In this document: positions 1-64,000 of the stretch, piece after piece
Layout: each line of letters begins with the position of its first letter
Position numbering within the stretch: position 1 is the stretch's first letter
Source of the DNA: Pacificibacter maritimus
GTDB lineage: Bacteria > Pseudomonadota > Alphaproteobacteria > Rhodobacterales > Rhodobacteraceae
DNA: 64,000 nucleotides
NCBI RefSeq assembly: GCF_003814915.1
Contig: NZ_RKQK01000004.1
Span: 62,001-126,000 of the forward strand
Direction: 5' to 3'
Made by a program: the position numbers and the translations under genes
The notes under the pieces: model-generated
Databases searched by the model: none
The model's input: the letters and a program-made list of their open reading frames with translations, nothing else
Told to the model about the DNA's origin: nothing

Positions 1-1379
1 TTGTTAGCTAAAGCTGCCCCCTGACCATCTGAAAAGCCGGCGAAAATCATATCCTTGCGGTCATAAACTCCTGCCTCGATCAGGCGAACCAAGAGTTGCA
101 CATTCGATCGGCTTTGTGCATCAAGTTTCGCTGTCCCCCCCTCAAAGCGGAAACCCAGTGACAGTCGATGCGCACCATGCAAAGTCTCAATGAGAGATTT
201 TAAATCGTCTAGACTAATCTCTGTACCGCTGTTGCGAATAGCGTTGGCAAACCTTTGACCGTGATCCCGAAACGAAAGCTCTTCAATGGCTTGATCAACA
301 AAGGGAGAACGCGCAACGACAATTTGGGCGGATGGTGAGAGCACGTAGTCTAAAAAATCACGCGCGATTTTCGGCAGTCTGCGTGCTGGGGTGTATAAAA
401 ACATCGGCTGGGTTAAAGGGTAGTCTTCGGTTTTAACGTCGGCAGAATTTACATCTGTGTAAAACCCGCAAGCGCCCGTCAACCCCATAACCTTAGCCCG
501 CCCAACGGTAGAAAGTCTACCGAATGCGATTCCATATGGATGGCGCTCTAACGCGTCGACCGCATCTTGCGAACTACGCAACACCAAGGATTGGTTGGTT
601 GTGACATCAGGTTTTATACTCGGTAAAAGCGCGCGCAAGGGCGATCCTTCGCTTAGAATTTCATCATCCAACAGCAAAGAAACAGGGGCATCTTGACCGC
701 CGATTTCTTTCCAGTTTTTCACCTTTCCCGACAGCAGTTTTTCCAAATCCGTGAGCGAAATTGTGGTCAACGGATTGGACAGAGACACAGTTGGAACAAT
801 CGCATCCAAACCCAAAACACGCGCGCGCACAGCGTCTGATAGATCCCCAATACCTTCAGATCTAGCCAACTTTTTTTCTTGCGCAGTTGCTTCACGCAAA
901 GACACTACAATATCAGTGTTTTCAGTAAGGAGGTCGGCAAAGCCTTCTTCGCTGGATGTCTGTGCTAGATCGAACTGAGCGGCTGGTTGACCTTGAGCTG
1001 CGTCGGTAAGAAGGACGCTGTAAGAATATTCACCCACTGTCACCTCGGTATTATACCCATAGCGCGCAGCAAAAGCAGACACCAAAGCAGGCATAAGAGA
1101 TGCAGAAACTGCACCATCACCCGAAAAGCGCACGATTGGATAGAAGCTGTTCAGATCAGGGCAGCCGGGACCTTCGCATAACACACCAGAGCCATCGATA
1201 GTCAGGGGGCCGAAATCAGTTGCGACACGATAAAAGTCACCATCGAAACCCAGAAATATACCCGATACAGAAATAGATCCATCACGTGAGGTTAGGGTAA
1301 CATCTTGGGCAAACACCTGTATCGGAATGCCGAATGATAGAAACGCAAGCGTACCCAGTATTGCACAAAACTCTCTCAT
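1..1379 (-). CDS. Phosphate-type substrate-binding protein with C-terminal OmpA-like domain (3' end outside window)
   Basis: The translation begins at an ATG at 1379 with a typical signal peptide (hydrophobic stretch ending VFAQD, about residues 1-21), so the product is exported. A periplasmic-binding-protein domain of the PstS type follows (about residues 45-340; regions such as SLTDLEKLLSGKVKNW and a late YTPARRLPKIARDFLDYVLS match the PBP-like fold). The last visible part (from about residue 390) has OmpA-like character (LSLGFRFEGGTAKLDAQSR, then a helix and FAGFSDGQG). About 459 residues are visible and the C-terminus lies beyond base 1. A role in phosphate sensing or uptake is inferred from the family; peptidoglycan attachment is inferred from the OmpA-like part. 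No pst genes are visible next to it. Confidence 0.75.
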   Translation of the reverse strand, partial: MREFCAILGTLAFLSFGIPIQVFAQDVTLTSRDGSISVSGIFLGFDGDFYRVATDFGPLTIDGSGVLCEGPGCPDLNSFYPIVRFSGDGAVSASLMPALVSAFAARYGYNTEVTVGEYSYSVLLTDAAQGQPAAQFDLAQTSSEEGFADLLTENTDIVVSLREATAQEKKLARSEGIGDLSDAVRARVLGLDAIVPTVSLSNPLTTISLTDLEKLLSGKVKNWKEIGGQDAPVSLLLDDEILSEGSPLRALLPSIKPDVTTNQSLVLRSSQDAVDALERHPYGIAFGRLSTVGRAKVMGLTGACGFYTDVNSADVKTEDYPLTQPMFLYTPARRLPKIARDFLDYVLSPSAQIVVARSPFVDQAIEELSFRDHGQRFANAIRNSGTEISLDDLKSLIETLHGAHRLSLGFRFEGGTAKLDAQSRSNVQLLVRLIEAGVYDRKDMIFAGFSDGQGAALAN

Positions 1380-1464
1380 ACCAGCGCCCTGACTTATTCC
1401 TGATTGGCTAAGGAAATACATTTTTAATCAAGCGAAGGCAAAAGTGCGTTCCGCCAACAGTTTA

Positions 1465-1492
1465 CAAAAAATGCCGCTTCAACAAGCGGCAT
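1465..1492 (-). terminator. Intrinsic terminator of secA
   Basis: A perfect 9-bp stem (atgccgctt, 1471-1479, with aagcggcat, 1484-1492) has a 4-base loop and is followed on the minus strand by a run of T (bases 1465-1470 are A on the plus strand). It lies about 30 bases beyond the secA stop codon. Confidence 0.8.
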
Positions 1493-1519
1493 CTTTCAGA
1501 TTACCTAAAGTGCTTCAGT

Positions 1520-4189
1520 TCACACTGCGCCGTGACAGTGTTTGAATTTTTTGCCTGACCCGCATGGACAGTCATCATTGCGAGCGGGGTTACCCCATGT
1601 TTCTGGGTTTTCCTCATCAAAGCCAGGAACAGCAGTAGACTTCAGCTGCGCAGCGCTTGCGGCCTGTTGCGCAACCATTTGCTGCAACATCGACTGACGC
1701 TCTTCTTCCGTCATAGGACGCACTCTGGACAGTTTCGATGTGACTTCGACACGCAAAGAATCCAGCATTGTTTCGAACAATTGGAAACTTTCGTTTTTGT
1801 ATTCGTTTAACGGATCACGCTGCGCATACCCACGGAAACCAACAACGGATCGCAAGTGTTCCAAAGTCAAAAGGTGCTCGCGCCACTTTCCGTCGATGGT
1901 TTGCAATAAGAACTGTTTCTCGATTTGACGCATTTGATCATCACCAAACGCGGCGGTTTTTTCGGCCATCGCATCGTCAGAGGCTTTTATTAAACGTTCG
2001 ATAATCGCTTCGTCATCGACGCCTTCTTCTTCTGCCCAAGTCTTAACTGGAAGATCAAGACCAAGATTTTCGAGGACAGACACGTATAGTTTATCGACAT
2101 CCCATTGTTCTGGGTACGACTTTGGTGGAATAGCAGCATCCACCAAGTCTTCGATGACCTCGTGCCGCATGTCTGTAACAACATCATTAATATTGGTAGA
2201 TTCCATGATTTCGCGACGCTGGGAGAAGACGACTTTGCGCTGGTCATTCATCACGTCATCGAACTTCAAAAGCTGCTTACGAATGTCAAAGTTGCGGCCT
2301 TCGACTTTTGCTTGGGCTTTTGCCAACGATTTATTCACCCAAGGGTGCACAATCGCTTCGCCTTCTTTCATACCAAGCGATGATAGCATCTTATCCAAAC
2401 GATCCGACCCGAAGATACGCATCAAGTCGTCATCCAAAGAAAGGAAAAATACCGAACGGCCAGGATCACCTTGGCGGCCAGAACGGCCCCGCAGCTGGTT
2501 ATCAATACGGCGCGATTCATGGCGCTCAGTCGCAAGCACATATAATCCGCCCGCCTCCAGTACTTGGCGTTTTTCTTCTGCGTGCTCTGCTTCGATTTGT
2601 GCGCGCAACGCTTCTGGATCAGCATCCGGATTTGCATCCAAAGCGTCCATCAATTTCAAGTCAACGTTGCCGCCAAGTTGCACATCGGTACCACGCCCAG
2701 CCATATTTGTTGCAATGGTTACAGCGCCAAGTTTACCAGCATCGGCGACGATTTGGGCTTCTTGCTCGTGATGGCGCGCATTCAAGACGTTATGGGCAAT
2801 TCCCTCAGCTGTGAGCAATTGGGCCAATTGTTCAGATTTTTCAATCGACGTCGTACCAACGAGTACAGGCTGTTTTTTATCGTTCGCAAAGCGAACAGAT
2901 TTGATCACAGCTTCAAGTTTCTCACGCTCAGTACGGTAGACGCGGTCATGTTCATCAACGCGTTGAATTGGACGATTTGTGGGAACCTCTACAACCCCAA
3001 GGTTGTAGATTTCCATGAACTCTTCGGCTTCCGTCGTCGCGGTCCCTGTCATACCCGACAAGGTACCGTAAAGGCGGAAATAGTTTTGGAACGTGACTGA
3101 GGCCAGCGTAATGTTTTCGGGCTTGATCTCAAGACCCTCTTTCGCTTCGATAGCTTGGTGCAAGCCCTCAGACAAACGACGCCCAGACATCATGCGACCA
3201 GTGTGCTCATCAATCAACATAGCTTCGCCATCGCGCACAATATATTGTGTACCGTTCTGGTAAAGTTTATGTGCGCGCAACCCTTGGTTCACGTGGTGTA
3301 CAAGAGTGGTGCTTTCGGGATCGTAAAGCGATTGGCCCTCGGCCAACATACCAGTTTCAAGTAAGCGCTGTTCTAGAAATTCGTTACCTGCTTCTGTGAA
3401 AGAAATGCCGCGCGTCTTTTCATCCAGATCAAAGTGCTCGTCCGTCAATTCTGGGATCAGTTTGTCGATGGTAACGTAAAGTTCCGAACGATCATCGGAC
3501 GGGCCAGAGATAATCAACGGCGTGCGCGCTTCGTCGATCAAAATTGAATCGACCTCATCAACGATCGCAAAGTTATGCCCGCGCTGCAACAGTTCACCGA
3601 TTTCAGTTTTCATGTTGTCACGCAGGTAATCAAAACCCAGCTCGTTGTTTGTGGCGTAAGTCACGTCACAATTATAAGCGGCCTTTTTGTCTTCAGGCGA
3701 CAATTCTGAGTGAACAGCACTACACGTCATGCCCAAAGCTGCAAAAACTTTCGCCATCCATTCGCTGTCACGCTTGGCTAGATACTCATTTACCGTAACG
3801 ACATGAACACCCTTTCCAGAAAGCGCATTCAAATAGGACGGGAACGTCGCAACTAGGGTTTTACCCTCGCCTGTTTTCATTTCAGCGATATTGCCTTGGT
3901 GCAAAAATATGCCGCCCATTAGCTGAGTATCAAATGCCCGCAACCCCAGTGCGCGTCGCGCTGCTTCGCGACAATTGGCGAAAGCTTCGGGCAAAAGCGC
4001 ATCCAAGGTCTCACCTTGAGCAACTCGTTGCTTAAATTCTTCTGTCTTGGCAATCAGGCCTTCGTCGCTAAGTTTTTCAAACTCAGCTTCCAATGCGTTA
4101 ATTTTCGCCACAATAGGGCGCGTTGCCTTCACTTTGCGGTCATTGGGGGTCCCAAAAACCTTTTTAGCAATTGTTCCAATGCCCAACAT
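1520..4189 (-). CDS. secA: Preprotein translocase ATPase SecA
   Basis: SecA is the ATP-driven motor that pushes unfolded preproteins through the SecYEG channel in the inner membrane. At 889 residues it has normal length. Visible landmarks are the Walker A motif MKTGEGKT (residues 104-111), the DEAD-type [16 protein letters not shown] segment, the second motor domain with TNMAGRGTD and [13 protein letters not shown], and the C-terminal zinc-binding tail [13 protein letters not shown] that binds SecB. The start ATG has GGAGA a few bases upstream. It is transcribed divergently from the PPIase gene and ends in its own terminator. SecB is encoded far away in this window (51636-52133). Confidence 0.98.
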
Positions 4190-4368
4190 ATTCTCTCCGC
4201 TCGGTGCGTCTTGACAGGATCGTGTGAGAGGAGGGATTGCCCCGCTGCTTGCGAGGCCATAAAACGTATCCGAAGGCTCCTCTACCCAGACCTAAAGCGA
4301 TGTAAGGGGCCGTGTCTATAGTGTCAATGTTACGCCGCAAATAGGCGGCGAGAGGAAGGATATTCCGC
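4190..4368. promoter_or_regulatory. Divergent promoter region between secA and the parvulin gene
   Basis: This 179-base spacer separates two divergently read export genes and must hold both promoters. On the plus strand a TATAGT (4317-4322) could be a -10 element, but I cannot assign a convincing -35. An AGGAAGGA ribosome-binding sequence ends about 10 bases before the ATG at 4369. No gene is visible inside. Confidence 0.35.
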
Positions 4369-5211
4369 ATGAAATACCACACAAATGTGATCGCAGCAGC
4401 CCTTTTGGGTGCCTTTTCGATCGCAAGCAGCGCGTCAGCACAAGATCTGACTGCAGACTCAGTTGTCGCCAAAGTGAATGAGACATCAATCACACTTGGT
4501 CATGTCATCGCAGCACGCGGTAGCTTGCCTGCGCAATACCAAGAACTTGAAGATGTTCAATTGTTCAATGGCATTCTGGACCAATTGATTCAGCAAGAAC
4601 TTTTGAAACAATCCGCCGGTGAATTGAGCAAAGCCGTAACCCTACAAATCGAGAATGAAGAACGCATCGTGATCGCTGGCGCTGCACTTCAAGCTGCGGC
4701 CGCGAATGCTGTGTCGGAAGAAGATATACAAGCTGCATATGATGAACGGTTTGCAGAATTTGAGCCTGGCCGTGAATACAACGCCGCCCATATTCTTGTT
4801 GAAACTGAAGAAGAAGCCGCAGCATTGGTCGCGGAACTTGAAGATGGCGCTGACTTTGCTAAACTCGCTCAAGAAAAGTCTACAGGCCCATCGGGTCCAA
4901 ATGGTGGTGATTTAGGCTGGTTTGGTGCCGGCATGATGGTTGCACCATTTGAAGACGCCGTGGTTGCGCTTGAGCCAGGTACAATTTCTGCACCTGTCGA
5001 AACACAGTTTGGTTGGCATGTCATCAAGCTTCTGGATAGCAGATTGCAAGATGTTCCGCCTCTCGAGGATTTGCGTGACGAATTAGCGTCTAACCTTGAA
5101 GAAGCTGCTATTCGCGAGAACATTGCACAACTTCAAGACGCGGCAACAATCGAGCGTACTGAGGGCATTGACCCAACAGCAATCCGCAACGACGCTTTGA
5201 TCACCAACTGA
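4369..5211 (+). CDS. Parvulin-type peptidyl-prolyl cis-trans isomerase (periplasmic)
   Basis: This is a 280-residue exported folding factor. A signal peptide (about residues 1-24, ending SASA-QD) is followed by a SurA/PrsA-like helical segment and then a rotamase domain (about residues 138-232) with the parvulin signatures AAHILVETEEEA, GPNGGDLGWFGAG and PFEDAVVALEPG, ending at QFGWHVIKLLD. Members of the family isomerise prolyl bonds and chaperone outer-membrane or secreted proteins. Its position opposite secA fits a role on freshly exported proteins. argJ begins 37 bases after the stop on the same strand, so the genes may be co-transcribed. Confidence 0.93.
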   Translation: MKYHTNVIAAALLGAFSIASSASAQDLTADSVVAKVNETSITLGHVIAARGSLPAQYQELEDVQLFNGILDQLIQQELLKQSAGELSKAVTLQIENEERIVIAGAALQAAAANAVSEEDIQAAYDERFAEFEPGREYNAAHILVETEEEAAALVAELEDGADFAKLAQEKSTGPSGPNGGDLGWFGAGMMVAPFEDAVVALEPGTISAPVETQFGWHVIKLLDSRLQDVPPLEDLRDELASNLEEAAIRENIAQLQDAATIERTEGIDPTAIRNDALITN

Positions 5212-5248
5212 TCGCGACAACACGCCATCAATACTAAGGATGCCTTTC

Positions 5249-6493
5249 ATGGCCAAGATTGACCACATTTCTCCCCTTGCTCCAACGGACGGATTCCCGA
5301 ATCTTCCAGTTATTGATGGCGTGACCTTCGCGGCGACGGCTGCAGGTGTTAAATATCAGGGCCGTACTGATGTCATGCTTGCGCAACTTTGCGCAGGCAG
5401 CGTCATCGCGGGCACCTTCACAAAATCCTCCACCCGCTCCGCTGCGGTGCTGGATTGCCAAGCAAAAATCGGTAGCGACCCCACAGGGCCAGCAGCTATT
5501 TTGGTGAACTCTGGTAACTCAAACGCCTTCACTGGCAAAAATGGTCTAGATGCTGTTCATAAGATTACACAAGCAGTATCAGAACACTTAGATATCGCTG
5601 AAAACCGCGTCTATACATCATCCACTGGAGTGATTGGCGAACCGCTTAAGTGGGATCGCATTATTGCAAAGATCGATGACCTCAAAGCTGGCCAATCCGC
5701 TGGTGGCATTGCTGATGCGGCCAAAGCGATCATGACCACAGATACCTTTGCCAAAGGGTCCGCACGTTCGATTGTAATCGATGGCGAACAGATCAAGATC
5801 GCAGGTATCGCCAAGGGTTCGGGTATGATCGCACCTGATATGGCGACCATGCTCGTCTATATCTTTACCGATGCAAAAATCGACCAAGATCATTTCCAAA
5901 CCTTAGTTTCAGACTGCACGGATTCCACGTTCAACTGCATCACGGTCGATAGTGACACATCCACTTCAGATACATTGATTGCCGCGGCCACAGGGCGCAG
6001 CAATGCAACCAAGCTAGAGATCGACAGCGAACACTCCAAAACCTTTCGCACCGCCCTGCACGAAGTCATGTTGGAGCTTTCTCACCTTGTGGTGAAGGAC
6101 GGCGAAGGCGCCACCAAGTTTGTCGAAGTACAGGTTACAAATGCACAAACGAATGAAGATGCGCGCGCTATTGCTTCATCCATAGCGAATTCGCCTTTGG
6201 TGAAAACAGCTGTCGCTGGCGAAGACCCAAATTGGGGGCGAGTCGTTATGGCTGTCGGCAAATCTGGTGCGCAAGCTGATCGTGATTTACTTTCCATTTG
6301 GTTCGGGGATGTATTGGTCGCTGAAAACGGCTGGGCGGCCCCTTCCTACACTGAAGAGGCCGGTGCCGCACATATGAAAAACGATCACATCGTTATTCGC
6401 GTCGATATCGGGCTTGGCACGCGCAATTGCACGATGTGGACCTGCGATTTGACGCATGGCTACATCACCATCAATGCTGACTACAGATCATAG
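5249..6493 (+). CDS. argJ: Glutamate N-acetyltransferase / amino-acid N-acetyltransferase ArgJ
   Basis: ArgJ carries out the cyclic step of arginine biosynthesis: it moves the acetyl group from N-acetylornithine to glutamate, and bifunctional forms also use acetyl-CoA. The motif KGSGMIAPDMATMLVY holds the self-cleavage site, with Thr200 as the expected nucleophile that forms the alpha and beta chains. I prefer the ATG at 5249 (MAKIDHISPL) over the in-frame ATG at 5240, because the AAGGA at 5235-5239 abuts the earlier ATG and is well placed for the later one; this gives 414 residues. mutT follows after 8 bases. A second arginine gene, argG, lies at 29223-30446. Confidence 0.96.
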   Translation: MAKIDHISPLAPTDGFPNLPVIDGVTFAATAAGVKYQGRTDVMLAQLCAGSVIAGTFTKSSTRSAAVLDCQAKIGSDPTGPAAILVNSGNSNAFTGKNGLDAVHKITQAVSEHLDIAENRVYTSSTGVIGEPLKWDRIIAKIDDLKAGQSAGGIADAAKAIMTTDTFAKGSARSIVIDGEQIKIAGIAKGSGMIAPDMATMLVYIFTDAKIDQDHFQTLVSDCTDSTFNCITVDSDTSTSDTLIAAATGRSNATKLEIDSEHSKTFRTALHEVMLELSHLVVKDGEGATKFVEVQVTNAQTNEDARAIASSIANSPLVKTAVAGEDPNWGRVVMAVGKSGAQADRDLLSIWFGDVLVAENGWAAPSYTEEAGAAHMKNDHIVIRVDIGLGTRNCTMWTCDLTHGYITINADYRS

Positions 6494-6501
6494 GTGGTCG
6501 T

Positions 6502-6900
6502 GTGAAAGTCATACTTGTTTCAGCCGTCGCGCTTATTGATACAGATGGGCGTGTGCTTTTAGCGCAACGCCCCAAAGGAAAGTCCATGGCAGGGCTGTGG
6601 GAGTTTCCTGGAGGTAAAATCGAAAGTGGCGAAACGCCCGAACAAGCCTTGGTGCGTGAACTGTATGAAGAGCTAGGGATTGAGACATGGGATTCCTGCC
6701 TCGCGCCCCTTACATTTGCATCCCATTCTTATGACGATTTTCACCTTCTTATGCCGCTTTTTGTCTGTCGAAAGTGGGCTGGTATCCCTGAAGCCAAAGA
6801 AGGGCAGGTTCTAAAATGGGTCTCGCCAAACGCGCTGTGCGACTATCCGATGCCTGCTGCAGATGTTCCCTTGATCCCGATTCTACGCGATTGGCTGTGA
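6502..6900 (+). CDS. mutT: 8-oxo-dGTP diphosphatase MutT (Nudix)
   Basis: This 132-residue Nudix hydrolase has the complete Nudix box starting GGKIESGETPEQALVREL and ending YEELGI (residues 38-61), preceded by RPKGKSMAGLWEFP, which is typical of MutT. MutT removes 8-oxo-dGTP from the nucleotide pool so that oxidised guanine is not incorporated into DNA. Translation starts at a GTG at 6502, with AGGTGG upstream and only 8 bases after argJ, indicating co-transcription. Linkage of secA, argJ and mutT is familiar in Rhodobacterales. No intrinsic terminator is obvious directly after the stop. Confidence 0.93.
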   Translation: MKVILVSAVALIDTDGRVLLAQRPKGKSMAGLWEFPGGKIESGETPEQALVRELYEELGIETWDSCLAPLTFASHSYDDFHLLMPLFVCRKWAGIPEAKEGQVLKWVSPNALCDYPMPAADVPLIPILRDWL

Positions 6901-6939
6901 ACTATAGGTCATTCGACAACTTTTTTTCTTTTTCGGCTG

Positions 6940-6957
6940 ATATTTCAGCAGAAATAT
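6940..6957. repeat. 7-bp inverted repeat between mutT and the small ORF
   Basis: ATATTTC (6940-6946) and GAAATAT (6951-6957) are exact inverted copies with a 4-base spacer. It could be a regulator half-site pair or a weak hairpin. No T-run directly follows, so it is not a normal terminator. Its function is unknown. Confidence 0.35.
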
Positions 6958-7044
6958 GACGGTTATGTGAAATTTGTATGCGCAAAATTAACACTTTTGC
7001 TCTACACTGTTTCTTAATTCGAAACTAATTCTGGGGAATTGAAT

Positions 7045-7170
7045 ATGCTGCGCTCTATCTCAATGGGAAAATACATCTCTGTTCAAGGACTGTTTGTTCG
7101 GGAATCGTCACAAGGGAAGATTGTTGTCAGCGTAGGCGGCAAAACTTTTGAAGGCACGCCAATTTCATAG
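7045..7170 (+). CDS. Unclassified 41-residue peptide
   Basis: An ATG at 7045 with GGGGAA 7 bases upstream opens a 41-codon frame ending TAG at 7170. The product starts MLRSISMGKYISVQ and has a GLFVR segment, then GKIVVSVGGKTFEGTP. The alternation of hydrophobic residues with G/K/S suggests a compact beta-type fold; there is no signal peptide or membrane segment. It stands alone in a 367-base gap between mutT and infB and is followed within 50 bases by a strong terminator, as expected of an independent short transcript. I do not recognise a named family. The good ribosome site, clean stop and terminator are the support for it being real. Confidence 0.5.
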   Translation: MLRSISMGKYISVQGLFVRESSQGKIVVSVGGKTFEGTPIS

Positions 7171-7215
7171 CTGGCGTTGCGCCGGACCAAAATGTGGATC
7201 CGAAGGTATTCAAAT

Positions 7216-7247
7216 AAAAAAGGCGGGCTTCGTGGCCCGCCTTTTTT
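7216..7247. terminator. Bidirectional intrinsic terminator between the small ORF and infB
   Basis: A 13-bp perfect stem (7216-7228 with 7235-7247, sequence AAAAAAGGCGGGC and its complement) closes a 6-base loop. A-run and T-run flank it, so it can stop transcription from both the small ORF (+) and the convergent infB operon (-). Confidence 0.88.
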
Positions 7248-7267
7248 GTATTCTGACTTTTAAGCTC

Positions 7268-9781
7268 TTAGTCAAGCTTGCGAACAACTTCTTCGCGCTC
7301 GAACAACTCGATCACGTCACCTGCGCGAATGTCTTCGTAGTTCTCAAACGCCATACCACATTCTTGGCCTGACTGAACTTCTTTGACTTCGTCTTTGAAG
7401 CGCTTAAGCGTCTTAAGTGTGCCTTCATGAATAACGACATTATCACGCAGCAAACGTACACCAGCAGAGCGGCGCGCGACACCTTCAGTGATAAGACACC
7501 CTGCAACCTTGCCAACGCCACCAGATACCTTAAAGACTTCGCGGATTTCAGAGTATCCGATGAAGTTTTCGCGGATTTCAGCAGACAATAGACCAGATGC
7601 AGCCGCTTTTACGTCATCTACAAGATCGTAGATCACTGAATAGTAGCGGATCTCAACGCCTTTTTGGTTAGCGCTGCTACGTGCGGGTGAGTTCGCCCGT
7701 ACGTTAAACCCGATCACTGGCGCGCCAGATGCTTCTGCAAGACCGATGTCACTTTCTGTGATCGCACCAACACCGTAATGCAGAACGCGAACGCGGACTT
7801 CATCGTTACCGATTTTTTCCATCGCTTGGATGATTGCCTCGGCAGAACCTTGAACATCAGCTTTGACCAAGATTGGTAGCTCTGCCACGTTTTCATCCGC
7901 TTTTGCTTTCGCAAGAAGTTGATCCAATGTGGTTGCAGCACCAGCGGTCGCGCGTTTTTCTTTTGCGGCATGTGCACGGTATTCAGCGATTTCACGCGCT
8001 TGAGCATCCGTATCCACAACGTTCAAAACATCACCAGCTTCAGGCGTTCCATTAAGGCCAAGGACCTCAACAGGTACTGATGGGCCAGCTTCGTCAACCC
8101 TTTCACCTTTGTCATTCACAAGCGCACGGACTTTACCCCACTGCTCACCCACAACAAAGATATCACCACGTTTCAGCGTACCTTTTTGGATCAAAACCGT
8201 CGCAACAGGACCGCGGCCCACATCAAGTTGGGCTTCGATCACGGCACCTTCGGCGGCGCGATCTGGGTTCGCTTTCAATTCTAGAATTTCCGCTTGAAGC
8301 GCAATTGCTTCGAGTAGGTCATCAAGACCTTGGCCCGTGATGGCAGAGACTTCGATGTCTTGGACATCGCCTGAGAATTCTTCCACGATCACTTCATGCT
8401 GCAAAAGCTCAGTGCGAACTTTTTGTGGGTCCGCATCTGGTTTGTCACATTTGTTGATCGCAACAATCATCGGAACTTCTGCAGCTTTGGCATGCGCGAT
8501 CGCTTCGATCGTTTGTGGCATGACCGAGTCATCAGCAGACACAACAAGAATAACGATATCTGTCACTTGCGCACCGCGAGAGCGCATAGATGTGAACGCC
8601 GCGTGGCCAGGTGTATCGAGGAAGGACAAAACCGCGCCACTTTCCGTGGCCACCTGATACGCACCGATGTGCTGCGTGATACCGCCAGCTTCGCCAGTTG
8701 TAACGCTGGTTTTGCGGATTGCGTCAAGAAGTGATGTTTTACCATGGTCAACGTGGCCCATGATCGTAACAACAGGAGGTCGTGATTTAAGGTCTTCTTC
8801 TTTATCTACGATCTGCTGAATAACATCCTCTACGTCCGCATCAGAGACACGTTGGATACGGTGACCAAATTCTTCAATGATCAGTTCTGCTGTATCGGCA
8901 TCGATAGGTTGGTTTTGAGTGACCATCATACCCATTTTCATGAGAGATTTCACAACATCAGCTACGCGTTCCGCCATACGGTTGGCCAATTCAGACACAA
9001 CAATTGTTTCAGGAACCTGAACATCACGAACAACCTTTTCGCGTGGCTCATTGTTGCCCATAGCCTTTTGACGCAAACGATCCTGCTTACGCTTCATGGA
9101 TGCCATTGAGCGACGCTTACCATCACCACCGTTCAGCGCCTGATTTACAGTTAGCTTGCCAGAGCGGCGGCTATCTTCAGATTGCTTGTTGCGGTTATTG
9201 CGGTTCGCGTCGTCGTTGTCAGCGCGGCGCGCAGGTGTTGGGCGGCTGCGCTGATCCGTTGCTTTTTGAGCCGCAGCTTGCGCTGCAGCTGGATCGTCAT
9301 CCACTTTAGCCTGAGTTGTTTTTGGCGCGGGTTTCGGAGCTTCTGCACGTTTCTTGGCTTCTTCAGCTTCGGCCTTTGCACGCTCTTCTTCGATTTCCTT
9401 TAGCTTACGCGCTTCTTGAAGTTCTTTTTCTTCACGCTCTTTTGCTTCGATATCTGCACGACGACGCTTACGTTCTTCTTCGCGAGATTTATCTTCTGCA
9501 GCGCGTTTTTCAGCTTCTGCAGCTTCGTTTTGCTTTGCGAAAGCAAGCGCTTTCATCCGGCGTTCCATTTCCGTATCAGAAATACCCGCTGGACGTTTGG
9601 AAGGATCGCCAAGTCGTGGAGAACCGCCACCAGTTTTTGCAGCGCCAGCTTTTGGCACCACAACGCGTTTGCGTTTTGTTTCTACGACAACACTCTTGGT
9701 GCGCCCGTGTGAGAAGCTTTGCTTAACTTGTCCGGGGCCGCCACGAATGCCTAGGGGTTTTTTTCCATCTGTATCGCTCAT
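7268..9781 (-). CDS. infB: Translation initiation factor IF-2
   Basis: IF-2 is the GTPase that brings initiator fMet-tRNA to the 30S subunit. The 837-residue product has a long charged N-terminal region (about residues 80-250, rich in E, K, R and A), an IF2_N segment near 255-310, the GTPase domain with [10 protein letters not shown] (341-350), DTPGH (389-393) and NKCD (443-446), and the C-terminal domains II-IV. It is the last gene of the rimP-nusA-ylxR-infB operon; its ATG overlaps the stop of the YlxR gene by 4 bases, suggesting translational coupling. A strong terminator follows. Confidence 0.98.
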
Positions 9782-10410
9782 ATCGTCGTCTTACCCTTTC
9801 CGGCGGAGCGCTCTCCACCGCTTATCTCGCGCACACCCATCAATCGTGCGGCGTCGTCTACAACTTTTGTAGAAAGACCGCCACGCGCGAGCGCGCCATG
9901 TATCACAGTTTCACGGCCAAAGGCCAAACCCAATTCGGCACTTGTAAGATGGCCGAACCAGCGGCCTCCCTCAGGTGTCCGTAGTTTGCCTTTTCCGCGT
10001 TCAGATCCGTCGGAGGCTTGCATCAAAACAATCGCGCGTTCCTCAGCAATCCATCCTTTTACTTTTTCAAAACCACAAACCGCTTCACCCGCTTTTCGAG
10101 CCAAAGCAATGAGGTGAACGACGCGTTGGGTTAGACCGTTTTCGATCAAATCCACAAAGCCATCGGCCACCGAAACATCTGCTCTGGCCACTTTGGCAAA
10201 CAGCTTTTTCTTAATTGCCTCATCCAAGGCCCCGCGATCAGCGCTAACCCAGATACCGCGACCTGGCAGTTTTTCTGCCAAGTCAGGAACGACCTGACCA
10301 TCGGGACCGATCACAAAACGGATGAGACCAGTACGCGGCTCGGAGTCGCGCGTTACAATGCAACGGCGCTCTCCATCATCCTTTGTATTTTTGTGGCCAC
10401 CACGGGGCAT
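9778..10410 (-). CDS. YlxR-family (DUF448) RNA-binding protein with C-terminal L7Ae-like part
   Basis: The N-terminal half carries the YlxR signature ([11 protein letters not shown], then the [10 protein letters not shown] region) and the C-terminal half resembles the L7Ae/YlxQ fold ([25 protein letters not shown]). YlxR-type proteins bind RNA and are always found beside nusA and infB. I chose the ATG at 10410 (MPRGGHKN; 210 residues, AGGTGA upstream). An in-frame ATG at 10461 would lengthen the product by 17 basic residues and overlap nusA by 29 bases, which seems less likely. The stop overlaps infB by 4 bases. The function in this organism is inferred only from family and context. Confidence 0.85.
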
Positions 10411-10432
10411 CAGATCACCTAAGCTGAGGCCT

Positions 10433-12046
10433 TTAAGCCTCGGCCTCCTCAGTTTCGCCATCTACGTCTTCTTCGCTTGCGTCTAATTCGGCTGGATCAA
10501 CCCAACCAAGTTGAATGCGCGCTGTCATGACAAGCGTTTGCGCCTCTTCCAAGGACATGTCAAATTTCTCTAGTAATCCTTCGTCTTTGTGGCGCTCGCC
10601 ATTGATGGTTGTCCATCCGCCAGCAAGTTCCCAATCGGCGCAGGTTGCGAAATCTTCGAGTGATTTCACATCGTCTTGAGCAAGCGCTTCAATCATTTGG
10701 GGTGTCAGGCCGTCAAATTCAACCAAGCTGTCGAGAACGCCCAAAGCACGCGCATTTTCGAGCGCTTTCAAATTGGCAGCTTCAAGAACGTCACGCGCAC
10801 GCGCCTGAAGTTCACCTGCAGTCGCTTCATCAACGCCGTCGATAACAAGCAATTCGTCAACTTCAACGTAGGCAACTTCTTCCAAGTTCGTGAAGCCTTC
10901 AGACACAAGAAGCTGTGCAAAGAATTCGTCCAAATCCAAGTTATCCATGAAGAGTTTGGTGCGGATTGCAAACTCTTTTTGACGGCGCTCTGATTCTTCG
11001 GCCTCTGTAAGAATGTCGATATCAAGGCCCGTCAACTGGGATGCAAGGCGCACGTTTTGACCACGGCGACCGATTGCCAGTGACAATTGCTCATCAGGCA
11101 CAACAACTTCGATTTTGCCGGCGTCATCATCAAGAACAACCTTGGAAACTTCAGCTGGCTGCAACGCATTCACAAGGAATGTTGGCGCATCTTCGTTCCA
11201 TGGGATGATGTCAATTTTTTCACCCTGAAGTTCGTTGACGACGGCTTGAACGCGTGAACCACGCATACCAACACAGGCACCGACAGGGTCGATAGAACCA
11301 TCGTTGGAAATCACAGCTATTTTTGCACGCGAACCAGGATCACGGGCAACAGCTTTGATTTCAATGATGCCATCGTAAATTTCTGGCACTTCCATTTTGA
11401 ACAGTTCAGACATGAACTCAGGCGCTGTGCGTGACAAGAACACCTGTGGGCCACGCGCTTCGCGGCGTACATCTTTGATAAAGCAACGCACACGATCATT
11501 CGGACGGTATGTTTCACGACCGATCTTTTCGTTGCGGCGCAAAATGCCTTCGCCGCGACCGATATCAACGATCACATTGCCGTATTCTTCACGCTTCACA
11601 ACGCCGTTGATGATTGTGCCTGCGCGGTCTTTGAATTCGTCGTACTGGCGATCACGCTCGGCTTCGCGAACCTTTTGCAAGATAACCTGTTTCGCAGATT
11701 GTGCTGCGATACGGCCAAGCTCGACTGGCGGCACTTCATCAGTAATTTCGCTGCCAATTTCTGGATCAGGCATGTATTGCTTGGCTTGGTCGACAGTCAA
11801 TTCGGCTTGATAGTTTTCCAGCTCCTCGTCGGCCACAACGGTGCGCACACGTGTGAATGTCGCTTTGCCTGTTTTACGGTCGATGTGAACGCGAATGTCC
11901 ATCTCGGAGCCGTATCGGGACTTTGCTGCACGCGCCAAGCTTTCTTCCATCGCCTCAACAACAAGGTTGGGGTCGATCATTTTTTCGCGGGCCACAGCCT
12001 CGGCGGTTTGAAGTAGCTCAAGCTGGTTGGCGGAGGTGATTGCCAT
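10433..12046 (-). CDS. nusA: Transcription termination/antitermination factor NusA
   Basis: NusA binds RNA polymerase and nascent RNA and modulates pausing, termination and antitermination. The 537-residue protein shows the N-terminal polymerase-binding domain (MAITSANQLELLQTAEAVAREKM onwards), an S1 domain near residues 135-205 (IINGVVKREEYGNVIVDIG), two KH domains (GACVGMRGSRVQAVVNEL and LAIGRRGQNVRLASQLTG), and C-terminal helix-hairpin-helix repeats. It ends in an acidic tail. It follows rimP by only 3 bases and precedes the YlxR gene, the classic order of this operon. Confidence 0.98.
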   Translation of the reverse strand: MAITSANQLELLQTAEAVAREKMIDPNLVVEAMEESLARAAKSRYGSEMDIRVHIDRKTGKATFTRVRTVVADEELENYQAELTVDQAKQYMPDPEIGSEITDEVPPVELGRIAAQSAKQVILQKVREAERDRQYDEFKDRAGTIINGVVKREEYGNVIVDIGRGEGILRRNEKIGRETYRPNDRVRCFIKDVRREARGPQVFLSRTAPEFMSELFKMEVPEIYDGIIEIKAVARDPGSRAKIAVISNDGSIDPVGACVGMRGSRVQAVVNELQGEKIDIIPWNEDAPTFLVNALQPAEVSKVVLDDDAGKIEVVVPDEQLSLAIGRRGQNVRLASQLTGLDIDILTEAEESERRQKEFAIRTKLFMDNLDLDEFFAQLLVSEGFTNLEEVAYVEVDELLVIDGVDEATAGELQARARDVLEAANLKALENARALGVLDSLVEFDGLTPQMIEALAQDDVKSLEDFATCADWELAGGWTTINGERHKDEGLLEKFDMSLEEAQTLVMTARIQLGWVDPAELDASEEDVDGETEEAEA

Positions 12047-12049
12047 GTC

Positions 12050-12649
12050 TCAGTCCTCTCTAAGGTCGTCGTTGGAACCATCGTCAGTTTCAACGTCATC
12101 AAATTGGGTTTCGTCAATTGCGCCAGACGCTTTGCGTTGGCGGAGCATTTCAGCGATCAAATCATCGGTCAGAATCAATTTGGCATCTGACAACCAGTCA
12201 AATTTCAAACCAATCGTAACAGTTTCGCCGTTTTCAATGATGTTAATCAAAACATCACCGTCCTCGACACCAGCCAATTCGCCCTTAAAGCGGCGACGGC
12301 CATCAAACATTTCTTCGGTCTCGATGCGCGCCTCGTAGCCCTCGAAAGTCTCAAAATCTTTCAAACGGGTCAAAGGGCGGTCGATACCTGGGCTAGAAAC
12401 TTCCAGCGTAAACTCATCTTCAATTGGGTCTTCAACATCCAAAACTGCTGATACAGCTGTGGAAATTTGAGCACATTCATCAACTTCGATACCGCCAGTA
12501 GGGCGCTCGGCCATGATCTGTAGCGTTTTCGACTTTGTCGATGACATCAGACGAATACGCACCAATTCAAAGCCCATTCCCTCAATAACGGGACCAACGA
12601 TCTCAGCCATGCGGCGGTCGATCGATGTTTTGGCAATCAGTTCGGACAT
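12050..12649 (-). CDS. rimP: Ribosome maturation factor RimP
   Basis: RimP assists late maturation of the 30S subunit. The 199-residue product contains the family landmarks [12 protein letters not shown] near the N-terminus, [18 protein letters not shown], and [21 protein letters not shown] in the middle, followed by the SH3-like C-terminal domain ([19 protein letters not shown]). A roughly 40-residue acidic extension ([16 protein letters not shown] type) makes it longer than the enterobacterial protein. It is the first gene of the operon, so the operon promoter should lie between 12650 and the terminator at 12698-12721 or inside it; I see no clear promoter motif. Confidence 0.95.
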
Positions 12650-12697
12650 ATTCCAATAAGCCTTTCGGGCAAACAGGACCCTAAATTAAGAGGGCAC

Positions 12698-12721
12698 AAA
12701 AAAACGGGCGCGCGGCCCGTT
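12698..12721 (-). terminator. Intrinsic terminator downstream of pip
   Basis: On the minus strand a 7-bp GC-rich stem (12703-12709 with 12715-12721, AACGGGC/GCCCGTT) with a 5-base loop is followed by a T-run (plus-strand A 12698-12704). It separates pip from the rimP operon, which reads in the same direction. Confidence 0.75.
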
Positions 12722-12804
12722 GATATTTCTCGGTGGTACCTTGGGGTTTCCCAACGCGCCGCTGTTGAACACGCTATACGCTGTGATCCTTGAAACTGCA
12801 ACCC

Positions 12805-13794
12805 CTATCGCAAGGGCAGCCTTATTTGCTTTGCTAGCTGATCCATAGTGTGAACCAATTGCGCAGCTATTCCCGCTTCTGACAATGCATGCCCCGCCTG
12901 CCCTATCATGTGTAACTGCGAAGCGGGCCAAGCCTTATGCAAACGATATGCCCCTTTGGGCGGGCAAACCATGTCGAAGCGTCCTTGTACGATTGTTCCG
13001 GGCACATCGGCCATCGATTCAACATTCTTCAACAATTGACCATCTGTTTCAAAGAATGCCTTATTTTGGAAATAATGATTTTCCAAACGGGCAAAGGCAC
13101 GCGCGAATTGCGCGGGAGGGTCCCCTACGCGCCCATCAGACCCGAGTGACGCCAGCGCATTTTCCCACTTTGACCAAATTCTTGCAAAATGCGTTTCAAT
13201 TTCAACGTCACCACTAAACAAGCGATTGTGATAGGCTTGAATCAGATCGCTACGCTCGTCGTCTGGAATATCAGCGATGAAGCCCTGCCAAAGATCGGGC
13301 CAAAATCGCCCAGCGCCACCCTGATAGAACCAGTCTAGCTCTTCTTGCATACCAAGAAAAACGCCCCGCAACACAAGGTGTATAACGCGTTCGGGGTGAT
13401 TTTGGGTATAGGCTAAGCCGAGTGTTGCGCCCCAACTGCCACCAAAAACGATCCACTTATCGATGTTTAAAACAGCACGAATTTGTTCGATATCTGCTAC
13501 TAGGTGCCAAGTTGTGTTGTCCGTGACGTCGGCAAAGGGTTTTGATCGCCCACAGCCGCGCTGGTCAAATAGAATGATTCTATAGATCTCGGGGTCAAAA
13601 AAGCGGCGCATAAAAGGACTACTGCCCCCGCCTGGGCCGCCATGAAGAACAACCACAGGGATACCATCTGGATTTCCGCTTTGTTCGACATAAATAGTAT
13701 GAAGCCCATCAACCGCGAGCATACGTTGATCGTACTGCACCAGCGGCGGGTAAAGATAGCTATATGCGCTCTTTGGGCCTGAAACCTTGTTCAT
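12805..13794 (-). CDS. pip: Proline iminopeptidase
   Basis: This is an alpha/beta-hydrolase peptidase that removes N-terminal proline. The 329-residue protein shows VVVLHGGPGGGSSPFMRRFFDPE (oxyanion region), FDQRGCGRSKP, the nucleophile elbow GGSWGATLGLAY, and near the C-terminus GRFDMVCPP (acid) and IGQAGHALSE (His). These are the hallmarks of the Pip family. The ATG at 13794 has AGGA 6 bases upstream; a longer frame to 13839 lacks a good ribosome site. It is divergent from ubiG. Confidence 0.92.
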   Translation of the reverse strand: MNKVSGPKSAYSYLYPPLVQYDQRMLAVDGLHTIYVEQSGNPDGIPVVVLHGGPGGGSSPFMRRFFDPEIYRIILFDQRGCGRSKPFADVTDNTTWHLVADIEQIRAVLNIDKWIVFGGSWGATLGLAYTQNHPERVIHLVLRGVFLGMQEELDWFYQGGAGRFWPDLWQGFIADIPDDERSDLIQAYHNRLFSGDVEIETHFARIWSKWENALASLGSDGRVGDPPAQFARAFARLENHYFQNKAFFETDGQLLKNVESMADVPGTIVQGRFDMVCPPKGAYRLHKAWPASQLHMIGQAGHALSEAGIAAQLVHTMDQLAKQIRLPLR

Positions 13795-13877
13795 AGAATT
13801 CCTATAGAGAGCGTGATAGCTCAGCTGGTGATAGATCAAAAATAGCTTACGCTGAATTGAACACGAAGGAACGGATC

Positions 13878-14624
13878 ATGCAAACCCATCACACGACAAT
13901 AGACCCGTCTGAAGTCGCAAAGTTTGAGGCAATGGCCGCCGAATGGTGGGATCCCAACGGGAAATTTAAGCCCCTCCACATGCTCAATCCCTGTCGTCTG
14001 GATTACATCACAGCTCAAATCGCTGCGGAATTTGGTCGTGACTTGAGTGATGACAAACCTTTTGACGGGCTGCGGCTTTTGGATATCGGCTGCGGAGGGG
14101 GACTTTTATCAGAACCCATGGCGCGCCTTGGGGCAACTGTGGTCGGTGCCGATGCCGCCGCAGGGAACCTTCCAGTCGCACGTCTTCATGCGGAACAATC
14201 AGGTTTGACGATAGACTATCGCCACACAACAGCTGAAGACTTAGCTGCTTCAGGCGAGCAATTTGATGTCGTACTCAATATGGAAGTCGTCGAACATGTT
14301 TCTGACCCCGAAGCATATTTAAATGCCTGTCATGATTTGCTAAAGTCGGGCGGATTGATGATTTGCTCAACTATCAATCGCAATCCAAAGTCATACTTTG
14401 TTGCCATTCTCGGAGCAGAGGTCGTCATGCGGTGGTTGCCACGCGGCACGCATGAATGGAATAAATTCATAACGCCTGATGAGTTGTACGACTTGATCAC
14501 GACTGCCAATTTACAGCCAGTTGATCGAAAAGGATTCGTTTTTAATCCTGTACTTTGGTCTTGGTCATTATCAGACAAAGATTTGTCGGTGAATTATGTA
14601 ACTGCATCGATTAAGCCAGTTTAG
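13878..14624 (+). CDS. ubiG: Ubiquinone biosynthesis O-methyltransferase UbiG
   Basis: UbiG catalyses both O-methylation steps of ubiquinone synthesis. The 248-residue product begins [16 protein letters not shown] and contains [25 protein letters not shown], which is characteristic of UbiG, then SAM motif I ([20 protein letters not shown]) and the [13 protein letters not shown] segment. The ATG at 13878 is preceded by AAGGA at suitable distance; an ATG 21 bases upstream is less well placed. It converges on the MarR gene, with only 8 bases between the two stops. Confidence 0.95.
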
Positions 14625-14632
14625 GGTCTAAT

Positions 14633-15082
14633 CTAAGTATCATCTTCAAGGCGAATACGCATTTCACGCAAGACTGGGAGTGCGTTTTTCACCCTATCTT
14701 GACCAATGGCTTCAACAACCTGCGTTAAGATAGGGGTAATGGCTGCCAATGCGGCATCACGTGCGGCAGTGCCTGATGGAGAAATCGAAACAAACTTACG
14801 CCGTGCGTCATCCCAATCAGGCCGAATGTGGATATGTCCAGCCCATTCCAGCTTATTCAAGGTATTTGTCATCGCGCCACGCGTCACATGAAAAGCCCGC
14901 GCAAGCTGAGCAGGCGACCGCTCATCCCCTGACCGCGCAAGGTGATTTAAAACAGAAAAGTGGCTAATCTCCATACCTTTAGGCAAAGCTTTTGTGAGTC
15001 GGTTGCGCGCCAACTGATCGGCCATAAAAATTTCAGAAAACAAAGCAACTGCCAGAGAGTCTGACCCAGATGTGGACCTCAT
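14633..15082 (-). CDS. MarR-family transcriptional regulator
   Basis: This 149-residue protein has the winged-helix architecture of MarR repressors: SHFSVLNHLARSGDERSPAQLARAF, HVTRGAMTNTLNKLEWAGHI as recognition helix, and the wing with RPDWDDARRKFVSISPSG. The ligand and operator are unknown. Its ATG overlaps by 4 bases the stop of the upstream nitrilase-family gene, so the two are translated together, and grxC lies just before them. Related Rhodobacter proteins (PetP type) sit near other genes; orthology cannot be judged from this window. Confidence 0.85.
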   Translation of the reverse strand: MRSTSGSDSLAVALFSEIFMADQLARNRLTKALPKGMEISHFSVLNHLARSGDERSPAQLARAFHVTRGAMTNTLNKLEWAGHIHIRPDWDDARRKFVSISPSGTAARDAALAAITPILTQVVEAIGQDRVKNALPVLREMRIRLEDDT

Positions 15083-15915
15083 TTTCGCACCTCGAATGCT
15101 CTATCATGTTGCAAAGATGGAATAGCTTTGCGCGCCTTTTCAACATCTTCCAAATCAATCTCAACGACCCCAACACCACAGCTCTGCTCGCCATCATAAA
15201 GGATTTCGCCCCATGGCGAAATCACCATACTATGACCATATGTGCTACGACCTTTGCTACCTTTTGAGGTATGTAACCCTGTCTGAGCTGGCGCAATCAC
15301 AATACTACCCGTTTCTATAGCACGCGCCCGCAGCAATACTTCCCAATGTGCTGCGCCTGTTGTCTGTGAAAACGCTGCGGGAATCGTAAAAATTTGCGCC
15401 CCAGCCTGTGCAAGCTTACGATACAGCGTTGGAAACCTTAAATCATAGCAAACAGTCATACCAAATGCGCCCAGCGCAGTATCGGCAATAACAGCATCAT
15501 CACCCGGTCTGTAACCATCGGATTCTTTGTAAACTTCATCAGCACCAAGTGTGACATCAAACATGTGAATTTTATCGTAGCATGCGTGGATACTTCCGTC
15601 AGGCGCTATCAAAAAGGATCGATTTACAAATCGGCCATCAGCACTATTTGATTTCAATGCTAATGACCCGATAAGAAGCCAAATACCGAGTGTTAGAGCC
15701 TCTTCTTGTAAAGACTTGAGCGTGGTATCCTTGTCTTGCGTTTGCAGAACTTTCTGCTGATGCTTGCGAGATGTCGAAACACAATTGCTCACTTCGGGCG
15801 TGCAAACGATTTGCGCCCCTTGCTGTGCAGCCTTTCGGACGTATCCGAGGATTACCCGCAGATTTTCATCTGGGTCATCACCAGAATTTAAAGTTATCAA
15901 ACCTGCGGTGAACAT
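15079..15915 (-). CDS. Carbon-nitrogen hydrolase (nitrilase superfamily, Nit1/deaminated-glutathione amidase type)
   Basis: The Glu-Lys-Cys triad of the nitrilase superfamily is present: Glu41 in CTPEVSNC, Lys115 in CYDKIHMFD and Cys156 in MTVCYDLRFP. The 278-residue length and the segment KIHMFDVTLGADEVYKES resemble Nit1-like enzymes, which hydrolyse deaminated glutathione as metabolite repair. Its place 3 bases after grxC (glutaredoxin) is consistent with glutathione-related function, but the substrate is inferred. Its stop overlaps the MarR gene start by 4 bases. Confidence 0.88.
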   Translation of the reverse strand: MFTAGLITLNSGDDPDENLRVILGYVRKAAQQGAQIVCTPEVSNCVSTSRKHQQKVLQTQDKDTTLKSLQEEALTLGIWLLIGSLALKSNSADGRFVNRSFLIAPDGSIHACYDKIHMFDVTLGADEVYKESDGYRPGDDAVIADTALGAFGMTVCYDLRFPTLYRKLAQAGAQIFTIPAAFSQTTGAAHWEVLLRARAIETGSIVIAPAQTGLHTSKGSKGRSTYGHSMVISPWGEILYDGEQSCGVGVVEIDLEDVEKARKAIPSLQHDRAFEVRK

Positions 15916-15918
15916 GAC

Positions 15919-16176
15919 TTATCCAGCAAGCAAAGTGTCAAGCTTGCCTGCGCGCTCCAATTCATGCAACTCATCGCAGCCACCAACATGAGTTGAGCCG
16001 ACAAAAATTTGTGGAACTGTGTGACGACCAGACGCTCGCTGCATCATCTCTTGACGACGATCAGGGGCGTTCATCACGTCAATATCAGTATACTGTACAT
16101 TTTTGCTATCGAGCAGCCTTTTAGCTGCAATGCAAAAAGGGCAAATTGGTGTCGTGTAAAGCGTTACAGCTTGCAT
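15919..16176 (-). CDS. grxC: Glutaredoxin 3
   Basis: This 85-residue protein has the dithiol active site CPFC (residues 12-15) in LYTTPICPFCIAAKRLLD, the conserved TVPQIFVG cis-proline segment and the glutathione-binding GGCDEL. Class I glutaredoxins reduce protein disulfides and glutathione mixed disulfides at the expense of glutathione. It is followed after 3 bases by the nitrilase-family gene and preceded after about 40 bases by comF, all on the minus strand. Confidence 0.95.
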   Translation of the reverse strand: MQAVTLYTTPICPFCIAAKRLLDSKNVQYTDIDVMNAPDRRQEMMQRASGRHTVPQIFVGSTHVGGCDELHELERAGKLDTLLAG

Positions 16177-16215
16177 ATTGTAAGTCCTTTTACTGTTGTG
16201 CAGGACTATACGGAT

Positions 16216-16929
16216 TTAGTTTTTCTTCGCAACGCGTGCAAGCACCGCGACCGAAACCTTTCTGGCTCCCGCCGCTAAGCAAGCATTGGTGCATTCAGTT
16301 AATGTCGCGCCCGTGGTCAAGACATCATCGACCAACAACACATGACGCCCCTTCACTCTTTTTGCCTTTTGGCCCCGAAAAGAAATGGCCCCTGCGACAG
16401 TTTCTCGTCGCTCGCTGGCAGACATCCCATCTAACTTACGTGTCGCGCGTTTTCGCACCAACAAGTTGGGGCAGTGGTCAATTTCTAATACCTTAGAAAG
16501 CCGTTTTGACAGCAATATTGATTGGTTGTAGCGCCGCCAATACCCCCGCAACCAATGAATGGGCACAGGCACAGCCACGGTATCATGCTCGACTATTGGC
16601 TTTGCTGAATTGGCCAACCACTCTCCGACGGGATAGGCAAGATCGGTGCGATCCGAATGCTTTAATCGCATGACGATGGATTTCGCGTTACCACGGTACA
16701 CCATTAAAGCGGCTGCGCGCGCCCAAGGCCGTGGTTTAGTTAAACAATCGTCACACAGATCCCCCGCCTGCGATTCACCGATCAATGAGGTCGCGCACAT
16801 ATCGCAACACCCGCCATCAATAAAATGGCTTTCCCCCCAACATGTCGGGCAAAGACCATAGACGAACTCGACCAACTGGTCGCAGGTCAGGCATTTGATT
16901 GGATAAAAGAGCTTGTTCAGGCTTTGCAT
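16216..16929 (-). CDS. comF: ComF family phosphoribosyltransferase-like protein
   Basis: The 237-residue product starts with a cysteine-rich zinc-ribbon region (Cys 13, 16, 27, 30, then CC at 41-42, 45, 59, 62) and ends with a type I phosphoribosyltransferase domain bearing the PRPP loop VLLVDDVLTTGAT (residues 197-209). That is the domain order of ComF, needed for DNA uptake in naturally competent bacteria and in several gene-transfer processes. No other competence gene is visible here. It diverges from the methyltransferase gene at 16978. Confidence 0.92.
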   Translation of the reverse strand: MQSLNKLFYPIKCLTCDQLVEFVYGLCPTCWGESHFIDGGCCDMCATSLIGESQAGDLCDDCLTKPRPWARAAALMVYRGNAKSIVMRLKHSDRTDLAYPVGEWLANSAKPIVEHDTVAVPVPIHWLRGYWRRYNQSILLSKRLSKVLEIDHCPNLLVRKRATRKLDGMSASERRETVAGAISFRGQKAKRVKGRHVLLVDDVLTTGATLTECTNACLAAGARKVSVAVLARVAKKN

Positions 16930-16977
16930 TTGTTGCGCAATTTCTTAAGTTGGATCGACTTCAGTGGAAGATAAAAC

Positions 16978-17814
16978 ATGCCCCCCAATGACCATCTTGT
17001 TGATCGCGCCCAGCTCGTGCGCAATCGCGATAGAGCCACCAAAATTGCTAGTGATTTCTTTTTACACACCGAGGCGCGGCTTGAGATAGAGCATCGTCTG
17101 GATATGGTTAACAAATCGTTTAGATCACCTGCGATTGTCACAAGCTTTCCCGAAATTTGGAAAAAATGGTTTCCAGATGCGAAAGTCGTTGAGGACACAG
17201 ATATCATTGACCTCAAAGAAGGTGCGCATGATCTGGTCATCCATGCAATGGCGCTGCACTGGGCGAACGATCCTGTTGGGCAACTTATTCAATGCAATCG
17301 ATCTTTGTCACCTGACGGCCTCATGATTGCGACTTTTTTTGGTGATCAAACCCTAAATGAACTTCGCTCATCCCTGTCACAAGCAGAAGCGCGCTTGTCA
17401 GGCGGATTGTCTGCGCGCGTTTTGCCGATGGGCGAACTACGCGATCTCGGAGGTCTATTGCAGCGCGCGGCATTTGCCCTTCCTGTGGCAGATAAAACCA
17501 CAACGCGGGTTACGTTTTCATCACTCACACATCTGGTAAAAGAACTGCGCGCTATGGGGGAAACATCAGCTTTAGAGGCACGTCCACGTAAATTTATGTC
17601 ACGCGCACTGTTTGAGCTGGCGCAAGAATTATATCAAACTCACTTTTCGACAGACCGACGATTGCAGGCCACTTTCGATATGATTTTTTTGACAGGCTGG
17701 GCACCAGACGCAAGTCAGCCAAAACCCTTGATGCCTGGCTCTGCCAAAACTCGTTTGGCGGATGCCCTCGGCGCAAAAGAGTTCAACATTCCAAAAGACA
17801 CTGACCCGACTTGA
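16978..17814 (+). CDS. BioC/NDUFAF5-like SAM-dependent methyltransferase
   Basis: This 278-residue protein has a methyltransferase fold with VVEDTDIIDLKEGAHDLVIHAMALHWANDPVGQLIQ and LSPDGLMIATFFGDQTLNELR, features shared by BioC and by mitochondrial complex I assembly factor NDUFAF5. The usual glycine-rich motif I is poorly conserved near residues 45-60, as in the NDUFAF5 branch. Whether it acts on a biotin precursor, on complex I subunits or on something else cannot be told. hemH follows 51 bases downstream on the same strand. Confidence 0.8.
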   Translation: MPPNDHLVDRAQLVRNRDRATKIASDFFLHTEARLEIEHRLDMVNKSFRSPAIVTSFPEIWKKWFPDAKVVEDTDIIDLKEGAHDLVIHAMALHWANDPVGQLIQCNRSLSPDGLMIATFFGDQTLNELRSSLSQAEARLSGGLSARVLPMGELRDLGGLLQRAAFALPVADKTTTRVTFSSLTHLVKELRAMGETSALEARPRKFMSRALFELAQELYQTHFSTDRRLQATFDMIFLTGWAPDASQPKPLMPGSAKTRLADALGAKEFNIPKDTDPT

Positions 17815-17865
17815 CCTCAGGCCCCAGCGCCCCAGTTTAGATCAAACGACACATAGGACCGAACC

Positions 17866-18951
17866 ATGGGAACAATGAAGCCAACACGGCTGAACACAAA
17901 TGCGACCGACGCCAAGTGCCCAGCGCATGCCTTGCATGATCATCCAAAGATTCCGCAAGAAAAAATTGGCGTTCTATTGGCGAACTTGGGCACACCAGAC
18001 GCAACCGATTATTGGTCGATGCGCAAATATTTAAGCGAGTTCCTGTCGGACAAGCGTGTCATCGATTACCCCGCTTGGAAATGGCAACCCATTTTGCAGG
18101 GCATTATTCTATCTATTCGCCCTCAGAAATCAGGAGCGGCATACCGCACAATTTGGAATAACGATGCGAATGAAAGCCCTCTGTTGACGATCACGAAACA
18201 ACAACATCAGGCAATTTCAGCCAAGTTAGGGTCTAAATTTGGTGAAAACATCGTAGTCGATTACTGCATGCGGTATGGAAATCCTTCCACCAAATCCAAG
18301 GTGGCTGCCATGATCGCTGAAGGATGCACCAAAATTTTGTTTTTCCCACTCTACCCGCAATATGCTGGGGCTACCGTGGCAACGGCAAACGACGAATTTT
18401 TCCGCGCCCTCATGAAAGAAAACTGGCAACCAGCGTCGCGGACTGTTGCTCCTTATTTTGACAACCCTCAATACATAGACGCCCTCGCTCAATCTGTTGA
18501 ACGCGCCTACGCAAGTGCAGCAAAAAAGCCAAATATATTGATCTGCTCCTATCACGGTCTTCCAGCGCGCTATTTGACCAAAGGGGGCGACCCGTATCAC
18601 TGCCAATGCCAAAAAACCACACGCCTACTCAAGGAACGTCTAGGTTGGGCAGATACAGAAATTATGACAACATTTCAGTCGAAGTTTGGCCCTGAAGAAT
18701 GGCTTCAACCTTACACGGTTGAAGAGGTTGCAAGACAAGCAGAGGCTGGTAACAAAAGTATTGCTGTCTGTGCCCCAGCATTTTCAGCGGATTGCATTGA
18801 GACACTCGAAGAAATCAACGAAGAAATCAAAGAGAGCTTTGAAGAAGCTGGAGGGGAAGATTTTTTATACATCCCCTGCCTCAACGATGATGAGGCCCAC
18901 ATTGATGTCTTAACCCAAGTCATCGAAGAAAACCTAAAAGGTTGGACTTAA
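17866..18951 (+). CDS. hemH: Ferrochelatase
   Basis: HemH inserts ferrous iron into protoporphyrin IX, the last step of protoheme synthesis. The 361-residue product contains VLLANLGTPDATDYWSMRKYL, FFPLYPQYAGAT, the conserved-histidine segment ICSYHGLPARYL, TFQSKFGPEEWLQPYT and the late APAFSADCIETLEEI. A short N-terminal extension (about 30 residues) precedes the domain. AGGACC lies before the ATG at 17866. It is followed by a bidirectional terminator. Confidence 0.96.
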   Translation: MGTMKPTRLNTNATDAKCPAHALHDHPKIPQEKIGVLLANLGTPDATDYWSMRKYLSEFLSDKRVIDYPAWKWQPILQGIILSIRPQKSGAAYRTIWNNDANESPLLTITKQQHQAISAKLGSKFGENIVVDYCMRYGNPSTKSKVAAMIAEGCTKILFFPLYPQYAGATVATANDEFFRALMKENWQPASRTVAPYFDNPQYIDALAQSVERAYASAAKKPNILICSYHGLPARYLTKGGDPYHCQCQKTTRLLKERLGWADTEIMTTFQSKFGPEEWLQPYTVEEVARQAEAGNKSIAVCAPAFSADCIETLEEINEEIKESFEEAGGEDFLYIPCLNDDEAHIDVLTQVIEENLKGWT

Positions 18952-18963
18952 GGCTTTATAATT

Positions 18964-18994
18964 AAAAGTGGCGACCGCCAAGGTCGCCACTTTT
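18964..18994. terminator. Bidirectional terminator between hemH and an L,D-transpeptidase gene
   Basis: A perfect 13-bp stem (18964-18976 with 18982-18994, AAAAGTGGCGACC and complement) with a 5-base loop lies between the convergent stops of hemH and the downstream minus-strand gene, with T-runs in both orientations. Confidence 0.87.
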
Positions 18995-19015
18995 ACAACA
19001 GTCATGTGGTTACTT

Positions 19016-19609
19016 TTAGATCAACAAGACCTGTGTACCATTCTTTGTCAGGGCGTAGAGCTCTGCAATATGTTCGTTGTACAACCCAATGCACCCGTTT
19101 GAAGACTGGCGCCCGATTTTGCGCGTGTCGTGCGTGCCGTGAATTCGGTAATACTGCCATGTCAAATAAAGCGCATGCGTGCCTAAGGGGTTATCTGGGC
19201 CAGGCCCTACAAAAGGCGGCCATTCAGGGTTGCGTTCGCGCATTGCAGGCGTTGGCGACCACGATGGGCCTTCGACCTTGCGAATAATCGACGTACGACC
19301 ACGGCGCGTCAAATCTTCAGTCAACGGCACCGAGGTCGGGTAGAGCTTATAGGTCGTCTGGTCTTCGCTCCAATAATGCAGTGCGCGCGAGGTGATATCC
19401 ACCAAGACAGCGCCATTTGCTGTGTTGTCAAAATAAGGGCGCCAATCCAGCGAGCGAAAGCTAGAAATGTTACGACGCACAGTGGGCGACAAGTCGCGCT
19501 CAATCTCAGTCGTGTTGTCATTCTGAGCCAAAGCAGGCACAGCCAAAGTCGCAGCGGCGGCAGACACGAACATTCGGCGCGAAAGTTTATTATCGAAAGT
19601 ACTGGTCAT
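19016..19609 (-). CDS. L,D-transpeptidase (YkuD family), Tat-type signal
   Basis: A twin-arginine signal (LSRRMF near residues 9-14, then a hydrophobic stretch ending PALAQN) exports this 197-residue protein. The YkuD catalytic segment is RIHGTHDTRKIGRQSSNGCIG, with His157 and nucleophile Cys173. L,D-transpeptidases form 3-3 peptidoglycan cross-links or attach outer-membrane proteins to peptidoglycan. It is read divergently from the CAP lipoprotein gene. A second, non-identical member lies at 20313-20813. Confidence 0.92.
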   Translation of the reverse strand: MTSTFDNKLSRRMFVSAAAATLAVPALAQNDNTTEIERDLSPTVRRNISSFRSLDWRPYFDNTANGAVLVDITSRALHYWSEDQTTYKLYPTSVPLTEDLTRRGRTSIIRKVEGPSWSPTPAMRERNPEWPPFVGPGPDNPLGTHALYLTWQYYRIHGTHDTRKIGRQSSNGCIGLYNEHIAELYALTKNGTQVLLI

Positions 19610-19766
19610 ACTGAGACCCTAACTAATATTGCGTTGGTCGAACTATATGGCCGGATTGCCGCAGTCGCAAATCAAACAATCGTCAACGGCGATATTACGC
19701 GGACTTGATTTGCTCCGGCTTTGTTTTCAGGGTACTGCATCTTAGATTGTTTTCGAGGACCAGACG

Positions 19767-20303
19767 ATGCGTATATTTATTCTGTTGCTTTGTGCGGTTA
19801 TTGGGCTGAGCGCTTGTGAAAGCGCTGCGCCTGTAATGGCGCCTGATGGCAAACCTTTGCCACGTGTATACCGCATCAGTGCGAGAGATGAGGCTAAAAT
19901 TCAGTATCGCATGCTCGATTCTGTCAATGCTCTAAGAGGTGCATCTGGCGCGCCTGAAGTTCAATTGAATGCAAATTTAACTGCGGCTGCTGCAACCCAT
20001 TCAATTGATATGAGAAACCAAAATCGCCCGTGGCACTTTGGGTCAGATGGATCTTCACCCATCGACCGCGTCGCACGTTCAGGTTTTTCTGGACTTATGA
20101 TCGGTGAAAATATCTCTGAAACCTACGAGTCAGAGTTAGAAACTTTGAGCGCGTGGATGGAACAACCCGACACCCGCCAAATTATTTTAGATCCTCGGGC
20201 AACTGATCTTGGGTTTGCATGGCATCAGGAAACTAATGGCAAATTATGGTGGACGCTTTTGCTCGGTCAAGCACAACCACAAAACTTTGCAGGCCTTCAG
20301 TAA
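19767..20303 (+). CDS. CAP (SCP/PR-1) domain lipoprotein
   Basis: The 178-residue product starts with a lipoprotein signal whose lipobox is LSAC (Cys17), so it should be anchored in a membrane facing the periplasm. A bacterial CAP domain follows (about residues 45-170) with LNANLTAAAATHSIDMRNQN, the conserved His in WHFGSDGSSPIDRVARSGF, GENIS and LGFAWH. The activity of bacterial CAP proteins is largely unknown. It lies between two L,D-transpeptidase genes, which hints at a cell-envelope role. Confidence 0.87.
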   Translation: MRIFILLLCAVIGLSACESAAPVMAPDGKPLPRVYRISARDEAKIQYRMLDSVNALRGASGAPEVQLNANLTAAAATHSIDMRNQNRPWHFGSDGSSPIDRVARSGFSGLMIGENISETYESELETLSAWMEQPDTRQIILDPRATDLGFAWHQETNGKLWWTLLLGQAQPQNFAGLQ

Positions 20304-20312
20304 AGCAGCATC

Positions 20313-20813
20313 TTACGGGAATATATCGATCTGAGTTCCCGTAAGAACCATCATGTAAATTTCTTCGATGTGACGATCAGCGACCGCGATACACCCAGCG
20401 GTCCAATCTTTGCCACGCCCAACATGTTCGCCAGCGCGGCCGTGAATAAAAATATCACCTCCAGGGCTACGACCACGCGCGCGAGCAAACTCTATATCCT
20501 GCGCGTTCGGGTAAGAAATTCCAACAGATAAATGGAACTGTGAATTCGGGTTTCTGCGGTCAATGATGTAACTGCCCTCAGGGGTCTTTCCATCGCCTTC
20601 GAACTGCTTATGTCCGACAGGAACACCGCCCAAACCAACTTTGTATTTTTTGATCACCTTTGTGCCGTGCAATAAATACAAACGACGACGTTTTTTGTGC
20701 AACACAACACGGGTAATCTGTGGACCGAAATATGGCTCCAACGTGCGCCCAAAAGACGGCATCGGAAAAATGGCGGCTGAGGCAAGTCCTGCAATTACGG
20801 TTCTGCGTTTCAT
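20313..20813 (-). CDS. L,D-transpeptidase (YkuD family)
   Basis: This 166-residue protein has an N-terminal RR-containing signal (MKRRTVIAGLASAAIF) and a compact YkuD domain. The active site is DIFIHGRAGEHVGRGKDWTAGCIAV with His124 and Cys141. The upstream half (VVLHKKRRRLYLLHGTKVIKKYKVGLGG, then GHKQFEGDGKTPEG) is typical of ErfK/YafK-type transpeptidases, some of which act in lipoprotein or muropeptide attachment. It converges on the CAP gene with 9 bases between stops. Confidence 0.92.
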   Translation of the reverse strand: MKRRTVIAGLASAAIFPMPSFGRTLEPYFGPQITRVVLHKKRRRLYLLHGTKVIKKYKVGLGGVPVGHKQFEGDGKTPEGSYIIDRRNPNSQFHLSVGISYPNAQDIEFARARGRSPGGDIFIHGRAGEHVGRGKDWTAGCIAVADRHIEEIYMMVLTGTQIDIFP

Positions 20814-20880
20814 TTAGATGTCCGTGTTCTTTTTTGTCGCGTATACGACAGCCTTTGCACTGCTCCAAGTAAACTTTGCG

Positions 20881-22104
20881 TCAAACCTTATAAAACCGTG
20901 CCGCAATTTCAACATGCGGCGACCAACGAAATTGATCTACTACCTTGAGCCAATCAATTTTGTATCCACCCTCAACAAGGATTTTTGCATCCCGCGCGAA
21001 TGTAACAGGGTTGCAGGATACAAACCCAATTGATTTTATAGAGCTTTTTGCCAACTCACCCGTTTGCGCCACTCCGCCAGCACGAGGTGGGTCGATGATC
21101 GCTGCATCAAACCGCTTAAGTTCATCTGGCAACAAAGGTTGGCGAAACAGATCACGTGTCTCAGTCGTAACAGTTTTCAGCCCTGACGTGGCTTTCCAAG
21201 CATCAGACAGGCTTTCCAGCATCATCGGTTCGCTTTCAACGGCATGAACTGATGCTGAAAGCGCCAAAGGCAGACTGAATGTTCCGCACCCCGCAAACAG
21301 GTCAACAATGCAACCCGCACCGCCAACAGCTTGCTTCATCAAGGCCACAAGGGTGGCTTGCCCATGCTGTGTCGCCTGCAAAAATGCACCAGGTGGCGGC
21401 GTCATACGTGCCGTACCCAATGTCAGATATGGCCTTGTTTCCTGTACAACCTCATCGCCATTCCAAGTCAGGCGAATGAAACCAAACTCTCGCACTACAC
21501 TCGCAAGATCAGTGCGCAACGCCATATCAAGCGGCTTTCCGTCGATTACAGATACATCAACGCCAGAATCCGTATCCGTGACAGTTATCGCCATTTCTCC
21601 CCGACGCGACCCGCCAGTGGAAACCAGAGCTTCAAGTCCAGGAAGGGATTCTATGATGGGTTTGGTCATCAAAATACAGTCAGGAATGGCAACCAAAGTT
21701 CCCGAAGCCCGTCCGTGCAGGCCAACCAATACACCTTTTTTAGTGCGTCGACCTGCGAAAACAGCTCGCCTACGCGACTGGCTGGGCGATGTCAGAACAT
21801 CTTCAACCTCGATATTCAAACCATGACTTTCTAGCGCCATCTTGACGACTTGCGCCTTCCAAGAAGCCACGAATGGATCGGAAGCATGCTGTAATGCGCA
21901 ACCGCCACAAGATTTAAAATGGTGGCAAGGCGGCTTTACCCGGTCAACTGACGGAGAAATAACTTTAGGGGCCAACATTCGGTCACCTTCGACAAGGCCT
22001 TCAACGATCTCTCCGGGTAGCGTTTTTGGTACAAAAATTGGTCCTTTAGCAATCCCGTCACCATGATGGCCAAGGCGCTCTATCTCACATTTTATCGTGT
22101 TCAC
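20881..22104 (-). CDS. 23S rRNA (uracil-5-)-methyltransferase, RlmD/RumA type
   Basis: This 407-residue RNA methyltransferase has a short TRAM-like N-terminus, an iron-sulfur cluster ligand set (Cys60, Cys66, Cys69 in CHHFKSCGGC and Cys143), SAM motif VDLFAGCGTFSLPLA, the IDPPRAGG motif and the catalytic cysteine in SCNPVTFARD, ending with HVEI. RlmD-type enzymes make m5U in 23S rRNA using SAM; the exact uridine cannot be assigned. The start is a GTG at 22104 that overlaps the stop of the CCA-transferase gene by 4 bases. Confidence 0.92.
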   Translation of the reverse strand: MNTIKCEIERLGHHGDGIAKGPIFVPKTLPGEIVEGLVEGDRMLAPKVISPSVDRVKPPCHHFKSCGGCALQHASDPFVASWKAQVVKMALESHGLNIEVEDVLTSPSQSRRRAVFAGRRTKKGVLVGLHGRASGTLVAIPDCILMTKPIIESLPGLEALVSTGGSRRGEMAITVTDTDSGVDVSVIDGKPLDMALRTDLASVVREFGFIRLTWNGDEVVQETRPYLTLGTARMTPPPGAFLQATQHGQATLVALMKQAVGGAGCIVDLFAGCGTFSLPLALSASVHAVESEPMMLESLSDAWKATSGLKTVTTETRDLFRQPLLPDELKRFDAAIIDPPRAGGVAQTGELAKSSIKSIGFVSCNPVTFARDAKILVEGGYKIDWLKVVDQFRWSPHVEIAARFYKV

Positions 22105-23258
22105 TTGGCTTCCAGTTTTTTCAGCAATTCAGTTTTGGTTAGCTTAAAGCCCGACTGCAACCAAGTATGATGCAGTGTTTTCAACGCTAAGCCTAAGTCT
22201 TTTCCAGACAATCGTGGCATAAGATCCTGCGCTGAGACAGGAAAGACTTGTTTTTCTGCCTCTAAGATCTGCGCCTCAATATTCGGATCCATCGGTGTTT
22301 CAAACGTGGCCGCGCGCAAGGCAGCCACAGCTAAAGCCACCTGAGCTCCGTCTATATTCGAAATCTCACTCAAACTGCGCCCGTCACCCATTGAGGACCT
22401 CAGCAAGTTCAACTTGGCGCCCTGCTTTTTTGATAACTTCAACCGCTCGATGGGCGTATCGCCCCCCAGTGCAGCAAGTCGCGCAATTGGGTCAGTCGCG
22501 AACTCCATCGAAACGAATGGATACAGTGTACGCCCCGATGCGGCTGGCAAGATAGCTTGCAAAACGCCGGACGCCTCCATTGCCCCTATTGCGAGGCACG
22601 GATCCGGCGCTGCGAGAAGCTTTAACATTTCTGCTCCGATACGCTCCCGCGACAAGGTTGCAAGCCCATCTAAATTTTGCGCACAAGCCGCAACCCCATT
22701 CGAATCTAACCCATTTGAAGGATTGCCATAGGCCGTGTAAAACCGAAAGAATCTGAGAATTCGCAAATAGTCTTCTTTGATACGTTTATTGGGGTCACCT
22801 ATAAATCGCACAATACGCTGCTGCAGGTCGGGTAATCCCGCCAATGGATCTATGATCTCGCCTGACAGATCAGCATAAAGCGCGTTGATTGAAAAATCTC
22901 GCCTGCTTGCATCTTGTTCTAAGGTTTTGGCAAAAGCCACTGTTGCGCGACGACCATCTGTTGTGACGTCTCGGCGAAAAGTGGTAATCTCAAAAGGCAC
23001 GCCCAGCGCCACGACGGTGACAGTCCCGTGCTCAAGTCCTGTGGGAATGACTTTCAATCCAGAAATCTTCGCAAGCTCCATCACCTCATCAGGGCGCAAT
23101 GGTGTCGCCATATCGATGTCGGTTGCATCCAATTCCATCAAACTGTTCCGCACACAGCCACCCACAAAATAGGCACTCGACCCTGCATCGCGAAACATTC
23201 GGATAACCTGTTGGGTCGCCTCGGCCGTAAACCAGCTTTTGTTTTTCACTGAATTCAT
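22101..23258 (-). CDS. cca: CCA tRNA nucleotidyltransferase
   Basis: The enzyme adds or repairs the 3' CCA of tRNAs; the alphaproteobacterial form belongs to the class II nucleotidyltransferase family that also includes poly(A) polymerase. The 385-residue product shows AYFVGGCVRNSL, the metal-binding DIDMATP, RRDFSINALYADLSG and DYLRILRFFRFY. The ATG at 23258 overlaps the stop of the Nudix gene by 4 bases and is preferred to an upstream ATG at 23309 that would lie deep inside the Nudix gene. It forms a tightly coupled operon with hslO, the Nudix gene and the RNA methyltransferase. Confidence 0.93.
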   Translation of the reverse strand: MNSVKNKSWFTAEATQQVIRMFRDAGSSAYFVGGCVRNSLMELDATDIDMATPLRPDEVMELAKISGLKVIPTGLEHGTVTVVALGVPFEITTFRRDVTTDGRRATVAFAKTLEQDASRRDFSINALYADLSGEIIDPLAGLPDLQQRIVRFIGDPNKRIKEDYLRILRFFRFYTAYGNPSNGLDSNGVAACAQNLDGLATLSRERIGAEMLKLLAAPDPCLAIGAMEASGVLQAILPAASGRTLYPFVSMEFATDPIARLAALGGDTPIERLKLSKKQGAKLNLLRSSMGDGRSLSEISNIDGAQVALAVAALRAATFETPMDPNIEAQILEAEKQVFPVSAQDLMPRLSGKDLGLALKTLHHTWLQSGFKLTKTELLKKLEAK

Positions 23259-23854
23259 TTGTTGGCCTTTTCTGCAAAAGATCGCAGAACACGGGCAGTC
23301 GCCCCCCAAATATAATAAGGACCGAATGGAACGGTATAAAATGAGCGCTTTTGATCGCGCCAGAAACGAGATTGTACTTTGTACTTCGATAAATCCAACA
23401 CATGCCTCAAAGGAACTTCGAAAATTTCCGAAACCTCCGCTTCTTCAGCTTGTGGGGTGAAATCTTGTCTTACCCAGCCGACAACAGGGTGCATCTCATA
23501 GTTCGAGATTGTGACATGAGACGGCAATTCGCCCAAGACATCGACGGTGTGCGGCGGTAAGCCGATTTCTTCGTCAGCCTCTCGTATTGCGGCGGCAACA
23601 TGGTCGCGGTCCCCGGGGTCAACGCGACCGCCAGGAAAGGCAATCTGGCCAGGATGGTTGCGAATGGTCGCAGACCGCTTGGTCAATATTAAATTAGTCC
23701 CCGACGCGCGTTCTATCAAAGGCAGTAAAACCCCTGCCGCTTTGAGGGGGGCTTTCGGCAACTCTATATTTGTATTTAGATCAAAATCAGAAGACGGGTG
23801 CCCAGCTTTCGCCAGCACCCGTTCTATATGTAGTCGACTAAGCTGAACGCCCAT
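23255..23854 (-). CDS. Coenzyme A pyrophosphatase (Nudix, NudL type)
   Basis: Beside the Nudix box (GGRVDPGDRDHVAAAI to EADEEIGL) this 199-residue protein has the CoA-specific upstream motif LILTKRSATIRNHPGQIAFP, which marks the CoA/acyl-CoA diphosphatase subfamily. These enzymes cut CoA to 3',5'-ADP and phosphopantetheine and may remove oxidised CoA. I chose the ATG at 23854 (MGVQLSRL), which overlaps the hslO end by 17 bases; longer frames to 23947 run further into hslO. It sits second in the hslO-nudix-cca-rlmD type operon. Confidence 0.9.
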   Translation of the reverse strand: MGVQLSRLHIERVLAKAGHPSSDFDLNTNIELPKAPLKAAGVLLPLIERASGTNLILTKRSATIRNHPGQIAFPGGRVDPGDRDHVAAAIREADEEIGLPPHTVDVLGELPSHVTISNYEMHPVVGWVRQDFTPQAEEAEVSEIFEVPLRHVLDLSKYKVQSRFWRDQKRSFYTVPFGPYYIWGATARVLRSFAEKANK

Positions 23855-24839
23855 CAGGCCCAGCCTTTGCTTCGAAGCCCAACGTTTCTGGGTCCATCTC
23901 ATAGTGCATTCCGCAGAATTGGCAGTCTGCTGAAACAACTCCCGCATCTGTTGTCATTGTTTTGATATCTTTTGCGGAATAAATCGACAGGCTGTTGCGC
24001 ACACTTGCTTCGGAACAGCTACATCCAAATGCAACAGATTGCGCATCAAATACGCGGGGCTGATCTTCATGGAACAAGCGTGTCAAAAGTTGGGTAGGCT
24101 GAACGCTTGGACCAATCAATTCAAGTGAATCGACCGAATCCAATAAAATATTGGCGCGATTCCAGTTTTCAAAATCATCTTCACTCAGAATATCTTCAGC
24201 CTTCAGAACACCATCAGCGGCCTCGTTTTCAACGGGTGCAACACTCGGTGAGGCCTTTGGCATTTTTTGCAGCATCACCCCCCCTGCGCGCCATTTTTCG
24301 TCTTCACCTGACAAGGTTGAGCGACCGAAAGACAATTCAAACCGTGTTGGTAGTTGTTCAGATTGTGCAAAATAGTTTTCCGCACAGTTGGAAAGCGATG
24401 AGCCCGTGAGGGGCGTAATACCTTGGTAGGGTTTCATACCCTCACCTTGATCAATCAAGATGGCGAAATATCCATTCCCGACGTTGTCATATGCGTCACC
24501 ATCTTCCTGCAGGCGCTCTTTATCATAGGACGCATAGGCACGAATGCGCGCGGGTTTCCCGTCTGCGGTCGGAGCGTAGTAATCTGTGGCAATCAAGCGC
24601 GCAGGGCCATCGTTGCGAATCTGGATAGAAAGCTTCCACCGTAGCTTAATTGTCTGACCGATCATTGCGGTCAAAAGCGCGACCTCAGCGACAAGCGCTT
24701 CAATCGCAGGTGGATAATCGTGCTGCATAAGCACATTTTCCAAAACCCCGTCTAACCGAGCTACGCGTCCGCGAACGTCTGATTTGTCGAGTTGAAATGG
24801 GAGAACTGTATCATCCCAGGCGATTTTTGATCCAAGCAT
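23838..24839 (-). CDS. hslO: Redox-regulated chaperone Hsp33
   Basis: Hsp33 is a holdase activated by oxidation and mild unfolding. The 333-residue product has the N-terminal substrate-binding domain (VRGRVARLDGVLENVL, LKLRW-like segment) and the C-terminal redox switch with zinc cysteines CSC (273, 275) and CQFC (306, 309). The acidic linker near 200-225 is longer than in E. coli. It is the first gene of a four-gene minus-strand operon and is divergent from another Nudix gene at 24917. Confidence 0.95.
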   Translation of the reverse strand: MLGSKIAWDDTVLPFQLDKSDVRGRVARLDGVLENVLMQHDYPPAIEALVAEVALLTAMIGQTIKLRWKLSIQIRNDGPARLIATDYYAPTADGKPARIRAYASYDKERLQEDGDAYDNVGNGYFAILIDQGEGMKPYQGITPLTGSSLSNCAENYFAQSEQLPTRFELSFGRSTLSGEDEKWRAGGVMLQKMPKASPSVAPVENEAADGVLKAEDILSEDDFENWNRANILLDSVDSLELIGPSVQPTQLLTRLFHEDQPRVFDAQSVAFGCSCSEASVRNSLSIYSAKDIKTMTTDAGVVSADCQFCGMHYEMDPETLGFEAKAGPDGRSA

Positions 24840-24916
24840 TTTAGGTTCCCTTGCGCGTCAGACGTTGCCATACCTTGTTCATATAAGGGCAACAACCTCT
24901 GCGAAAAGGGTGAATT

Positions 24917-25351
24917 ATGATTAGACGTTACGGTGACCCCAAAAAAAATGGCGTTTTTTACAAGTTGCGGCCAGGCGCCTACGCAATCCTACCTAAAAAC
25001 GGCAACCTGCTTTTAACATTTCAGGAAAGCAACATGGGCGAATTCCAACTGCCTGGAGGAGGTATCGATCAAAACGAATCGCCCATAGCGGCTCTACACA
25101 GAGAAGTAATGGAAGAAACGGGGTATCGTATTGGCAGAGTTCGCTTTTCGCACGCATTTCGCAGATTTTCGTTCATGCCAGAATATGGAATTTGGGCTGA
25201 AAAACTGTGCCGCATTTACATAGCACGCCCCGTTCGAAAAATATGCGCGCCATTGGAGATAGGGCACACGGCCGTCTGGATGCCGCGCGAAATTGCAATT
25301 AAGAAACTGGGCAATCCAGGGGATAGGGCAGCGGTTAAGAATTTATTTTAG
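24917..25351 (+). CDS. Nudix hydrolase of unknown substrate
   Basis: The 144-residue product contains the Nudix box starting PGGGIDQNESPIAALHREV and ending MEETGY (residues 46-70) in a small single-domain protein. The segment RYGDPKKNGVFYKLRPGAYAILPKNGNLLLTF before it is typical of short alphaproteobacterial Nudix proteins with undefined substrates. It overlaps the convergent receiver-phosphatase gene by 9 bases at the 3' ends. It is not close in sequence to mutT or the CoA Nudix protein of this window. Confidence 0.85.
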   Translation: MIRRYGDPKKNGVFYKLRPGAYAILPKNGNLLLTFQESNMGEFQLPGGGIDQNESPIAALHREVMEETGYRIGRVRFSHAFRRFSFMPEYGIWAEKLCRIYIARPVRKICAPLEIGHTAVWMPREIAIKKLGNPGDRAAVKNLF

Positions 25352-26557
25352 ATACTCAATAAGAACGGCAGAAATATCATCTGGAAAGTCTCGATCGTTG
25401 TTATATTTGTTTAAATCCCAAAGTAGCGTATCAAAAAAGGCACCGCCTGACAGATCCGCGTACCCGTTCAACATAGTCGCAAAGCCTTCTTCACCAAGCA
25501 TGCCTTCACCACCATCTGGGCACTCAGTGACTCCATCAGACAGCAAGATAATGCGTTCACCCTTTGAAATTTTGACCTCATAATCTTCATAGGGTGCATT
25601 TGGGATCAAACCCACTGGCAATCCACCTTCCCCAAAATAGGACACGGACTCATCCTGATGCTGAATTGCGGGATAAGGATGACCACACTGGGTCATGACA
25701 AAAGAGCCAGTTCTTTTATCGAAATGACCTAAAATCATCGTAAAATATAGATCTGTATCCATTTCCTCTAGCATCAGACGATTCAAGGAACTTGCAACTT
25801 CTGCAGGCGACCTTGGCGCATAAGAACCGTCAATTGCAGTTGAGATAGCCAAATTCTGATCCGGCGTTGAGCCAGTTAGGTAAGCGGCAAGTCGGGCGGT
25901 CATCAGTGCAGAAGCAACACCATGTCCAGAAACATCTATCGAGAATACTCCTATTTTTGTGTCGTTAATTGGGAAGAAGCCAACCAAATCACCACCCACA
26001 TGACCGCTAGGGCGTAGTAACAGTGAAACCTGCGCATCCCCGAATGAACGAAATCTCTCTTTTACCAATGACTGCTGTAACTTACGCGCCTCGACCAAGT
26101 CCTTATCAAGCGAGTCGTACAATGCAGAAATTTCGCTCAAGGTAGAGCTGACAAGATCGTTTTGCTCTTTAAGTTCGCGCTGCATGCGAAGAATCCGTTC
26201 GCCAGCTCTAATGCGGGCCAACAGCTCGTCGCCTGAAACAGGTTTTGTTAAAAAATCATCAGCGCCGACATCTAAACCCTCAGCAACAGCTGCTTTTTCA
26301 GATTTTGAGGTAAGTAGAATGAAATAAGCATAGTCATCCCTGCCTAAAGATCGAAAAATTCTACAAAAATCTAACCCGCTGATACCCGGCATCATCCAAT
26401 CAGAAATAATGAGGTCAATTTTTTCTGAAGCACAGATATCTAGCGCCATCTCTCCAGAGTCAGCCTCAAAGACTTCGTAGCCCCAACGCCCAAGGTATGA
26501 GGATAAAATCCTACGTTGGGCGCGAGAATCATCCACGACCAAGACTGTGTTAACCAC
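25343..26557 (-). CDS. Response regulator with PP2C-type (SpoIIE/RsbU) phosphatase output
   Basis: A receiver domain (about residues 1-120: VLVVDDSRAQRRIL, phosphoacceptor Asp53 in IISDWMMPG, Lys in FLTKPV) is joined by a coiled-coil stretch (about 120-165, RMQRELKEQNDLVSSTLSEI) to a SpoIIE/RsbU phosphatase domain (GGDLVGFF, SIDVSGHGVASALMTARLAAYL, QCGHPYP, LLSDGVTE). Such proteins dephosphorylate STAS anti-anti-sigma factors in partner-switching systems. The start is uncertain: the frame is open to a TTG at 26629; I chose the GTG at 26557 because GAAAGG precedes it and the domain begins right there. It resembles RbaY of Rhodobacter capsulatus; orthology is inference. Confidence 0.88.
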   Translation of the reverse strand: MVNTVLVVDDSRAQRRILSSYLGRWGYEVFEADSGEMALDICASEKIDLIISDWMMPGISGLDFCRIFRSLGRDDYAYFILLTSKSEKAAVAEGLDVGADDFLTKPVSGDELLARIRAGERILRMQRELKEQNDLVSSTLSEISALYDSLDKDLVEARKLQQSLVKERFRSFGDAQVSLLLRPSGHVGGDLVGFFPINDTKIGVFSIDVSGHGVASALMTARLAAYLTGSTPDQNLAISTAIDGSYAPRSPAEVASSLNRLMLEEMDTDLYFTMILGHFDKRTGSFVMTQCGHPYPAIQHQDESVSYFGEGGLPVGLIPNAPYEDYEVKISKGERIILLSDGVTECPDGGEGMLGEEGFATMLNGYADLSGGAFFDTLLWDLNKYNNDRDFPDDISAVLIEYLK

Positions 26558-26762
26558 CCCCCTTTCAGGGACTGCCTGTAAATAACTAATTTTTTCTTGT
26601 GCAACTGCCAACTGATAACCCAGCCTCAAATGATAGAATTAGTCACACCATGCCGTCTTCGACTTAACGCCGCCTTAAGTGTAAAATTAAATGTAACTTC
26701 TCAATCAAAATTACCCAAAATTAACATCCTGAGGCAAAGGTAAGAAAAACAGGAAAGTAAGT
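26558..26762. promoter_or_regulatory. Divergent control region between receiver-PP2C and Hpt genes
   Basis: About 205 bases (or 133 if the longer phosphatase start is used) separate the two divergent signalling genes, so both promoters must lie here. The stretch 26680-26745 is AT-rich. I could not assign -35/-10 pairs with confidence. Confidence 0.3.
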
Positions 26763-27095
26763 ATGATTGACTGGGATCGCGTCATCGAATTGCGAAACGA
26801 AGTTGGCTCTGATGATTTTGATGAAGTTGTTGATTTGTTTCTCAATGAAGTTGACGAAGTTATTGAGCGTTTAAGAGCTGGCAGCGATAGATCTCAGCTT
26901 GAAAGTGATTTGCATTTTCTCAAGGGAAGCTGCCTGAACCTTGGCTTTGCTACCTTTTCAACACTGTGCCAGCGCGGCGAAAGCATGGCGGCATCAGGAA
27001 TGGCGTCAGACGTAAATGTCGAAGATATGTTGGACGTTTACGAAAAATCTCGATCGACCTTCATCGAAAAATCCTCACATTATTTGAGCAGTTAG
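26763..27095 (+). CDS. Histidine phosphotransfer (Hpt) domain protein
   Basis: This 110-residue, single-domain protein is built around an Hpt helix bundle with the phospho-accepting motif HFLKGSCLNLGF (His51). It is acidic and lacks a kinase or receiver domain, so it should shuttle phosphate between a hybrid kinase and a receiver. The obvious local receiver is the divergent PP2C protein at 25343-26557. The stop overlaps the end of the convergent ilvA by 4 bases. Confidence 0.88.
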   Translation: MIDWDRVIELRNEVGSDDFDEVVDLFLNEVDEVIERLRAGSDRSQLESDLHFLKGSCLNLGFATFSTLCQRGESMAASGMASDVNVEDMLDVYEKSRSTFIEKSSHYLSS

Positions 27096-28342
27096 AGCAG
27101 ATACTCCGAAAGGGTTTGGTCGTTGGTTATGTCTTTATAAACAAGACCGGCTTGGTCCATTCGCGCAAACAAAACGTCAAAGTTTTCTCGATCCGTCGTT
27201 TCGATTCCAATAAGCACTGACCCAAAATTTCGTGCGGATTTTTTCAAGTATTCAAAGCGCGCAACATCATCATTCTTACCCAAAAGGTCGAGAAAGTCAC
27301 GCAATGCACCCGGTCTTTGCGGCATTCGTAGTATAAAATATTTCTTCAATTCTAAAAATTTCTGTGCGCGCTCTTTGACTTCAGGCAGTCTTTCAAAATC
27401 AAAGTTACCCCCAGAAACAACGCAAAGTACCGAACGCCCTCGAATCGTCGGAGCGAGATCTGTAAGAGCATCAATCGTCAAAGCGCCTGCGGGCTCGAGC
27501 ACAATCCCCTCCACATTCAGCATCTCAACCATCGACGTACAAATACGATCCTCTGGGGAGGTTAAAATATGATCGGCAGGTGTATCTTTAAGGATAGAGA
27601 ACGGGATACTGCCGATTTGCGCAACGGCGGCACCATCCACAAAGCTATCGACCGCCTCAAGTGCCACCAAACGCTGCGCTTTGACCGAAGCAGTCAAAGA
27701 TGCGCCACCCATGGGTTCGACAAAGTAGATTTCTGTGCTTGGTGAGTTGTGTTTCAGAAATGAAACAACACCACTCGCCAACCCGCCACCGCCCACCGGA
27801 AGAATAACGATATCAGGCAAAGACGGCAGTTGCGCAAAAAATTCAACAGCAACGGAGGCCTGTCCCGCAATCACATCTTCATCATCAAAGGGGGCAAGGA
27901 AGTGTCCCTTTGCTTCCGCGCAAAATTCTTTTGCTGACACCAACGTGTCATCGAAATAATCACCCATCATTCGTATTTCGATAAAATCGCCGCCAAATAT
28001 TCTAGTTTTCTCAACTTTTTGCTTTGGCGTTGTAACGGGCATAAAAATCACACCGCGCACACCGAAATGCCGACAGGCAAAGGCAACCCCTTGGGCGTGG
28101 TTGCCCGCTGAAGCGCAGACAAATAAACTAAGATTGGGGCGATCATTGCGGGCGCGATGCATCGCATTTACTGCGCCTCTGATTTTATAACTGCGCACAG
28201 GGCTTAGATCTTCGCGCTTAAGCCAGATGTCCGCATCAAATTTCTTTGAAAGGTGATCATTGCGGGCGCAGAGAGTGGGCTCAAAAATCTCATGGATCAA
28301 TCCAGCGGCATCCTTGGCGCGTTGAGTAAAAGTATCAGTCAT
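27092..28342 (-). CDS. ilvA: Threonine ammonia-lyase (threonine dehydratase)
   Basis: This PLP enzyme deaminates threonine to 2-oxobutanoate, the first step toward isoleucine. The 416-residue product has the PLP lysine in VRSYKIRGA (Lys53), the SAGNHAQGVAFACRHF segment and the glycine loop PVGGGGLASGV. The C-terminal region (from about residue 330, FILRMPQRPGALRDFLDLLG) is a single ACT-like regulatory domain, so feedback control is expected though shorter than in E. coli IlvA. A biodegradative role cannot be excluded. The start overlaps the upstream membrane-protein gene by 4 bases. Confidence 0.9.
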   Translation of the reverse strand: MTDTFTQRAKDAAGLIHEIFEPTLCARNDHLSKKFDADIWLKREDLSPVRSYKIRGAVNAMHRARNDRPNLSLFVCASAGNHAQGVAFACRHFGVRGVIFMPVTTPKQKVEKTRIFGGDFIEIRMMGDYFDDTLVSAKEFCAEAKGHFLAPFDDEDVIAGQASVAVEFFAQLPSLPDIVILPVGGGGLASGVVSFLKHNSPSTEIYFVEPMGGASLTASVKAQRLVALEAVDSFVDGAAVAQIGSIPFSILKDTPADHILTSPEDRICTSMVEMLNVEGIVLEPAGALTIDALTDLAPTIRGRSVLCVVSGGNFDFERLPEVKERAQKFLELKKYFILRMPQRPGALRDFLDLLGKNDDVARFEYLKKSARNFGSVLIGIETTDRENFDVLFARMDQAGLVYKDITNDQTLSEYLL

Positions 28343-29091
28343 GGTTGACCCTGCTGGCCTTCGCTCATTTCATATATCGCGGACAAAAGGCTAACGCCCA
28401 CCATCAATCCGATCCAGCCAACAATCAGCGAGTATAACAAAGCGATCAGTTCACCGGGCAATACAAGCATTGGAAGTTGCGCACAAAGGGTTGCGAGGAC
28501 CAATAGGAATACGGCTTGATAAATTTCTTTTTGGATTGATTGTGTTCTTTGCCATGCTTGTTTCAGAGTCATGGACTGGCCAATCGCTGCAGCAGGTAAA
28601 ATCGGTGACAAGCGATAAAAAATTAGGAACGCCCCCACAAGAGTAATTGCCGGCACGACGGCGAGCAAGGGCTGCAAAACGCCACTGAATGTGCCGATAA
28701 TTGTCGCGACGAATACAATCGCGAAAGCAATCACTACCATGAGCACAATTAATTTAAGACTATGCCCAAGGTAACTCAAAGTTTGCGCCATATGAAGTTG
28801 AGGAAAAATAGTTGTAGGCCGCACCCCTAAGAGCGCAAATCTATGCCATTCGACTGCAACCCAAATTCCAACTATCAATGCAGCAAGGTTGGGGACAATA
28901 AGCCAAAGTAGAGATCCCGTACTGACTGGTGCATCCTGTGCAAGAGTAATTTCAGGAGCGAAGCTTGATATGAAAACGATTACCGCAGTCAATGCGACCC
29001 AAAGCAAACCCGAAATTGCAAGAGCATCATCAAAATTTCGAAACACAGCCGTTACAGAGCGCTTTAAAAGCAAAAATCCAGTCATCTTCAT
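28339..29091 (-). CDS. Polytopic membrane protein of unknown function
   Basis: A 250-residue protein with about six hydrophobic spans (near residues 22-45, 65-82, 110-135, 140-160, 195-212 and 218-240) and short loops. I do not recognise a named family. It resembles uncharacterised inner-membrane proteins with a [11 protein letters not shown]-like amphipathic segment before the last two helices. It is translationally coupled to ilvA (4-base overlap), but no functional link is evident. A start at 29085 (MTGFLLL) is almost as likely as 29091. Confidence 0.75.
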
Positions 29092-29162
29092 CCATTCCCA
29101 AACATATTAGGCAATACTTAGGCCTTTTGAACAGAAACCAAAAGCTTTCACAGCACGAAACC

Positions 29163-29191
29163 TTGCTCTTATCCCAAAAACGCGATAATCG
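29163..29191 (+). promoter_or_regulatory. Candidate sigma-70 promoter of argG
   Basis: TTGCTC (29163-29168) is followed after 16-17 bases by ATAATC/TAATCG (29185-29191), about 30 bases before the argG ATG. Both hexamers match the vegetative consensus only in part, so this is tentative. Confidence 0.35.
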
Positions 29192-29222
29192 CCCAAGCGA
29201 CATCCGCAAAAGGGAAAACACA

Positions 29223-30446
29223 ATGACAGCGCCAAAAAAAGTCGTCCTCGCCTACTCAGGTGGTCTTGATACATCGATCATTCTGAAATGGCTCCAGACA
29301 GAATACGGTTGTGAAGTTGTGACTTTTACCGCCGACCTTGGTCAAGGTGAAGAACTTGAACCAGCACGCGCGAAAGCGGAATTGCTTGGTATCAAGCCTG
29401 AAAATATCTTCATTGAAGATGTGCGCGAAGAATTTGTACGCGACTTTGTGTTCCCTATGTTCCGCGCCAATGCAATTTACGAAGGTCAATATCTTTTGGG
29501 CACTTCAATCGCACGCCCTTTGATTTCAAAACGTCTTGTTGAAATTGCTGAGATGACTGGCGCAGATGCTGTCGCGCACGGTGCAACAGGCAAAGGCAAC
29601 GACCAAGTTCGTTTCGAATTGGCCGCATATGCATTGAATCCTGAAATCAAAGTGATCGCGCCTTGGCGTGAATGGGATCTATCGTCACGCACGCGCCTGC
29701 TAGAGTTTGCAGAGCAACACCAGATTCCGGTTGCCAAAGACAAACGCGGCGAGGCGCCATTCTCAGTTGACGCCAATATGTTGCACACCTCATCCGAGGG
29801 CAAAGTTTTGGAAGATCCAGCAGAGATCGCGCCAGAATACGTGCACCAGCGTACTGTGAACCCAGAAGATGCGCCAGACACACCTGAGTTCATCGAAGTT
29901 GGGTTTGAAAAAGGCGATGCTGTATCCATCAATGGCGAAGCGATGAGCCCTGCCACTGTTTTGGAAACGCTGAACGAATATGGCCGCAAACACGGCATCG
30001 GGCGTTTGGATTTCGTAGAAAACCGCTTTGTCGGCATGAAATCCCGCGGCGTGTACGAGACACCAGGTGGAACAATCTTGTTGGAAGCACACCGCGGTAT
30101 CGAACAAATCACACTCGATTCCGGCTCAGGTCACCTCAAAGACAGCTTGATGCCACGCTACGCTGAGCTGATCTACAACGGTTTCTGGTACTCACCAGAG
30201 CGCGAAATGCTGCAAGCGGCGATCGACAAATCCCAAGAGCACGTGACTGGCACCGTGACTTTGAAGCTGTACAAAGGCTCTGTATTTACGGTGGCACGCG
30301 CATCAGATCACTCGCTCTACTCAGAAGCGCACGTGACATTCGAAGACGATGCAGGCGCTTACGATCAAAAAGACGCAGCGGGCTTTATCCAGCTTAATGC
30401 ATTGCGCTTGAAGCTCTTGGCCGCACGCAATCGCCGCTTCAAATAA
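29223..30446 (+). CDS. argG: Argininosuccinate synthase
   Basis: ArgG joins citrulline and aspartate using ATP, the penultimate step of arginine synthesis. The 407-residue product starts [20 protein letters not shown], which holds the ATP-pyrophosphatase P-loop SGGLDTS, and contains [25 protein letters not shown] and the [13 protein letters not shown] segment. The frame is open far upstream, but the ATG at 29223, preceded by AAAAGGGAAA, fits all known ArgG proteins. The region upstream is divergent to the membrane-protein/ilvA operon. A terminator follows. Confidence 0.98.
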
Positions 30447-30467
30447 AGATTGTTAGAGAACATTGGG

Positions 30468-30496
30468 AAGGGGCGCTTTTATAGCGTCCCTTTTTT
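30468..30496 (+). terminator. Intrinsic terminator of argG
   Basis: AAGGGGCGCT (30468-30477) pairs with AGCGTCCCTT (30483-30492) with one G-T wobble, loop of 5 bases, followed by a T-run to 30496. The T-run overlaps the stop codon of the convergent kinase gene. Confidence 0.82.
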
Positions 30497-31379
30497 ATTG
30501 CGTTGAACCATTTTGAAAATGAGTTACGGCATCAGCTGTGGGAATAGCTTCCGCTGTGCCACGTTTTGTCACTTTAAGAGCTGCCGCAGAGGCCGCCCAA
30601 ACTAAAGATTGCTGCTTAGGTAGACCCAGATCACACCCCGCTGCAAAATAGCCAGCAAAGGTATCACCTGCTGCGGTGGTATCGACAGCGACAACCTTGG
30701 GTGACGATACTTCTATAACCTCCCCCGTTTGGTTCGACCGTAAAAGCGCCCCTTTACTGCCCATGGTTACCAGAATTTCGGGAACCGGAATTTCTTCTAT
30801 TTTTGAGCCTAAAGCAGCGCAAAGTTGATCTGCTTCGACTTCATTGACAAGCAAGACTGACACAAAAGGCAAAATTTCTTTTACGTTTTTTACATCAAAG
30901 GGAGCCGCAGAATAAAAGACTCGCAGCCCTAAATTGTGGGCATATTGCGCAGCCTCAACGACCATATTTGTCTCGTTTTGAACCAAAAGAATGTCACCCA
31001 TCTTTGCGGTGCTTAAGGCGGCCTTCATCTGTGAGTGATCTATTTTGGTATTGGCGCCTTCATATAAAACAATCGAATTTTCACCAACAGAATCGACCAA
31101 AATGATCGCATGACCAGTCTGAACATCTAGTGACGCGACATATTGACAGTTCACACCGTGATATTCGATCTTTTCGCGCACCCAAGTGTCTGATGCTCCT
31201 ATCGCACCGATGTGATGCACCTGACAGCCAGCGCGCGCCACAGCAACGGATTGATTTAAACCTTTACCGCCCAAACCGATACTATACTGAGTCGCACCCA
31301 GTGTTTCACCTGGCCTCGGCAAGTGAGGAAGCGCATAGAAGTGATCGACATTGATCGACCCAAAGTTAAAAATCGTCAT
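30495..31379 (-). CDS. rbsK: PfkB-family sugar kinase (ribokinase-like)
   Basis: The 294-residue protein is a PfkB carbohydrate kinase: FGSINVDHFYALPHLPRPGETL at the N-terminus, GGKGLNQSVAVARAG in the first third, and the signature DTTAAGDTFAGYFAAG with catalytic Asp239. Similarity to ribokinase (GGKGxNQ) makes ribose the likeliest substrate, but no ribose transporter or RbsD gene is nearby, so nucleoside-derived or other pentoses remain possible. maeB lies 15 bases upstream on the same strand. Confidence 0.85.
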   Translation of the reverse strand: MTIFNFGSINVDHFYALPHLPRPGETLGATQYSIGLGGKGLNQSVAVARAGCQVHHIGAIGASDTWVREKIEYHGVNCQYVASLDVQTGHAIILVDSVGENSIVLYEGANTKIDHSQMKAALSTAKMGDILLVQNETNMVVEAAQYAHNLGLRVFYSAAPFDVKNVKEILPFVSVLLVNEVEADQLCAALGSKIEEIPVPEILVTMGSKGALLRSNQTGEVIEVSSPKVVAVDTTAAGDTFAGYFAAGCDLGLPKQQSLVWAASAAALKVTKRGTAEAIPTADAVTHFQNGSTQ

Positions 31380-31394
31380 ACGCTTCCTGTCCGC

Positions 31395-33659
31395 TTACTT
31401 AGATTGACCGACTTTGCACGCAGCCAATATGGCCATGTTCAAAATATCGTTGACGGTTGAAACGGTCGAACACACCTGAATTGGCTTATCAACCCCCGTC
31501 AAAATTGGCCCTATCACCGTTGCCCCTGCCATTTCTTGCATCAATTTTACAGAAATAGATGCCGAATGCCGCGCAGGAACAACCAATATGTTAGCAGGAC
31601 CAGTCAGACGACAGAACGGGTAATTGGCCATTGCTTCAGAATTCAGCGCCACATCGACTGCCATTTCGCCTTCGTATTCGAAATCCACACCGCGTTCATC
31701 TAGAACTTTCGGTGCCATATGCATTTTGGTCGCACGCTCTGACACTGGGTAGCCAAATGTCGAAAACGATGCGAACGCAACACGTGGCTCAATACCTAAG
31801 GCCCGCGCAACCTGCGCAGCTGCGATAGCAATGTCGGCGAGATCATTTTCGTCAGGCCATTCATGCACAAGCGTATCGGCGATGAAAACAATGCGACCTT
31901 TGTGCAAAAGGGCCGTGACCCCGACCGCTCCGTCAGATGCTTTCGCATCGAACACAGTGTTGATACGGTCGAGAACATGCGCAGATTTACGTGTCGCTCC
32001 AGTTACCAGACCATCGGCATGATCATGCGCAAGCATCAACGCTGAAAATGCGTGGCGATCACGTGCAGCAAGACGGTGAATATCTTTGTGGTCATGACCA
32101 GATCGTTGCAAGCGCTTGTACAAGAAATCTTTATATTGATCTAAATGCGCGGTGTTGGCGGCATTTACGATTTCAAGCCCATTCATCGCATCACTCAGGC
32201 CTTCAACTTCTAATTTTTCGCGCACATCGTCTTCACGACCAACGACCAAAGCACGGCCAAAACCACCACGTTGATAGGCAACAGCGGCACGCAAAACACG
32301 CGGATCATCGCCTTCCGCAAAGACCATTGTCGCCTGCGCTTGGCGCGCTCGGGCGTAAAGGCCTTGTAAGATTTGTGCTGTTGGATCCATACGCGCTTGT
32401 AGATCTTGTTCGTAGCCCGCCATGTCGACAATCGGTCTGCGCGCAACGCCAGTGTCCATGCCAGCTTTCGCAACAGCTGGTGGGATGGTGTAGATCAAAC
32501 GTGGATCAAACGGCGTAGGAATTATATAGTCGCGGCCAAAAGATAGTTTTTGCCCATAAGCAAGCGCAACTTCATCAGGCACATCTTGGCGTGCAAGTTC
32601 CGCCAAAGCCCGCGCACAGGCGATTTTCATTTCATCGTTGATTGCGCGTGCATGGATATCAAGCGCCCCGCGGAACAAATATGGAAACCCAAGCACATTA
32701 TTCACTTGATTTGGATAGTCAGAACGCCCAGTTGCAACAATCGCGTCCTCGCGCACTGCATGCGCTTCTTCTGGTGTGATTTCTGGATCCGGGTTCGCCA
32801 TAGCAAAAATTACCGGATTTGGCGCCATTGATGCCACCATGTCACTTGTTACAGCACCTTTTGCGGACACCCCCAAAAACACATCAGCGTCTTTCATGGC
32901 ATCTTCTAATGTCCTTGTATCAGTTTTTGCTGCATGCGCAGATTTCCACTGATTCATGCCCTCAGTGCGCCCTTGGTAAATCACGCCCTTGGTGTCACAC
33001 ATGATACAATTGTCATGTTTCGCACCCATGGATTTGATCAACTCAAGACATGCAATTCCAGCCGCACCTGCGCCATTCAAAACGATACGACAATCTTCGA
33101 TTTTCTTACCTGAAATGTGTAACGCGTTGATCAGTCCAGCCGCACAGATAACCGCTGTGCCGTGCTGATCATCATGAAACACAGGAATGTCCATTTCTTC
33201 TTTAAGGCGCTGTTCGATGATAAAGCACTCGGGCGCCTTGATGTCTTCTAAGTTGATGCCGCCAAATGTTGGCCCCATCAACTTTACAGCTTGAATGATT
33301 TGTTCAGGATCTTCTGTATCCAGTTCAATATCGATCGAGTTTACGTCAGCAAATCGTTTGAATAAAACGGATTTACCTTCCATCACGGGTTTAGACGCTA
33401 ATGCGCCTAAATTTCCCAATCCAAGCACAGCTGTACCGTTAGAAATCACCGCAACTAGATTGCCCTTATTGGTGTAATCGTACGCTGTTTCAGGCCTGGC
33501 TGCTATTTCTTCACAAGGCACCGCAACGCCCGGAGAATAGGCCAACGAAAGATCGCGCTGCGTTGTCATCGGCACGCTTGGCGCGATGTCGAATTTACCT
33601 GGACGTGGGTCCATGTGAAACGCTAACGCTTCTTCACGGGTTTGCTTAGGTTTGGGCAT
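31395..33659 (-). CDS. maeB: NADP-dependent malic enzyme with phosphotransacetylase-like domain
   Basis: MaeB decarboxylates malate to pyruvate with NADP+. The 754-residue product has the malic enzyme N-terminal domain ([38 protein letters not shown]), the NAD-binding domain ([31 protein letters not shown]) and a C-terminal PTA-like domain (from about residue 435) that serves regulation and oligomerisation in this subfamily. The ATG at 33659 has GGAGG 9 bases upstream and is preferred to frames reaching 33722. It is divergent from mutS. Confidence 0.95.
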
Positions 33660-33794
33660 TTGGGGGGCCTCCATTTTTGCCTGTCCAACCTTCTTAACCA
33701 TCCACAGGTGTCCGCTCAACAAAAGAACGCATCGACCCTTTACGCTGCTCAGTCTGTTGTTAAATTAGGGCCAAAATAAACAAGGATCCCACAC

Positions 33795-36452
33795 GTGGCT
33801 GCTGAAAAACCAAATGTAACGCCCATGATGGCGCAGTTCCTTGAAATTAAATCTCGCCACCGCGATGCTTTGTTGTTTTACCGCATGGGTGATTTTTATG
33901 AGATGTTTTTCGACGATGCTATCGCAGCTGCCGAAGCGCTAGATATCGCTTTGACCAAACGTGGAAAACACGCCGGTGATGACATACCTATGTGCGGCGT
34001 ACCTGTTCATGCGGCCGAGGGGTATTTTCATACACTTATACGCAAAGGGTTCCGCGTTGCTGTTTGTGAGCAACTAGAAAGCCCCGCCGAGGCAAAAAAG
34101 CGTGGCGCGAAGTCTGTGGTCAAACGTGATGTTGTTCGCCTTGTGACGCCGGGGACGCTGACTGAAGACAGTTTGTTAGAAGCGCGCCGTCACAACTTTC
34201 TGGCAGCCTATGCAGAAGTTCGCGAGGAAGGCGCTTTAGCTTGGGTCGATATTTCAACAGGAGCGTTTCACGTGATGCCCTGCCCTTTAGTGCGCCTCGC
34301 GCCAGAGCTTGCGCGCCTCGCCCCCTCTGAACTCATCGTCTCAGAGGGAAGTGCTGCGAATTGGGCTGAATTAGTCCCTGATTTCGAAGCATCAACAACT
34401 CCGCTGTCCCGCAGTTCATTTGACAGCACATCAGCAAAGAAACGGCTACAGGACCTGTTTCAAGTTTCAAGCTTGGATGCATATGCCACATTCGGATTGG
34501 CAGAAATATCCGCCATGGGCGCGATCATTGATTATCTTGAAATCACTCAAAAGGGTAAATTGCCTTTAGTTCGCCCGCCACACCGCGAAAACATTGGCGG
34601 GGCTATGCAGATTGATGCCGCGACCCGCCGAAATCTAGAAATCACGCATGCCCTGTCTGGTGGACGCGAGGACTCACTGATTGCAGCAATGGATCGTACT
34701 TTGACGGCCGCAGGCGGGCGCTTGCTTGAGCGCAGGCTCTCTAGCCCATCTCGCGATGTTAACCTGATTCATCAACGCCTTGATGCCGTCGAATTTGCAG
34801 TGTCCAATCGACAAGTCAGCGAGGCTTTGCGCGAGGTTCTGCGCAAAGTTCCCGATATGGAACGCAGCCTATCGCGCCTCGGGTTGGAGCGCGCTGGTCC
34901 ACGTGATCTTACGGCAATTCGAAATGGTCTGTCACAAGCCTTGGAGGTTTCAAAAAGCTTGAGTAGCATCGACATCCCAGAGCTATTTGAACAGAATATT
35001 TCACTACTGCAGGGGCATGGGGCAACGATTGACCTGCTAGATCGCGCTTTGGTCGCAGAGCCGCCTTTATTAGCGCGCGATGGAGGATTCGTCGCGGAAG
35101 GCTATAGTGCTGAGCTAGATGAATGCCGCACATTGCGTGATCAAGGGCGCGGGGTGATCGCATCGCTGCAAACACAATACGCCGAACAGACGGGCATCCA
35201 ATCGTTGAAAATAAAGCATAACAACGTGTTAGGATATTTCATCGAAACAACCGCAGCACATGCGGATAAGATGCTGTCTGCCCCGCTAAATGAATCATTT
35301 ATTCATCGTCAAACCACCGCAAATCAAGTGCGCTTTACCACATTGGAACTAAGCGAACTGGAGACAAAGATCCACAATGCAGGCGGCCGCGCGCTTGAAA
35401 TCGAAAAACATATTTTCACCGAACTCTCGCAAGCCGTTTTGACGCAAGCGCCACATATTGCCGAAGCCTCTAAATCGCTTGCGGAAATTGACCTAACGAC
35501 GTCATTGGCAGATCTTGCTTTGCACGAAAACTGGGCACGCCCCAATGTAGATTCAGGTCGAGCATTCGACATTCAAGGTGGCCGCCACCCAGTTGTAGAG
35601 CGCGCATTGCGCAAACAAGGGAATTCGCAATTTGTGGCGAATGATTGTGATCTAACCGACGGGAAAGATGGCGCTGCTATTTGGCTACTGACAGGCCCCA
35701 ACATGGCGGGTAAATCGACCTTTTTACGGCAAAACGCTCTAATCGCACTGATTGCTCAGATGGGATCTTTTGTGCCCGCTACATCTGCTCACATTGGTAT
35801 TGTTTCACAGCTGTTTTCGCGCGTTGGCGCCTCTGATGATTTGGCCCGTGGCCGATCAACATTCATGGTAGAAATGGTCGAAACAGCTGCGATTCTAAAT
35901 CAGGCTGACGATCGTGCATTGGTAATTTTAGATGAAATCGGCCGCGGTACAGCGACCTATGATGGCCTTTCCATCGCATGGGCAACGCTAGAGCATTTGC
36001 ATGATGTAAATAAGTCTCGAGCATTGTTTGCAACCCATTATCACGAAATGACAGCCCTGTCCGACAAGCTGGAAGGCGCGGATAACGCAACCGTTTCGGT
36101 CAAAGAATGGGATGGCGATGTCATCTTTTTACATGAGGTTATCAAGGGTAAAGCGGACAGATCATACGGTGTTCAAGTCGCCAAGCTCGCTGGCCTTCCA
36201 TCCCTGGTCGTAGACCGCGCTAGAATTGTCTTAGAAGCTTTGGAAAAAGGACAATCGGAAACCAAAACATCCCCCAAAGCGGTGATTGATGATTTGCCGC
36301 TATTTTCAGCGACACCTGCGCCACTCCCAACAAAAGTGGAAACGCGCCCAAGCATCGTCAATGAAAAGCTCGCCGAGATCCTTCCCGACGAGCTAACGCC
36401 CCGTGAGGCGCTTCAACTACTGTATGAACTCAAATCGCTTGCAGAAACTTAA
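33795..36452 (+). CDS. mutS: DNA mismatch repair protein MutS
   Basis: MutS recognises mismatches and starts repair with MutL. The 885-residue product shows the Phe-X-Glu mismatch-reading motif in YRMGDFYEMFFDDA near residue 37, the lever and clamp region, Walker A GPNMAGKSTFLRQ (about residues 634-646) and Walker B (ALVILDEIGRGTATYDG), ending with the C-terminal helix-hairpin-helix part. Translation starts at a GTG at 33795 with AAGGA upstream. It is read away from maeB and its stop overlaps the convergent grpE by 4 bases. Confidence 0.97.
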   Translation: MAAEKPNVTPMMAQFLEIKSRHRDALLFYRMGDFYEMFFDDAIAAAEALDIALTKRGKHAGDDIPMCGVPVHAAEGYFHTLIRKGFRVAVCEQLESPAEAKKRGAKSVVKRDVVRLVTPGTLTEDSLLEARRHNFLAAYAEVREEGALAWVDISTGAFHVMPCPLVRLAPELARLAPSELIVSEGSAANWAELVPDFEASTTPLSRSSFDSTSAKKRLQDLFQVSSLDAYATFGLAEISAMGAIIDYLEITQKGKLPLVRPPHRENIGGAMQIDAATRRNLEITHALSGGREDSLIAAMDRTLTAAGGRLLERRLSSPSRDVNLIHQRLDAVEFAVSNRQVSEALREVLRKVPDMERSLSRLGLERAGPRDLTAIRNGLSQALEVSKSLSSIDIPELFEQNISLLQGHGATIDLLDRALVAEPPLLARDGGFVAEGYSAELDECRTLRDQGRGVIASLQTQYAEQTGIQSLKIKHNNVLGYFIETTAAHADKMLSAPLNESFIHRQTTANQVRFTTLELSELETKIHNAGGRALEIEKHIFTELSQAVLTQAPHIAEASKSLAEIDLTTSLADLALHENWARPNVDSGRAFDIQGGRHPVVERALRKQGNSQFVANDCDLTDGKDGAAIWLLTGPNMAGKSTFLRQNALIALIAQMGSFVPATSAHIGIVSQLFSRVGASDDLARGRSTFMVEMVETAAILNQADDRALVILDEIGRGTATYDGLSIAWATLEHLHDVNKSRALFATHYHEMTALSDKLEGADNATVSVKEWDGDVIFLHEVIKGKADRSYGVQVAKLAGLPSLVVDRARIVLEALEKGQSETKTSPKAVIDDLPLFSATPAPLPTKVETRPSIVNEKLAEILPDELTPREALQLLYELKSLAET

Positions 36453-37000
36453 GCGGGTGTTGAGCTAACCCCAACCTGTGCGGGTCGCAACAGGCGATCA
36501 TGGATCATAAAGCCGACGTTCATAATTTGGATGATGTCGCCAGCTTTGGTTCCAGGCACAGGGGCTTCGAACATTGCTTCGTGAATGTTAGGATCAAACT
36601 TGTCACCCACTTCAGGTGCGACTGCATCGATACCGTGCTTCTTAAACACATTCAAAAGCTCGCGCATGGTCAATTCGATACCGTCGATCAGAGCTTTTTG
36701 CGCCTCGCGCTGGTCATCTGTGATTGTGTCTATTGCACGCTTAAGGTTGTCATAGACAGGCAACATATCGCGACCAAGTTTTGAACCACCATAGTTTTCG
36801 GCCTCGCGGCGGTCACGCTCTGACCGTTTGCGAGAATTCTCTGCGTCAGCCATTGCGCGCATAAAACGGTCGCGCATCTCATCACGCTCAGCACGCAATT
36901 TTTCCAGCTCTTCTTCATTCGCTTCTTCGCCAAGAAATTCGATGGGATCATCGACTTCCATGTCAAATTCTGCATCAAGGTCTTTGTTCGAATCCGTCAT
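36449..37000 (-). CDS. grpE: DnaK nucleotide exchange factor GrpE
   Basis: GrpE releases ADP from DnaK. The 183-residue protein has an acidic N-terminus, the long dimerisation coiled coil (EELEKLRAERDEMRDRFMRAMADAENSRKRSERDRREAE) and the C-terminal beta-wing (GDKFDPNIHEAMFEAPVPG, IMNVGFMIHDRLLRPAQVGV). It follows hrcA by 10 bases, the standard heat-shock arrangement. I searched the region upstream of hrcA for the CIRCE element (TTAGCACTC and its complement) and did not find one. Confidence 0.96.
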   Translation of the reverse strand: MTDSNKDLDAEFDMEVDDPIEFLGEEANEEELEKLRAERDEMRDRFMRAMADAENSRKRSERDRREAENYGGSKLGRDMLPVYDNLKRAIDTITDDQREAQKALIDGIELTMRELLNVFKKHGIDAVAPEVGDKFDPNIHEAMFEAPVPGTKAGDIIQIMNVGFMIHDRLLRPAQVGVSSTPA

Positions 37001-37010
37001 ATGTCACCTT

Positions 37011-38075
37011 TTAAGACTTGCTCGACAATATTTTGCCAACAAGCTGCGCCGTGTAATCGACAATTGGCACGATCCGCCCGTAGTTCAACCGAGTCGGGCC
37101 TATAACGCCAACAGCACCGATAATTTTTCGTTCTGCGTTCATATAGGGAGAAACCACCAAAGAGGAACCCGAAAGAGAAAAAAGTTTGTTCTCAGAGCCA
37201 ATAAAAATGCGTACTCCGTCGCCGTCTTCAGCAAGTTCAAGAAATTCGGCTATATCTCGCTTTTGCTCAAGGTCATCAAACAGACTTCGGATTCGCTGCA
37301 TTTCGTCTTCTTCAGCACCGCTGCCAAGCAAATTCGAACGCCCGCGTACGATTAAACGCGCATTTTGATCGCCTTCGCTTTCCCAAATCGCGTCACCGTT
37401 CTCAATCAATTCAGCCGCCAACTTATCCAATTCTTGACGTCGCGTTTTGATTTCAACCTCTACGGTTTTGCGCAATTCAGATAGTGTTTTGCCTTGCGCA
37501 AGCGCATTTAGAAAATTCGCGGCCTCTCGCATAGATGAAGCGGTTTGCCCGAGCGGCGGCGAAAATATACGATTTTCCACATGGCCATCAGCGAAAACCA
37601 AAACAACTAAAGCGCGCGAAGGATCTAGGCTTACAAATTCGATATGCTTGATTGGTGCTTCATGTTTCGGCGTTAAAACCAAACTGGCACCATGAGTTAT
37701 ACCCGACAAGACCGACCCCACACGATCTAAAGTAGATCCCAGATCATGCTGATCCGCACTGACTGTTTCTTCTATTCTAGCACGGTCAATCTGATCAACT
37801 TTTCCGACCTCAAGCAATCCATCAACAAACATTCTAAGGCCCATTTGTGTTGGAATACGGCCTGCCGAAACATGCGGACTATTGAGCAGACCAAGATGCT
37901 CCAAATCCGACATCACATTGCGAATGGTCGCCGCTGATACTTTTTCATTCATCGTGCGCGTTAGGCTGCGAGATCCAACAGGGTCACCATTTTCCAGATA
38001 CCCCTCAACAACACGTCGAAATACTTCACGCGATCTGTCGTTCATTTCGGAAATCAAACTGCTTCGATCTGACAT
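37011..38075 (-). CDS. hrcA: Heat-inducible transcription repressor HrcA
   Basis: HrcA binds CIRCE elements and represses chaperone genes. The 354-residue product begins MSDRSSLISEMNDRSREVF and has the winged-helix part VGSRSLTRTMNEKVSAATIRNVMSDLEHLGLL with the SPHVSAGRIPT segment, followed by the GAF-like domain and the C-terminal GPTRLNYGRIVPIVDYTA. The ATG at 38075 follows GGCGGA; upstream extension to 38138 is not needed. It lies divergent from rph and upstream of grpE. Its CIRCE targets (such as groES) are not in this window. Confidence 0.95.
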   Translation of the reverse strand: MSDRSSLISEMNDRSREVFRRVVEGYLENGDPVGSRSLTRTMNEKVSAATIRNVMSDLEHLGLLNSPHVSAGRIPTQMGLRMFVDGLLEVGKVDQIDRARIEETVSADQHDLGSTLDRVGSVLSGITHGASLVLTPKHEAPIKHIEFVSLDPSRALVVLVFADGHVENRIFSPPLGQTASSMREAANFLNALAQGKTLSELRKTVEVEIKTRRQELDKLAAELIENGDAIWESEGDQNARLIVRGRSNLLGSGAEEDEMQRIRSLFDDLEQKRDIAEFLELAEDGDGVRIFIGSENKLFSLSGSSLVVSPYMNAERKIIGAVGVIGPTRLNYGRIVPIVDYTAQLVGKILSSKS

Positions 38076-38196
38076 AGGTCCGCCAAAAATTAGATGTAAA
38101 AGCACTAAAAAGACATGTGCCCATGGGGTCAATGCCACTTGCGTCGATTGCCCACACTTGTCTATGTCAGGTCAGATGTAAGGCAAAGGATAAAAC

Positions 38197-38910
38197 ATGC
38201 GACCTTCTGGTAGAGCTTTAGACGAAATGCGCGCGATTTCAATTGAAACAAATGTGACCAAACATGCTGAAGGTTCCTGCATGATCCGTTGCGGCGACAC
38301 ACATGTCTTGTGTACTGCGACACTTGAGCCTCGCGTTCCTCCATTTATGCGCAATTCTGGCCAAGGCTGGGTCACTGCGGAATACGGTATGCTGCCGCGC
38401 TCTACCTCATCGCGGATGCGTCGCGAAGCGACCAGCGGCAAACAGGGTGGGCGAACCGTTGAAATCCAACGCCTGATCGGGCGCTCTTTACGGGCTGGCG
38501 TTGATCGTGTTGCCTTGGGCGAACGTCAAATCACTGTTGATTGCGATGTGATCCAAGCCGACGGAGGTACGCGCTGCGCATCAATCACAGGCGGTTGGGT
38601 CGCACTTCGCCTTGCAGTGAACAAACTGCTAAAGGCCGGAGACATCACTTCTGACCCACTTATTTCAAATGTTGCTGCTGTTTCGTGCGGCATTTATGCT
38701 GGCCAACCCGTGCTTGATCTCGATTATCCGGAAGATGCAGAAGCTGGCGTGGATGGCAACTTTATCATGCTTGCAAACGGCCAGCTGATTGAAACGCAAA
38801 TGAGCGCAGAAGGCGCCACATATTCTCGCGCACAGATGAATGAGTTATTAGATTTGTCAGAAAAAGGCATAGCAGAACTTGTCGCAGCGCAGAATGCAGC
38901 GGTGGCCTAA
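38197..38910 (+). CDS. rph: Ribonuclease PH
   Basis: RNase PH is a phosphorolytic 3'-5' exoribonuclease that matures tRNA and rRNA ends. The 237-residue product contains [54 protein letters not shown] and [21 protein letters not shown], all strongly conserved. It starts a run of four plus-strand genes (rph, rdgB, RidA-like, hemW) with overlaps or gaps of 1-4 bases, hence one operon. The shared region with hrcA (38076-38196) should hold both promoters. Confidence 0.97.
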
Positions 38911-39530
38911 TGCGTCAGTTTGATGGAAAAAAGATCGTTCTTGCCTCTCACAACAAAGGCAAGTTGCGCGAAATATCAGCCCTGCTCGCTCCCTTTGGCG
39001 TCGAAGTCATCTCAGCAGGCGATCTAGGGTTTGATGAACCCGACGAGACCGAAAACACTTTTGCTGGCAATGCGCGCATTAAGGCGCATTATGCGGCGAA
39101 AAAGAGTGGCCTACCTGCGCTTTCTGATGACAGCGGAATCATGGTTGATGCATTGGATGGCGCACCTGGTGTCTACACCGCTGATTGGGCGGAAACCCCG
39201 AATGGCCGCGACTTTCCAATGGCAATGAAAAAAGTTTGGGACAAATTGGAGGCCTTAGAAGCTCCTGCACCCCGAACTGCGCGATTTTGTTGTACTCTCT
39301 GCCTAGCATGGCCCGATGGTCACGACGAGGTTTTTGAGGGCAAAGTCGAAGGCAGCCTTACTTGGCCCATGCGAGGCGAAAAAGGCTTTGGATTTGATCC
39401 TATGTTTGTGCCCCTCGGCTATGATATAACTTTCGCAGAAATGGACCCAGCCAAAAAACAAGCAATGAGTCACCGCGCCGATGCCTTCGCTCAGTTCGTT
39501 GCTGGACCCTTCAAGGATTTGAGTAAATGA
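38910..39530 (+). CDS. rdgB: XTP/dITP pyrophosphatase
   Basis: RdgB/HAM1-family enzymes hydrolyse non-canonical purine triphosphates (XTP, dITP, ITP) and keep them out of DNA and RNA. The 206-residue product has IVLASHNKGKLREISALLAPFG, the ENTFAGNARIKAHYAAKKSGLPALSDDSGI segment and GEKGFGFDPMFVPLGYDITFAEM with SHRADAF near the C-terminus. Its ATG shares one base with the rph stop codon (TAATG), and its own stop overlaps the next gene by 4 bases. Pairing of rph with rdgB is widespread. Confidence 0.96.
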   Translation: MRQFDGKKIVLASHNKGKLREISALLAPFGVEVISAGDLGFDEPDETENTFAGNARIKAHYAAKKSGLPALSDDSGIMVDALDGAPGVYTADWAETPNGRDFPMAMKKVWDKLEALEAPAPRTARFCCTLCLAWPDGHDEVFEGKVEGSLTWPMRGEKGFGFDPMFVPLGYDITFAEMDPAKKQAMSHRADAFAQFVAGPFKDLSK

Positions 39531-39910
39531 CCAAACGCATTCTCATTTCATCTGGATCAGATTTCGAAAAAACTATGGGTTACTCCCGCGCTGTTGTTCA
39601 GGGCGATTGGTGTTTTGTGTCGGGCACCACAGGGTATGACTATTCTGCCATGACAATGCCAAAGCAGGCAGTCGACCAAGCCCGCAATTGCTTTTCCACT
39701 ATTTCTAAGGCGCTTTCCGATGGTGGATTTGCAATGTCTGATATCGTTCGCGTGCAATACACTATCGTAGACGCAGCTCTGGTAGATCAAGTTTTACCAG
39801 CACTCGGCGAAGCATTCGGCGAAATCCGCCCCGCAGCAACAATGATCGTTGCAGATTTGATCAAACCAGAAATGTTAATCGAAATCGAAGTCACAGCGTT
39901 CAAGGGGTAA
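39527..39910 (+). CDS. RidA/YjgF family protein
   Basis: RidA-type enzymes hydrolyse reactive enamine or imine intermediates. The 127-residue product has the catalytic arginine in IRPAATMIVADL (Arg101) and the conserved glutamate in MLIEIEVTAF (about Glu119-121), so activity is plausible. Its N-terminal part (FEKTMGYSRAVVQGDWCFVSGTTGYD) places it in a Rid subgroup different from canonical RidA (no IAPAIGPYSQA-like start), so its substrate may differ. It is embedded in the rph-rdgB-hemW operon. Confidence 0.87.
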   Translation: MTKRILISSGSDFEKTMGYSRAVVQGDWCFVSGTTGYDYSAMTMPKQAVDQARNCFSTISKALSDGGFAMSDIVRVQYTIVDAALVDQVLPALGEAFGEIRPAATMIVADLIKPEMLIEIEVTAFKG

Positions 39911-39912
39911 TC

Positions 39913-41064
39913 ATGGAAGATTGGCAAAACGGCGGGTTCGGTCTGTACATTCACTGGCCCTTTTGCCAAGCAAAGTGCCCCTATTGTGATTTCAATTCGC
40001 ATGTTTCCGCTTCAATCAACGAAGAAAGTTGGAAGGCGGCATTTTTGTCAGAAATTGACCGCGTCGCAAATCTCACTCAGGGCCGGTTGCTAAATTCCGT
40101 ATTCTTTGGCGGCGGTACGCCATCATTGATGTCGCCTGATCTCGTCAATGCACTACTCGACCGCGTGCGATCATCTTGGACGCTTGCAAATGACTGCGAA
40201 ATAACGCTGGAAGCCAATCCAACGTCGGTCGAAGCGGGTCGTTTTATCGGCTACCATGAGGCGGGCGTAAATCGACTTTCTATGGGAATCCAATCCCTCA
40301 GAGATGCGGATTTGAAAGCTTTGGGTCGTATGCACACCGTCGCTGAAGCACGTAGTGCATTCGATATTGCGCGGAACACCTTTGATCGAATTAGCTTTGA
40401 TCTCATTTACGCGAGACAACAGCAAAGCTTGAATGACTGGAAAAACGAGCTCACCGAAGCGCTAGATATGGCGGCTGACCATTTGTCGCTTTATCAACTG
40501 ACAATCGAAGAAGGTACTGCCTTTGGAGAGCGGTATTCACGCGGAAAACTGCGAAACCTACCCACAGAAGACACTGCAACAGATATGTATTTTGCCACGC
40601 AAGAAATTTGCGATGCCGCTGGGATGTCCGCATATGAAGTGTCTAATCATGCCCAAAATGGATCAGAAAGCCGTCACAACGAGATCTATTGGCGCTATGG
40701 CGACTATATTGGCATAGGTCCAGGAGCGCATGGTAGATTAACATTGGATGGTGAAAAGTATGCAACCGATACTCTGTTGTCCCCTGGTCTTTGGCTCGAA
40801 AAAGTCCGCAAAACCGGTTCAGGCGAACACAGTAGATCTTTACTGCCCCCTGATGAACAGCTGACCGAATTTCTATTAATGGGTTTGCGCCTCGCTGATG
40901 GCATCGACCTCGCGCGCGCCGCAGAAATTTCTGGCAACCCTCTAGAGGTTACAAATCAATTCCTATTCGAAGATGGGCTCGTGAAAATAGAAAAAGGGCG
41001 CCTCATGGTCACCCCAAAGGGACGCCCTCTTTTGAATGCAGTTCTACGCGAAATTATTCCCTAG
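39913..41064 (+). CDS. hemW: Radical SAM protein HemW (heme chaperone; formerly HemN-like)
   Basis: The radical-SAM cluster motif CQAKCPYC (Cys18, Cys22, Cys25) follows YIHWPF at the N-terminus, and GGGTPSLM, the ANPTSVEAGRFIGY segment and GVNRLSMGIQSLRD follow as in HemN/HemW proteins. At 383 residues it fits HemW, a heme-trafficking protein, rather than coproporphyrinogen oxidase HemN, which is longer and has a further cysteine (CxxxCxxCxC): here the residue after Cys25 is Asp, then Phe. It ends 3 bases from the convergent parB stop. Confidence 0.92.
   Translation: MEDWQNGGFGLYIHWPFCQAKCPYCDFNSHVSASINEESWKAAFLSEIDRVANLTQGRLLNSVFFGGGTPSLMSPDLVNALLDRVRSSWTLANDCEITLEANPTSVEAGRFIGYHEAGVNRLSMGIQSLRDADLKALGRMHTVAEARSAFDIARNTFDRISFDLIYARQQQSLNDWKNELTEALDMAADHLSLYQLTIEEGTAFGERYSRGKLRNLPTEDTATDMYFATQEICDAAGMSAYEVSNHAQNGSESRHNEIYWRYGDYIGIGPGAHGRLTLDGEKYATDTLLSPGLWLEKVRKTGSGEHSRSLLPPDEQLTEFLLMGLRLADGIDLARAAEISGNPLEVTNQFLFEDGLVKIEKGRLMVTPKGRPLLNAVLREIIP
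40991..41033. terminator. Candidate terminator hairpin inside the 3' end of hemW, facing parB
   Basis: AAAAAGGGCG (40991-41000) is matched by CGCCCTCTTTT (41023-41033). Read on the minus strand this is a GC-rich stem followed by a T-run, 35-75 bases beyond the parB stop, but within hemW coding sequence. The loop is 22 bases and includes a smaller hairpin. It could end parB transcripts where no intergenic space exists. The pairing is limited (6 strong pairs). Confidence 0.4.
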
Positions 41065-41067
41065 ATC

Positions 41068-41982
41068 CTATCTTCCACGAGATAAGATTTGACACAAAGC
41101 ATCCAAATCATCTAAATCTTTATAACTTATAGATAAAACACCATTTTCAGCACCGGAAACATGCGTGATATTCACGCTCATTCCAATCGCCGCAGACAAG
41201 TCCCCTTCAAGCGCGCGTGTGTCAGAATCCTTCTCTGTGGATACATCCTTGGACCGCGTGCGTGTCTTTGTTGCTGGTTTTTCTTTCTTTGCTAGCTTTT
41301 CGGTATCGCGTACAGATAAGCCCTTTTTTACAACTGCGCGCGCCAATTCAGATGGATTGGTTGCAGTAATTAATGCGCGCGCATGCCCTGCCGACAAATC
41401 ACCGGAGACAACAAAGTTTTGCACATCGCTCGGGAGTTGCAATAAGCGCATAAGATTGGCGATATGGCTGCGGCTTTTCCCTAGCGCTTCAGCGAGTTTT
41501 TCTTGGGTATGGCCAAACTTTTCCATCAACTGCTTATATCCAGCTGCTTCCTCGATTGAATTGAGGTCTGCGCGCTGAATATTCTCGATAATAGCGACCT
41601 CAAGAACCTCGATATCATCGTATTCGCGAATGATAATCGGAATATCGTGACGTTTCGCCAATTGGGACGCACGCCAGCGGCGTTCACCTGCCACGATTTC
41701 AAAGTTTTCTTTAACACGCGGACTAGGGCGCACGATCAGCGGTTGAATAACGCCCTTTTCACGAATTGAGTTGGCCAAATCATCCAAATCCGCTTGAACA
41801 AACTGCCGTCTGGGCTGATCAGGGTTGGGCTCAACGCGTTCAATCGGAACAACCATATCAGCACGGCGCGTAGTTGTTTCCTGATCGAGCATCACTGGAT
41901 CATTCGGAATATCCGCCATCAATGCGGAAAGGCCACGACCAAGGCCACGCGCTTTATTCTGCTTGTTTGGGGTCGATGCCAT
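41068..41982 (-). CDS. parB: Chromosome partitioning protein ParB
   Basis: ParB is the CTP-dependent clamp that loads at parS and spreads along the origin region. The 304-residue product starts MASTPNKQNKARGLGRGLSALM, has the ParB/Srx CTPase domain with IRPSPRVKENFEIVAGERRWRAS, the helix-turn-helix TQEKLAEALGKSRSHIANLMRLL, and a C-terminal dimerisation region. It is the last gene of the mnmE-mnmG-rsmG-parA-parB run and lies about 2.3 kb from the nearer of two perfect parS sites. Confidence 0.97.
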   Translation of the reverse strand: MASTPNKQNKARGLGRGLSALMADIPNDPVMLDQETTTRRADMVVPIERVEPNPDQPRRQFVQADLDDLANSIREKGVIQPLIVRPSPRVKENFEIVAGERRWRASQLAKRHDIPIIIREYDDIEVLEVAIIENIQRADLNSIEEAAGYKQLMEKFGHTQEKLAEALGKSRSHIANLMRLLQLPSDVQNFVVSGDLSAGHARALITATNPSELARAVVKKGLSVRDTEKLAKKEKPATKTRTRSKDVSTEKDSDTRALEGDLSAAIGMSVNITHVSGAENGVLSISYKDLDDLDALCQILSRGR

Positions 41983-41985
41983 GGT

Positions 41986-42783
41986 CTATCTCCGTTTACC
42001 TAAAAGTTCTGTGGCCAAGGCACGATATGCTTGGCTACCCTTTGAATGGGTATCATAATCGAGCACTGGAAGCGCAAAAGAAGGTGATTCACTGATACGT
42101 ACGTTGCGCGGAATAACTGTTTTAAACACCAAATCTTGCAAATTATCACGCGCATCCTGTTCGACTTGTCGTGATAAATTATTGCGCTGGTCGTACATTG
42201 TTAACACAATCCCTTCGATACGCAGGTTTGGATTAGCCGTTTGGCGCACCTCACGAACGGTCAACATAAGCTGTGAAAGCCCTTCCAGTGCGAAAAATTC
42301 ACTCTGAAGCGGCACCAAAACCGTGTCCGATGCGACCATAGCATTTACGGTGAGCAAGCTCAGCGACGGAGGACAGTCGATCAATATATAATCAAGAGCA
42401 AAAGAATCCATTGCATGCTGTCGCAGCGCATCATGCAGCAGAAAGCTACGTTTTTCGTTGGCGACCATTTCCATATCGGCCGAGGACAAATCAATCGTTG
42501 CTGGAGATATATATAATCCCTCAATATCAGTGGATTGAATGATTTCATCCAGATCGACATCCCCCATGATCAAATCATAGGTGGTTCTCTCTCGCGCACT
42601 CGCTTCAACTCCTAGGCCTGTTGAAGCATTCCCTTGAGGATCTAGATCGACCACCAAAACACGCATCCCAGTTTCGACAAGGGCAGCGGCGAGATTGATA
42701 GTAGTCGTCGTTTTTCCTACCCCACCCTTTTGATTAGCAATTGCAATAATTTTTGCAAACTCTGGGCGAATAATGTCAGACAC
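41986..42783 (-). CDS. parA: Chromosome partitioning ATPase ParA
   Basis: ParA is the DNA-binding ATPase that pulls ParB-parS complexes apart. The 265-residue product has the deviant Walker A motif NQKGGVGKTTTTIN (residues 17-30), VDLDPQGNAS and the LIDCPPSLSLLTVNAM segment. I chose the GTG at 42783 ([11 protein letters not shown]), preceded by AGGGAA and giving the usual start of Rhodobacterales ParA; a TTG at 42789 is possible. The gene overlaps the end of rsmG by 8 bases. parB follows after 3 bases. Confidence 0.97.
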   Translation of the reverse strand: MSDIIRPEFAKIIAIANQKGGVGKTTTTINLAAALVETGMRVLVVDLDPQGNASTGLGVEASARERTTYDLIMGDVDLDEIIQSTDIEGLYISPATIDLSSADMEMVANEKRSFLLHDALRQHAMDSFALDYILIDCPPSLSLLTVNAMVASDTVLVPLQSEFFALEGLSQLMLTVREVRQTANPNLRIEGIVLTMYDQRNNLSRQVEQDARDNLQDLVFKTVIPRNVRISESPSFALPVLDYDTHSKGSQAYRALATELLGKRR

Positions 42784-43393
42784 GTGCAATATTCCCTACT
42801 TTTAAAACGACAGAGTTTTCATCTGTTTGGCTTTGATACTCGATTACGTCAAATTTCCACTCCAACCGAGCAGTTTCGATTTCTTCTTTGAAGCTTACAC
42901 CTTTCGGGAACAGCGCAACCCCGCCAGATGACAGATGTAATACCGCAAACTCAAGCAATTTTTCGAGTGATGCCAAGGCCCGCGCAGACAGAATATCAGC
43001 ATTAAAACAATTCAGCTTTTCAATTCGTTCTGAATGGACCGAAATTTTTATACCCACCTCTCGCGCGACATTACGCAGAAATGTCGCTTTTCTGATATCA
43101 GACTCAACAAGGTGAAATTCTATTTGAGGCGCAGCGTCTGCGGCCATTATTGCGCAAACCAAACCAGGAAAACCCCCACCTGAACCAATATCAACCCAAG
43201 TTTTAGAACTGTCTGATTTGAGATCAAACACTTGCATTGAATCGATGAAGTGACGATTCCGAAGATCATTAAGAGATAATTTGGAAACCAAATTTATTGC
43301 TGGATTCCATTTTTTTAAAAGATCTTCATATACTTCTAATCTGTCCGATGTTTCACGTGAAACATTTGGAAACACGTTATTACTTAAGGTCAT
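42776..43393 (-). CDS. rsmG: 16S rRNA (guanine-527-N7)-methyltransferase RsmG (GidB)
   Basis: RsmG makes m7G527 in 16S rRNA. The 205-residue product has the [26 protein letters not shown] segment, SAM motif [16 protein letters not shown], and [14 protein letters not shown]. The N-terminal NVSRET peptide is encoded by a perfect parS palindrome (43349-43364), as in many bacteria. Its start overlaps the mnmG stop by 4 bases and its end overlaps parA. Confidence 0.96.
43349..43364. promoter_or_regulatory. parS site 1 (ParB binding, inside rsmG)
   Basis: The 16 bases are the exact universal parS palindrome TGTTTCACGTGAAACA. It encodes part of the N-terminus of RsmG (NVSRET) and lies about 5.3 kb from the centre of the putative oriC. 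Confidence 0.95.
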
Positions 43394-45273
43394 TTAGCAG
43401 CTACTTTTTTCGAAGAAGATTGACGCAATTTGGCCAAAATAAGCGTTGATGCGGCTGGCGTCATCCCTTCAACGCGCGAAGCCTGCCCGATTGTTTGAGG
43501 TCTTACAAGGATGAGTTTGCTACGCAGTTCATTTGATAAGCCACGCAGCTCTGTATAATCAAAATCGTCTGGAATACTATGCGCTTCATCGCGTTTCATT
43601 TTCTCTACGTCACGATTTTGACGCTCGATATAGTTTGCATATAACGCATCGCAGGATAGTTGAGACTGAATTTCAGGATCAACATCGCCAAATTTCGCAT
43701 CAAGAGCGATCAAATTAGTGAAATCAACATCTGGAAACGCCAGAATTTCATAGGCGTTGCGCTTATTTCCATCCGCACTGACGCGAATACCACCCCTCAA
43801 CAATTCCTTTGGCGAAAATGTTTTTGATTGCAAATACTCTCGCGCTCTCGACAGTCGCTCCATTTTTTCATCAAACGCAGCTTTACGGTCCTCTCCAACA
43901 ACGCCTAGACTATAACCTAAACCAGTTAAGCGCTGATCCGCGTTGTCAGCGCGCAGGGTTAATCGAAATTCTGCTCGAGACGTAAACATACGGTAAGGTT
44001 CAGATACGCCGCGTGTGATCAAGTCATCGATCATAACACCGATGTAGGAATCAGATCTGCTGAATGTAACTTGATCCTCGCCTAATGATAACTTGGACGC
44101 GTTCAATCCTGCGACTAAGCCCTGTGCTGCTGCTTCTTCATATCCGGTTGTGCCATTGATCTGACCTGCCAAAAACAAGCCTGGTACATCTTTTACTTCC
44201 AGCGTTGGCCTAAGGGCGCGCGGGTCAACATAATCATATTCAATCGCATAACCAGGCTGTAAAATTTCAACATTCTCTAGACCAACAATAGAACGTACAT
44301 ATGCCTCTTGAACGTCAACTGGCAAGGATGTGGAAATTCCATTTGGATATACCGTGTCGTCATCTAGCCCTTCTGGTTCCAGAAAAATCTGATGTGATGT
44401 TTTATCCGCAAAGCGTACAACTTTATCTTCAATTGATGGGCAATAGCGCGGCCCTACCCCATCAATATGACCACCATACATGGCAGAACGTTCAAGATTG
44501 TCTCGAATAATCTGGTGCGTTTTCTCATTGGTATGAGTAATTCCGCATGATACTTGGCGTGCAGGAGGTGTTTTGTTCATAAACGAAAACATCACTGGTA
44601 AGTCATCACCAGGCTGTTCTTCTAACACTTCCCAATTAATGGTCTTCCCATTTAAACGCGGTGGCGTTCCGGTTTTTAACCGTCCCATAGGGAGCCCAAA
44701 CCCATATAAACGATCAGCCAGCGCAATAGATGGCTGATCACCCATGCGACCACCAGAGTGATTTTGGTCACCTATATGAATAATACCGTTTAGAAACGTG
44801 CCCGTTGTTAAAACCACTGCGCCAGCATTTAAATTGCCTTTATCGCCAAGAGATACTCCCGTGACCTTTCCACCAGACATTACCAAATCCGTGACTTCAC
44901 CTTCGATGATTGTGAGGTTCGGTGTTTTTGATAGCTCTGAAAGCATTTCTTCACGATAGATTTTACGGTCAGCCTGAGCGCGTGGCCCCTGAACGGCAGG
45001 CCCTTTTCGACGATTCAGTAAGCGATATTGAATACCTGCTTTGTCGGCGATACGCCCCATCACCCCATCAAGCGCATCAACTTCACGTACTAAGTGGCCT
45101 TTGCCCAATCCGCCAATAGCAGGATTACAAGACATTACACCGATATTCTCAATTTTTAGCGTCACAAGGGCGGTTTTAGCGCCTGTACGCGCAGAAGCTG
45201 CAGCTGCATCTGCACCAGCATGACCACCACCAACGACAACGACATCATAATCTTGTTGTTTCACGTGAAACAT
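43390..45273 (-). CDS. mnmG: tRNA uridine-5-carboxymethylaminomethyl modification enzyme MnmG (GidA)
   Basis: MnmG with MnmE modifies the wobble uridine of several tRNAs (cmnm5U/nm5U). The 627-residue flavoprotein has the FAD-binding [16 protein letters not shown] near residue 12, the conserved [43 protein letters not shown] and [18 protein letters not shown]. It begins [10 protein letters not shown], and the FHVKQ stretch is written by a second perfect parS site. It lies 15 bases after mnmE and overlaps rsmG by 4 bases. Confidence 0.98.
45257..45272. promoter_or_regulatory. parS site 2 (ParB binding, at the mnmG start)
   Basis: A second exact 16-base parS palindrome TGTTTCACGTGAAACA covers codons 1-6 of mnmG (it includes two bases of the ATG). 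It lies about 3.4 kb from the centre of the putative oriC and 1.9 kb from parS site 1. Confidence 0.95.
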
Positions 45274-45288
45274 TCCTTAGATCTATGG

Positions 45289-46578
45289 TTATTTACCAAT
45301 GCAAAAACTTGAGAAAATCTCATCTAAAAGATTCTCAACATCCACGCGACCAACCAGTGCATCTAGCGCACGGATCGCCGTACGCATGTCTTCAGCTGCC
45401 AATTCAGCGCGTTCTGAGCCCATCAATACCTGATCTCGTCCCGATTCTAAAGTAGTCAAAGCAGTTGTCATAGCTATACGATGGCGTTCATGTGTCGCAG
45501 TTGATGCACCTGCGGCCAGTAAGGATAGACGTTCACAGATTAAACCAACAAGTTTTTCAATGCCTTGGCCTGTATGACCCGATACTGACAACGACGATTC
45601 TGATCCGTCATCATCTTTACCAATAAGCACAATATCGCCATCTCTGGGCGGTATTTCAGGCATGTCATCCTTTGATAGCAATAGAATAACACGTAAGTCT
45701 GCCATATTAGCGCGCTCTTTCGCACGCGCTATACCAAATGTTTCAACTACGTCAGTTGTCTCGCGCAGCCCAGCGGTATCCAAAAGCGTTACCGGTAATC
45801 CAGAAAGCTCCATGCGCACTTCAATTACATCACGGGTTGTACCCGCAACTTCAGAAGTGATCGCGGCTTCGCGCCCCGCTAAGGTATTTAAAAGGGTAGA
45901 TTTTCCCACGTTTGGCGGGCCTACAATAGCGACTTCAAACCCCTCTCGAATACGTTCAGAAATTCGAACCCCAGACACTTCTGCTTCGAGTTCCAACATT
46001 ACATTCGCAAGCAATTCGAGCACTTCTGGCGAGACATCGACAGGGACTTCCTCATCTGCGAAATCAATCGTTGCCTCAATGAGTGCAGCCGCTCTGATCA
46101 AAGATGTGCGCCAGCCTGCAGCTTTATCCCCTAGCGCACCTGATAAAATACGCATCGCTTGTTTACGCTGCGCTTCGGTTTCTGATTCAATTAAATCAGC
46201 GAGGCCTTCGACCTGTGCAAGATCTAGACGCTCGTTTTCCAACGCTCTACGGGTAAATTCCCCTGCCTCGGCCAAACGCAAACCTTCAAAATTTGATAAT
46301 TCTTCAAGGACCGATTTTACGATAGCAACAGAACCGTGCAATTGAAGTTCAGCACTTTGTTCGCCCGTAAAAGACGCGCCTTGTTCAAAACAAATCACCA
46401 AAGCTTCGTCTATAATCTCGCCATGTGCGTTTTTTAGACTGCGTAAAGACGCATAGCGCTGCTTTGGAACAGAGCCGGATAGCTTTTCAACAGTCCAAAA
46501 TGCAAGAGGTCCGGAAATCCGGACCACAGCAACGCCTGCTTTTCCTCTTGCGGACGCAAGAGCATAAATCGTATCCAT
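45289..46578 (-). CDS. mnmE: tRNA modification GTPase MnmE (TrmE)
   Basis: MnmE is the GTPase partner of MnmG. The 429-residue product has the N-terminal tetrahydrofolate-binding domain ([19 protein letters not shown]), the G domain with GPPNVGKST (residues 220-228), the [12 protein letters not shown] switch and DTAGLRET, and the essential C-terminal FCIGK. It is slightly shorter than the E. coli protein (454). It lies 25 bases after rho on the same strand. Confidence 0.97.
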
Positions 46579-46603
46579 AGGCTAACCCATTGATAATTAT
46601 ATT

Positions 46604-47875
46604 TTATGCATTCATAGAATCGAAAAATTCCGCATTCGATTTTGTTTGCTTGAGTTTTGATATCAAGAATTCGATCGCATCTGTCGTGCCCATTGGATTT
46701 AGAATGCGGCGCAACAAATATGTTTTCTGAAGATCTTTCGAATCTACTAAAAGCTCTTCTTTGCGCGTACCAGATTTCAAAATATCCATCGCAGGGAACA
46801 CGCGCTTATCAGCAACTTTACGATCCAACACAATTTCAGAGTTACCAGTCCCTTTAAATTCCTCAAAGATGACTTCATCCATGCGTGATCCTGTATCAAT
46901 CAAAGCTGTGGCGATGATTGTCAAAGATCCACCCTCTTCGATGTTACGCGCAGCACCAAAAAAGCGCTTAGGACGCTGCAGAGCATTTGCATCAACACCA
47001 CCTGTCAAAACCTTACCCGAAGACGGCACAACAGTGTTAAAAGCGCGACCAAGACGGGTGATAGAATCCAGTAAGATCACTACATCACGTTTATGTTCGA
47101 CAAGACGTTTAGCTTTCTCGATCACCATTTCAGACACGGCAACGTGACGTGATGCAGGCTCATCGAAGGTTGATGAAATCACTTCACCATTCACAGACCG
47201 TTGCATGTCTGTCACCTCTTCTGGGCGCTCATCAATCAAAAGCACGATCAAATAGCATTCAGGATGGTTAATACCGATTGAGGTCGCGATATTTTGCAAC
47301 AAAACAGTTTTACCGGTCCGCGGCGGCGCAACAATCAAGGACCGCTGACCTTTACCAATCGGCGCTACAAGATCGATGATCCGTGCAGAACGATCTTTTA
47401 GTGTTGGATCTTCGATTTCCATATTCAACCGTTCGTTCGGATAGAGCGGCGTTAGGTTGTCGAAATTGATTTTATGACGAGATTTTTCAGGCTCTTCAAA
47501 GTTAATCTGCGTAACCTTGGTGATGGTAAAGTAGCGCTCATTGTCGTTTGGCGCTTGCATCAACCCTTCGACAGTATCGCCTGTTCTCATCCCGAACTGA
47601 CGTAAAATTTCTGGCGACACGTAAATATCATCTGGGCCTGGCAAGTAATTTGCTTCAGGCGACCGTAAAAAGCCGAACCCATCTTGCAAAACCTCCAAAA
47701 CGCCGTCGCCTGTAATTTCCCAATCTTCTTCAGCACGCTCTTTCAGGATTGAGAACATCATCTCACCCTTACGCATTGTAGAAGCGTTTTCAATTTCAAG
47801 TTCTTCCGCCATTGAAAGTAAATCTTTAGGCGTTTTTGCTTTAAGATCAGAAAGATTTAGGGAGTTAACAGTCAT
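46604..47875 (-). CDS. rho: Transcription termination factor Rho
   Basis: Rho is the hexameric RNA helicase that ends many transcripts. The 423-residue product has the N-terminal Rho domain, the RNA-binding cold-shock-like part ([25 protein letters not shown]), Walker A APPRTGKT (residues 183-190) and Walker [14 protein letters not shown], and the [28 protein letters not shown] segments. The ATG at 47875 is chosen rather than a TTG at 47887. Proximity to hemJ and the origin is typical for alphaproteobacteria. Rho dependence may explain why many convergent genes here lack hairpin terminators. Confidence 0.98.
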
Positions 47876-47996
47876 CAAGACATCCAAACTTAGAACGCAA
47901 AGCGATCAGTTTCATATTGGTGTGAAATATCCCAGTAAGCCGGACGGCAGGGATTTAAGGATCAATAGCCAGACTATCCTTGCGAGTCAATCTATC

Positions 47997-48449
47997 TCAG
48001 ATAGGGCGTGCGATAATCATAACGACGATCACAATCATTAAAACGGTAGGGAGTTCATTCATCAAACGATAATGTTTACCACTACGGCTATTTTCACCCT
48101 GCACAAAGTCTTTTCGTCTAACAGCACACCAATGATGGAACCACGTCATAGCGATGACGCAAAAGGCTTTTATCCAAGGCCATGCATCCGTCCAGTCAAT
48201 CACGCCTGGTGTCAACACCAGTAAAAGCCCAAAGATCCATGTGGAAATTGCTGCAGGGTTCATGATTAGTTTTAAAAGCTTTTTTTCCATGTCTTGGAAT
48301 AAGAGATCTGTTTCACTACCGACTGTCACGTTTTCGGTATGACGGACAAACAATCTAGGTAGATAAAAAATACCAGCCATCCATGCGATCACGGAAATCA
48401 CATGCAATGATTTAGTCCATGGATATAGGTCCAACAGTAAATAGCTCAT
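47997..48449 (-). CDS. hemJ: Protoporphyrinogen oxidase HemJ (YgbF/UPF0093-type membrane protein)
   Basis: HemJ is a small membrane enzyme that oxidises protoporphyrinogen IX to protoporphyrin IX in organisms lacking HemG or HemY. The 150-residue product has four hydrophobic helices, the family motif WTKSLHVISVIAWMAGIFYLPRLFVRH (first helix, conserved His), KLLKLIMNPA in the loop, and FHHWCAVRRKDFVQGEN before the last helix. The ATG at 48449 follows GGAG by 8 bases. It is the first gene to the left of the putative oriC and read away from it; the other heme genes hemH and hemW are also in the window. Confidence 0.93.
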   Translation of the reverse strand: MSYLLLDLYPWTKSLHVISVIAWMAGIFYLPRLFVRHTENVTVGSETDLLFQDMEKKLLKLIMNPAAISTWIFGLLLVLTPGVIDWTDAWPWIKAFCVIAMTWFHHWCAVRRKDFVQGENSRSGKHYRLMNELPTVLMIVIVVMIIARPI

Positions 48450-48525
48450 TTCAAGCACTCCAAGTTTCAGTGCCCTATTAAAATAATATAAGAAAGAAAG
48501 AAAAGATGATGTTGTTTGTAGGGCC

Positions 48526-48557
48526 TGTGGATCATGTGGATTAACGGCTTATCCAAA
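48526..48557. promoter_or_regulatory. Cluster of three DnaA boxes, left side of oriC
   Basis: TGTGGATCA (48526-48534) and TGTGGATTA (48535-48543) are abutting minus-strand boxes and TTATCCAAA (48549-48557) is a plus-strand box, each with eight of nine bases matching TTATCCACA. A weaker ATATCCACT (seven of nine) follows at 48563-48571. Confidence 0.72.
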
Positions 48558-48628
48558 AACTTATATCCACTGATAGAAATCTAATAATGTGAAATGAAAA
48601 TCTGGGGATATTTCTTAAAAACCCAATA

Positions 48629-48643
48629 TTAATAAAGCATTAA
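48629..48643. promoter_or_regulatory. Perfect CtrA-type site TTAA-N7-TTAA in the AT-rich part of oriC
   Basis: TTAA at 48629-48632 and TTAA at 48640-48643 are separated by exactly seven bases, the full consensus for the cell-cycle regulator CtrA. An imperfect copy (TTAA-N7-TAAA) occurs in the stretch around 48681-48695. The AT-rich background raises the chance of coincidence. Confidence 0.45.
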
Positions 48644-48836
48644 ATAGAAAATCTCTTTGGAATAACTTTTAGGATAAAGTTTAATTAAGTCTAAATATGA
48701 ATTTTATTAACAGGCAAAAAAATAATTAGTCCACTCAGGAAAACATGATCAAGTTTTTTGGAAAACAGTCGACTTTTCCCCAAGGTCTATCCGTGCCATG
48801 GTTATCCCGATAAGCGCCAACACAGTTTGGACAGTT

Positions 48837-48845
48837 TTTTCCACA
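48837..48845 (+). promoter_or_regulatory. DnaA box TTTTCCACA, right edge of oriC
   Basis: TTTTCCACA matches the relaxed DnaA box TTWTNCACA at all nine positions and lies 11 bases before the maf start codon. Related imperfect sequences TTTTCCCCA (48774-48782) and TTATCCCGA (48802-48810) are close by. Confidence 0.6.
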
Positions 48846-48856
48846 GGATCATCAAC

Positions 48857-49456
48857 ATGCCCCAAAATTTAATTCTGGCCTCGGGGTCGTCGATTCGTCA
48901 GACTTTGCTCTCAAATGCGAATGTATCATTTGATATAAATGTGCCGCGTATTGATGAAGATAGTATTAAGGATGCGTTGATTGCCGATAAAACGCCCCCC
49001 CGCGATATTGCCGACGCATTGGCCGAGGGCAAAGCCCGTAAAATTTCATTGAAACACCCCGAAGCTATTGTTCTGGGATGCGATCAGGTTTTGTCATTCC
49101 AAGGCCAGTTGTTTTCGAAACCAAAAGATCGCAGCGAGGCAAAAGATCAGCTTCTACGTCTAAATGGCGAGCGGCATAAATTGTTTTCCGCCGCAGTTAT
49201 TTACGAACTAGGCGCTCCAAAGTGGCGATTTATCGGTGAAGTTAAATTGCAAATGAAACAAAATTCCGAAAGCTACCTAGACGATTATCTAACGCGCAAT
49301 TGGGATTCCGTGCAAAATTCAGTGGGAGGCTATAAATTGGAAGAAGAAGGGTCCCGCTTGTTTTCACGCATTGACGGCGATTATTTCACCGTTTTAGGTT
49401 TGCCGCTCCTAGAAATACTTGGATACCTAGGTCAAACAGGAGCAATTTCATCATGA
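48857..49456 (+). CDS. maf: Maf-family nucleoside triphosphate pyrophosphatase
   Basis: Maf proteins hydrolyse modified nucleotides such as dTTP/UTP or m7GTP analogues and can influence septation. The 199-residue product starts MPQNLILASGSSIRQTLL (substrate loop ASGSxxR) and has VLGCDQVLSF (metal site), SAAVIY and the C-terminal NSVGGYKLEEEGSRLFSRIDGDYFTVLGLPL. The ATG at 48857 follows AGGA; longer frames would run into the origin region. Next to oriC and followed by aroE with a 4-base overlap, as in other alphaproteobacteria. Confidence 0.93.
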   Translation: MPQNLILASGSSIRQTLLSNANVSFDINVPRIDEDSIKDALIADKTPPRDIADALAEGKARKISLKHPEAIVLGCDQVLSFQGQLFSKPKDRSEAKDQLLRLNGERHKLFSAAVIYELGAPKWRFIGEVKLQMKQNSESYLDDYLTRNWDSVQNSVGGYKLEEEGSRLFSRIDGDYFTVLGLPLLEILGYLGQTGAISS

Positions 49457-50283
49457 GTGTTAAAATTCCAATGGCAGGTGTAATTGGATCACCAATTGGT
49501 CACAGCCGTTCGCCAGATTTGCATGGTTTTTGGTTAAAACGCTACGGTATCCAAGGTCATTATGTGCATTTAGATGTGGCACAAAGCGATCTAGAACAAG
49601 TCTTGCGTGCGATGCCGAAAATGGGGTTTGTGGGCGCAAATGTCACAATTCCACACAAAGAAACCGTTCTCGGAATCGCAGATATCGTAACCGATCGCGC
49701 AGCGCTTATCGGGGCGGCAAACACACTGATTTTCCGACCAGATGGCAAGTTGCATGCTGATAATACTGACGGTTACGGATTTGTTGAAAATCTAAGATCA
49801 AATGCAAAATGGGACCCTAAAGCAGGCCCTTCTGCCATTTTTGGTGCTGGCGGCGCAGCGCGCGCCGTGATTGCATCGCTACTGGATGTCGGTGTGGATG
49901 AAATTCGCATCACCAATCGCACAAGATCGCGTTCTGATGCCTTGAAAGCTGAATTTGGTAGTAAAATCACTGTTTACGACTGGGTGCATGCTGCCGATAT
50001 GCTCGAAGGTGCGATGACAGTTGTGAATTCGACCTCGATGGGCATGGTTGGTAAAAGCGAATTCAATATCTCTTTAAATGCCCTTTCACCGAAAGCAGTT
50101 GTCACTGATCTCGTTTATACGCCTCTGCGTACAGAGTTTCTTGAAAAAGCGGCTCAGAATGGTTGCCAAACCGTTGATGGTCTCGGAATGTTGCTGCATC
50201 AGGCTGCACCCGGTTTTGAACGCTGGTTTGGTGTGGCCCCCGTTGTAGATGATGAAACGCGGCAAGTTTTGCTTTCAACATGA
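49453..50283 (+). CDS. aroE: Shikimate dehydrogenase
   Basis: AroE reduces 3-dehydroshikimate to shikimate with NADPH. The 276-residue product has VIGSPIGHSRSPDLHGFWL (substrate binding), VTIPHKE with catalytic lysine, NTLIFRPDGKLHADNTDGYGF with catalytic Asp, and the nucleotide motif IFGAGGAARAV followed by ITNRTRSRSD. The start overlaps the maf stop and the end overlaps coaE, each by 4 bases. Confidence 0.96.
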   Translation: MSVKIPMAGVIGSPIGHSRSPDLHGFWLKRYGIQGHYVHLDVAQSDLEQVLRAMPKMGFVGANVTIPHKETVLGIADIVTDRAALIGAANTLIFRPDGKLHADNTDGYGFVENLRSNAKWDPKAGPSAIFGAGGAARAVIASLLDVGVDEIRITNRTRSRSDALKAEFGSKITVYDWVHAADMLEGAMTVVNSTSMGMVGKSEFNISLNALSPKAVVTDLVYTPLRTEFLEKAAQNGCQTVDGLGMLLHQAAPGFERWFGVAPVVDDETRQVLLST

Positions 50284-50897
50284 CACAGTCACGCCAATTC
50301 GTAATCGGCCTTACAGGGTCGATTGGTATGGGAAAGTCGACAACCGCGCAGATGTTTCGATCGCTCGGCATACCAGTTTGGGATGCTGACCAAACCGTAC
50401 ATGATCTTTATTCACAAAACGCCAATGCGATTTCTAAAATTGCAAAACTATGTCCCGAAGCCGCGACTTCCGAGGGTGTTGATCGTAGTGTTTTGAAAAA
50501 TTGGATCAAGACCACCACCGATGGTTTAAAGAAAATCGAAGCAATCATTCATCCCTTAGTTGCTACGGAAAGACAGGCATTTTTAGACACTAACCTTTCT
50601 AAAATTGTAGTTTTAGACGTGCCGCTTTTGTTTGAAACAGGGCTAGTCGATCATGTGGATTACGTCGTAGTCGTATCCGCGCCGGCTGATGTTCAAAGGG
50701 AAAGAGTACTCGCAAGGCCCGACATGACACTCCAGCAGTTCGACTACATTCTGTCCAAGCAAATGCCAGACGCCGAAAAACGTAGTTTAGCTGATGCTGT
50801 CGTTGAAACGCTTACCCTTGAAACAGCGCAAAGAGCAGTGCAAAACATCGTGGCTGAGATCCAAGAAAACCTGATCAAAGAGAATTCTAATGCGTGA
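50280..50897 (+). CDS. coaE: Dephospho-CoA kinase
   Basis: CoaE phosphorylates dephospho-CoA in the last step of coenzyme A synthesis. The 205-residue product has the P-loop [12 protein letters not shown] (residues 10-21), the substrate-binding [12 protein letters not shown], the DVPLLFETG segment and the LID region [11 protein letters not shown]. The stop overlaps dnaQ by 8 bases. Confidence 0.95.
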
Positions 50898-51633
50898 AAT
50901 CGTTCTTGATACTGAAACCACAGGATTCGATCCCTTAACAGGGGACAGATTGGTTGAAATTGGTGCGATTGAACTGGACAATCACTTAGCAACAGGGCGG
51001 ACATACCACCAATATATCAATCCTAAGCGCACTATGCCTGCAGGTGCCTTCGGGGTGCACGGTATTGGCCCCGATATCCTTGAACCACCCCGCCCCGCAC
51101 GCGCGGATGAAGTCACGCTTCTTGATAAGCCAGTGTTTAAAGATATCGCGCAGGACTTTTTGGATTTTATCGGCGACAGCACCCTTGTGATACACAATGC
51201 GTCTTTTGATATTAAATTTCTGAATGCTGAGCTTAAGACAGCGGGTTTGCGTCAAATACCTTGGGAACAGGCCCTCGATACATTGGCAATAGCGCGTAAA
51301 AAATTCCCTGGCTCACCGGCAACGCTCGATGCGTTGTGTCGTCGGTTTCACATCGACAATTCAAACCGCACATTGCACGGCGCTTTGCTGGATTCTGAAA
51401 TTTTAGCGGAAGTTTATTTGGAATTAATTGGTGGTCGTCAGCCAGATCTGGTTTTAGCCCCAACCCCTAAAGATGATGACAAATCCGACGCAGCAGCGCA
51501 GGCTGGTACATGGCGTCCATCGCGGCGCCCAAAACCACTGCCAAGCCGCCTTACAGACAAAGAAGCCGCCGACCATGCTGCCTTTGTTGAGGCGATGGGC
51601 GACGGCGCTTTGTGGACTAAAACCAATAGTTAG
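50890..51633 (+). CDS. dnaQ: DNA polymerase III epsilon subunit (3'-5' exonuclease)
   Basis: DnaQ is the proofreading subunit of the replicative polymerase. The 247-residue product has the three exonuclease motifs: Exo [11 protein letters not shown] (Asp7, Glu9), Exo II around [17 protein letters not shown], and Exo III with [17 protein letters not shown]. The C-terminal tail (about residues 190-247) is basic and low in structure and would hold the polymerase-binding segment. It ends 2 bases from the convergent secB. Confidence 0.95.
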
Positions 51634-51635
51634 GC

Positions 51636-52133
51636 CTAGTTGGTTGGGGCATCGCCTTTTTGCGCTTCAGCACGGCGTTGCAGATCTTGGCGGTATAATT
51701 GTACGAAATCGATGTTGTCCAAGTTGAGTGGCGGGAAGCCACCATCACGGGTTACATCGTGTACGATACGGCGTGTGAATGGGAATAACATACGAGGGCA
51801 TTCGATCATCAAGAAAGGATGCATCTGCGCGTCTGGCACATTTTCGATGTGGAAAATGCCTGCGTAATCCAACTCAAGAATGAACAAAGTGTTCTCACCA
51901 TTCTCGGTTTCAGATTTTACATTCAACTTGATCGCGATTTCGAACTGGTGCTCTGCGCCTTCGCGCTTTTTCGCATCAAGAGCAACCTGCACAGAAATAT
52001 TCGGACGACCGTCAGCCTTTAAGCCTTTTTGCGCAAGAATATTTTCAAAAGACATATCACGCACAAATTGGCCCAAAATTTGCATTTTGACTTGTTCCGC
52101 CGCTGGTGCTGTTGCTTCTTCTGTATCAGCCAT
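51636..52133 (-). CDS. secB: Protein-export chaperone SecB
   Basis: SecB keeps preproteins unfolded and hands them to the C-terminal zinc tail of SecA. The 165-residue product has VKMQILGQFVRDMSFENI, AEHQFEIAIKLNVKSE, LELDYAGIFHIENVP, IECPRMLFPFTRRIVHDVTRDGGFPPL and a short C-terminal tail. Alphaproteobacterial secB commonly lies near dnaQ and the origin. It is followed (in the direction away from dnaQ) by fxsA upstream. Confidence 0.95.
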   Translation of the reverse strand: MADTEEATAPAAEQVKMQILGQFVRDMSFENILAQKGLKADGRPNISVQVALDAKKREGAEHQFEIAIKLNVKSETENGENTLFILELDYAGIFHIENVPDAQMHPFLMIECPRMLFPFTRRIVHDVTRDGGFPPLNLDNIDFVQLYRQDLQRRAEAQKGDAPTN

Positions 52134-52190
52134 GTGTATTTCCTCAAAAAGACTAAAGTTGACGCTTTGTATCAGGTTGAAAAAGCCGGC

Positions 52191-52685
52191 TCAATGGCGC
52201 GTCCAACCTGAGGGGCTATTATTGTCGTTATCTTCGCTTGAAACATTTTCCCACTCGCCATCAATCACGTTTGGATCTTGCGGTTTTGGTCTTGCGCCAG
52301 CCTCAAAATGTGATCCACCGCCGACGGTAAAGCTTTGCAATTTGATACGCTTACGCATTTCAATAAACATTTTGGTTCGAAATGCAGGGATCAGAAGTAA
52401 AAAACCCACAAAATCGGTGAAAAAGCCTGGCGTTAAAAGCAAGGCGCCAGAAAACAAAATCATAGCCCCATGGGCAAGTGGTTCACTGGGGTCGCGCAAT
52501 TCTCCGAACGAGTTTCTGACCTGAGACAAGGCCAGCGCTCCTTGTTGACGTACCAAATACGTACCAAGTACAGCCGTCAAAATCACGATCGCCAATGTGG
52601 ACAGCAATCCAATGGCGCCACCGACTTGAATAAACAAAGCGATTTCAATCACGGGGACTGCGACAAAAAGAGCAAATAACCACAT
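52191..52685 (-). CDS. fxsA: FxsA-family membrane protein
   Basis: This 164-residue protein has two to three hydrophobic segments (near residues 3-20, 28-48 and 75-105) and the FxsA-type residues MWLFALFVAVPVIEIALFIQVGGAIG, with GALLLTPGFFTDFVGFLLLIP as the conserved second part. The C-terminal half is hydrophilic. FxsA of E. coli suppresses F-plasmid exclusion of phage T7; the normal role is unknown. The ATG at 52685 is preferred to longer frames, with AAAGG upstream. It is divergent from timA. Confidence 0.9.
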   Translation of the reverse strand: MWLFALFVAVPVIEIALFIQVGGAIGLLSTLAIVILTAVLGTYLVRQQGALALSQVRNSFGELRDPSEPLAHGAMILFSGALLLTPGFFTDFVGFLLLIPAFRTKMFIEMRKRIKLQSFTVGGGSHFEAGARPKPQDPNVIDGEWENVSSEDNDNNSPSGWTRH

Positions 52686-52791
52686 AGAATGACCTTTCAA
52701 ATTTCTTGCGACTGGTGGACTTGGTACCACCGACAACCTACATAGGAACAAAGAGCGCATTTTACTACGCTCCATTGGAAAAGAGGTATCG

Positions 52792-53451
52792 ATGGACAGT
52801 TCACTGGTCTCCCTTCTGGTTCTGGCCGGAATAGCAGTTTTTTTGGTTTTGCGATTGCGAAACATTCTTGGTACGCGTGATGGCTTTGAACAGCCACGCA
52901 CAGATCCGCTGAAGCAAAACGAAGATCCCAAACGCCAGTTTGAGGTGATTGAGGGTGGCGTTGATCACGATATCGTGGATAACGTACCTGAGGGATCGCG
53001 CGCTGCGGAAAACCTAGCTGAATTAAAGCGCAACGAACCTGACTTTTCTGTGTCTGACTTTTTGACAGGCGCAAGTTCAGCTTACGAAATGATCTTGATG
53101 GCCTTCGAAAACGGCGATCTTTCTTCTGTTTCTGACTTTATTTCGGACGATGTCGAAGAAGCCTTCCAGTCTGTAATCGACAGCCGCAAAGATGCAGGCC
53201 TGACCGTTGAAGCACAGTTCATTGGCCTGCATGAAACACAGATCATCGATGTTGAAATCGACAAAGACGCCAACGAAGAAGAAATCAAAGTGCGCTTCGT
53301 CTCAGAAATCACCACTGTGGCGCGCAATGATGAGGGTGTGATTGTCGAAGGCGATCCAAACAAGATCAAACGCCAAAAAGATATATGGGTTTTCGCGCGC
53401 GAGATCGGCAGCGCCAATCCAAATTGGCAACTGGTGGCAACTGGCGCATGA
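52792..53451 (+). CDS. timA: Tim44-like (TimA) membrane-associated protein
   Basis: The 219-residue product has one N-terminal hydrophobic span (about residues 5-20), a variable acidic linker, then a Tim44-like domain (about residues 85-219; FLTGASSAYEMILMAFENGDLSSVSDFISDDVEEAF and the final DIWVFAREIGSANPNWQLVAT). Alphaproteobacterial TimA is related to mitochondrial Tim44 and associates with the inner membrane. Its biochemical role is unsettled. The stop overlaps mltA by 4 bases, so it is in one operon with a lytic transglycosylase and an Smr protein. Confidence 0.9.
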   Translation: MDSSLVSLLVLAGIAVFLVLRLRNILGTRDGFEQPRTDPLKQNEDPKRQFEVIEGGVDHDIVDNVPEGSRAAENLAELKRNEPDFSVSDFLTGASSAYEMILMAFENGDLSSVSDFISDDVEEAFQSVIDSRKDAGLTVEAQFIGLHETQIIDVEIDKDANEEEIKVRFVSEITTVARNDEGVIVEGDPNKIKRQKDIWVFAREIGSANPNWQLVATGA

Positions 53452-54491
53452 CTTTAACGGGGCTTGCAGGTGCTGCTTTGGCAGCCGTGCTGGCCCTGTC
53501 AGCGCCCGCCTATAGTGAGGGCGAAACCGTGGCAAAACTCCTTTCCTTTTCCGACTTAGACGGTTGGGATGAAGATGCGCACGATGAAGCTCTCAGAGTT
53601 TTTCTAAATTCTTGCGACCGCATCAAAGGGTTTGAGTGGCCGCAAGTCTGCCGCGTCGCAAGTCAGCAAACCAATGCCAAAACTTTCTTCGAATTATTCT
53701 TTCGCCCTGTCCTGATCGAAGATGCAAACGACGCTTTGTTTACTGGGTATTTCGAACCAGAGCTGTCTGGATCTTTGACCAGAACCGCCAAATACCGCTA
53801 CCCAGTGTATAGTTTGCCAAAAGACAGAACCGCACGCTCACCCTATTATACGCGGCGTGATATTGGCGAGGGTGCGCTTGCAGGCCAAGGCTTAGAAATT
53901 GCTTGGGTCGACGATCCCGTGGAATTGTTTTTTTTGCAGGTCCAAGGATCGGGACGTATTCAACTTACAAACGGCAGTACAATTCGTATCGGATATGCGG
54001 GTCACAACGGGTATAACTACAATTCGATTGGCAAAGAACTCATCAATCGCGGTGTCTATTCTGAACACCAAGTGTCTGCGCAGGTGATCAAGAATTGGGT
54101 CCGCAGAAATCCCGTTGAGGGCCAGGAATTATTATACACAAATCCGTCATATGTTTTTTTCACTCGGCGCGATGAGTTGGATGCTGCCTCAGGTCCTATC
54201 GGTGCAATGAGCAGATCTATAACTCCCATGCGCAGTATTGCGGTGGATCCCGCTTATATCACTCTTGGCGCGCCCGTCTGGGTGGAAAAAGACGGTAATG
54301 AACCCCTAAGGCGTCTGATGATTGCGCAAGATACGGGGTCCGCAATCAAAGGGGCACAGCGCGCCGATGTATTTTATGGTACGGGTGACACAGCAGGTGA
54401 ATTGGCAGGTCGTATTCGTGACACGGGACGCATGGTTGTTTTGATGCCAATTCAACTTGCTTACGGATTAGAGGAACAGAATGAAACATGA
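53448..54491 (+). CDS. mltA: Membrane-bound lytic murein transglycosylase A-like protein MltA
   Basis: MltA cleaves the glycan strands of peptidoglycan with formation of 1,6-anhydro ends. The 347-residue product has a signal peptide (MTLTGLAGAALAAVLALSAPAYS), no lipobox cysteine, the MltA domain (FTGYFEPELSGS, YRYPVY, LEIAWVDDPVELFFLQVQGSGRI, AGHNGYNYNSIG) and a 3D domain with the acid residues in IAQDTGSAIKGAQRADVFYG. The start overlaps the timA stop (ATGA) and the end overlaps smr by 4 bases. Compared with E. coli, it is probably periplasmic rather than lipid-anchored. Confidence 0.93.
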   Translation: MTLTGLAGAALAAVLALSAPAYSEGETVAKLLSFSDLDGWDEDAHDEALRVFLNSCDRIKGFEWPQVCRVASQQTNAKTFFELFFRPVLIEDANDALFTGYFEPELSGSLTRTAKYRYPVYSLPKDRTARSPYYTRRDIGEGALAGQGLEIAWVDDPVELFFLQVQGSGRIQLTNGSTIRIGYAGHNGYNYNSIGKELINRGVYSEHQVSAQVIKNWVRRNPVEGQELLYTNPSYVFFTRRDELDAASGPIGAMSRSITPMRSIAVDPAYITLGAPVWVEKDGNEPLRRLMIAQDTGSAIKGAQRADVFYGTGDTAGELAGRIRDTGRMVVLMPIQLAYGLEEQNET

Positions 54492-55096
54492 AACGGCGCG
54501 GCAAAAAAACACTGAGTGACGAAGATCGCTCGTTGTGGGAAGAGGTCAAAAAGACCACGATTCCTTTGCATGCACAGCCTATGCCCCTGCAGGATATGGG
54601 TGAGCTTGTGCCAAAACCCATTGAACGCGTTGAGACTGCTAAACCTCTGCGTCAACAGATCAAAGAATTCAGTTTGGGCAGCAAGGCAAAAACACCACCG
54701 CCCAACCACAGCCTGATGCCATCTATTTCTGAAGCTCTTAAACAAGCGCCCGTGCAAATGGATTATAAAAAATTTGCAAAAATGCGGCGTGGTAAACTTG
54801 CACCTGAAGCGCGTATTGATCTTCACGGTATGACAGTTGCACAGGCGCATCCCGTTTTGACCGATTTTATCTTGTCATCTCACGCGCGCGGTTTGCGACT
54901 TGTTTTGGTGATTACAGGAAAAGGCAAAGATCGCGATCAAGGCGGCCCAATTCCTACACCTATAGGTATTTTAAAAAATCAATTACCTCACTGGTTGCGC
55001 TCTGCGCCTTTGCGTTTGGTGGTTATGCAAGTGACCGAAGCGCATTTATCACATGGCGGTTCAGGGGCGTATTACGTGTATCTACGCCGTAGCTAG
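54488..55096 (+). CDS. Smr-domain protein
   Basis: A disordered, charged N-terminal half (about residues 1-100, with RRGKKTLSDEDRSLWEEVKK) precedes an Smr domain (about residues 112-202) with the motif RIDLHGMTVAQAHPVL and TGKGKDRDQGGPIPTPIG ending AHLSHGGSGAYYVYLRR. Smr domains are nucleases or RNA-binding modules also found in MutS2; this is the stand-alone SmrA-type form. The 3' end overlaps the convergent MFS gene by 15 bases. It closes the timA-mltA-smr operon. Confidence 0.9.
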   Translation: MKRRGKKTLSDEDRSLWEEVKKTTIPLHAQPMPLQDMGELVPKPIERVETAKPLRQQIKEFSLGSKAKTPPPNHSLMPSISEALKQAPVQMDYKKFAKMRRGKLAPEARIDLHGMTVAQAHPVLTDFILSSHARGLRLVLVITGKGKDRDQGGPIPTPIGILKNQLPHWLRSAPLRLVVMQVTEAHLSHGGSGAYYVYLRRS

Positions 55097-56302
55097 CAGT
55101 CTGCGCGCATAGCGCATGCCAATATAGGCAAGCGCGGCAGTTAAGGTCATATAGGTGGCATAACCGATCAACTGCACCTTCATCGTAATATCTGCATCAA
55201 TTAATATACCCGATACGCCTGGCCCAATTGCAGACCCAAATACCATTACAGCAGCCCCAGCAGCTTTGATCGCGCCAAGATGTTGGGTGCCATAGCTTTC
55301 AGCCCAAAAGGCGCCAATCATCGGCCCCTGCCCGCCCGTACCAATGCCCACAATTGTCATCGCAAAAGATGCCCAGACCAAATTCGGTGACAAAGAAAGT
55401 GCAATGAAACCGACAGCAAACGGTATTGCTAAAAGTGGCAAAATACGCACAGCCCCCCATCTATCGACAGCAATACCCGATAGAAAATTCATAGCAACGG
55501 ATCCAAGGGTCATCAGCGGAAACAACGCAACAAAATGAATCAACTCCCAACCCTTTTCTTCAACCAATGTCACTTGTTGGAAAAACAGTGCTGTGATCCA
55601 AATGGGCGGCCCCAACAAAAAGGGTAAACACACCCAAAACAGCCAGTGGCGCAACATCGCGCTACGGCTCCAATGCTTGCCGTTCATCCCAAGGGTGTAG
55701 TTGGTTTTTGCAATTGACTGTGGTGTGCGCTCTTCGCGCAAAAGCGACAAAATGAGTGGTACCAAAACCACCGACAAAATCGCAGCAAAAACCCAGAGTT
55801 CGCGCCAGCTAAAATACGCCATGAGCGATACAAAAATGAATGGCAAGATCGCGTTGCCAGCCGCATTTCCCAGCGATGCAATTGATAAAGCGCGGCCTCG
55901 GGTTCCGTGAAACCAACGTGCCATTGCGACCATAGCAATATGCACCGACATACCCTGTCCGCCAAAGCGTAAGGCAAAGATGATGAAAATTAAAGACAAT
56001 GCTGTCGGCGCGGCCGCCATCGCCAAGCACGCCAAACCAAGCCCCACCAAGGCGATCGGCGCAAGTCGCCGCACGCGAAATTTGTCGGTCAAAGTGCCCG
56101 CCCAAATCATAACCAAAGCCGAGGCCATGGTTCCAGCGGAATAAATCCAGCCCCAAGCACTGTTGCTTAAGCCAAATTCATTTCGAATTTCACCAGCAAA
56201 TACCGATATAAAATAGGTTTGTCCGTAAGATGATGTTAGGCACAGCAAAAACCCTACCAGTAACCAGCGGGCGTTCTGAACGATAAATTGGGTATAGGTC
56301 AT
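55082..56302 (-). CDS. Major facilitator superfamily transporter
   Basis: The 406-residue product has twelve predicted hydrophobic segments and MFS loop signatures (GTLTDKFRVRRLAPIALVG between helices 2 and 3; DRWGAVRILPLLAIPFAVG in the second half). The substrate cannot be told; the closest family resemblance is to monocarboxylate/oxalate-formate antiporter-like transporters. It is not clustered with a metabolic operon: hslU lies upstream with about 70 bases between and the smr gene converges on it. Confidence 0.85.
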   Translation of the reverse strand: MTYTQFIVQNARWLLVGFLLCLTSSYGQTYFISVFAGEIRNEFGLSNSAWGWIYSAGTMASALVMIWAGTLTDKFRVRRLAPIALVGLGLACLAMAAAPTALSLIFIIFALRFGGQGMSVHIAMVAMARWFHGTRGRALSIASLGNAAGNAILPFIFVSLMAYFSWRELWVFAAILSVVLVPLILSLLREERTPQSIAKTNYTLGMNGKHWSRSAMLRHWLFWVCLPFLLGPPIWITALFFQQVTLVEEKGWELIHFVALFPLMTLGSVAMNFLSGIAVDRWGAVRILPLLAIPFAVGFIALSLSPNLVWASFAMTIVGIGTGGQGPMIGAFWAESYGTQHLGAIKAAGAAVMVFGSAIGPGVSGILIDADITMKVQLIGYATYMTLTAALAYIGMRYARRLLATA

Positions 56303-56373
56303 ATGCGTGGTTTACGCCGTCTACCGAGAAAGAAAAGCGGATTTTGACGGCGTAAGCTAAATCTAGGCGTTGG

Positions 56374-57678
56374 TTACAGCATAAACCTGCTGACATCCGC
56401 AGTTTCAGCCATTTCACCAACACTGCTGCGCACATAAGTTTCGTCGACCAACACAGTTTCTCCGCCGCGATCAGGGGCTGTAAAGGATAGGTCTTCGAAC
56501 ACACGTTCCAGAATCGTGTACAAGCGGCGTGCACCGATATTTTCAAGACTAGCGTTCACTTCGGTCGCCACAGCGGCAATCGCTTTGATGCCACTTTCAG
56601 TGAAAGTCACAGTCACTTTTTCTGTGTCCATCAAGGCGGTGTATTGTAACGTCAACGCATTGTCGGTTTCTGTCAAAATCCGTACAAAATCATCCTCGCC
56701 CAACGCTTGTAATTCAACGCGAATTGGCAAGCGACCTTGTAATTCGGGCAATAGATCAGACGGCTTTGCGACATGAAAAGCACCTGAGGCGATAAACAAA
56801 ATATGGTCCGTTTTTACGGGCCCATGTTTGGTTGAAACTGTTGTGCCTTCGATCAAGGGTAACAGATCGCGTTGCACGCCTTCACGTGAAACATCGCCAC
56901 CGCGGGCATCCGTGCGGGCGCAGACTTTGTCAATTTCATCCAAGAATACGATGCCGTTTTGTTCAACAGATTCGAGGGCGGCGCGCGTGACGGTTTCATC
57001 ATCCAGAAGCTTGTCAGCCTCTTCCGAAATTAAAACATCGTAGCTTTCAGACACCTTGACTTTCTTGCGCACGGTGCGCCCTGCAAAGGCTTTTCCGAAT
57101 AAGTCACCAAGGTTCATCATGCCACCTATTTGTGGTTGACCTGGAACCTCGAACCCACCCATGGGCGATGACGTATCTTGCATTTCAAGTTCTATTTCAG
57201 TGTTATCCAATGCGCCAGATTTTAGCTTTTTACGGAACATTTCGCGGGTTTGCTCGCGTGCATCAGTGCCTGCAATGGCATCTATTACACGGTCTTCAGC
57301 CGCCTGATGCGCTTTGGCTTTTACATCTTCGCGCATGTGTTCACGTGTCTGCGAAATCGCGGAATCTACCAAATCACGCACGATTTGTTCTACGTCACGA
57401 CCAACATAGCCCACTTCGGTGAACTTTGTGGCCTCAACCTTGATAAAGGGCGCGCGTGCAAGTTTGGCTAAGCGACGAGAAATCTCGGTTTTGCCAACGC
57501 CAGTTGGTCCGATCATCAAAATGTTCTTAGGATATACTTCGTCGCGTAGATCATCCTCTAGATGCTTGCGGCGCCAACGATTGCGCATGGCTACAGCGAC
57601 TGCGCGCTTGGCATCATTTTGACCGATAATAAAACGATCAAGTTCAGATACAATTTCGCGCGGGGTTAGATCGGTCAT
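56374..57678 (-). CDS. hslU: ATP-dependent protease ATPase subunit HslU
   Basis: HslU is the AAA+ unfoldase that feeds substrates to the HslV peptidase. The 434-residue product has [30 protein letters not shown], Walker [10 protein letters not shown] (residues 57-65), the pore motif region [17 protein letters not shown], an I-domain of about 110 residues, Walker [13 protein letters not shown] and the C-terminal helix ending FML. The ATG at 57678 overlaps the hslV stop by 4 bases; an upstream frame to 57723 reads into hslV. Confidence 0.97.
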
Positions 57679-58232
57679 TTTGTAATTTTCTCCACGGTCA
57701 GTTTGCCATTGGTATAGACACAAATGTCGGCGGCAATTGCCATCGCTTCGCGTGCGATCTGTTCAGCGTTCTTGTCGGTTTCCATCAACCCACGAGCAGC
57801 TGCTAAGGCGAAATTTCCACCTGACCCGATCGCGGCTATGTCATGTTCAGGTTCCAACACATCGCCAGCGCCAGTGATCACTAAAAGCTCAGAGCCATCG
57901 GTGACGATAAGCATAGCTTCCAATTTTTGCAGATACTTATCGGTTCGCCAGTCCTTGGCCAACTCCACGCTCGCGCGCGCCAGATGGCCAGGTGTGGCTT
58001 CAAGTTTGGCCTCCAAGCGCTCAAGCAGTGTAAACGCATCCGCTGTTGAGCCAGCAAAACCAGCCACAACTTCGTGTCCACCTGGTTTCAGGCGGCGTAC
58101 TTTGCGTGCAGTGCCTTTGATCACGGTCTGACCCAAACTGACTTGGCCGTCGCCTGCGATTACAACTTCACCGTCGCGCTTTACGCCGATAATGGTGGTT
58201 CCGTGCCAGCCGGGAAATGTAGTATCGGTCAT
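57675..58232 (-). CDS. hslV: ATP-dependent protease peptidase subunit HslV
   Basis: HslV is the threonine peptidase of the HslUV complex. The 185-residue precursor has a propeptide of 11 residues ([11 protein letters not shown]) and then the mature N-terminus [21 protein letters not shown] with catalytic Thr12, followed by [31 protein letters not shown] and [17 protein letters not shown]. This extended N-terminus is usual in alphaproteobacteria. The gene starts the hslVU operon, about 440 bases after the start of trxA, which also reads left. Confidence 0.96.
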
Positions 58233-58303
58233 GATGTGTCCTCTCGATAAGGTTCATATGTGCATGAGCGTTCGTGAGTACAACCATGCGCAAAGAGTGC
58301 CAG

Positions 58304-58334
58304 AAAAAAGGGGCACCACTGGCACCCCTTTTTT
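58304..58334 (-). terminator. Terminator downstream of trxA
   Basis: AAAAAAGGGG (58304-58313) pairs with CCCCTTTTTT (58325-58334); inner GCC/GGC-type pairing is imperfect in the 11-base loop. Read on the minus strand it gives a GC-containing stem and a T-run about 20 bases after the trxA stop. Confidence 0.75.
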
Positions 58335-58354
58335 AAATAACTTTCTGGACCAGT

Positions 58355-58675
58355 TTAAATGCTTTCGGTGATCCAACCAGAAATCGCTGTTTTTGGGGCT
58401 GCGCCTACTTTGTTGGAAATAACTTCGCCACCTTTAACCATGAACAAAGCTGGGATTGAGCGCACACCAAATTGAGCTGGTGAGTTGGGGTTTTCGTCAA
58501 TGTTAACTTTAACGATTTTGACCTTGCCTTCGAACTCAGTAGACAATTCTTCTAGCGCTGGGCCGATTTGTTTACATGGACCACACCATTCTGCCCAGAA
58601 ATCGACGATCACTGGGATATCAGATTGTAGTACTTCGGTTTCGAAACTTGCATCAGTTACAGCGACAGTCGCCAT
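58355..58675 (-). CDS. trxA: Thioredoxin
   Basis: Thioredoxin reduces protein disulfides in the cytoplasm. The 106-residue product has [14 protein letters not shown] with the active site WCGPC (residues 30-34), the cis-proline segment [14 protein letters not shown] and KTAISGWI at the end. The ATG at 58675 is chosen over a longer frame to 58720, since the family starts here. It is separated from addA by about 54 bases and read in the same direction. It is followed by its own terminator. Confidence 0.96.
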
Positions 58676-58729
58676 TGGAATTCTCCTAATAATGTGTTGA
58701 ACCGAACCTAGGTGCCCCACCTTAAAGCG

Positions 58730-61700
58730 TCAAGATGTAGAGGTGCGTCGCAAAGCGGACATCACTATATCGTGCTCAAGCTCCATGAGTGTGGCAGTCT
58801 TTGTCCAAAGGATCGCTGTTTCAATTTTTTTGTTTGGATACATGGTTTTACATATCTCCATATAGGCGCCCATCTGTCTGAGTAGACCTTCTGGCACTTT
58901 GGTTGGTGTCGTTGGAACAATTTCATTTGACTTGAAATCTACAATTTGAACTGTGTTTTCCGTAACAATAAGACGATCAATGATCCCATGCACAGCTTGA
59001 TTGTTTACAGAGGGCAGCCTGCCTGAAAAAGCGACTTCGGCCTGACTGTTTTCACCAAATATGTCCCAGTCGTAATCTTGATCAATGACGCGGGACACTT
59101 CGAGTAAAAGTGAGTCTAGCTCGGCGGGGGTTGCAAACAGATCATCCGCATTCAGCAGCAGTTTTGCAGTCTCAAATCTGGCGTCTTTTGGGTAGTTTGG
59201 CAGGTGTTCAAGCAATAAATGCACTTGGTTGCCATAGCGCAGGGCAGCATCCTCATCGTGGCTAGAGATCGACCCCGCCAGAGCCTTGGCTCCGCCTAAG
59301 TCCGATGGGGACAGGAATGTTTGGGGCGCCGATGTGATTTTAGCTGTAGTAACAGCCCATTCTGGCAGAGTCTTATCGTGAAATTCAGCACTGTGTTTGC
59401 TTTCAACCCGTGCTGGCCATTCACCATGAGAAAACCGCGATCCAACGCCACTTGGATGAATTTCTTCGGTGGCGTTTGCGGCGCGCATTCCGTCTTCAAC
59501 CAGCTGGTACCAGCTCACACTATTCTTGCTAAGTGCGCCTGCACCTGCCACGATCAACCAATTTTCGGCACGGGTCATGGCGACGTAAAGCAAGCGACTT
59601 TCTTCTTCTGCGGTTTTTTCTTTTATGCGCTCGAGCGCGGTTACAATGACAGACGGATTGCTGTCTTTATTCGCTTTCCACACAATATTTCCAGCGCCCA
59701 AGTCAATCAAATCATCTCGGGTGTCTTTGGGTTCACGAATGGTATCGGGCAAGATCACGATCGGTGCCTCTAAGCCTTTTGATCCATGCACAGTCATAAC
59801 GCGGATTAAATTTGAAGCGTCATCAAGCACACGCTTGAGCTTGATTTCTTCTGCACCCAACCAGTTGATAAATCCTGTCAGACTGGGGGTTTGTGCTGTT
59901 TCATACTGCAGTGCTTGCTGCAAAAGCGCATCCAGCCCGTCCTCGGCTTCGTTACCAAGCCGTGCTAAGAATTTTTTGCGACCTTTATGACGTATCAATA
60001 TGCGTTGAATTAAATCGTAGGGACGCAAAAAATCAGCCGTTCTACGCAGGTCATCTAACACCTCAAATGTTTTGGGCCATTCTTGATGACGTTCCCGTAA
60101 TTCTCGCCATAAAGTTGCGGCTGTACGCCCATGTGCAAGCGAATAAAGGTCTTGTTCGGACCATCCAAACAGCGGTGATTTTAGAGCTTCTGCAAGCGCT
60201 AGGTCATCATCTTGTAGCGACAAAAATGCCAACAGCGATGTTACATCTTTCACTGCCAATTCGTTATTCAGAATAAGTTGATCCGCACCGGCAACAGGCA
60301 GTGATAGCTTTTTAAGCGCACGGATCATCGGGTAAAATAAGCCAGATCGATTGCGCACCAGAATAAGAATATCACCAGGCTGAATGGCGGTCCCTTTGTC
60401 ATCGCGCCGCGGGATAGACCCTGAAGTGATCATTTTCTTCACATTCATAGCAACCATTTCAGCCAACCGAATATTGTGGTGCTCAGGGGCAACGAGATCG
60501 ACAGGAGATTCCCAATCGTCTGATGTTTTTTCGGCTTTTTCAGGTGCAACCAAGGGCCAGAGATCAACACGCCCCGGCGTATCATCAAAGAATGCAATGT
60601 GGCTTGGTTCACCGCCAAGCCCATACCCACCAGTCAGTTCGAATGTTTTATCGGTCAGATGCAAAATCGCAGGTGAAGATCGAAACGAATGCTCCAATGC
60701 GACATCTTGCAAATCTTTGCCTGCATGACTGAGATTTGCTTCGAAATGATGTTTCATTTCATCAAAGGAATCGGGGGCCGCACCCTGAAACGAATAGATT
60801 GACTGTTTTTTATCGCCGACGACAAAAATGGTACGCGTCACATCAGGGCGCGCGCCCTCGCCTACAGTGAATTCCTCTGCCAATAAGCGCACAACCGTCC
60901 ATTGATCAGGGCTGGTGTCTTGCGCCTCATCAACAAGAATATGGTCGATGCCACCATCAAGTCTAAACAAAACCCATTGGGCGACGCTTGAAATCGACAA
61001 CAGGTCTCTTGTCTTTTGAACCAAGTCATCGAAATCCAGCAAGCCAAGCCTTGCCTTTGTGTCTTTATATGGCTGCACCACTGCCTGACCAAAGAGATGC
61101 AGTGCAAAGGATTTTTGTGCTGATTCCAAAGACAGCAATTTTTCTCCAGCCACCGACACGCGTTGCATAAAGTCCTGAAGTTGCCGCAAGGCCTCTGGTT
61201 CTGCAGTTGCACATTTCTTTGTGGGCAGGCCTCTTGCAAGGCCAAACCGTGATAGACCTTGGTTCTCGCCTGATCCGACCAAGAATGCATTTCTCAATTC
61301 ATGCAAAAACGCGGTAGATGGCTTGCGCCCAATCAAGTGTTTCCATTTCAGCGCAGCGGTTACATCAGTCTTGTTTGGCGATACCATCATAACGGCAACA
61401 GCACGTTCAAGCGCTACATCTTCATCACCCATGAAAACGGTGTCCAAAAGCGCTTGTTCGTCAAAACCCTTTGGCAGGTTGTACCAATTCCAAACATCAG
61501 ACCGCGTGACCTTTTGGTCAAAATGGTCCCGCTTCCTTACAACCTCTTGAGCAAGCTTCATTGGGTCTAGATCGTCTTGACCCGACAGATATGCCGCAAT
61601 TCCATCAATCGCGTTGCGCTGGGGTCCATCGGCCAAAGTATCAAGAATTTCAGCCAAAATGGTGTTTGTTTCACGGACGTCTAATTCTTTGAACTGCGGT

Positions 61701-62125
61701 GAAACGCCAGCCTCCAAAGGAAAGCGCCTTAAAATTGCGCCACAAAAAGAATGGATTGTTTGAATTTTCAAACCACCTGGTGTTTCCACAGCACGCGCAA
61801 AAAGAGTGCGCGCGTGACGCATTTCATCCACCGTCAAAGCCATGTCAGGGGATAAGGATTTTAATTCCTCAGCAAGCTCTGCATCAGGCATCATTGCCCA
61901 AGCACCCAGACGCTTGAATAGCCTGTTTTGCATCTCTGAAGCAGCAGCTTTGGTGTAGGTTAAACACAGAATATGTTGTGGCGGCGTGCCCGCCAAAAGC
62001 AACCGTGCCACACGATCAGTTAAAACTTTGGTTTTACCTGATCCCGCATTAGCGGATACCCAAGTCGATGTATCAGGGCGTGCGGCTGCAATCTGTCTGC
62101 GCGTTGCATCATTTAGGGTGTTCAT
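58730..62125 (-). CDS. addA: Double-strand break repair helicase/nuclease AddA
   Basis: AddA is the UvrD-type helicase with a RecB-like nuclease of the AddAB complex, which processes DNA ends for RecA. The 1131-residue product has Walker A NAGSGKTKVL (residues 26-35), helicase motifs HILVDEAQDTSPDQW and VGDKKQSIYSFQGA, LLYVAMTRAENWLIVAG, and the C-terminal nuclease site IVDFKSNE. Its start overlaps the addB stop by 4 bases, so the two are translated in tandem. addB lies upstream, in the addBA order of alphaproteobacteria. Confidence 0.95.
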   Translation of the reverse strand: MNTLNDATRRQIAAARPDTSTWVSANAGSGKTKVLTDRVARLLLAGTPPQHILCLTYTKAAASEMQNRLFKRLGAWAMMPDAELAEELKSLSPDMALTVDEMRHARTLFARAVETPGGLKIQTIHSFCGAILRRFPLEAGVSPQFKELDVRETNTILAEILDTLADGPQRNAIDGIAAYLSGQDDLDPMKLAQEVVRKRDHFDQKVTRSDVWNWYNLPKGFDEQALLDTVFMGDEDVALERAVAVMMVSPNKTDVTAALKWKHLIGRKPSTAFLHELRNAFLVGSGENQGLSRFGLARGLPTKKCATAEPEALRQLQDFMQRVSVAGEKLLSLESAQKSFALHLFGQAVVQPYKDTKARLGLLDFDDLVQKTRDLLSISSVAQWVLFRLDGGIDHILVDEAQDTSPDQWTVVRLLAEEFTVGEGARPDVTRTIFVVGDKKQSIYSFQGAAPDSFDEMKHHFEANLSHAGKDLQDVALEHSFRSSPAILHLTDKTFELTGGYGLGGEPSHIAFFDDTPGRVDLWPLVAPEKAEKTSDDWESPVDLVAPEHHNIRLAEMVAMNVKKMITSGSIPRRDDKGTAIQPGDILILVRNRSGLFYPMIRALKKLSLPVAGADQLILNNELAVKDVTSLLAFLSLQDDDLALAEALKSPLFGWSEQDLYSLAHGRTAATLWRELRERHQEWPKTFEVLDDLRRTADFLRPYDLIQRILIRHKGRKKFLARLGNEAEDGLDALLQQALQYETAQTPSLTGFINWLGAEEIKLKRVLDDASNLIRVMTVHGSKGLEAPIVILPDTIREPKDTRDDLIDLGAGNIVWKANKDSNPSVIVTALERIKEKTAEEESRLLYVAMTRAENWLIVAGAGALSKNSVSWYQLVEDGMRAANATEEIHPSGVGSRFSHGEWPARVESKHSAEFHDKTLPEWAVTTAKITSAPQTFLSPSDLGGAKALAGSISSHDEDAALRYGNQVHLLLEHLPNYPKDARFETAKLLLNADDLFATPAELDSLLLEVSRVIDQDYDWDIFGENSQAEVAFSGRLPSVNNQAVHGIIDRLIVTENTVQIVDFKSNEIVPTTPTKVPEGLLRQMGAYMEICKTMYPNKKIETAILWTKTATLMELEHDIVMSALRRTSTS

Positions 62126-64000
62126 CGCACATCCTCCCCAAAGGCGTCATCACTATCAGACCATTCCCCCACTCGTGCAAGATGGTCAAAGTCCCCTGCA
62201 TAGCTCGTGGTTTGCACAATACGCCGCGATGTATATCCCTGTGTGGGATCGTCATAATTACTGATCAACGCGCGGAATTTTTCTTCGGTTTTATCCGTGT
62301 CGCCTGGGTGCAAATCAATTTCAGTCTTCGCGACTTTGCGGTCTAATCCAAGATACGCAATCTGCGCAACGCGACCCGTATGAATGCCCGCAAAACCACC
62401 GTTTTCAAGCATCATCGCCTCTAGGTGCAATTGCATGCGTAGCGTTTCGGCGACTTTCTGCGTGGGAGGCGCACCTGTTTTGTAGTCATATATAATGTAG
62501 TCGCCATTCGGGGTTTCATCGATGCGGTCAGCTTCGCAAGTCAAAGAAAAATCAATGTCTTTAAGATGATAGCCGCCTTTGATTTCTTGTGCGACAGGCC
62601 GCCCTTTTTCGCGTTGCTCAGCTTCTCGAATAACCAACGGCAAAGCAATTTTTTTGATGCGCCCCAACCAGACTCGGCGCGCCGCTGGCCACAAAACAGT
62701 TTCTTCTAAAACGCGCTCGGCAGTTGCAATGAGCCGTGCGGCGGCTTCTGCGTGGCTTTCTTCGCGGGCATGTTTTATGAATTCTTCCATGATCTTGTGA
62801 AAGGCTACCCCGCGATCCCTTGGATCTGCTGATTGGGTGAGCGGGTCGAGTTTACTCAAGCGCAACACTCGACTGGCATAAATTTCGTAAGGATCACGCA
62901 CCAAAGTCTCGATGCGTGTCACTGAAAGCTGTCGTGGACGGGCCTCTTTTGGGGGGCGTGGACTTGGTCGTTTCGCAGCAGGTACGCGCGTTTTAGGCTG
63001 CTCCAATTGACGCGCCATATCAACAAAGACACGCCCCTTTTGCCGCATCACCTCCAGCGCCTCTTTACCCTCTTCTGACATGCCTGACAAAAGGTTCGTA
63101 AGACGAATAAGCCACCTAGACGCTACAGTTTCGGCCTCAGCATTGCGCTGGGCACGTGTTAAAATGACCGATTTCGCACCAATGGCTTGTTGAAAATCAT
63201 GCGCAGATAGGCCGATTTGTTGCTCTGGTGGTTTTAGACCAATTTGTTTGCGCATATCGCGACTAAACCAAGGGTCAGGTGCGGCAAGCGCAGGCCAAAT
63301 GGAATCGTTTAATCCCCCAAGAATAACCAAATCTACACCCTGCGCCCGCGCCTCTAATGTGCCCCAAATCATGATACCGGGGTGCTTTGGAGACATGTCA
63401 CGCGCTAGACCGCGCCCAATGACAGCTTGGAACAAGGCTGCAAATTCAAGTGGTGTCATATCACCGCCATGGCTCGCCTCTGCTTCAAGCTCGGTGACAG
63501 TCCGCAGCGCTGCGCGACCGGCAGATTGCGCCCATAATTCACTGTAATCGGTGGAAACCGGCCCCTGCACCAATGCTTTGGTGATCTCCAGAGTGCGGTC
63601 AAGGTGCTCTGACAGATGCGCGGTGGCGCTGCCTGAAAACGAGTCGATAATATCTGCAATCCAATGTGCCCATTGCAGTTGAATTGGATCAACAACTTGA
63701 CCGTCTTTCTTTTTGTGTACCCACTCGACTAGATCTTCACGCATCGGAAATGCGGGTCCGTTGCGCCGTAGATTTTTTTCTAACCTGCGCGTCCACAACA
63801 AGTTGTCCCCACGCATTTTTCCCGCATCAGTTTTTCCGCTGGCCACTAAAGGGTGTTTGAGCATCACAAGAAGCTGTTCAGACGAAACAGGCCGCCCAAG
63901 TTGCGATGAAACATGGCGCAACAATCGGCCGGGCGGTGTTTGACTAAGAGGGATGCCTGCGCTGTCATCAGGCGCAATATCCCATCGATCCAAAACAGCG
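62122..64000 (-). CDS. addB: AddB nuclease/scaffold subunit (5' end outside window)
   Basis: The C-terminal 626 residues of AddB are visible; the N-terminus lies beyond base 64000. Recognisable parts are the helicase-like segment VDLVILGGLNDSIWPALAAPDPWFSRDMRKQIGLKPPEQQIGLSAHDF, RAQRNAEAETVASRWLIRL, then a RecB-type nuclease domain with RVLRLSKLDPLTQSADPRDRGVAFH and the metal site YIIYDYKTGAPP. The alphaproteobacterial AddB lacks the four-cysteine Fe-S cluster of Firmicutes AddB, and I see no such set here. It partners AddA (4-base overlap). Confidence 0.93.
   Translation of the reverse strand, partial: AVLDRWDIAPDDSAGIPLSQTPPGRLLRHVSSQLGRPVSSEQLLVMLKHPLVASGKTDAGKMRGDNLLWTRRLEKNLRRNGPAFPMREDLVEWVHKKKDGQVVDPIQLQWAHWIADIIDSFSGSATAHLSEHLDRTLEITKALVQGPVSTDYSELWAQSAGRAALRTVTELEAEASHGGDMTPLEFAALFQAVIGRGLARDMSPKHPGIMIWGTLEARAQGVDLVILGGLNDSIWPALAAPDPWFSRDMRKQIGLKPPEQQIGLSAHDFQQAIGAKSVILTRAQRNAEAETVASRWLIRLTNLLSGMSEEGKEALEVMRQKGRVFVDMARQLEQPKTRVPAAKRPSPRPPKEARPRQLSVTRIETLVRDPYEIYASRVLRLSKLDPLTQSADPRDRGVAFHKIMEEFIKHAREESHAEAAARLIATAERVLEETVLWPAARRVWLGRIKKIALPLVIREAEQREKGRPVAQEIKGGYHLKDIDFSLTCEADRIDETPNGDYIIYDYKTGAPPTQKVAETLRMQLHLEAMMLENGGFAGIHTGRVAQIAYLGLDRKVAKTEIDLHPGDTDKTEEKFRALISNYDDPTQGYTSRRIVQTTSYAGDFDHLARVGEWSDSDDAFGEDVR

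Follow-up and report, generated by a model that had tools for sequence, protein, structure and literature searches.

The hemJ-maf intergenic region of Pacificibacter maritimus as the predicted chromosomal origin of replication

The experimentally identified chromosomal origin of Caulobacter, Cori, is located between hemE and COG1806, and five CtrA sites are reported for it in the part of that publication covered here (PMC1914354). Within the Rhodobacteraceae, the oriCs of 101 strains, Celeribacter included, have been predicted by Ori-Finder (PMC6699656, text as covered here). The strand-opening element BUS, described in Bacillus subtilis and other bacteria, is made up of DnaA boxes, a spacer and DnaA-trios (PMC6669920, PMC8287927); in the text considered, the triplet consensus is 3'-GAT-5' and the rule given is at least three NAN triplets at most 16 bp from a DnaA box (PMC8287927).

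The window investigated here is a 64-kb stretch of the P. maritimus draft genome (C4:62001-126000), and positions without a contig label refer to it. The whole hemJ-maf intergenic region (48459-48856, 398 bp, GC 0.32) is predicted to be the chromosomal origin oriC, with a probability that we put at roughly 94%, based on its density of DnaA boxes, its AT content, the adjacent parS sites, the skew switch on the contig and the conservation of gap length, place and motif among relatives. The candidate would be a site of an ordinary type, and the best-conserved portion of it, a short motif at the left end, resembles a known strand-opening element.

The left end of the gap is set by the start of hemJ at 48458 (GTG) or 48449 (ATG) and the right end by the ATG at 48857, taken as the maf start; a TTG ORF in the maf frame reaches back to 48758. 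Except for this upstream part of the maf frame, no ORF of 80 aa or more was found in the gap, and Rfam gave no match in 47900-49000. The GC content was 0.33 for the span 48450-48856 compared to 0.49 for the 64-kb window. On contig C4, each of the six 300-bp windows (step 50) with the lowest GC overlaps the gap, which in terms of composition has the AT-rich stretch expected of an oriC.

Four DnaA boxes, each with a single mismatch from TTATCCACA, were located in the gap. Box 1 (TGATCCACA, 48526-48534) and box 2 (TAATCCACA, 48535-48543) are both on the minus strand and abut directly, box 1 being proximal to the triplets described below. Box 3 (TTATCCAAA, 48549-48557) and box 4 (TTTTCCACA, 48837-48845) are on the plus strand, the latter beginning 20 bp ahead of the maf start. 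None of the four is a perfect TTATCCACA, and box 4 is the only one of them to match TTWTNCACA exactly. Weak DnaA-like sites are located at 48563-48571 (ATATCCACT, plus strand, two mismatches), 48603-48611 (ATATCCCCA, minus strand, where the three nearest relatives carry TTATCCCCA), 48669-48677 (TTATCCTAA, minus strand, family consensus CTGTGGATAA) and, on the plus strand within 48774-48810, at 48774 (TTTTCCCCA) and 48802 (TTATCCCGA). The place of box 1 holds a perfect TTATCCACA in 11 of 19 same-genus loci and is weakly conserved in the wider set.

The span 48450-48856 contained 4 boxes with at most one mismatch (shuffle mean 0.13) and 11 sites with at most two (shuffle mean 1.8), and neither number was reached in any of 500 dinucleotide shuffles; 48400-48900 contained 12 sites of the latter kind. 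The boxes were also scanned for in 1.16 Mb, or 38 percent of the 3.08 Mb genome, comprising all of contig C4, 20-kb samples of C1, C2, C3 and C5 and 60 kb of C6. Only two of 22,871 windows of 410 bp (step 50) held four or more boxes with at most one mismatch, both of them on the hemJ-maf gap, which by shuffles and scan thus holds a box cluster above chance. Pairs of perfect boxes in the same orientation and at most 30 bp apart were found nowhere in the genome. The sequence-only reading, which had described a gene-free, AT-rich gap with these four boxes and weaker copies and had proposed that replication starts there, was accurate as to the features, and its view of the gap as an origin is now supported by box density, AT content, parS, the contig skew switch and conservation. 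A single dnaA gene was found in the genome, 75 kb from the gap, and the C-terminal sequence of its product is one that we take to resemble the usual box-binding domain.

On the left side, the gap is followed by hemJ (47997-48458, TIGR00701, E 2.7e-43), rho (46604-47887, TIGR00767) and mnmE, mnmG, rsmG, parA and parB (41068-46578), all on the minus strand. ParA and parB were named by family hits, parA scoring below the NCBIfam cut-off and above the Pfam AAA_31 cut-off. On the right side, maf (48857-49456, PF02545) and aroE, coaE and dnaQ (49453-51633) are on the plus strand. Two parS sites, both perfect copies of TGTTTCACGTGAAACA, were found at distances of 3.2 kb (45257-45272, where mnmG starts) and 5.1 kb (43349-43364, within rsmG) from the gap. 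They are the only two in the whole genome; a third with up to two mismatches was not found. ParA and parB themselves lie 5.7-7.4 kb from the gap. The earlier statement that the genes on both sides point away from the gap is correct for hemJ to parB, which run leftward, and for maf to dnaQ, which run rightward, but not for seven ORFs further to the right that face the gap (51636-52133, 52191-52931, 55082-56302, 56374-57723, 57675-58232, 58355-58720 and 58730-62125), such genes setting in 2.8 kb beyond the maf start. Named by eye, the genes in 56374-62125 are hslU, hslV, a thioredoxin gene and an addA-like gene; they point towards the predicted origin from at most 14 kb away and have the same orientation in the relatives G004 and G017.

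Compared with the Cori type, the gap is alike in its chromosomal slot, with a hemJ side followed by a maf-aroE side as in Roseibium (L164), and in being about 400 bp long and AT-rich with DnaA boxes; parAB is nearby here. The boundary genes are different. In 15 outgroup loci the order was hemE, gap, COG1806, maf, with gaps of 279-510 bp. In the genome studied here hemE was found at C3:267787, on another contig than the gap, and a search for COG1806 (PF03618) in the whole genome gave no match, the control in Caulobacter being matched. The locus is therefore bounded by hemJ and maf, without hemE and COG1806 as flanks, while still lying in the wider slot beside maf-aroE. PF03618 was found in none of the 20 same-genus genomes (own included) and in 11 of 41 genomes overall, with G020 and G023 of the same family among those that have it. 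The claim that this neighbourhood is the alphaproteobacterial origin region consequently stands for the slot beside maf-aroE and the nearby parAB, in a derived form that lacks hemE and COG1806 at the edges. Judged from the distributions of hemE and COG1806, the origin has apparently remained where it was when its classical neighbours departed, and would as such be a clear example of an origin that stays put as the genes next to it are replaced.

The gap also differs from Cori in its CtrA sites, with one full CtrA-like site, TTAA-N7-TTAA at 48629-48643, against the five mentioned above. This site is a weak lead: counting full sites only, the motif was present in 6 of 68 gaps and in 28 of 1360 shuffles, and at the homologous place it was found only in this genome, L069 and L070. 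The features of the Ori-Finder oriCs of the Rhodobacteraceae hold here with the exception of a 21.6-kb skew offset, and the covered text of that work, which does not extend to its supplements, does not mention the GATGAT module at the left edge described below (PMC6699656).

A search for Maf in 41 genomes gave a match in 40, and 30 loci were kept. A divergent hemJ was present upstream of maf in 22 of these, with a gap of 377-403 bp in 21. In the remaining one (L090, genome G020) the gap was 1220 bp and COG1806 was still found between the gap and maf. The other side of this gap is occupied by hemJ, not hemE, and L090 is a possible intermediate in the loss of boundary genes. Among 80 named loci, 62 had a divergent hemJ upstream, with a gap of 330-500 bp in 55 and of 2.2-2.4 kb in 7; the other 18 were without it, two of them having less than 450 bases of upstream sequence. 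Some records of the set carry other names, for example MAGs labelled Rhodospirillales, Verrucomicrobia or Exiguobacterium, and were taken to be mislabelled or mis-binned. Removal of 8 identical copies from the 76 gaps of 330-500 bp left 68 distinct gaps, a set to which L090, the 7 loci of 2.2-2.4 kb and the loci without hemJ do not belong. Within this set, limited as it is to 330-500 bp, the length was 369-423 bp in 66 gaps and 336 and 491 bp in the others, and 62 of the 68 contained at least two boxes with one mismatch or less. Counts over gaps are not independent trials, since the sequences are of common ancestry.

At the left edge of the gap, GATGAT...GTAGGG precedes leftward DnaA boxes. 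Conservation was assessed on 64 aligned gaps, namely the 68 distinct gaps without L127 and L136 (odd length) and two near-duplicates. The best-conserved 15-bp block was 48498-48512 (AAGAAAAGATGATGT), and the other two of the best three were 48510-48524 (TGTTGTTTGTAGGGC) and, in third place, 48529-48543, which is mainly the second leftward box (TGTGGATTA). In the spacer GTAGGGCC (48518-48525, plus strand) GTAGG is conserved, with values of 0.86-0.95 for 48518-48522 in the 64 gaps. GATGAT was found 8-35 bp ahead of a leftward box (at most two mismatches) in 53 of the 68 gaps compared to 14 of 1360 shuffles, a figure that describes the motif rather than tests it because the motif was picked from these same alignments. 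The 15 misses include L069 and L070, which are among the closest relatives and have GTTGATG in place of GATGAT. Of the 15 outgroup hemE-COG1806 gaps, one contained GATGAT together with a box and five lacked any box with one mismatch or less.

An A/T-rich tract at 48478-48504 is the probable stretch of first melting (DUE). The AT content over positions +20 to +60 from the left end was 0.80 here and 0.77 on average in the family, which is the peak of the family profile. The choice of this tract rests on the family, as windows at +160 to +260 from the left end also reach 0.80 in this genome. Three DnaA-trio-like triplets, TAG TAG AAA, are present at 48502-48510 (plus strand; top strand AAAGATGAT), with a 3'-5' reading direction that leads away from the box. 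Along the strand to which a DnaA filament would attach, six congeners have eight middle-A triplets with a spacer of 11. Here there are three NAN triplets with a spacer of 15 from the box at 48526, and 18 of 300 shuffles of the own gap pass the same test. In the family-wide scoring, the top-ranking triplets of this genome belonged to a different, chance-like box; those described here are at the conserved place.

Under the BUS rule with a box of at most one mismatch, the own gap passes, as do 45 of the 68 gaps against 26 of 680 shuffles when any box is counted, and 17 of 19 same-genus loci (L084 and L086 fail). With at least four triplets the numbers were 26 of 68 gaps and 8 of 680 shuffles, and this genome fails. 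When boxes with up to two mismatches were allowed, 57 of 68 gaps and 195 of 680 shuffles passed; this looser setting carries little information for this genome alone because 153 of 300 of its own shuffles also pass. The gap is thus like BUS in the tandem boxes facing triplets, the short spacer and the three or more NAN triplets at most 16 bp from a one-mismatch box. It is unlike BUS, as far as the sources were covered, in its 3'-TAG-5' triplets (top strand GATGAT) where BUS has 3'-GAT-5', and in combining the minimum of three triplets with a long spacer (15) and failing at four or more (PMC6669920, PMC8287927). A description of the left-edge module in Rhodobacteraceae was not recognised in the literature searched, the scope of which did not extend to the supplement with the predicted BUS sequences of PMC8287927.

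A tentative reading, to which we give appreciably less than an even chance, is that the origins of Rhodobacteraceae share a family-specific unwinding code, GATGAT(GAT)...GTAGG beside leftward boxes, which has outlasted the boundary genes, and in which either DnaA reads 3'-TAG-5' triplets or an unknown second factor recognises the motif. In that same tentative reading, GATGAT(GAT)...GTAGG would be better conserved than most boxes and would have been kept while hemE, COG1806 and sometimes hemJ came and went. The module would in any case offer a compact and testable candidate for strand opening in the Rhodobacteraceae.

From the layout of the sequence, we infer that DnaA binding, melting and initiation take place at the gap, in a manner that may be depicted as follows. 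DnaA would load on the tandem leftward boxes 1 and 2 (48526 and 48535), assisted by the weaker boxes in the rest of the gap. A filament of ATP-bound DnaA would then grow towards hemJ over the spacer and into the A-rich tract with its triplets (about 48478-48510), where it would engage and stretch one of the two strands. The duplex would melt there and helicases would load at the opening. The new origins would be segregated by ParB bound to the two parS sites, 3-5 kb from the gap.

The GC skew of contig C4 is mostly negative until about 130 kb and mostly positive beyond. Samples from other contigs were positive in 4 of 4 for C5 and negative in 7 of 7 for C3 and in 8 of 9 for C2. On C1 the samples were positive in 9 of 9 up to 640 kb and then negative in 10 of 11, as expected of a terminus, which places the opposite switch between 640 and 690 kb of that contig. 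The sign change on C4 and the samples of the other contigs together place an origin-type switch on C4; among the contigs covered (C1 to C6), the small contig C6 changes sign as well. A skew minimum elsewhere had been named beforehand as refuting the prediction. At fine scale this is what the genome studied here shows: the cumulative minimum of the contig (C4:132469) lies on the maf side, 21.6 kb away from where maf starts, and of the evidence against the exact position of the origin this offset weighs most. The complete relative G004, collinear over the region, does not show it. Its local minimum is on the hemJ side, 1.0 kb away from the start of maf and about 0.6 kb beyond the edge of the gap, and its far samples were negative in 5 of 5 ahead of the minimum and positive in 5 of 5 behind it, counted round to where the contig begins. 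Four of five relatives share an offset of 16-30 kb, with minima from the maf start at +16 kb (G006), +28.5 kb (G009 and G010, for which the skew stretches end at +33 kb) and +30 kb (G017). Nine of ten far samples of G017 were negative, on both sides, and its wider skew is therefore disturbed. In G017 (C1:1634001-1834000, L200-L209) a segment about +20 to +38 kb from maf is inverted relative to this genome and G004, and a larger rearrangement has carried sequence from the far right to the far left.

These offsets on the same side are what a start near the skew minimum, some 21-28 kb further at C4:132-138 kb and outside the window, would give, the gap being then merely a DnaA-regulated intergenic region. 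A fit to third codon positions that allowed for gene strand also placed the switch at 132-138 kb, a breakpoint at 110 kb having a log-likelihood worse by 28, so the offset is not accounted for by gene direction alone. Such a start is nevertheless very unlikely. Only scattered single boxes and no cluster were found at 131-137 kb, the minimum of the collinear G004 adjoins the gap, and the parS sites are on the opposite side of the gap; the raw minimum was rejected as the origin. In all six genomes, moreover, the skew rose from between -0.067 and -0.125 in the 4 kb leading up to the maf start to between +0.003 and +0.092 in the 4 kb that follow it, a step that coincides with the divergent genes, which add to the rise. 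After the rise, the skew dropped in all six across the origin-facing block (hslUV and addAB-like by eye). This block probably contributes to the offset and is not the whole explanation of it, given that the strand-corrected fit still favours the far side; old inversions or a past shift may also be involved. Skew has been found insufficient for placing the origin in several alphaproteobacteria (PMC1914354, text as covered here). If the hemJ-maf gap is the origin, it has been placed in a draft genome with an offset skew signal, and a placement by skew alone would be 16-30 kb off, both in this genome and in 4 of 5 relatives.

That the left block is instead a promoter or leader of hemJ, with boxes that regulate hemJ and maf and not the start of replication, would fit its position, some 50 bp ahead of hemJ, and the divergent genes on either side of the gap. 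This is less probable still than a start at the skew minimum. A scan for sigma-70-like promoters, the only type covered, gave none in 48400-48900 (shuffle mean 2.4), and a terminator scan of the same span was also negative. Seven loci without hemJ were inspected. In the five with rho as left neighbour by eye (L116, L122, L132, L133 and L157), TGTGGATTA was still present 315-375 bp before maf in all, with an exact GATGAT in one, which argues against a role tied to hemJ. L089 and L167 have TGTGGATG and TGTGGATTT, respectively, at a similar place. The least probable location of all, an origin at dnaA 75 kb leftward as in many other bacteria, has single boxes with at most one mismatch near that gene (C4:33920, 34871 and 35299) and was rejected, as no box cluster is present there, a skew breakpoint at 34 kb is far worse (log-likelihood -119 relative to the best) and parS and parAB are located elsewhere.

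Finally, the RepA-type initiator PF10134 had no match in this genome. Contig C6 (72 kb; L064-L066), in which the GC skew changes from -0.017 to +0.048 and +0.077 over the first 60 kb, may be either an extrachromosomal replicon that has an origin of its own or a piece of the chromosome.
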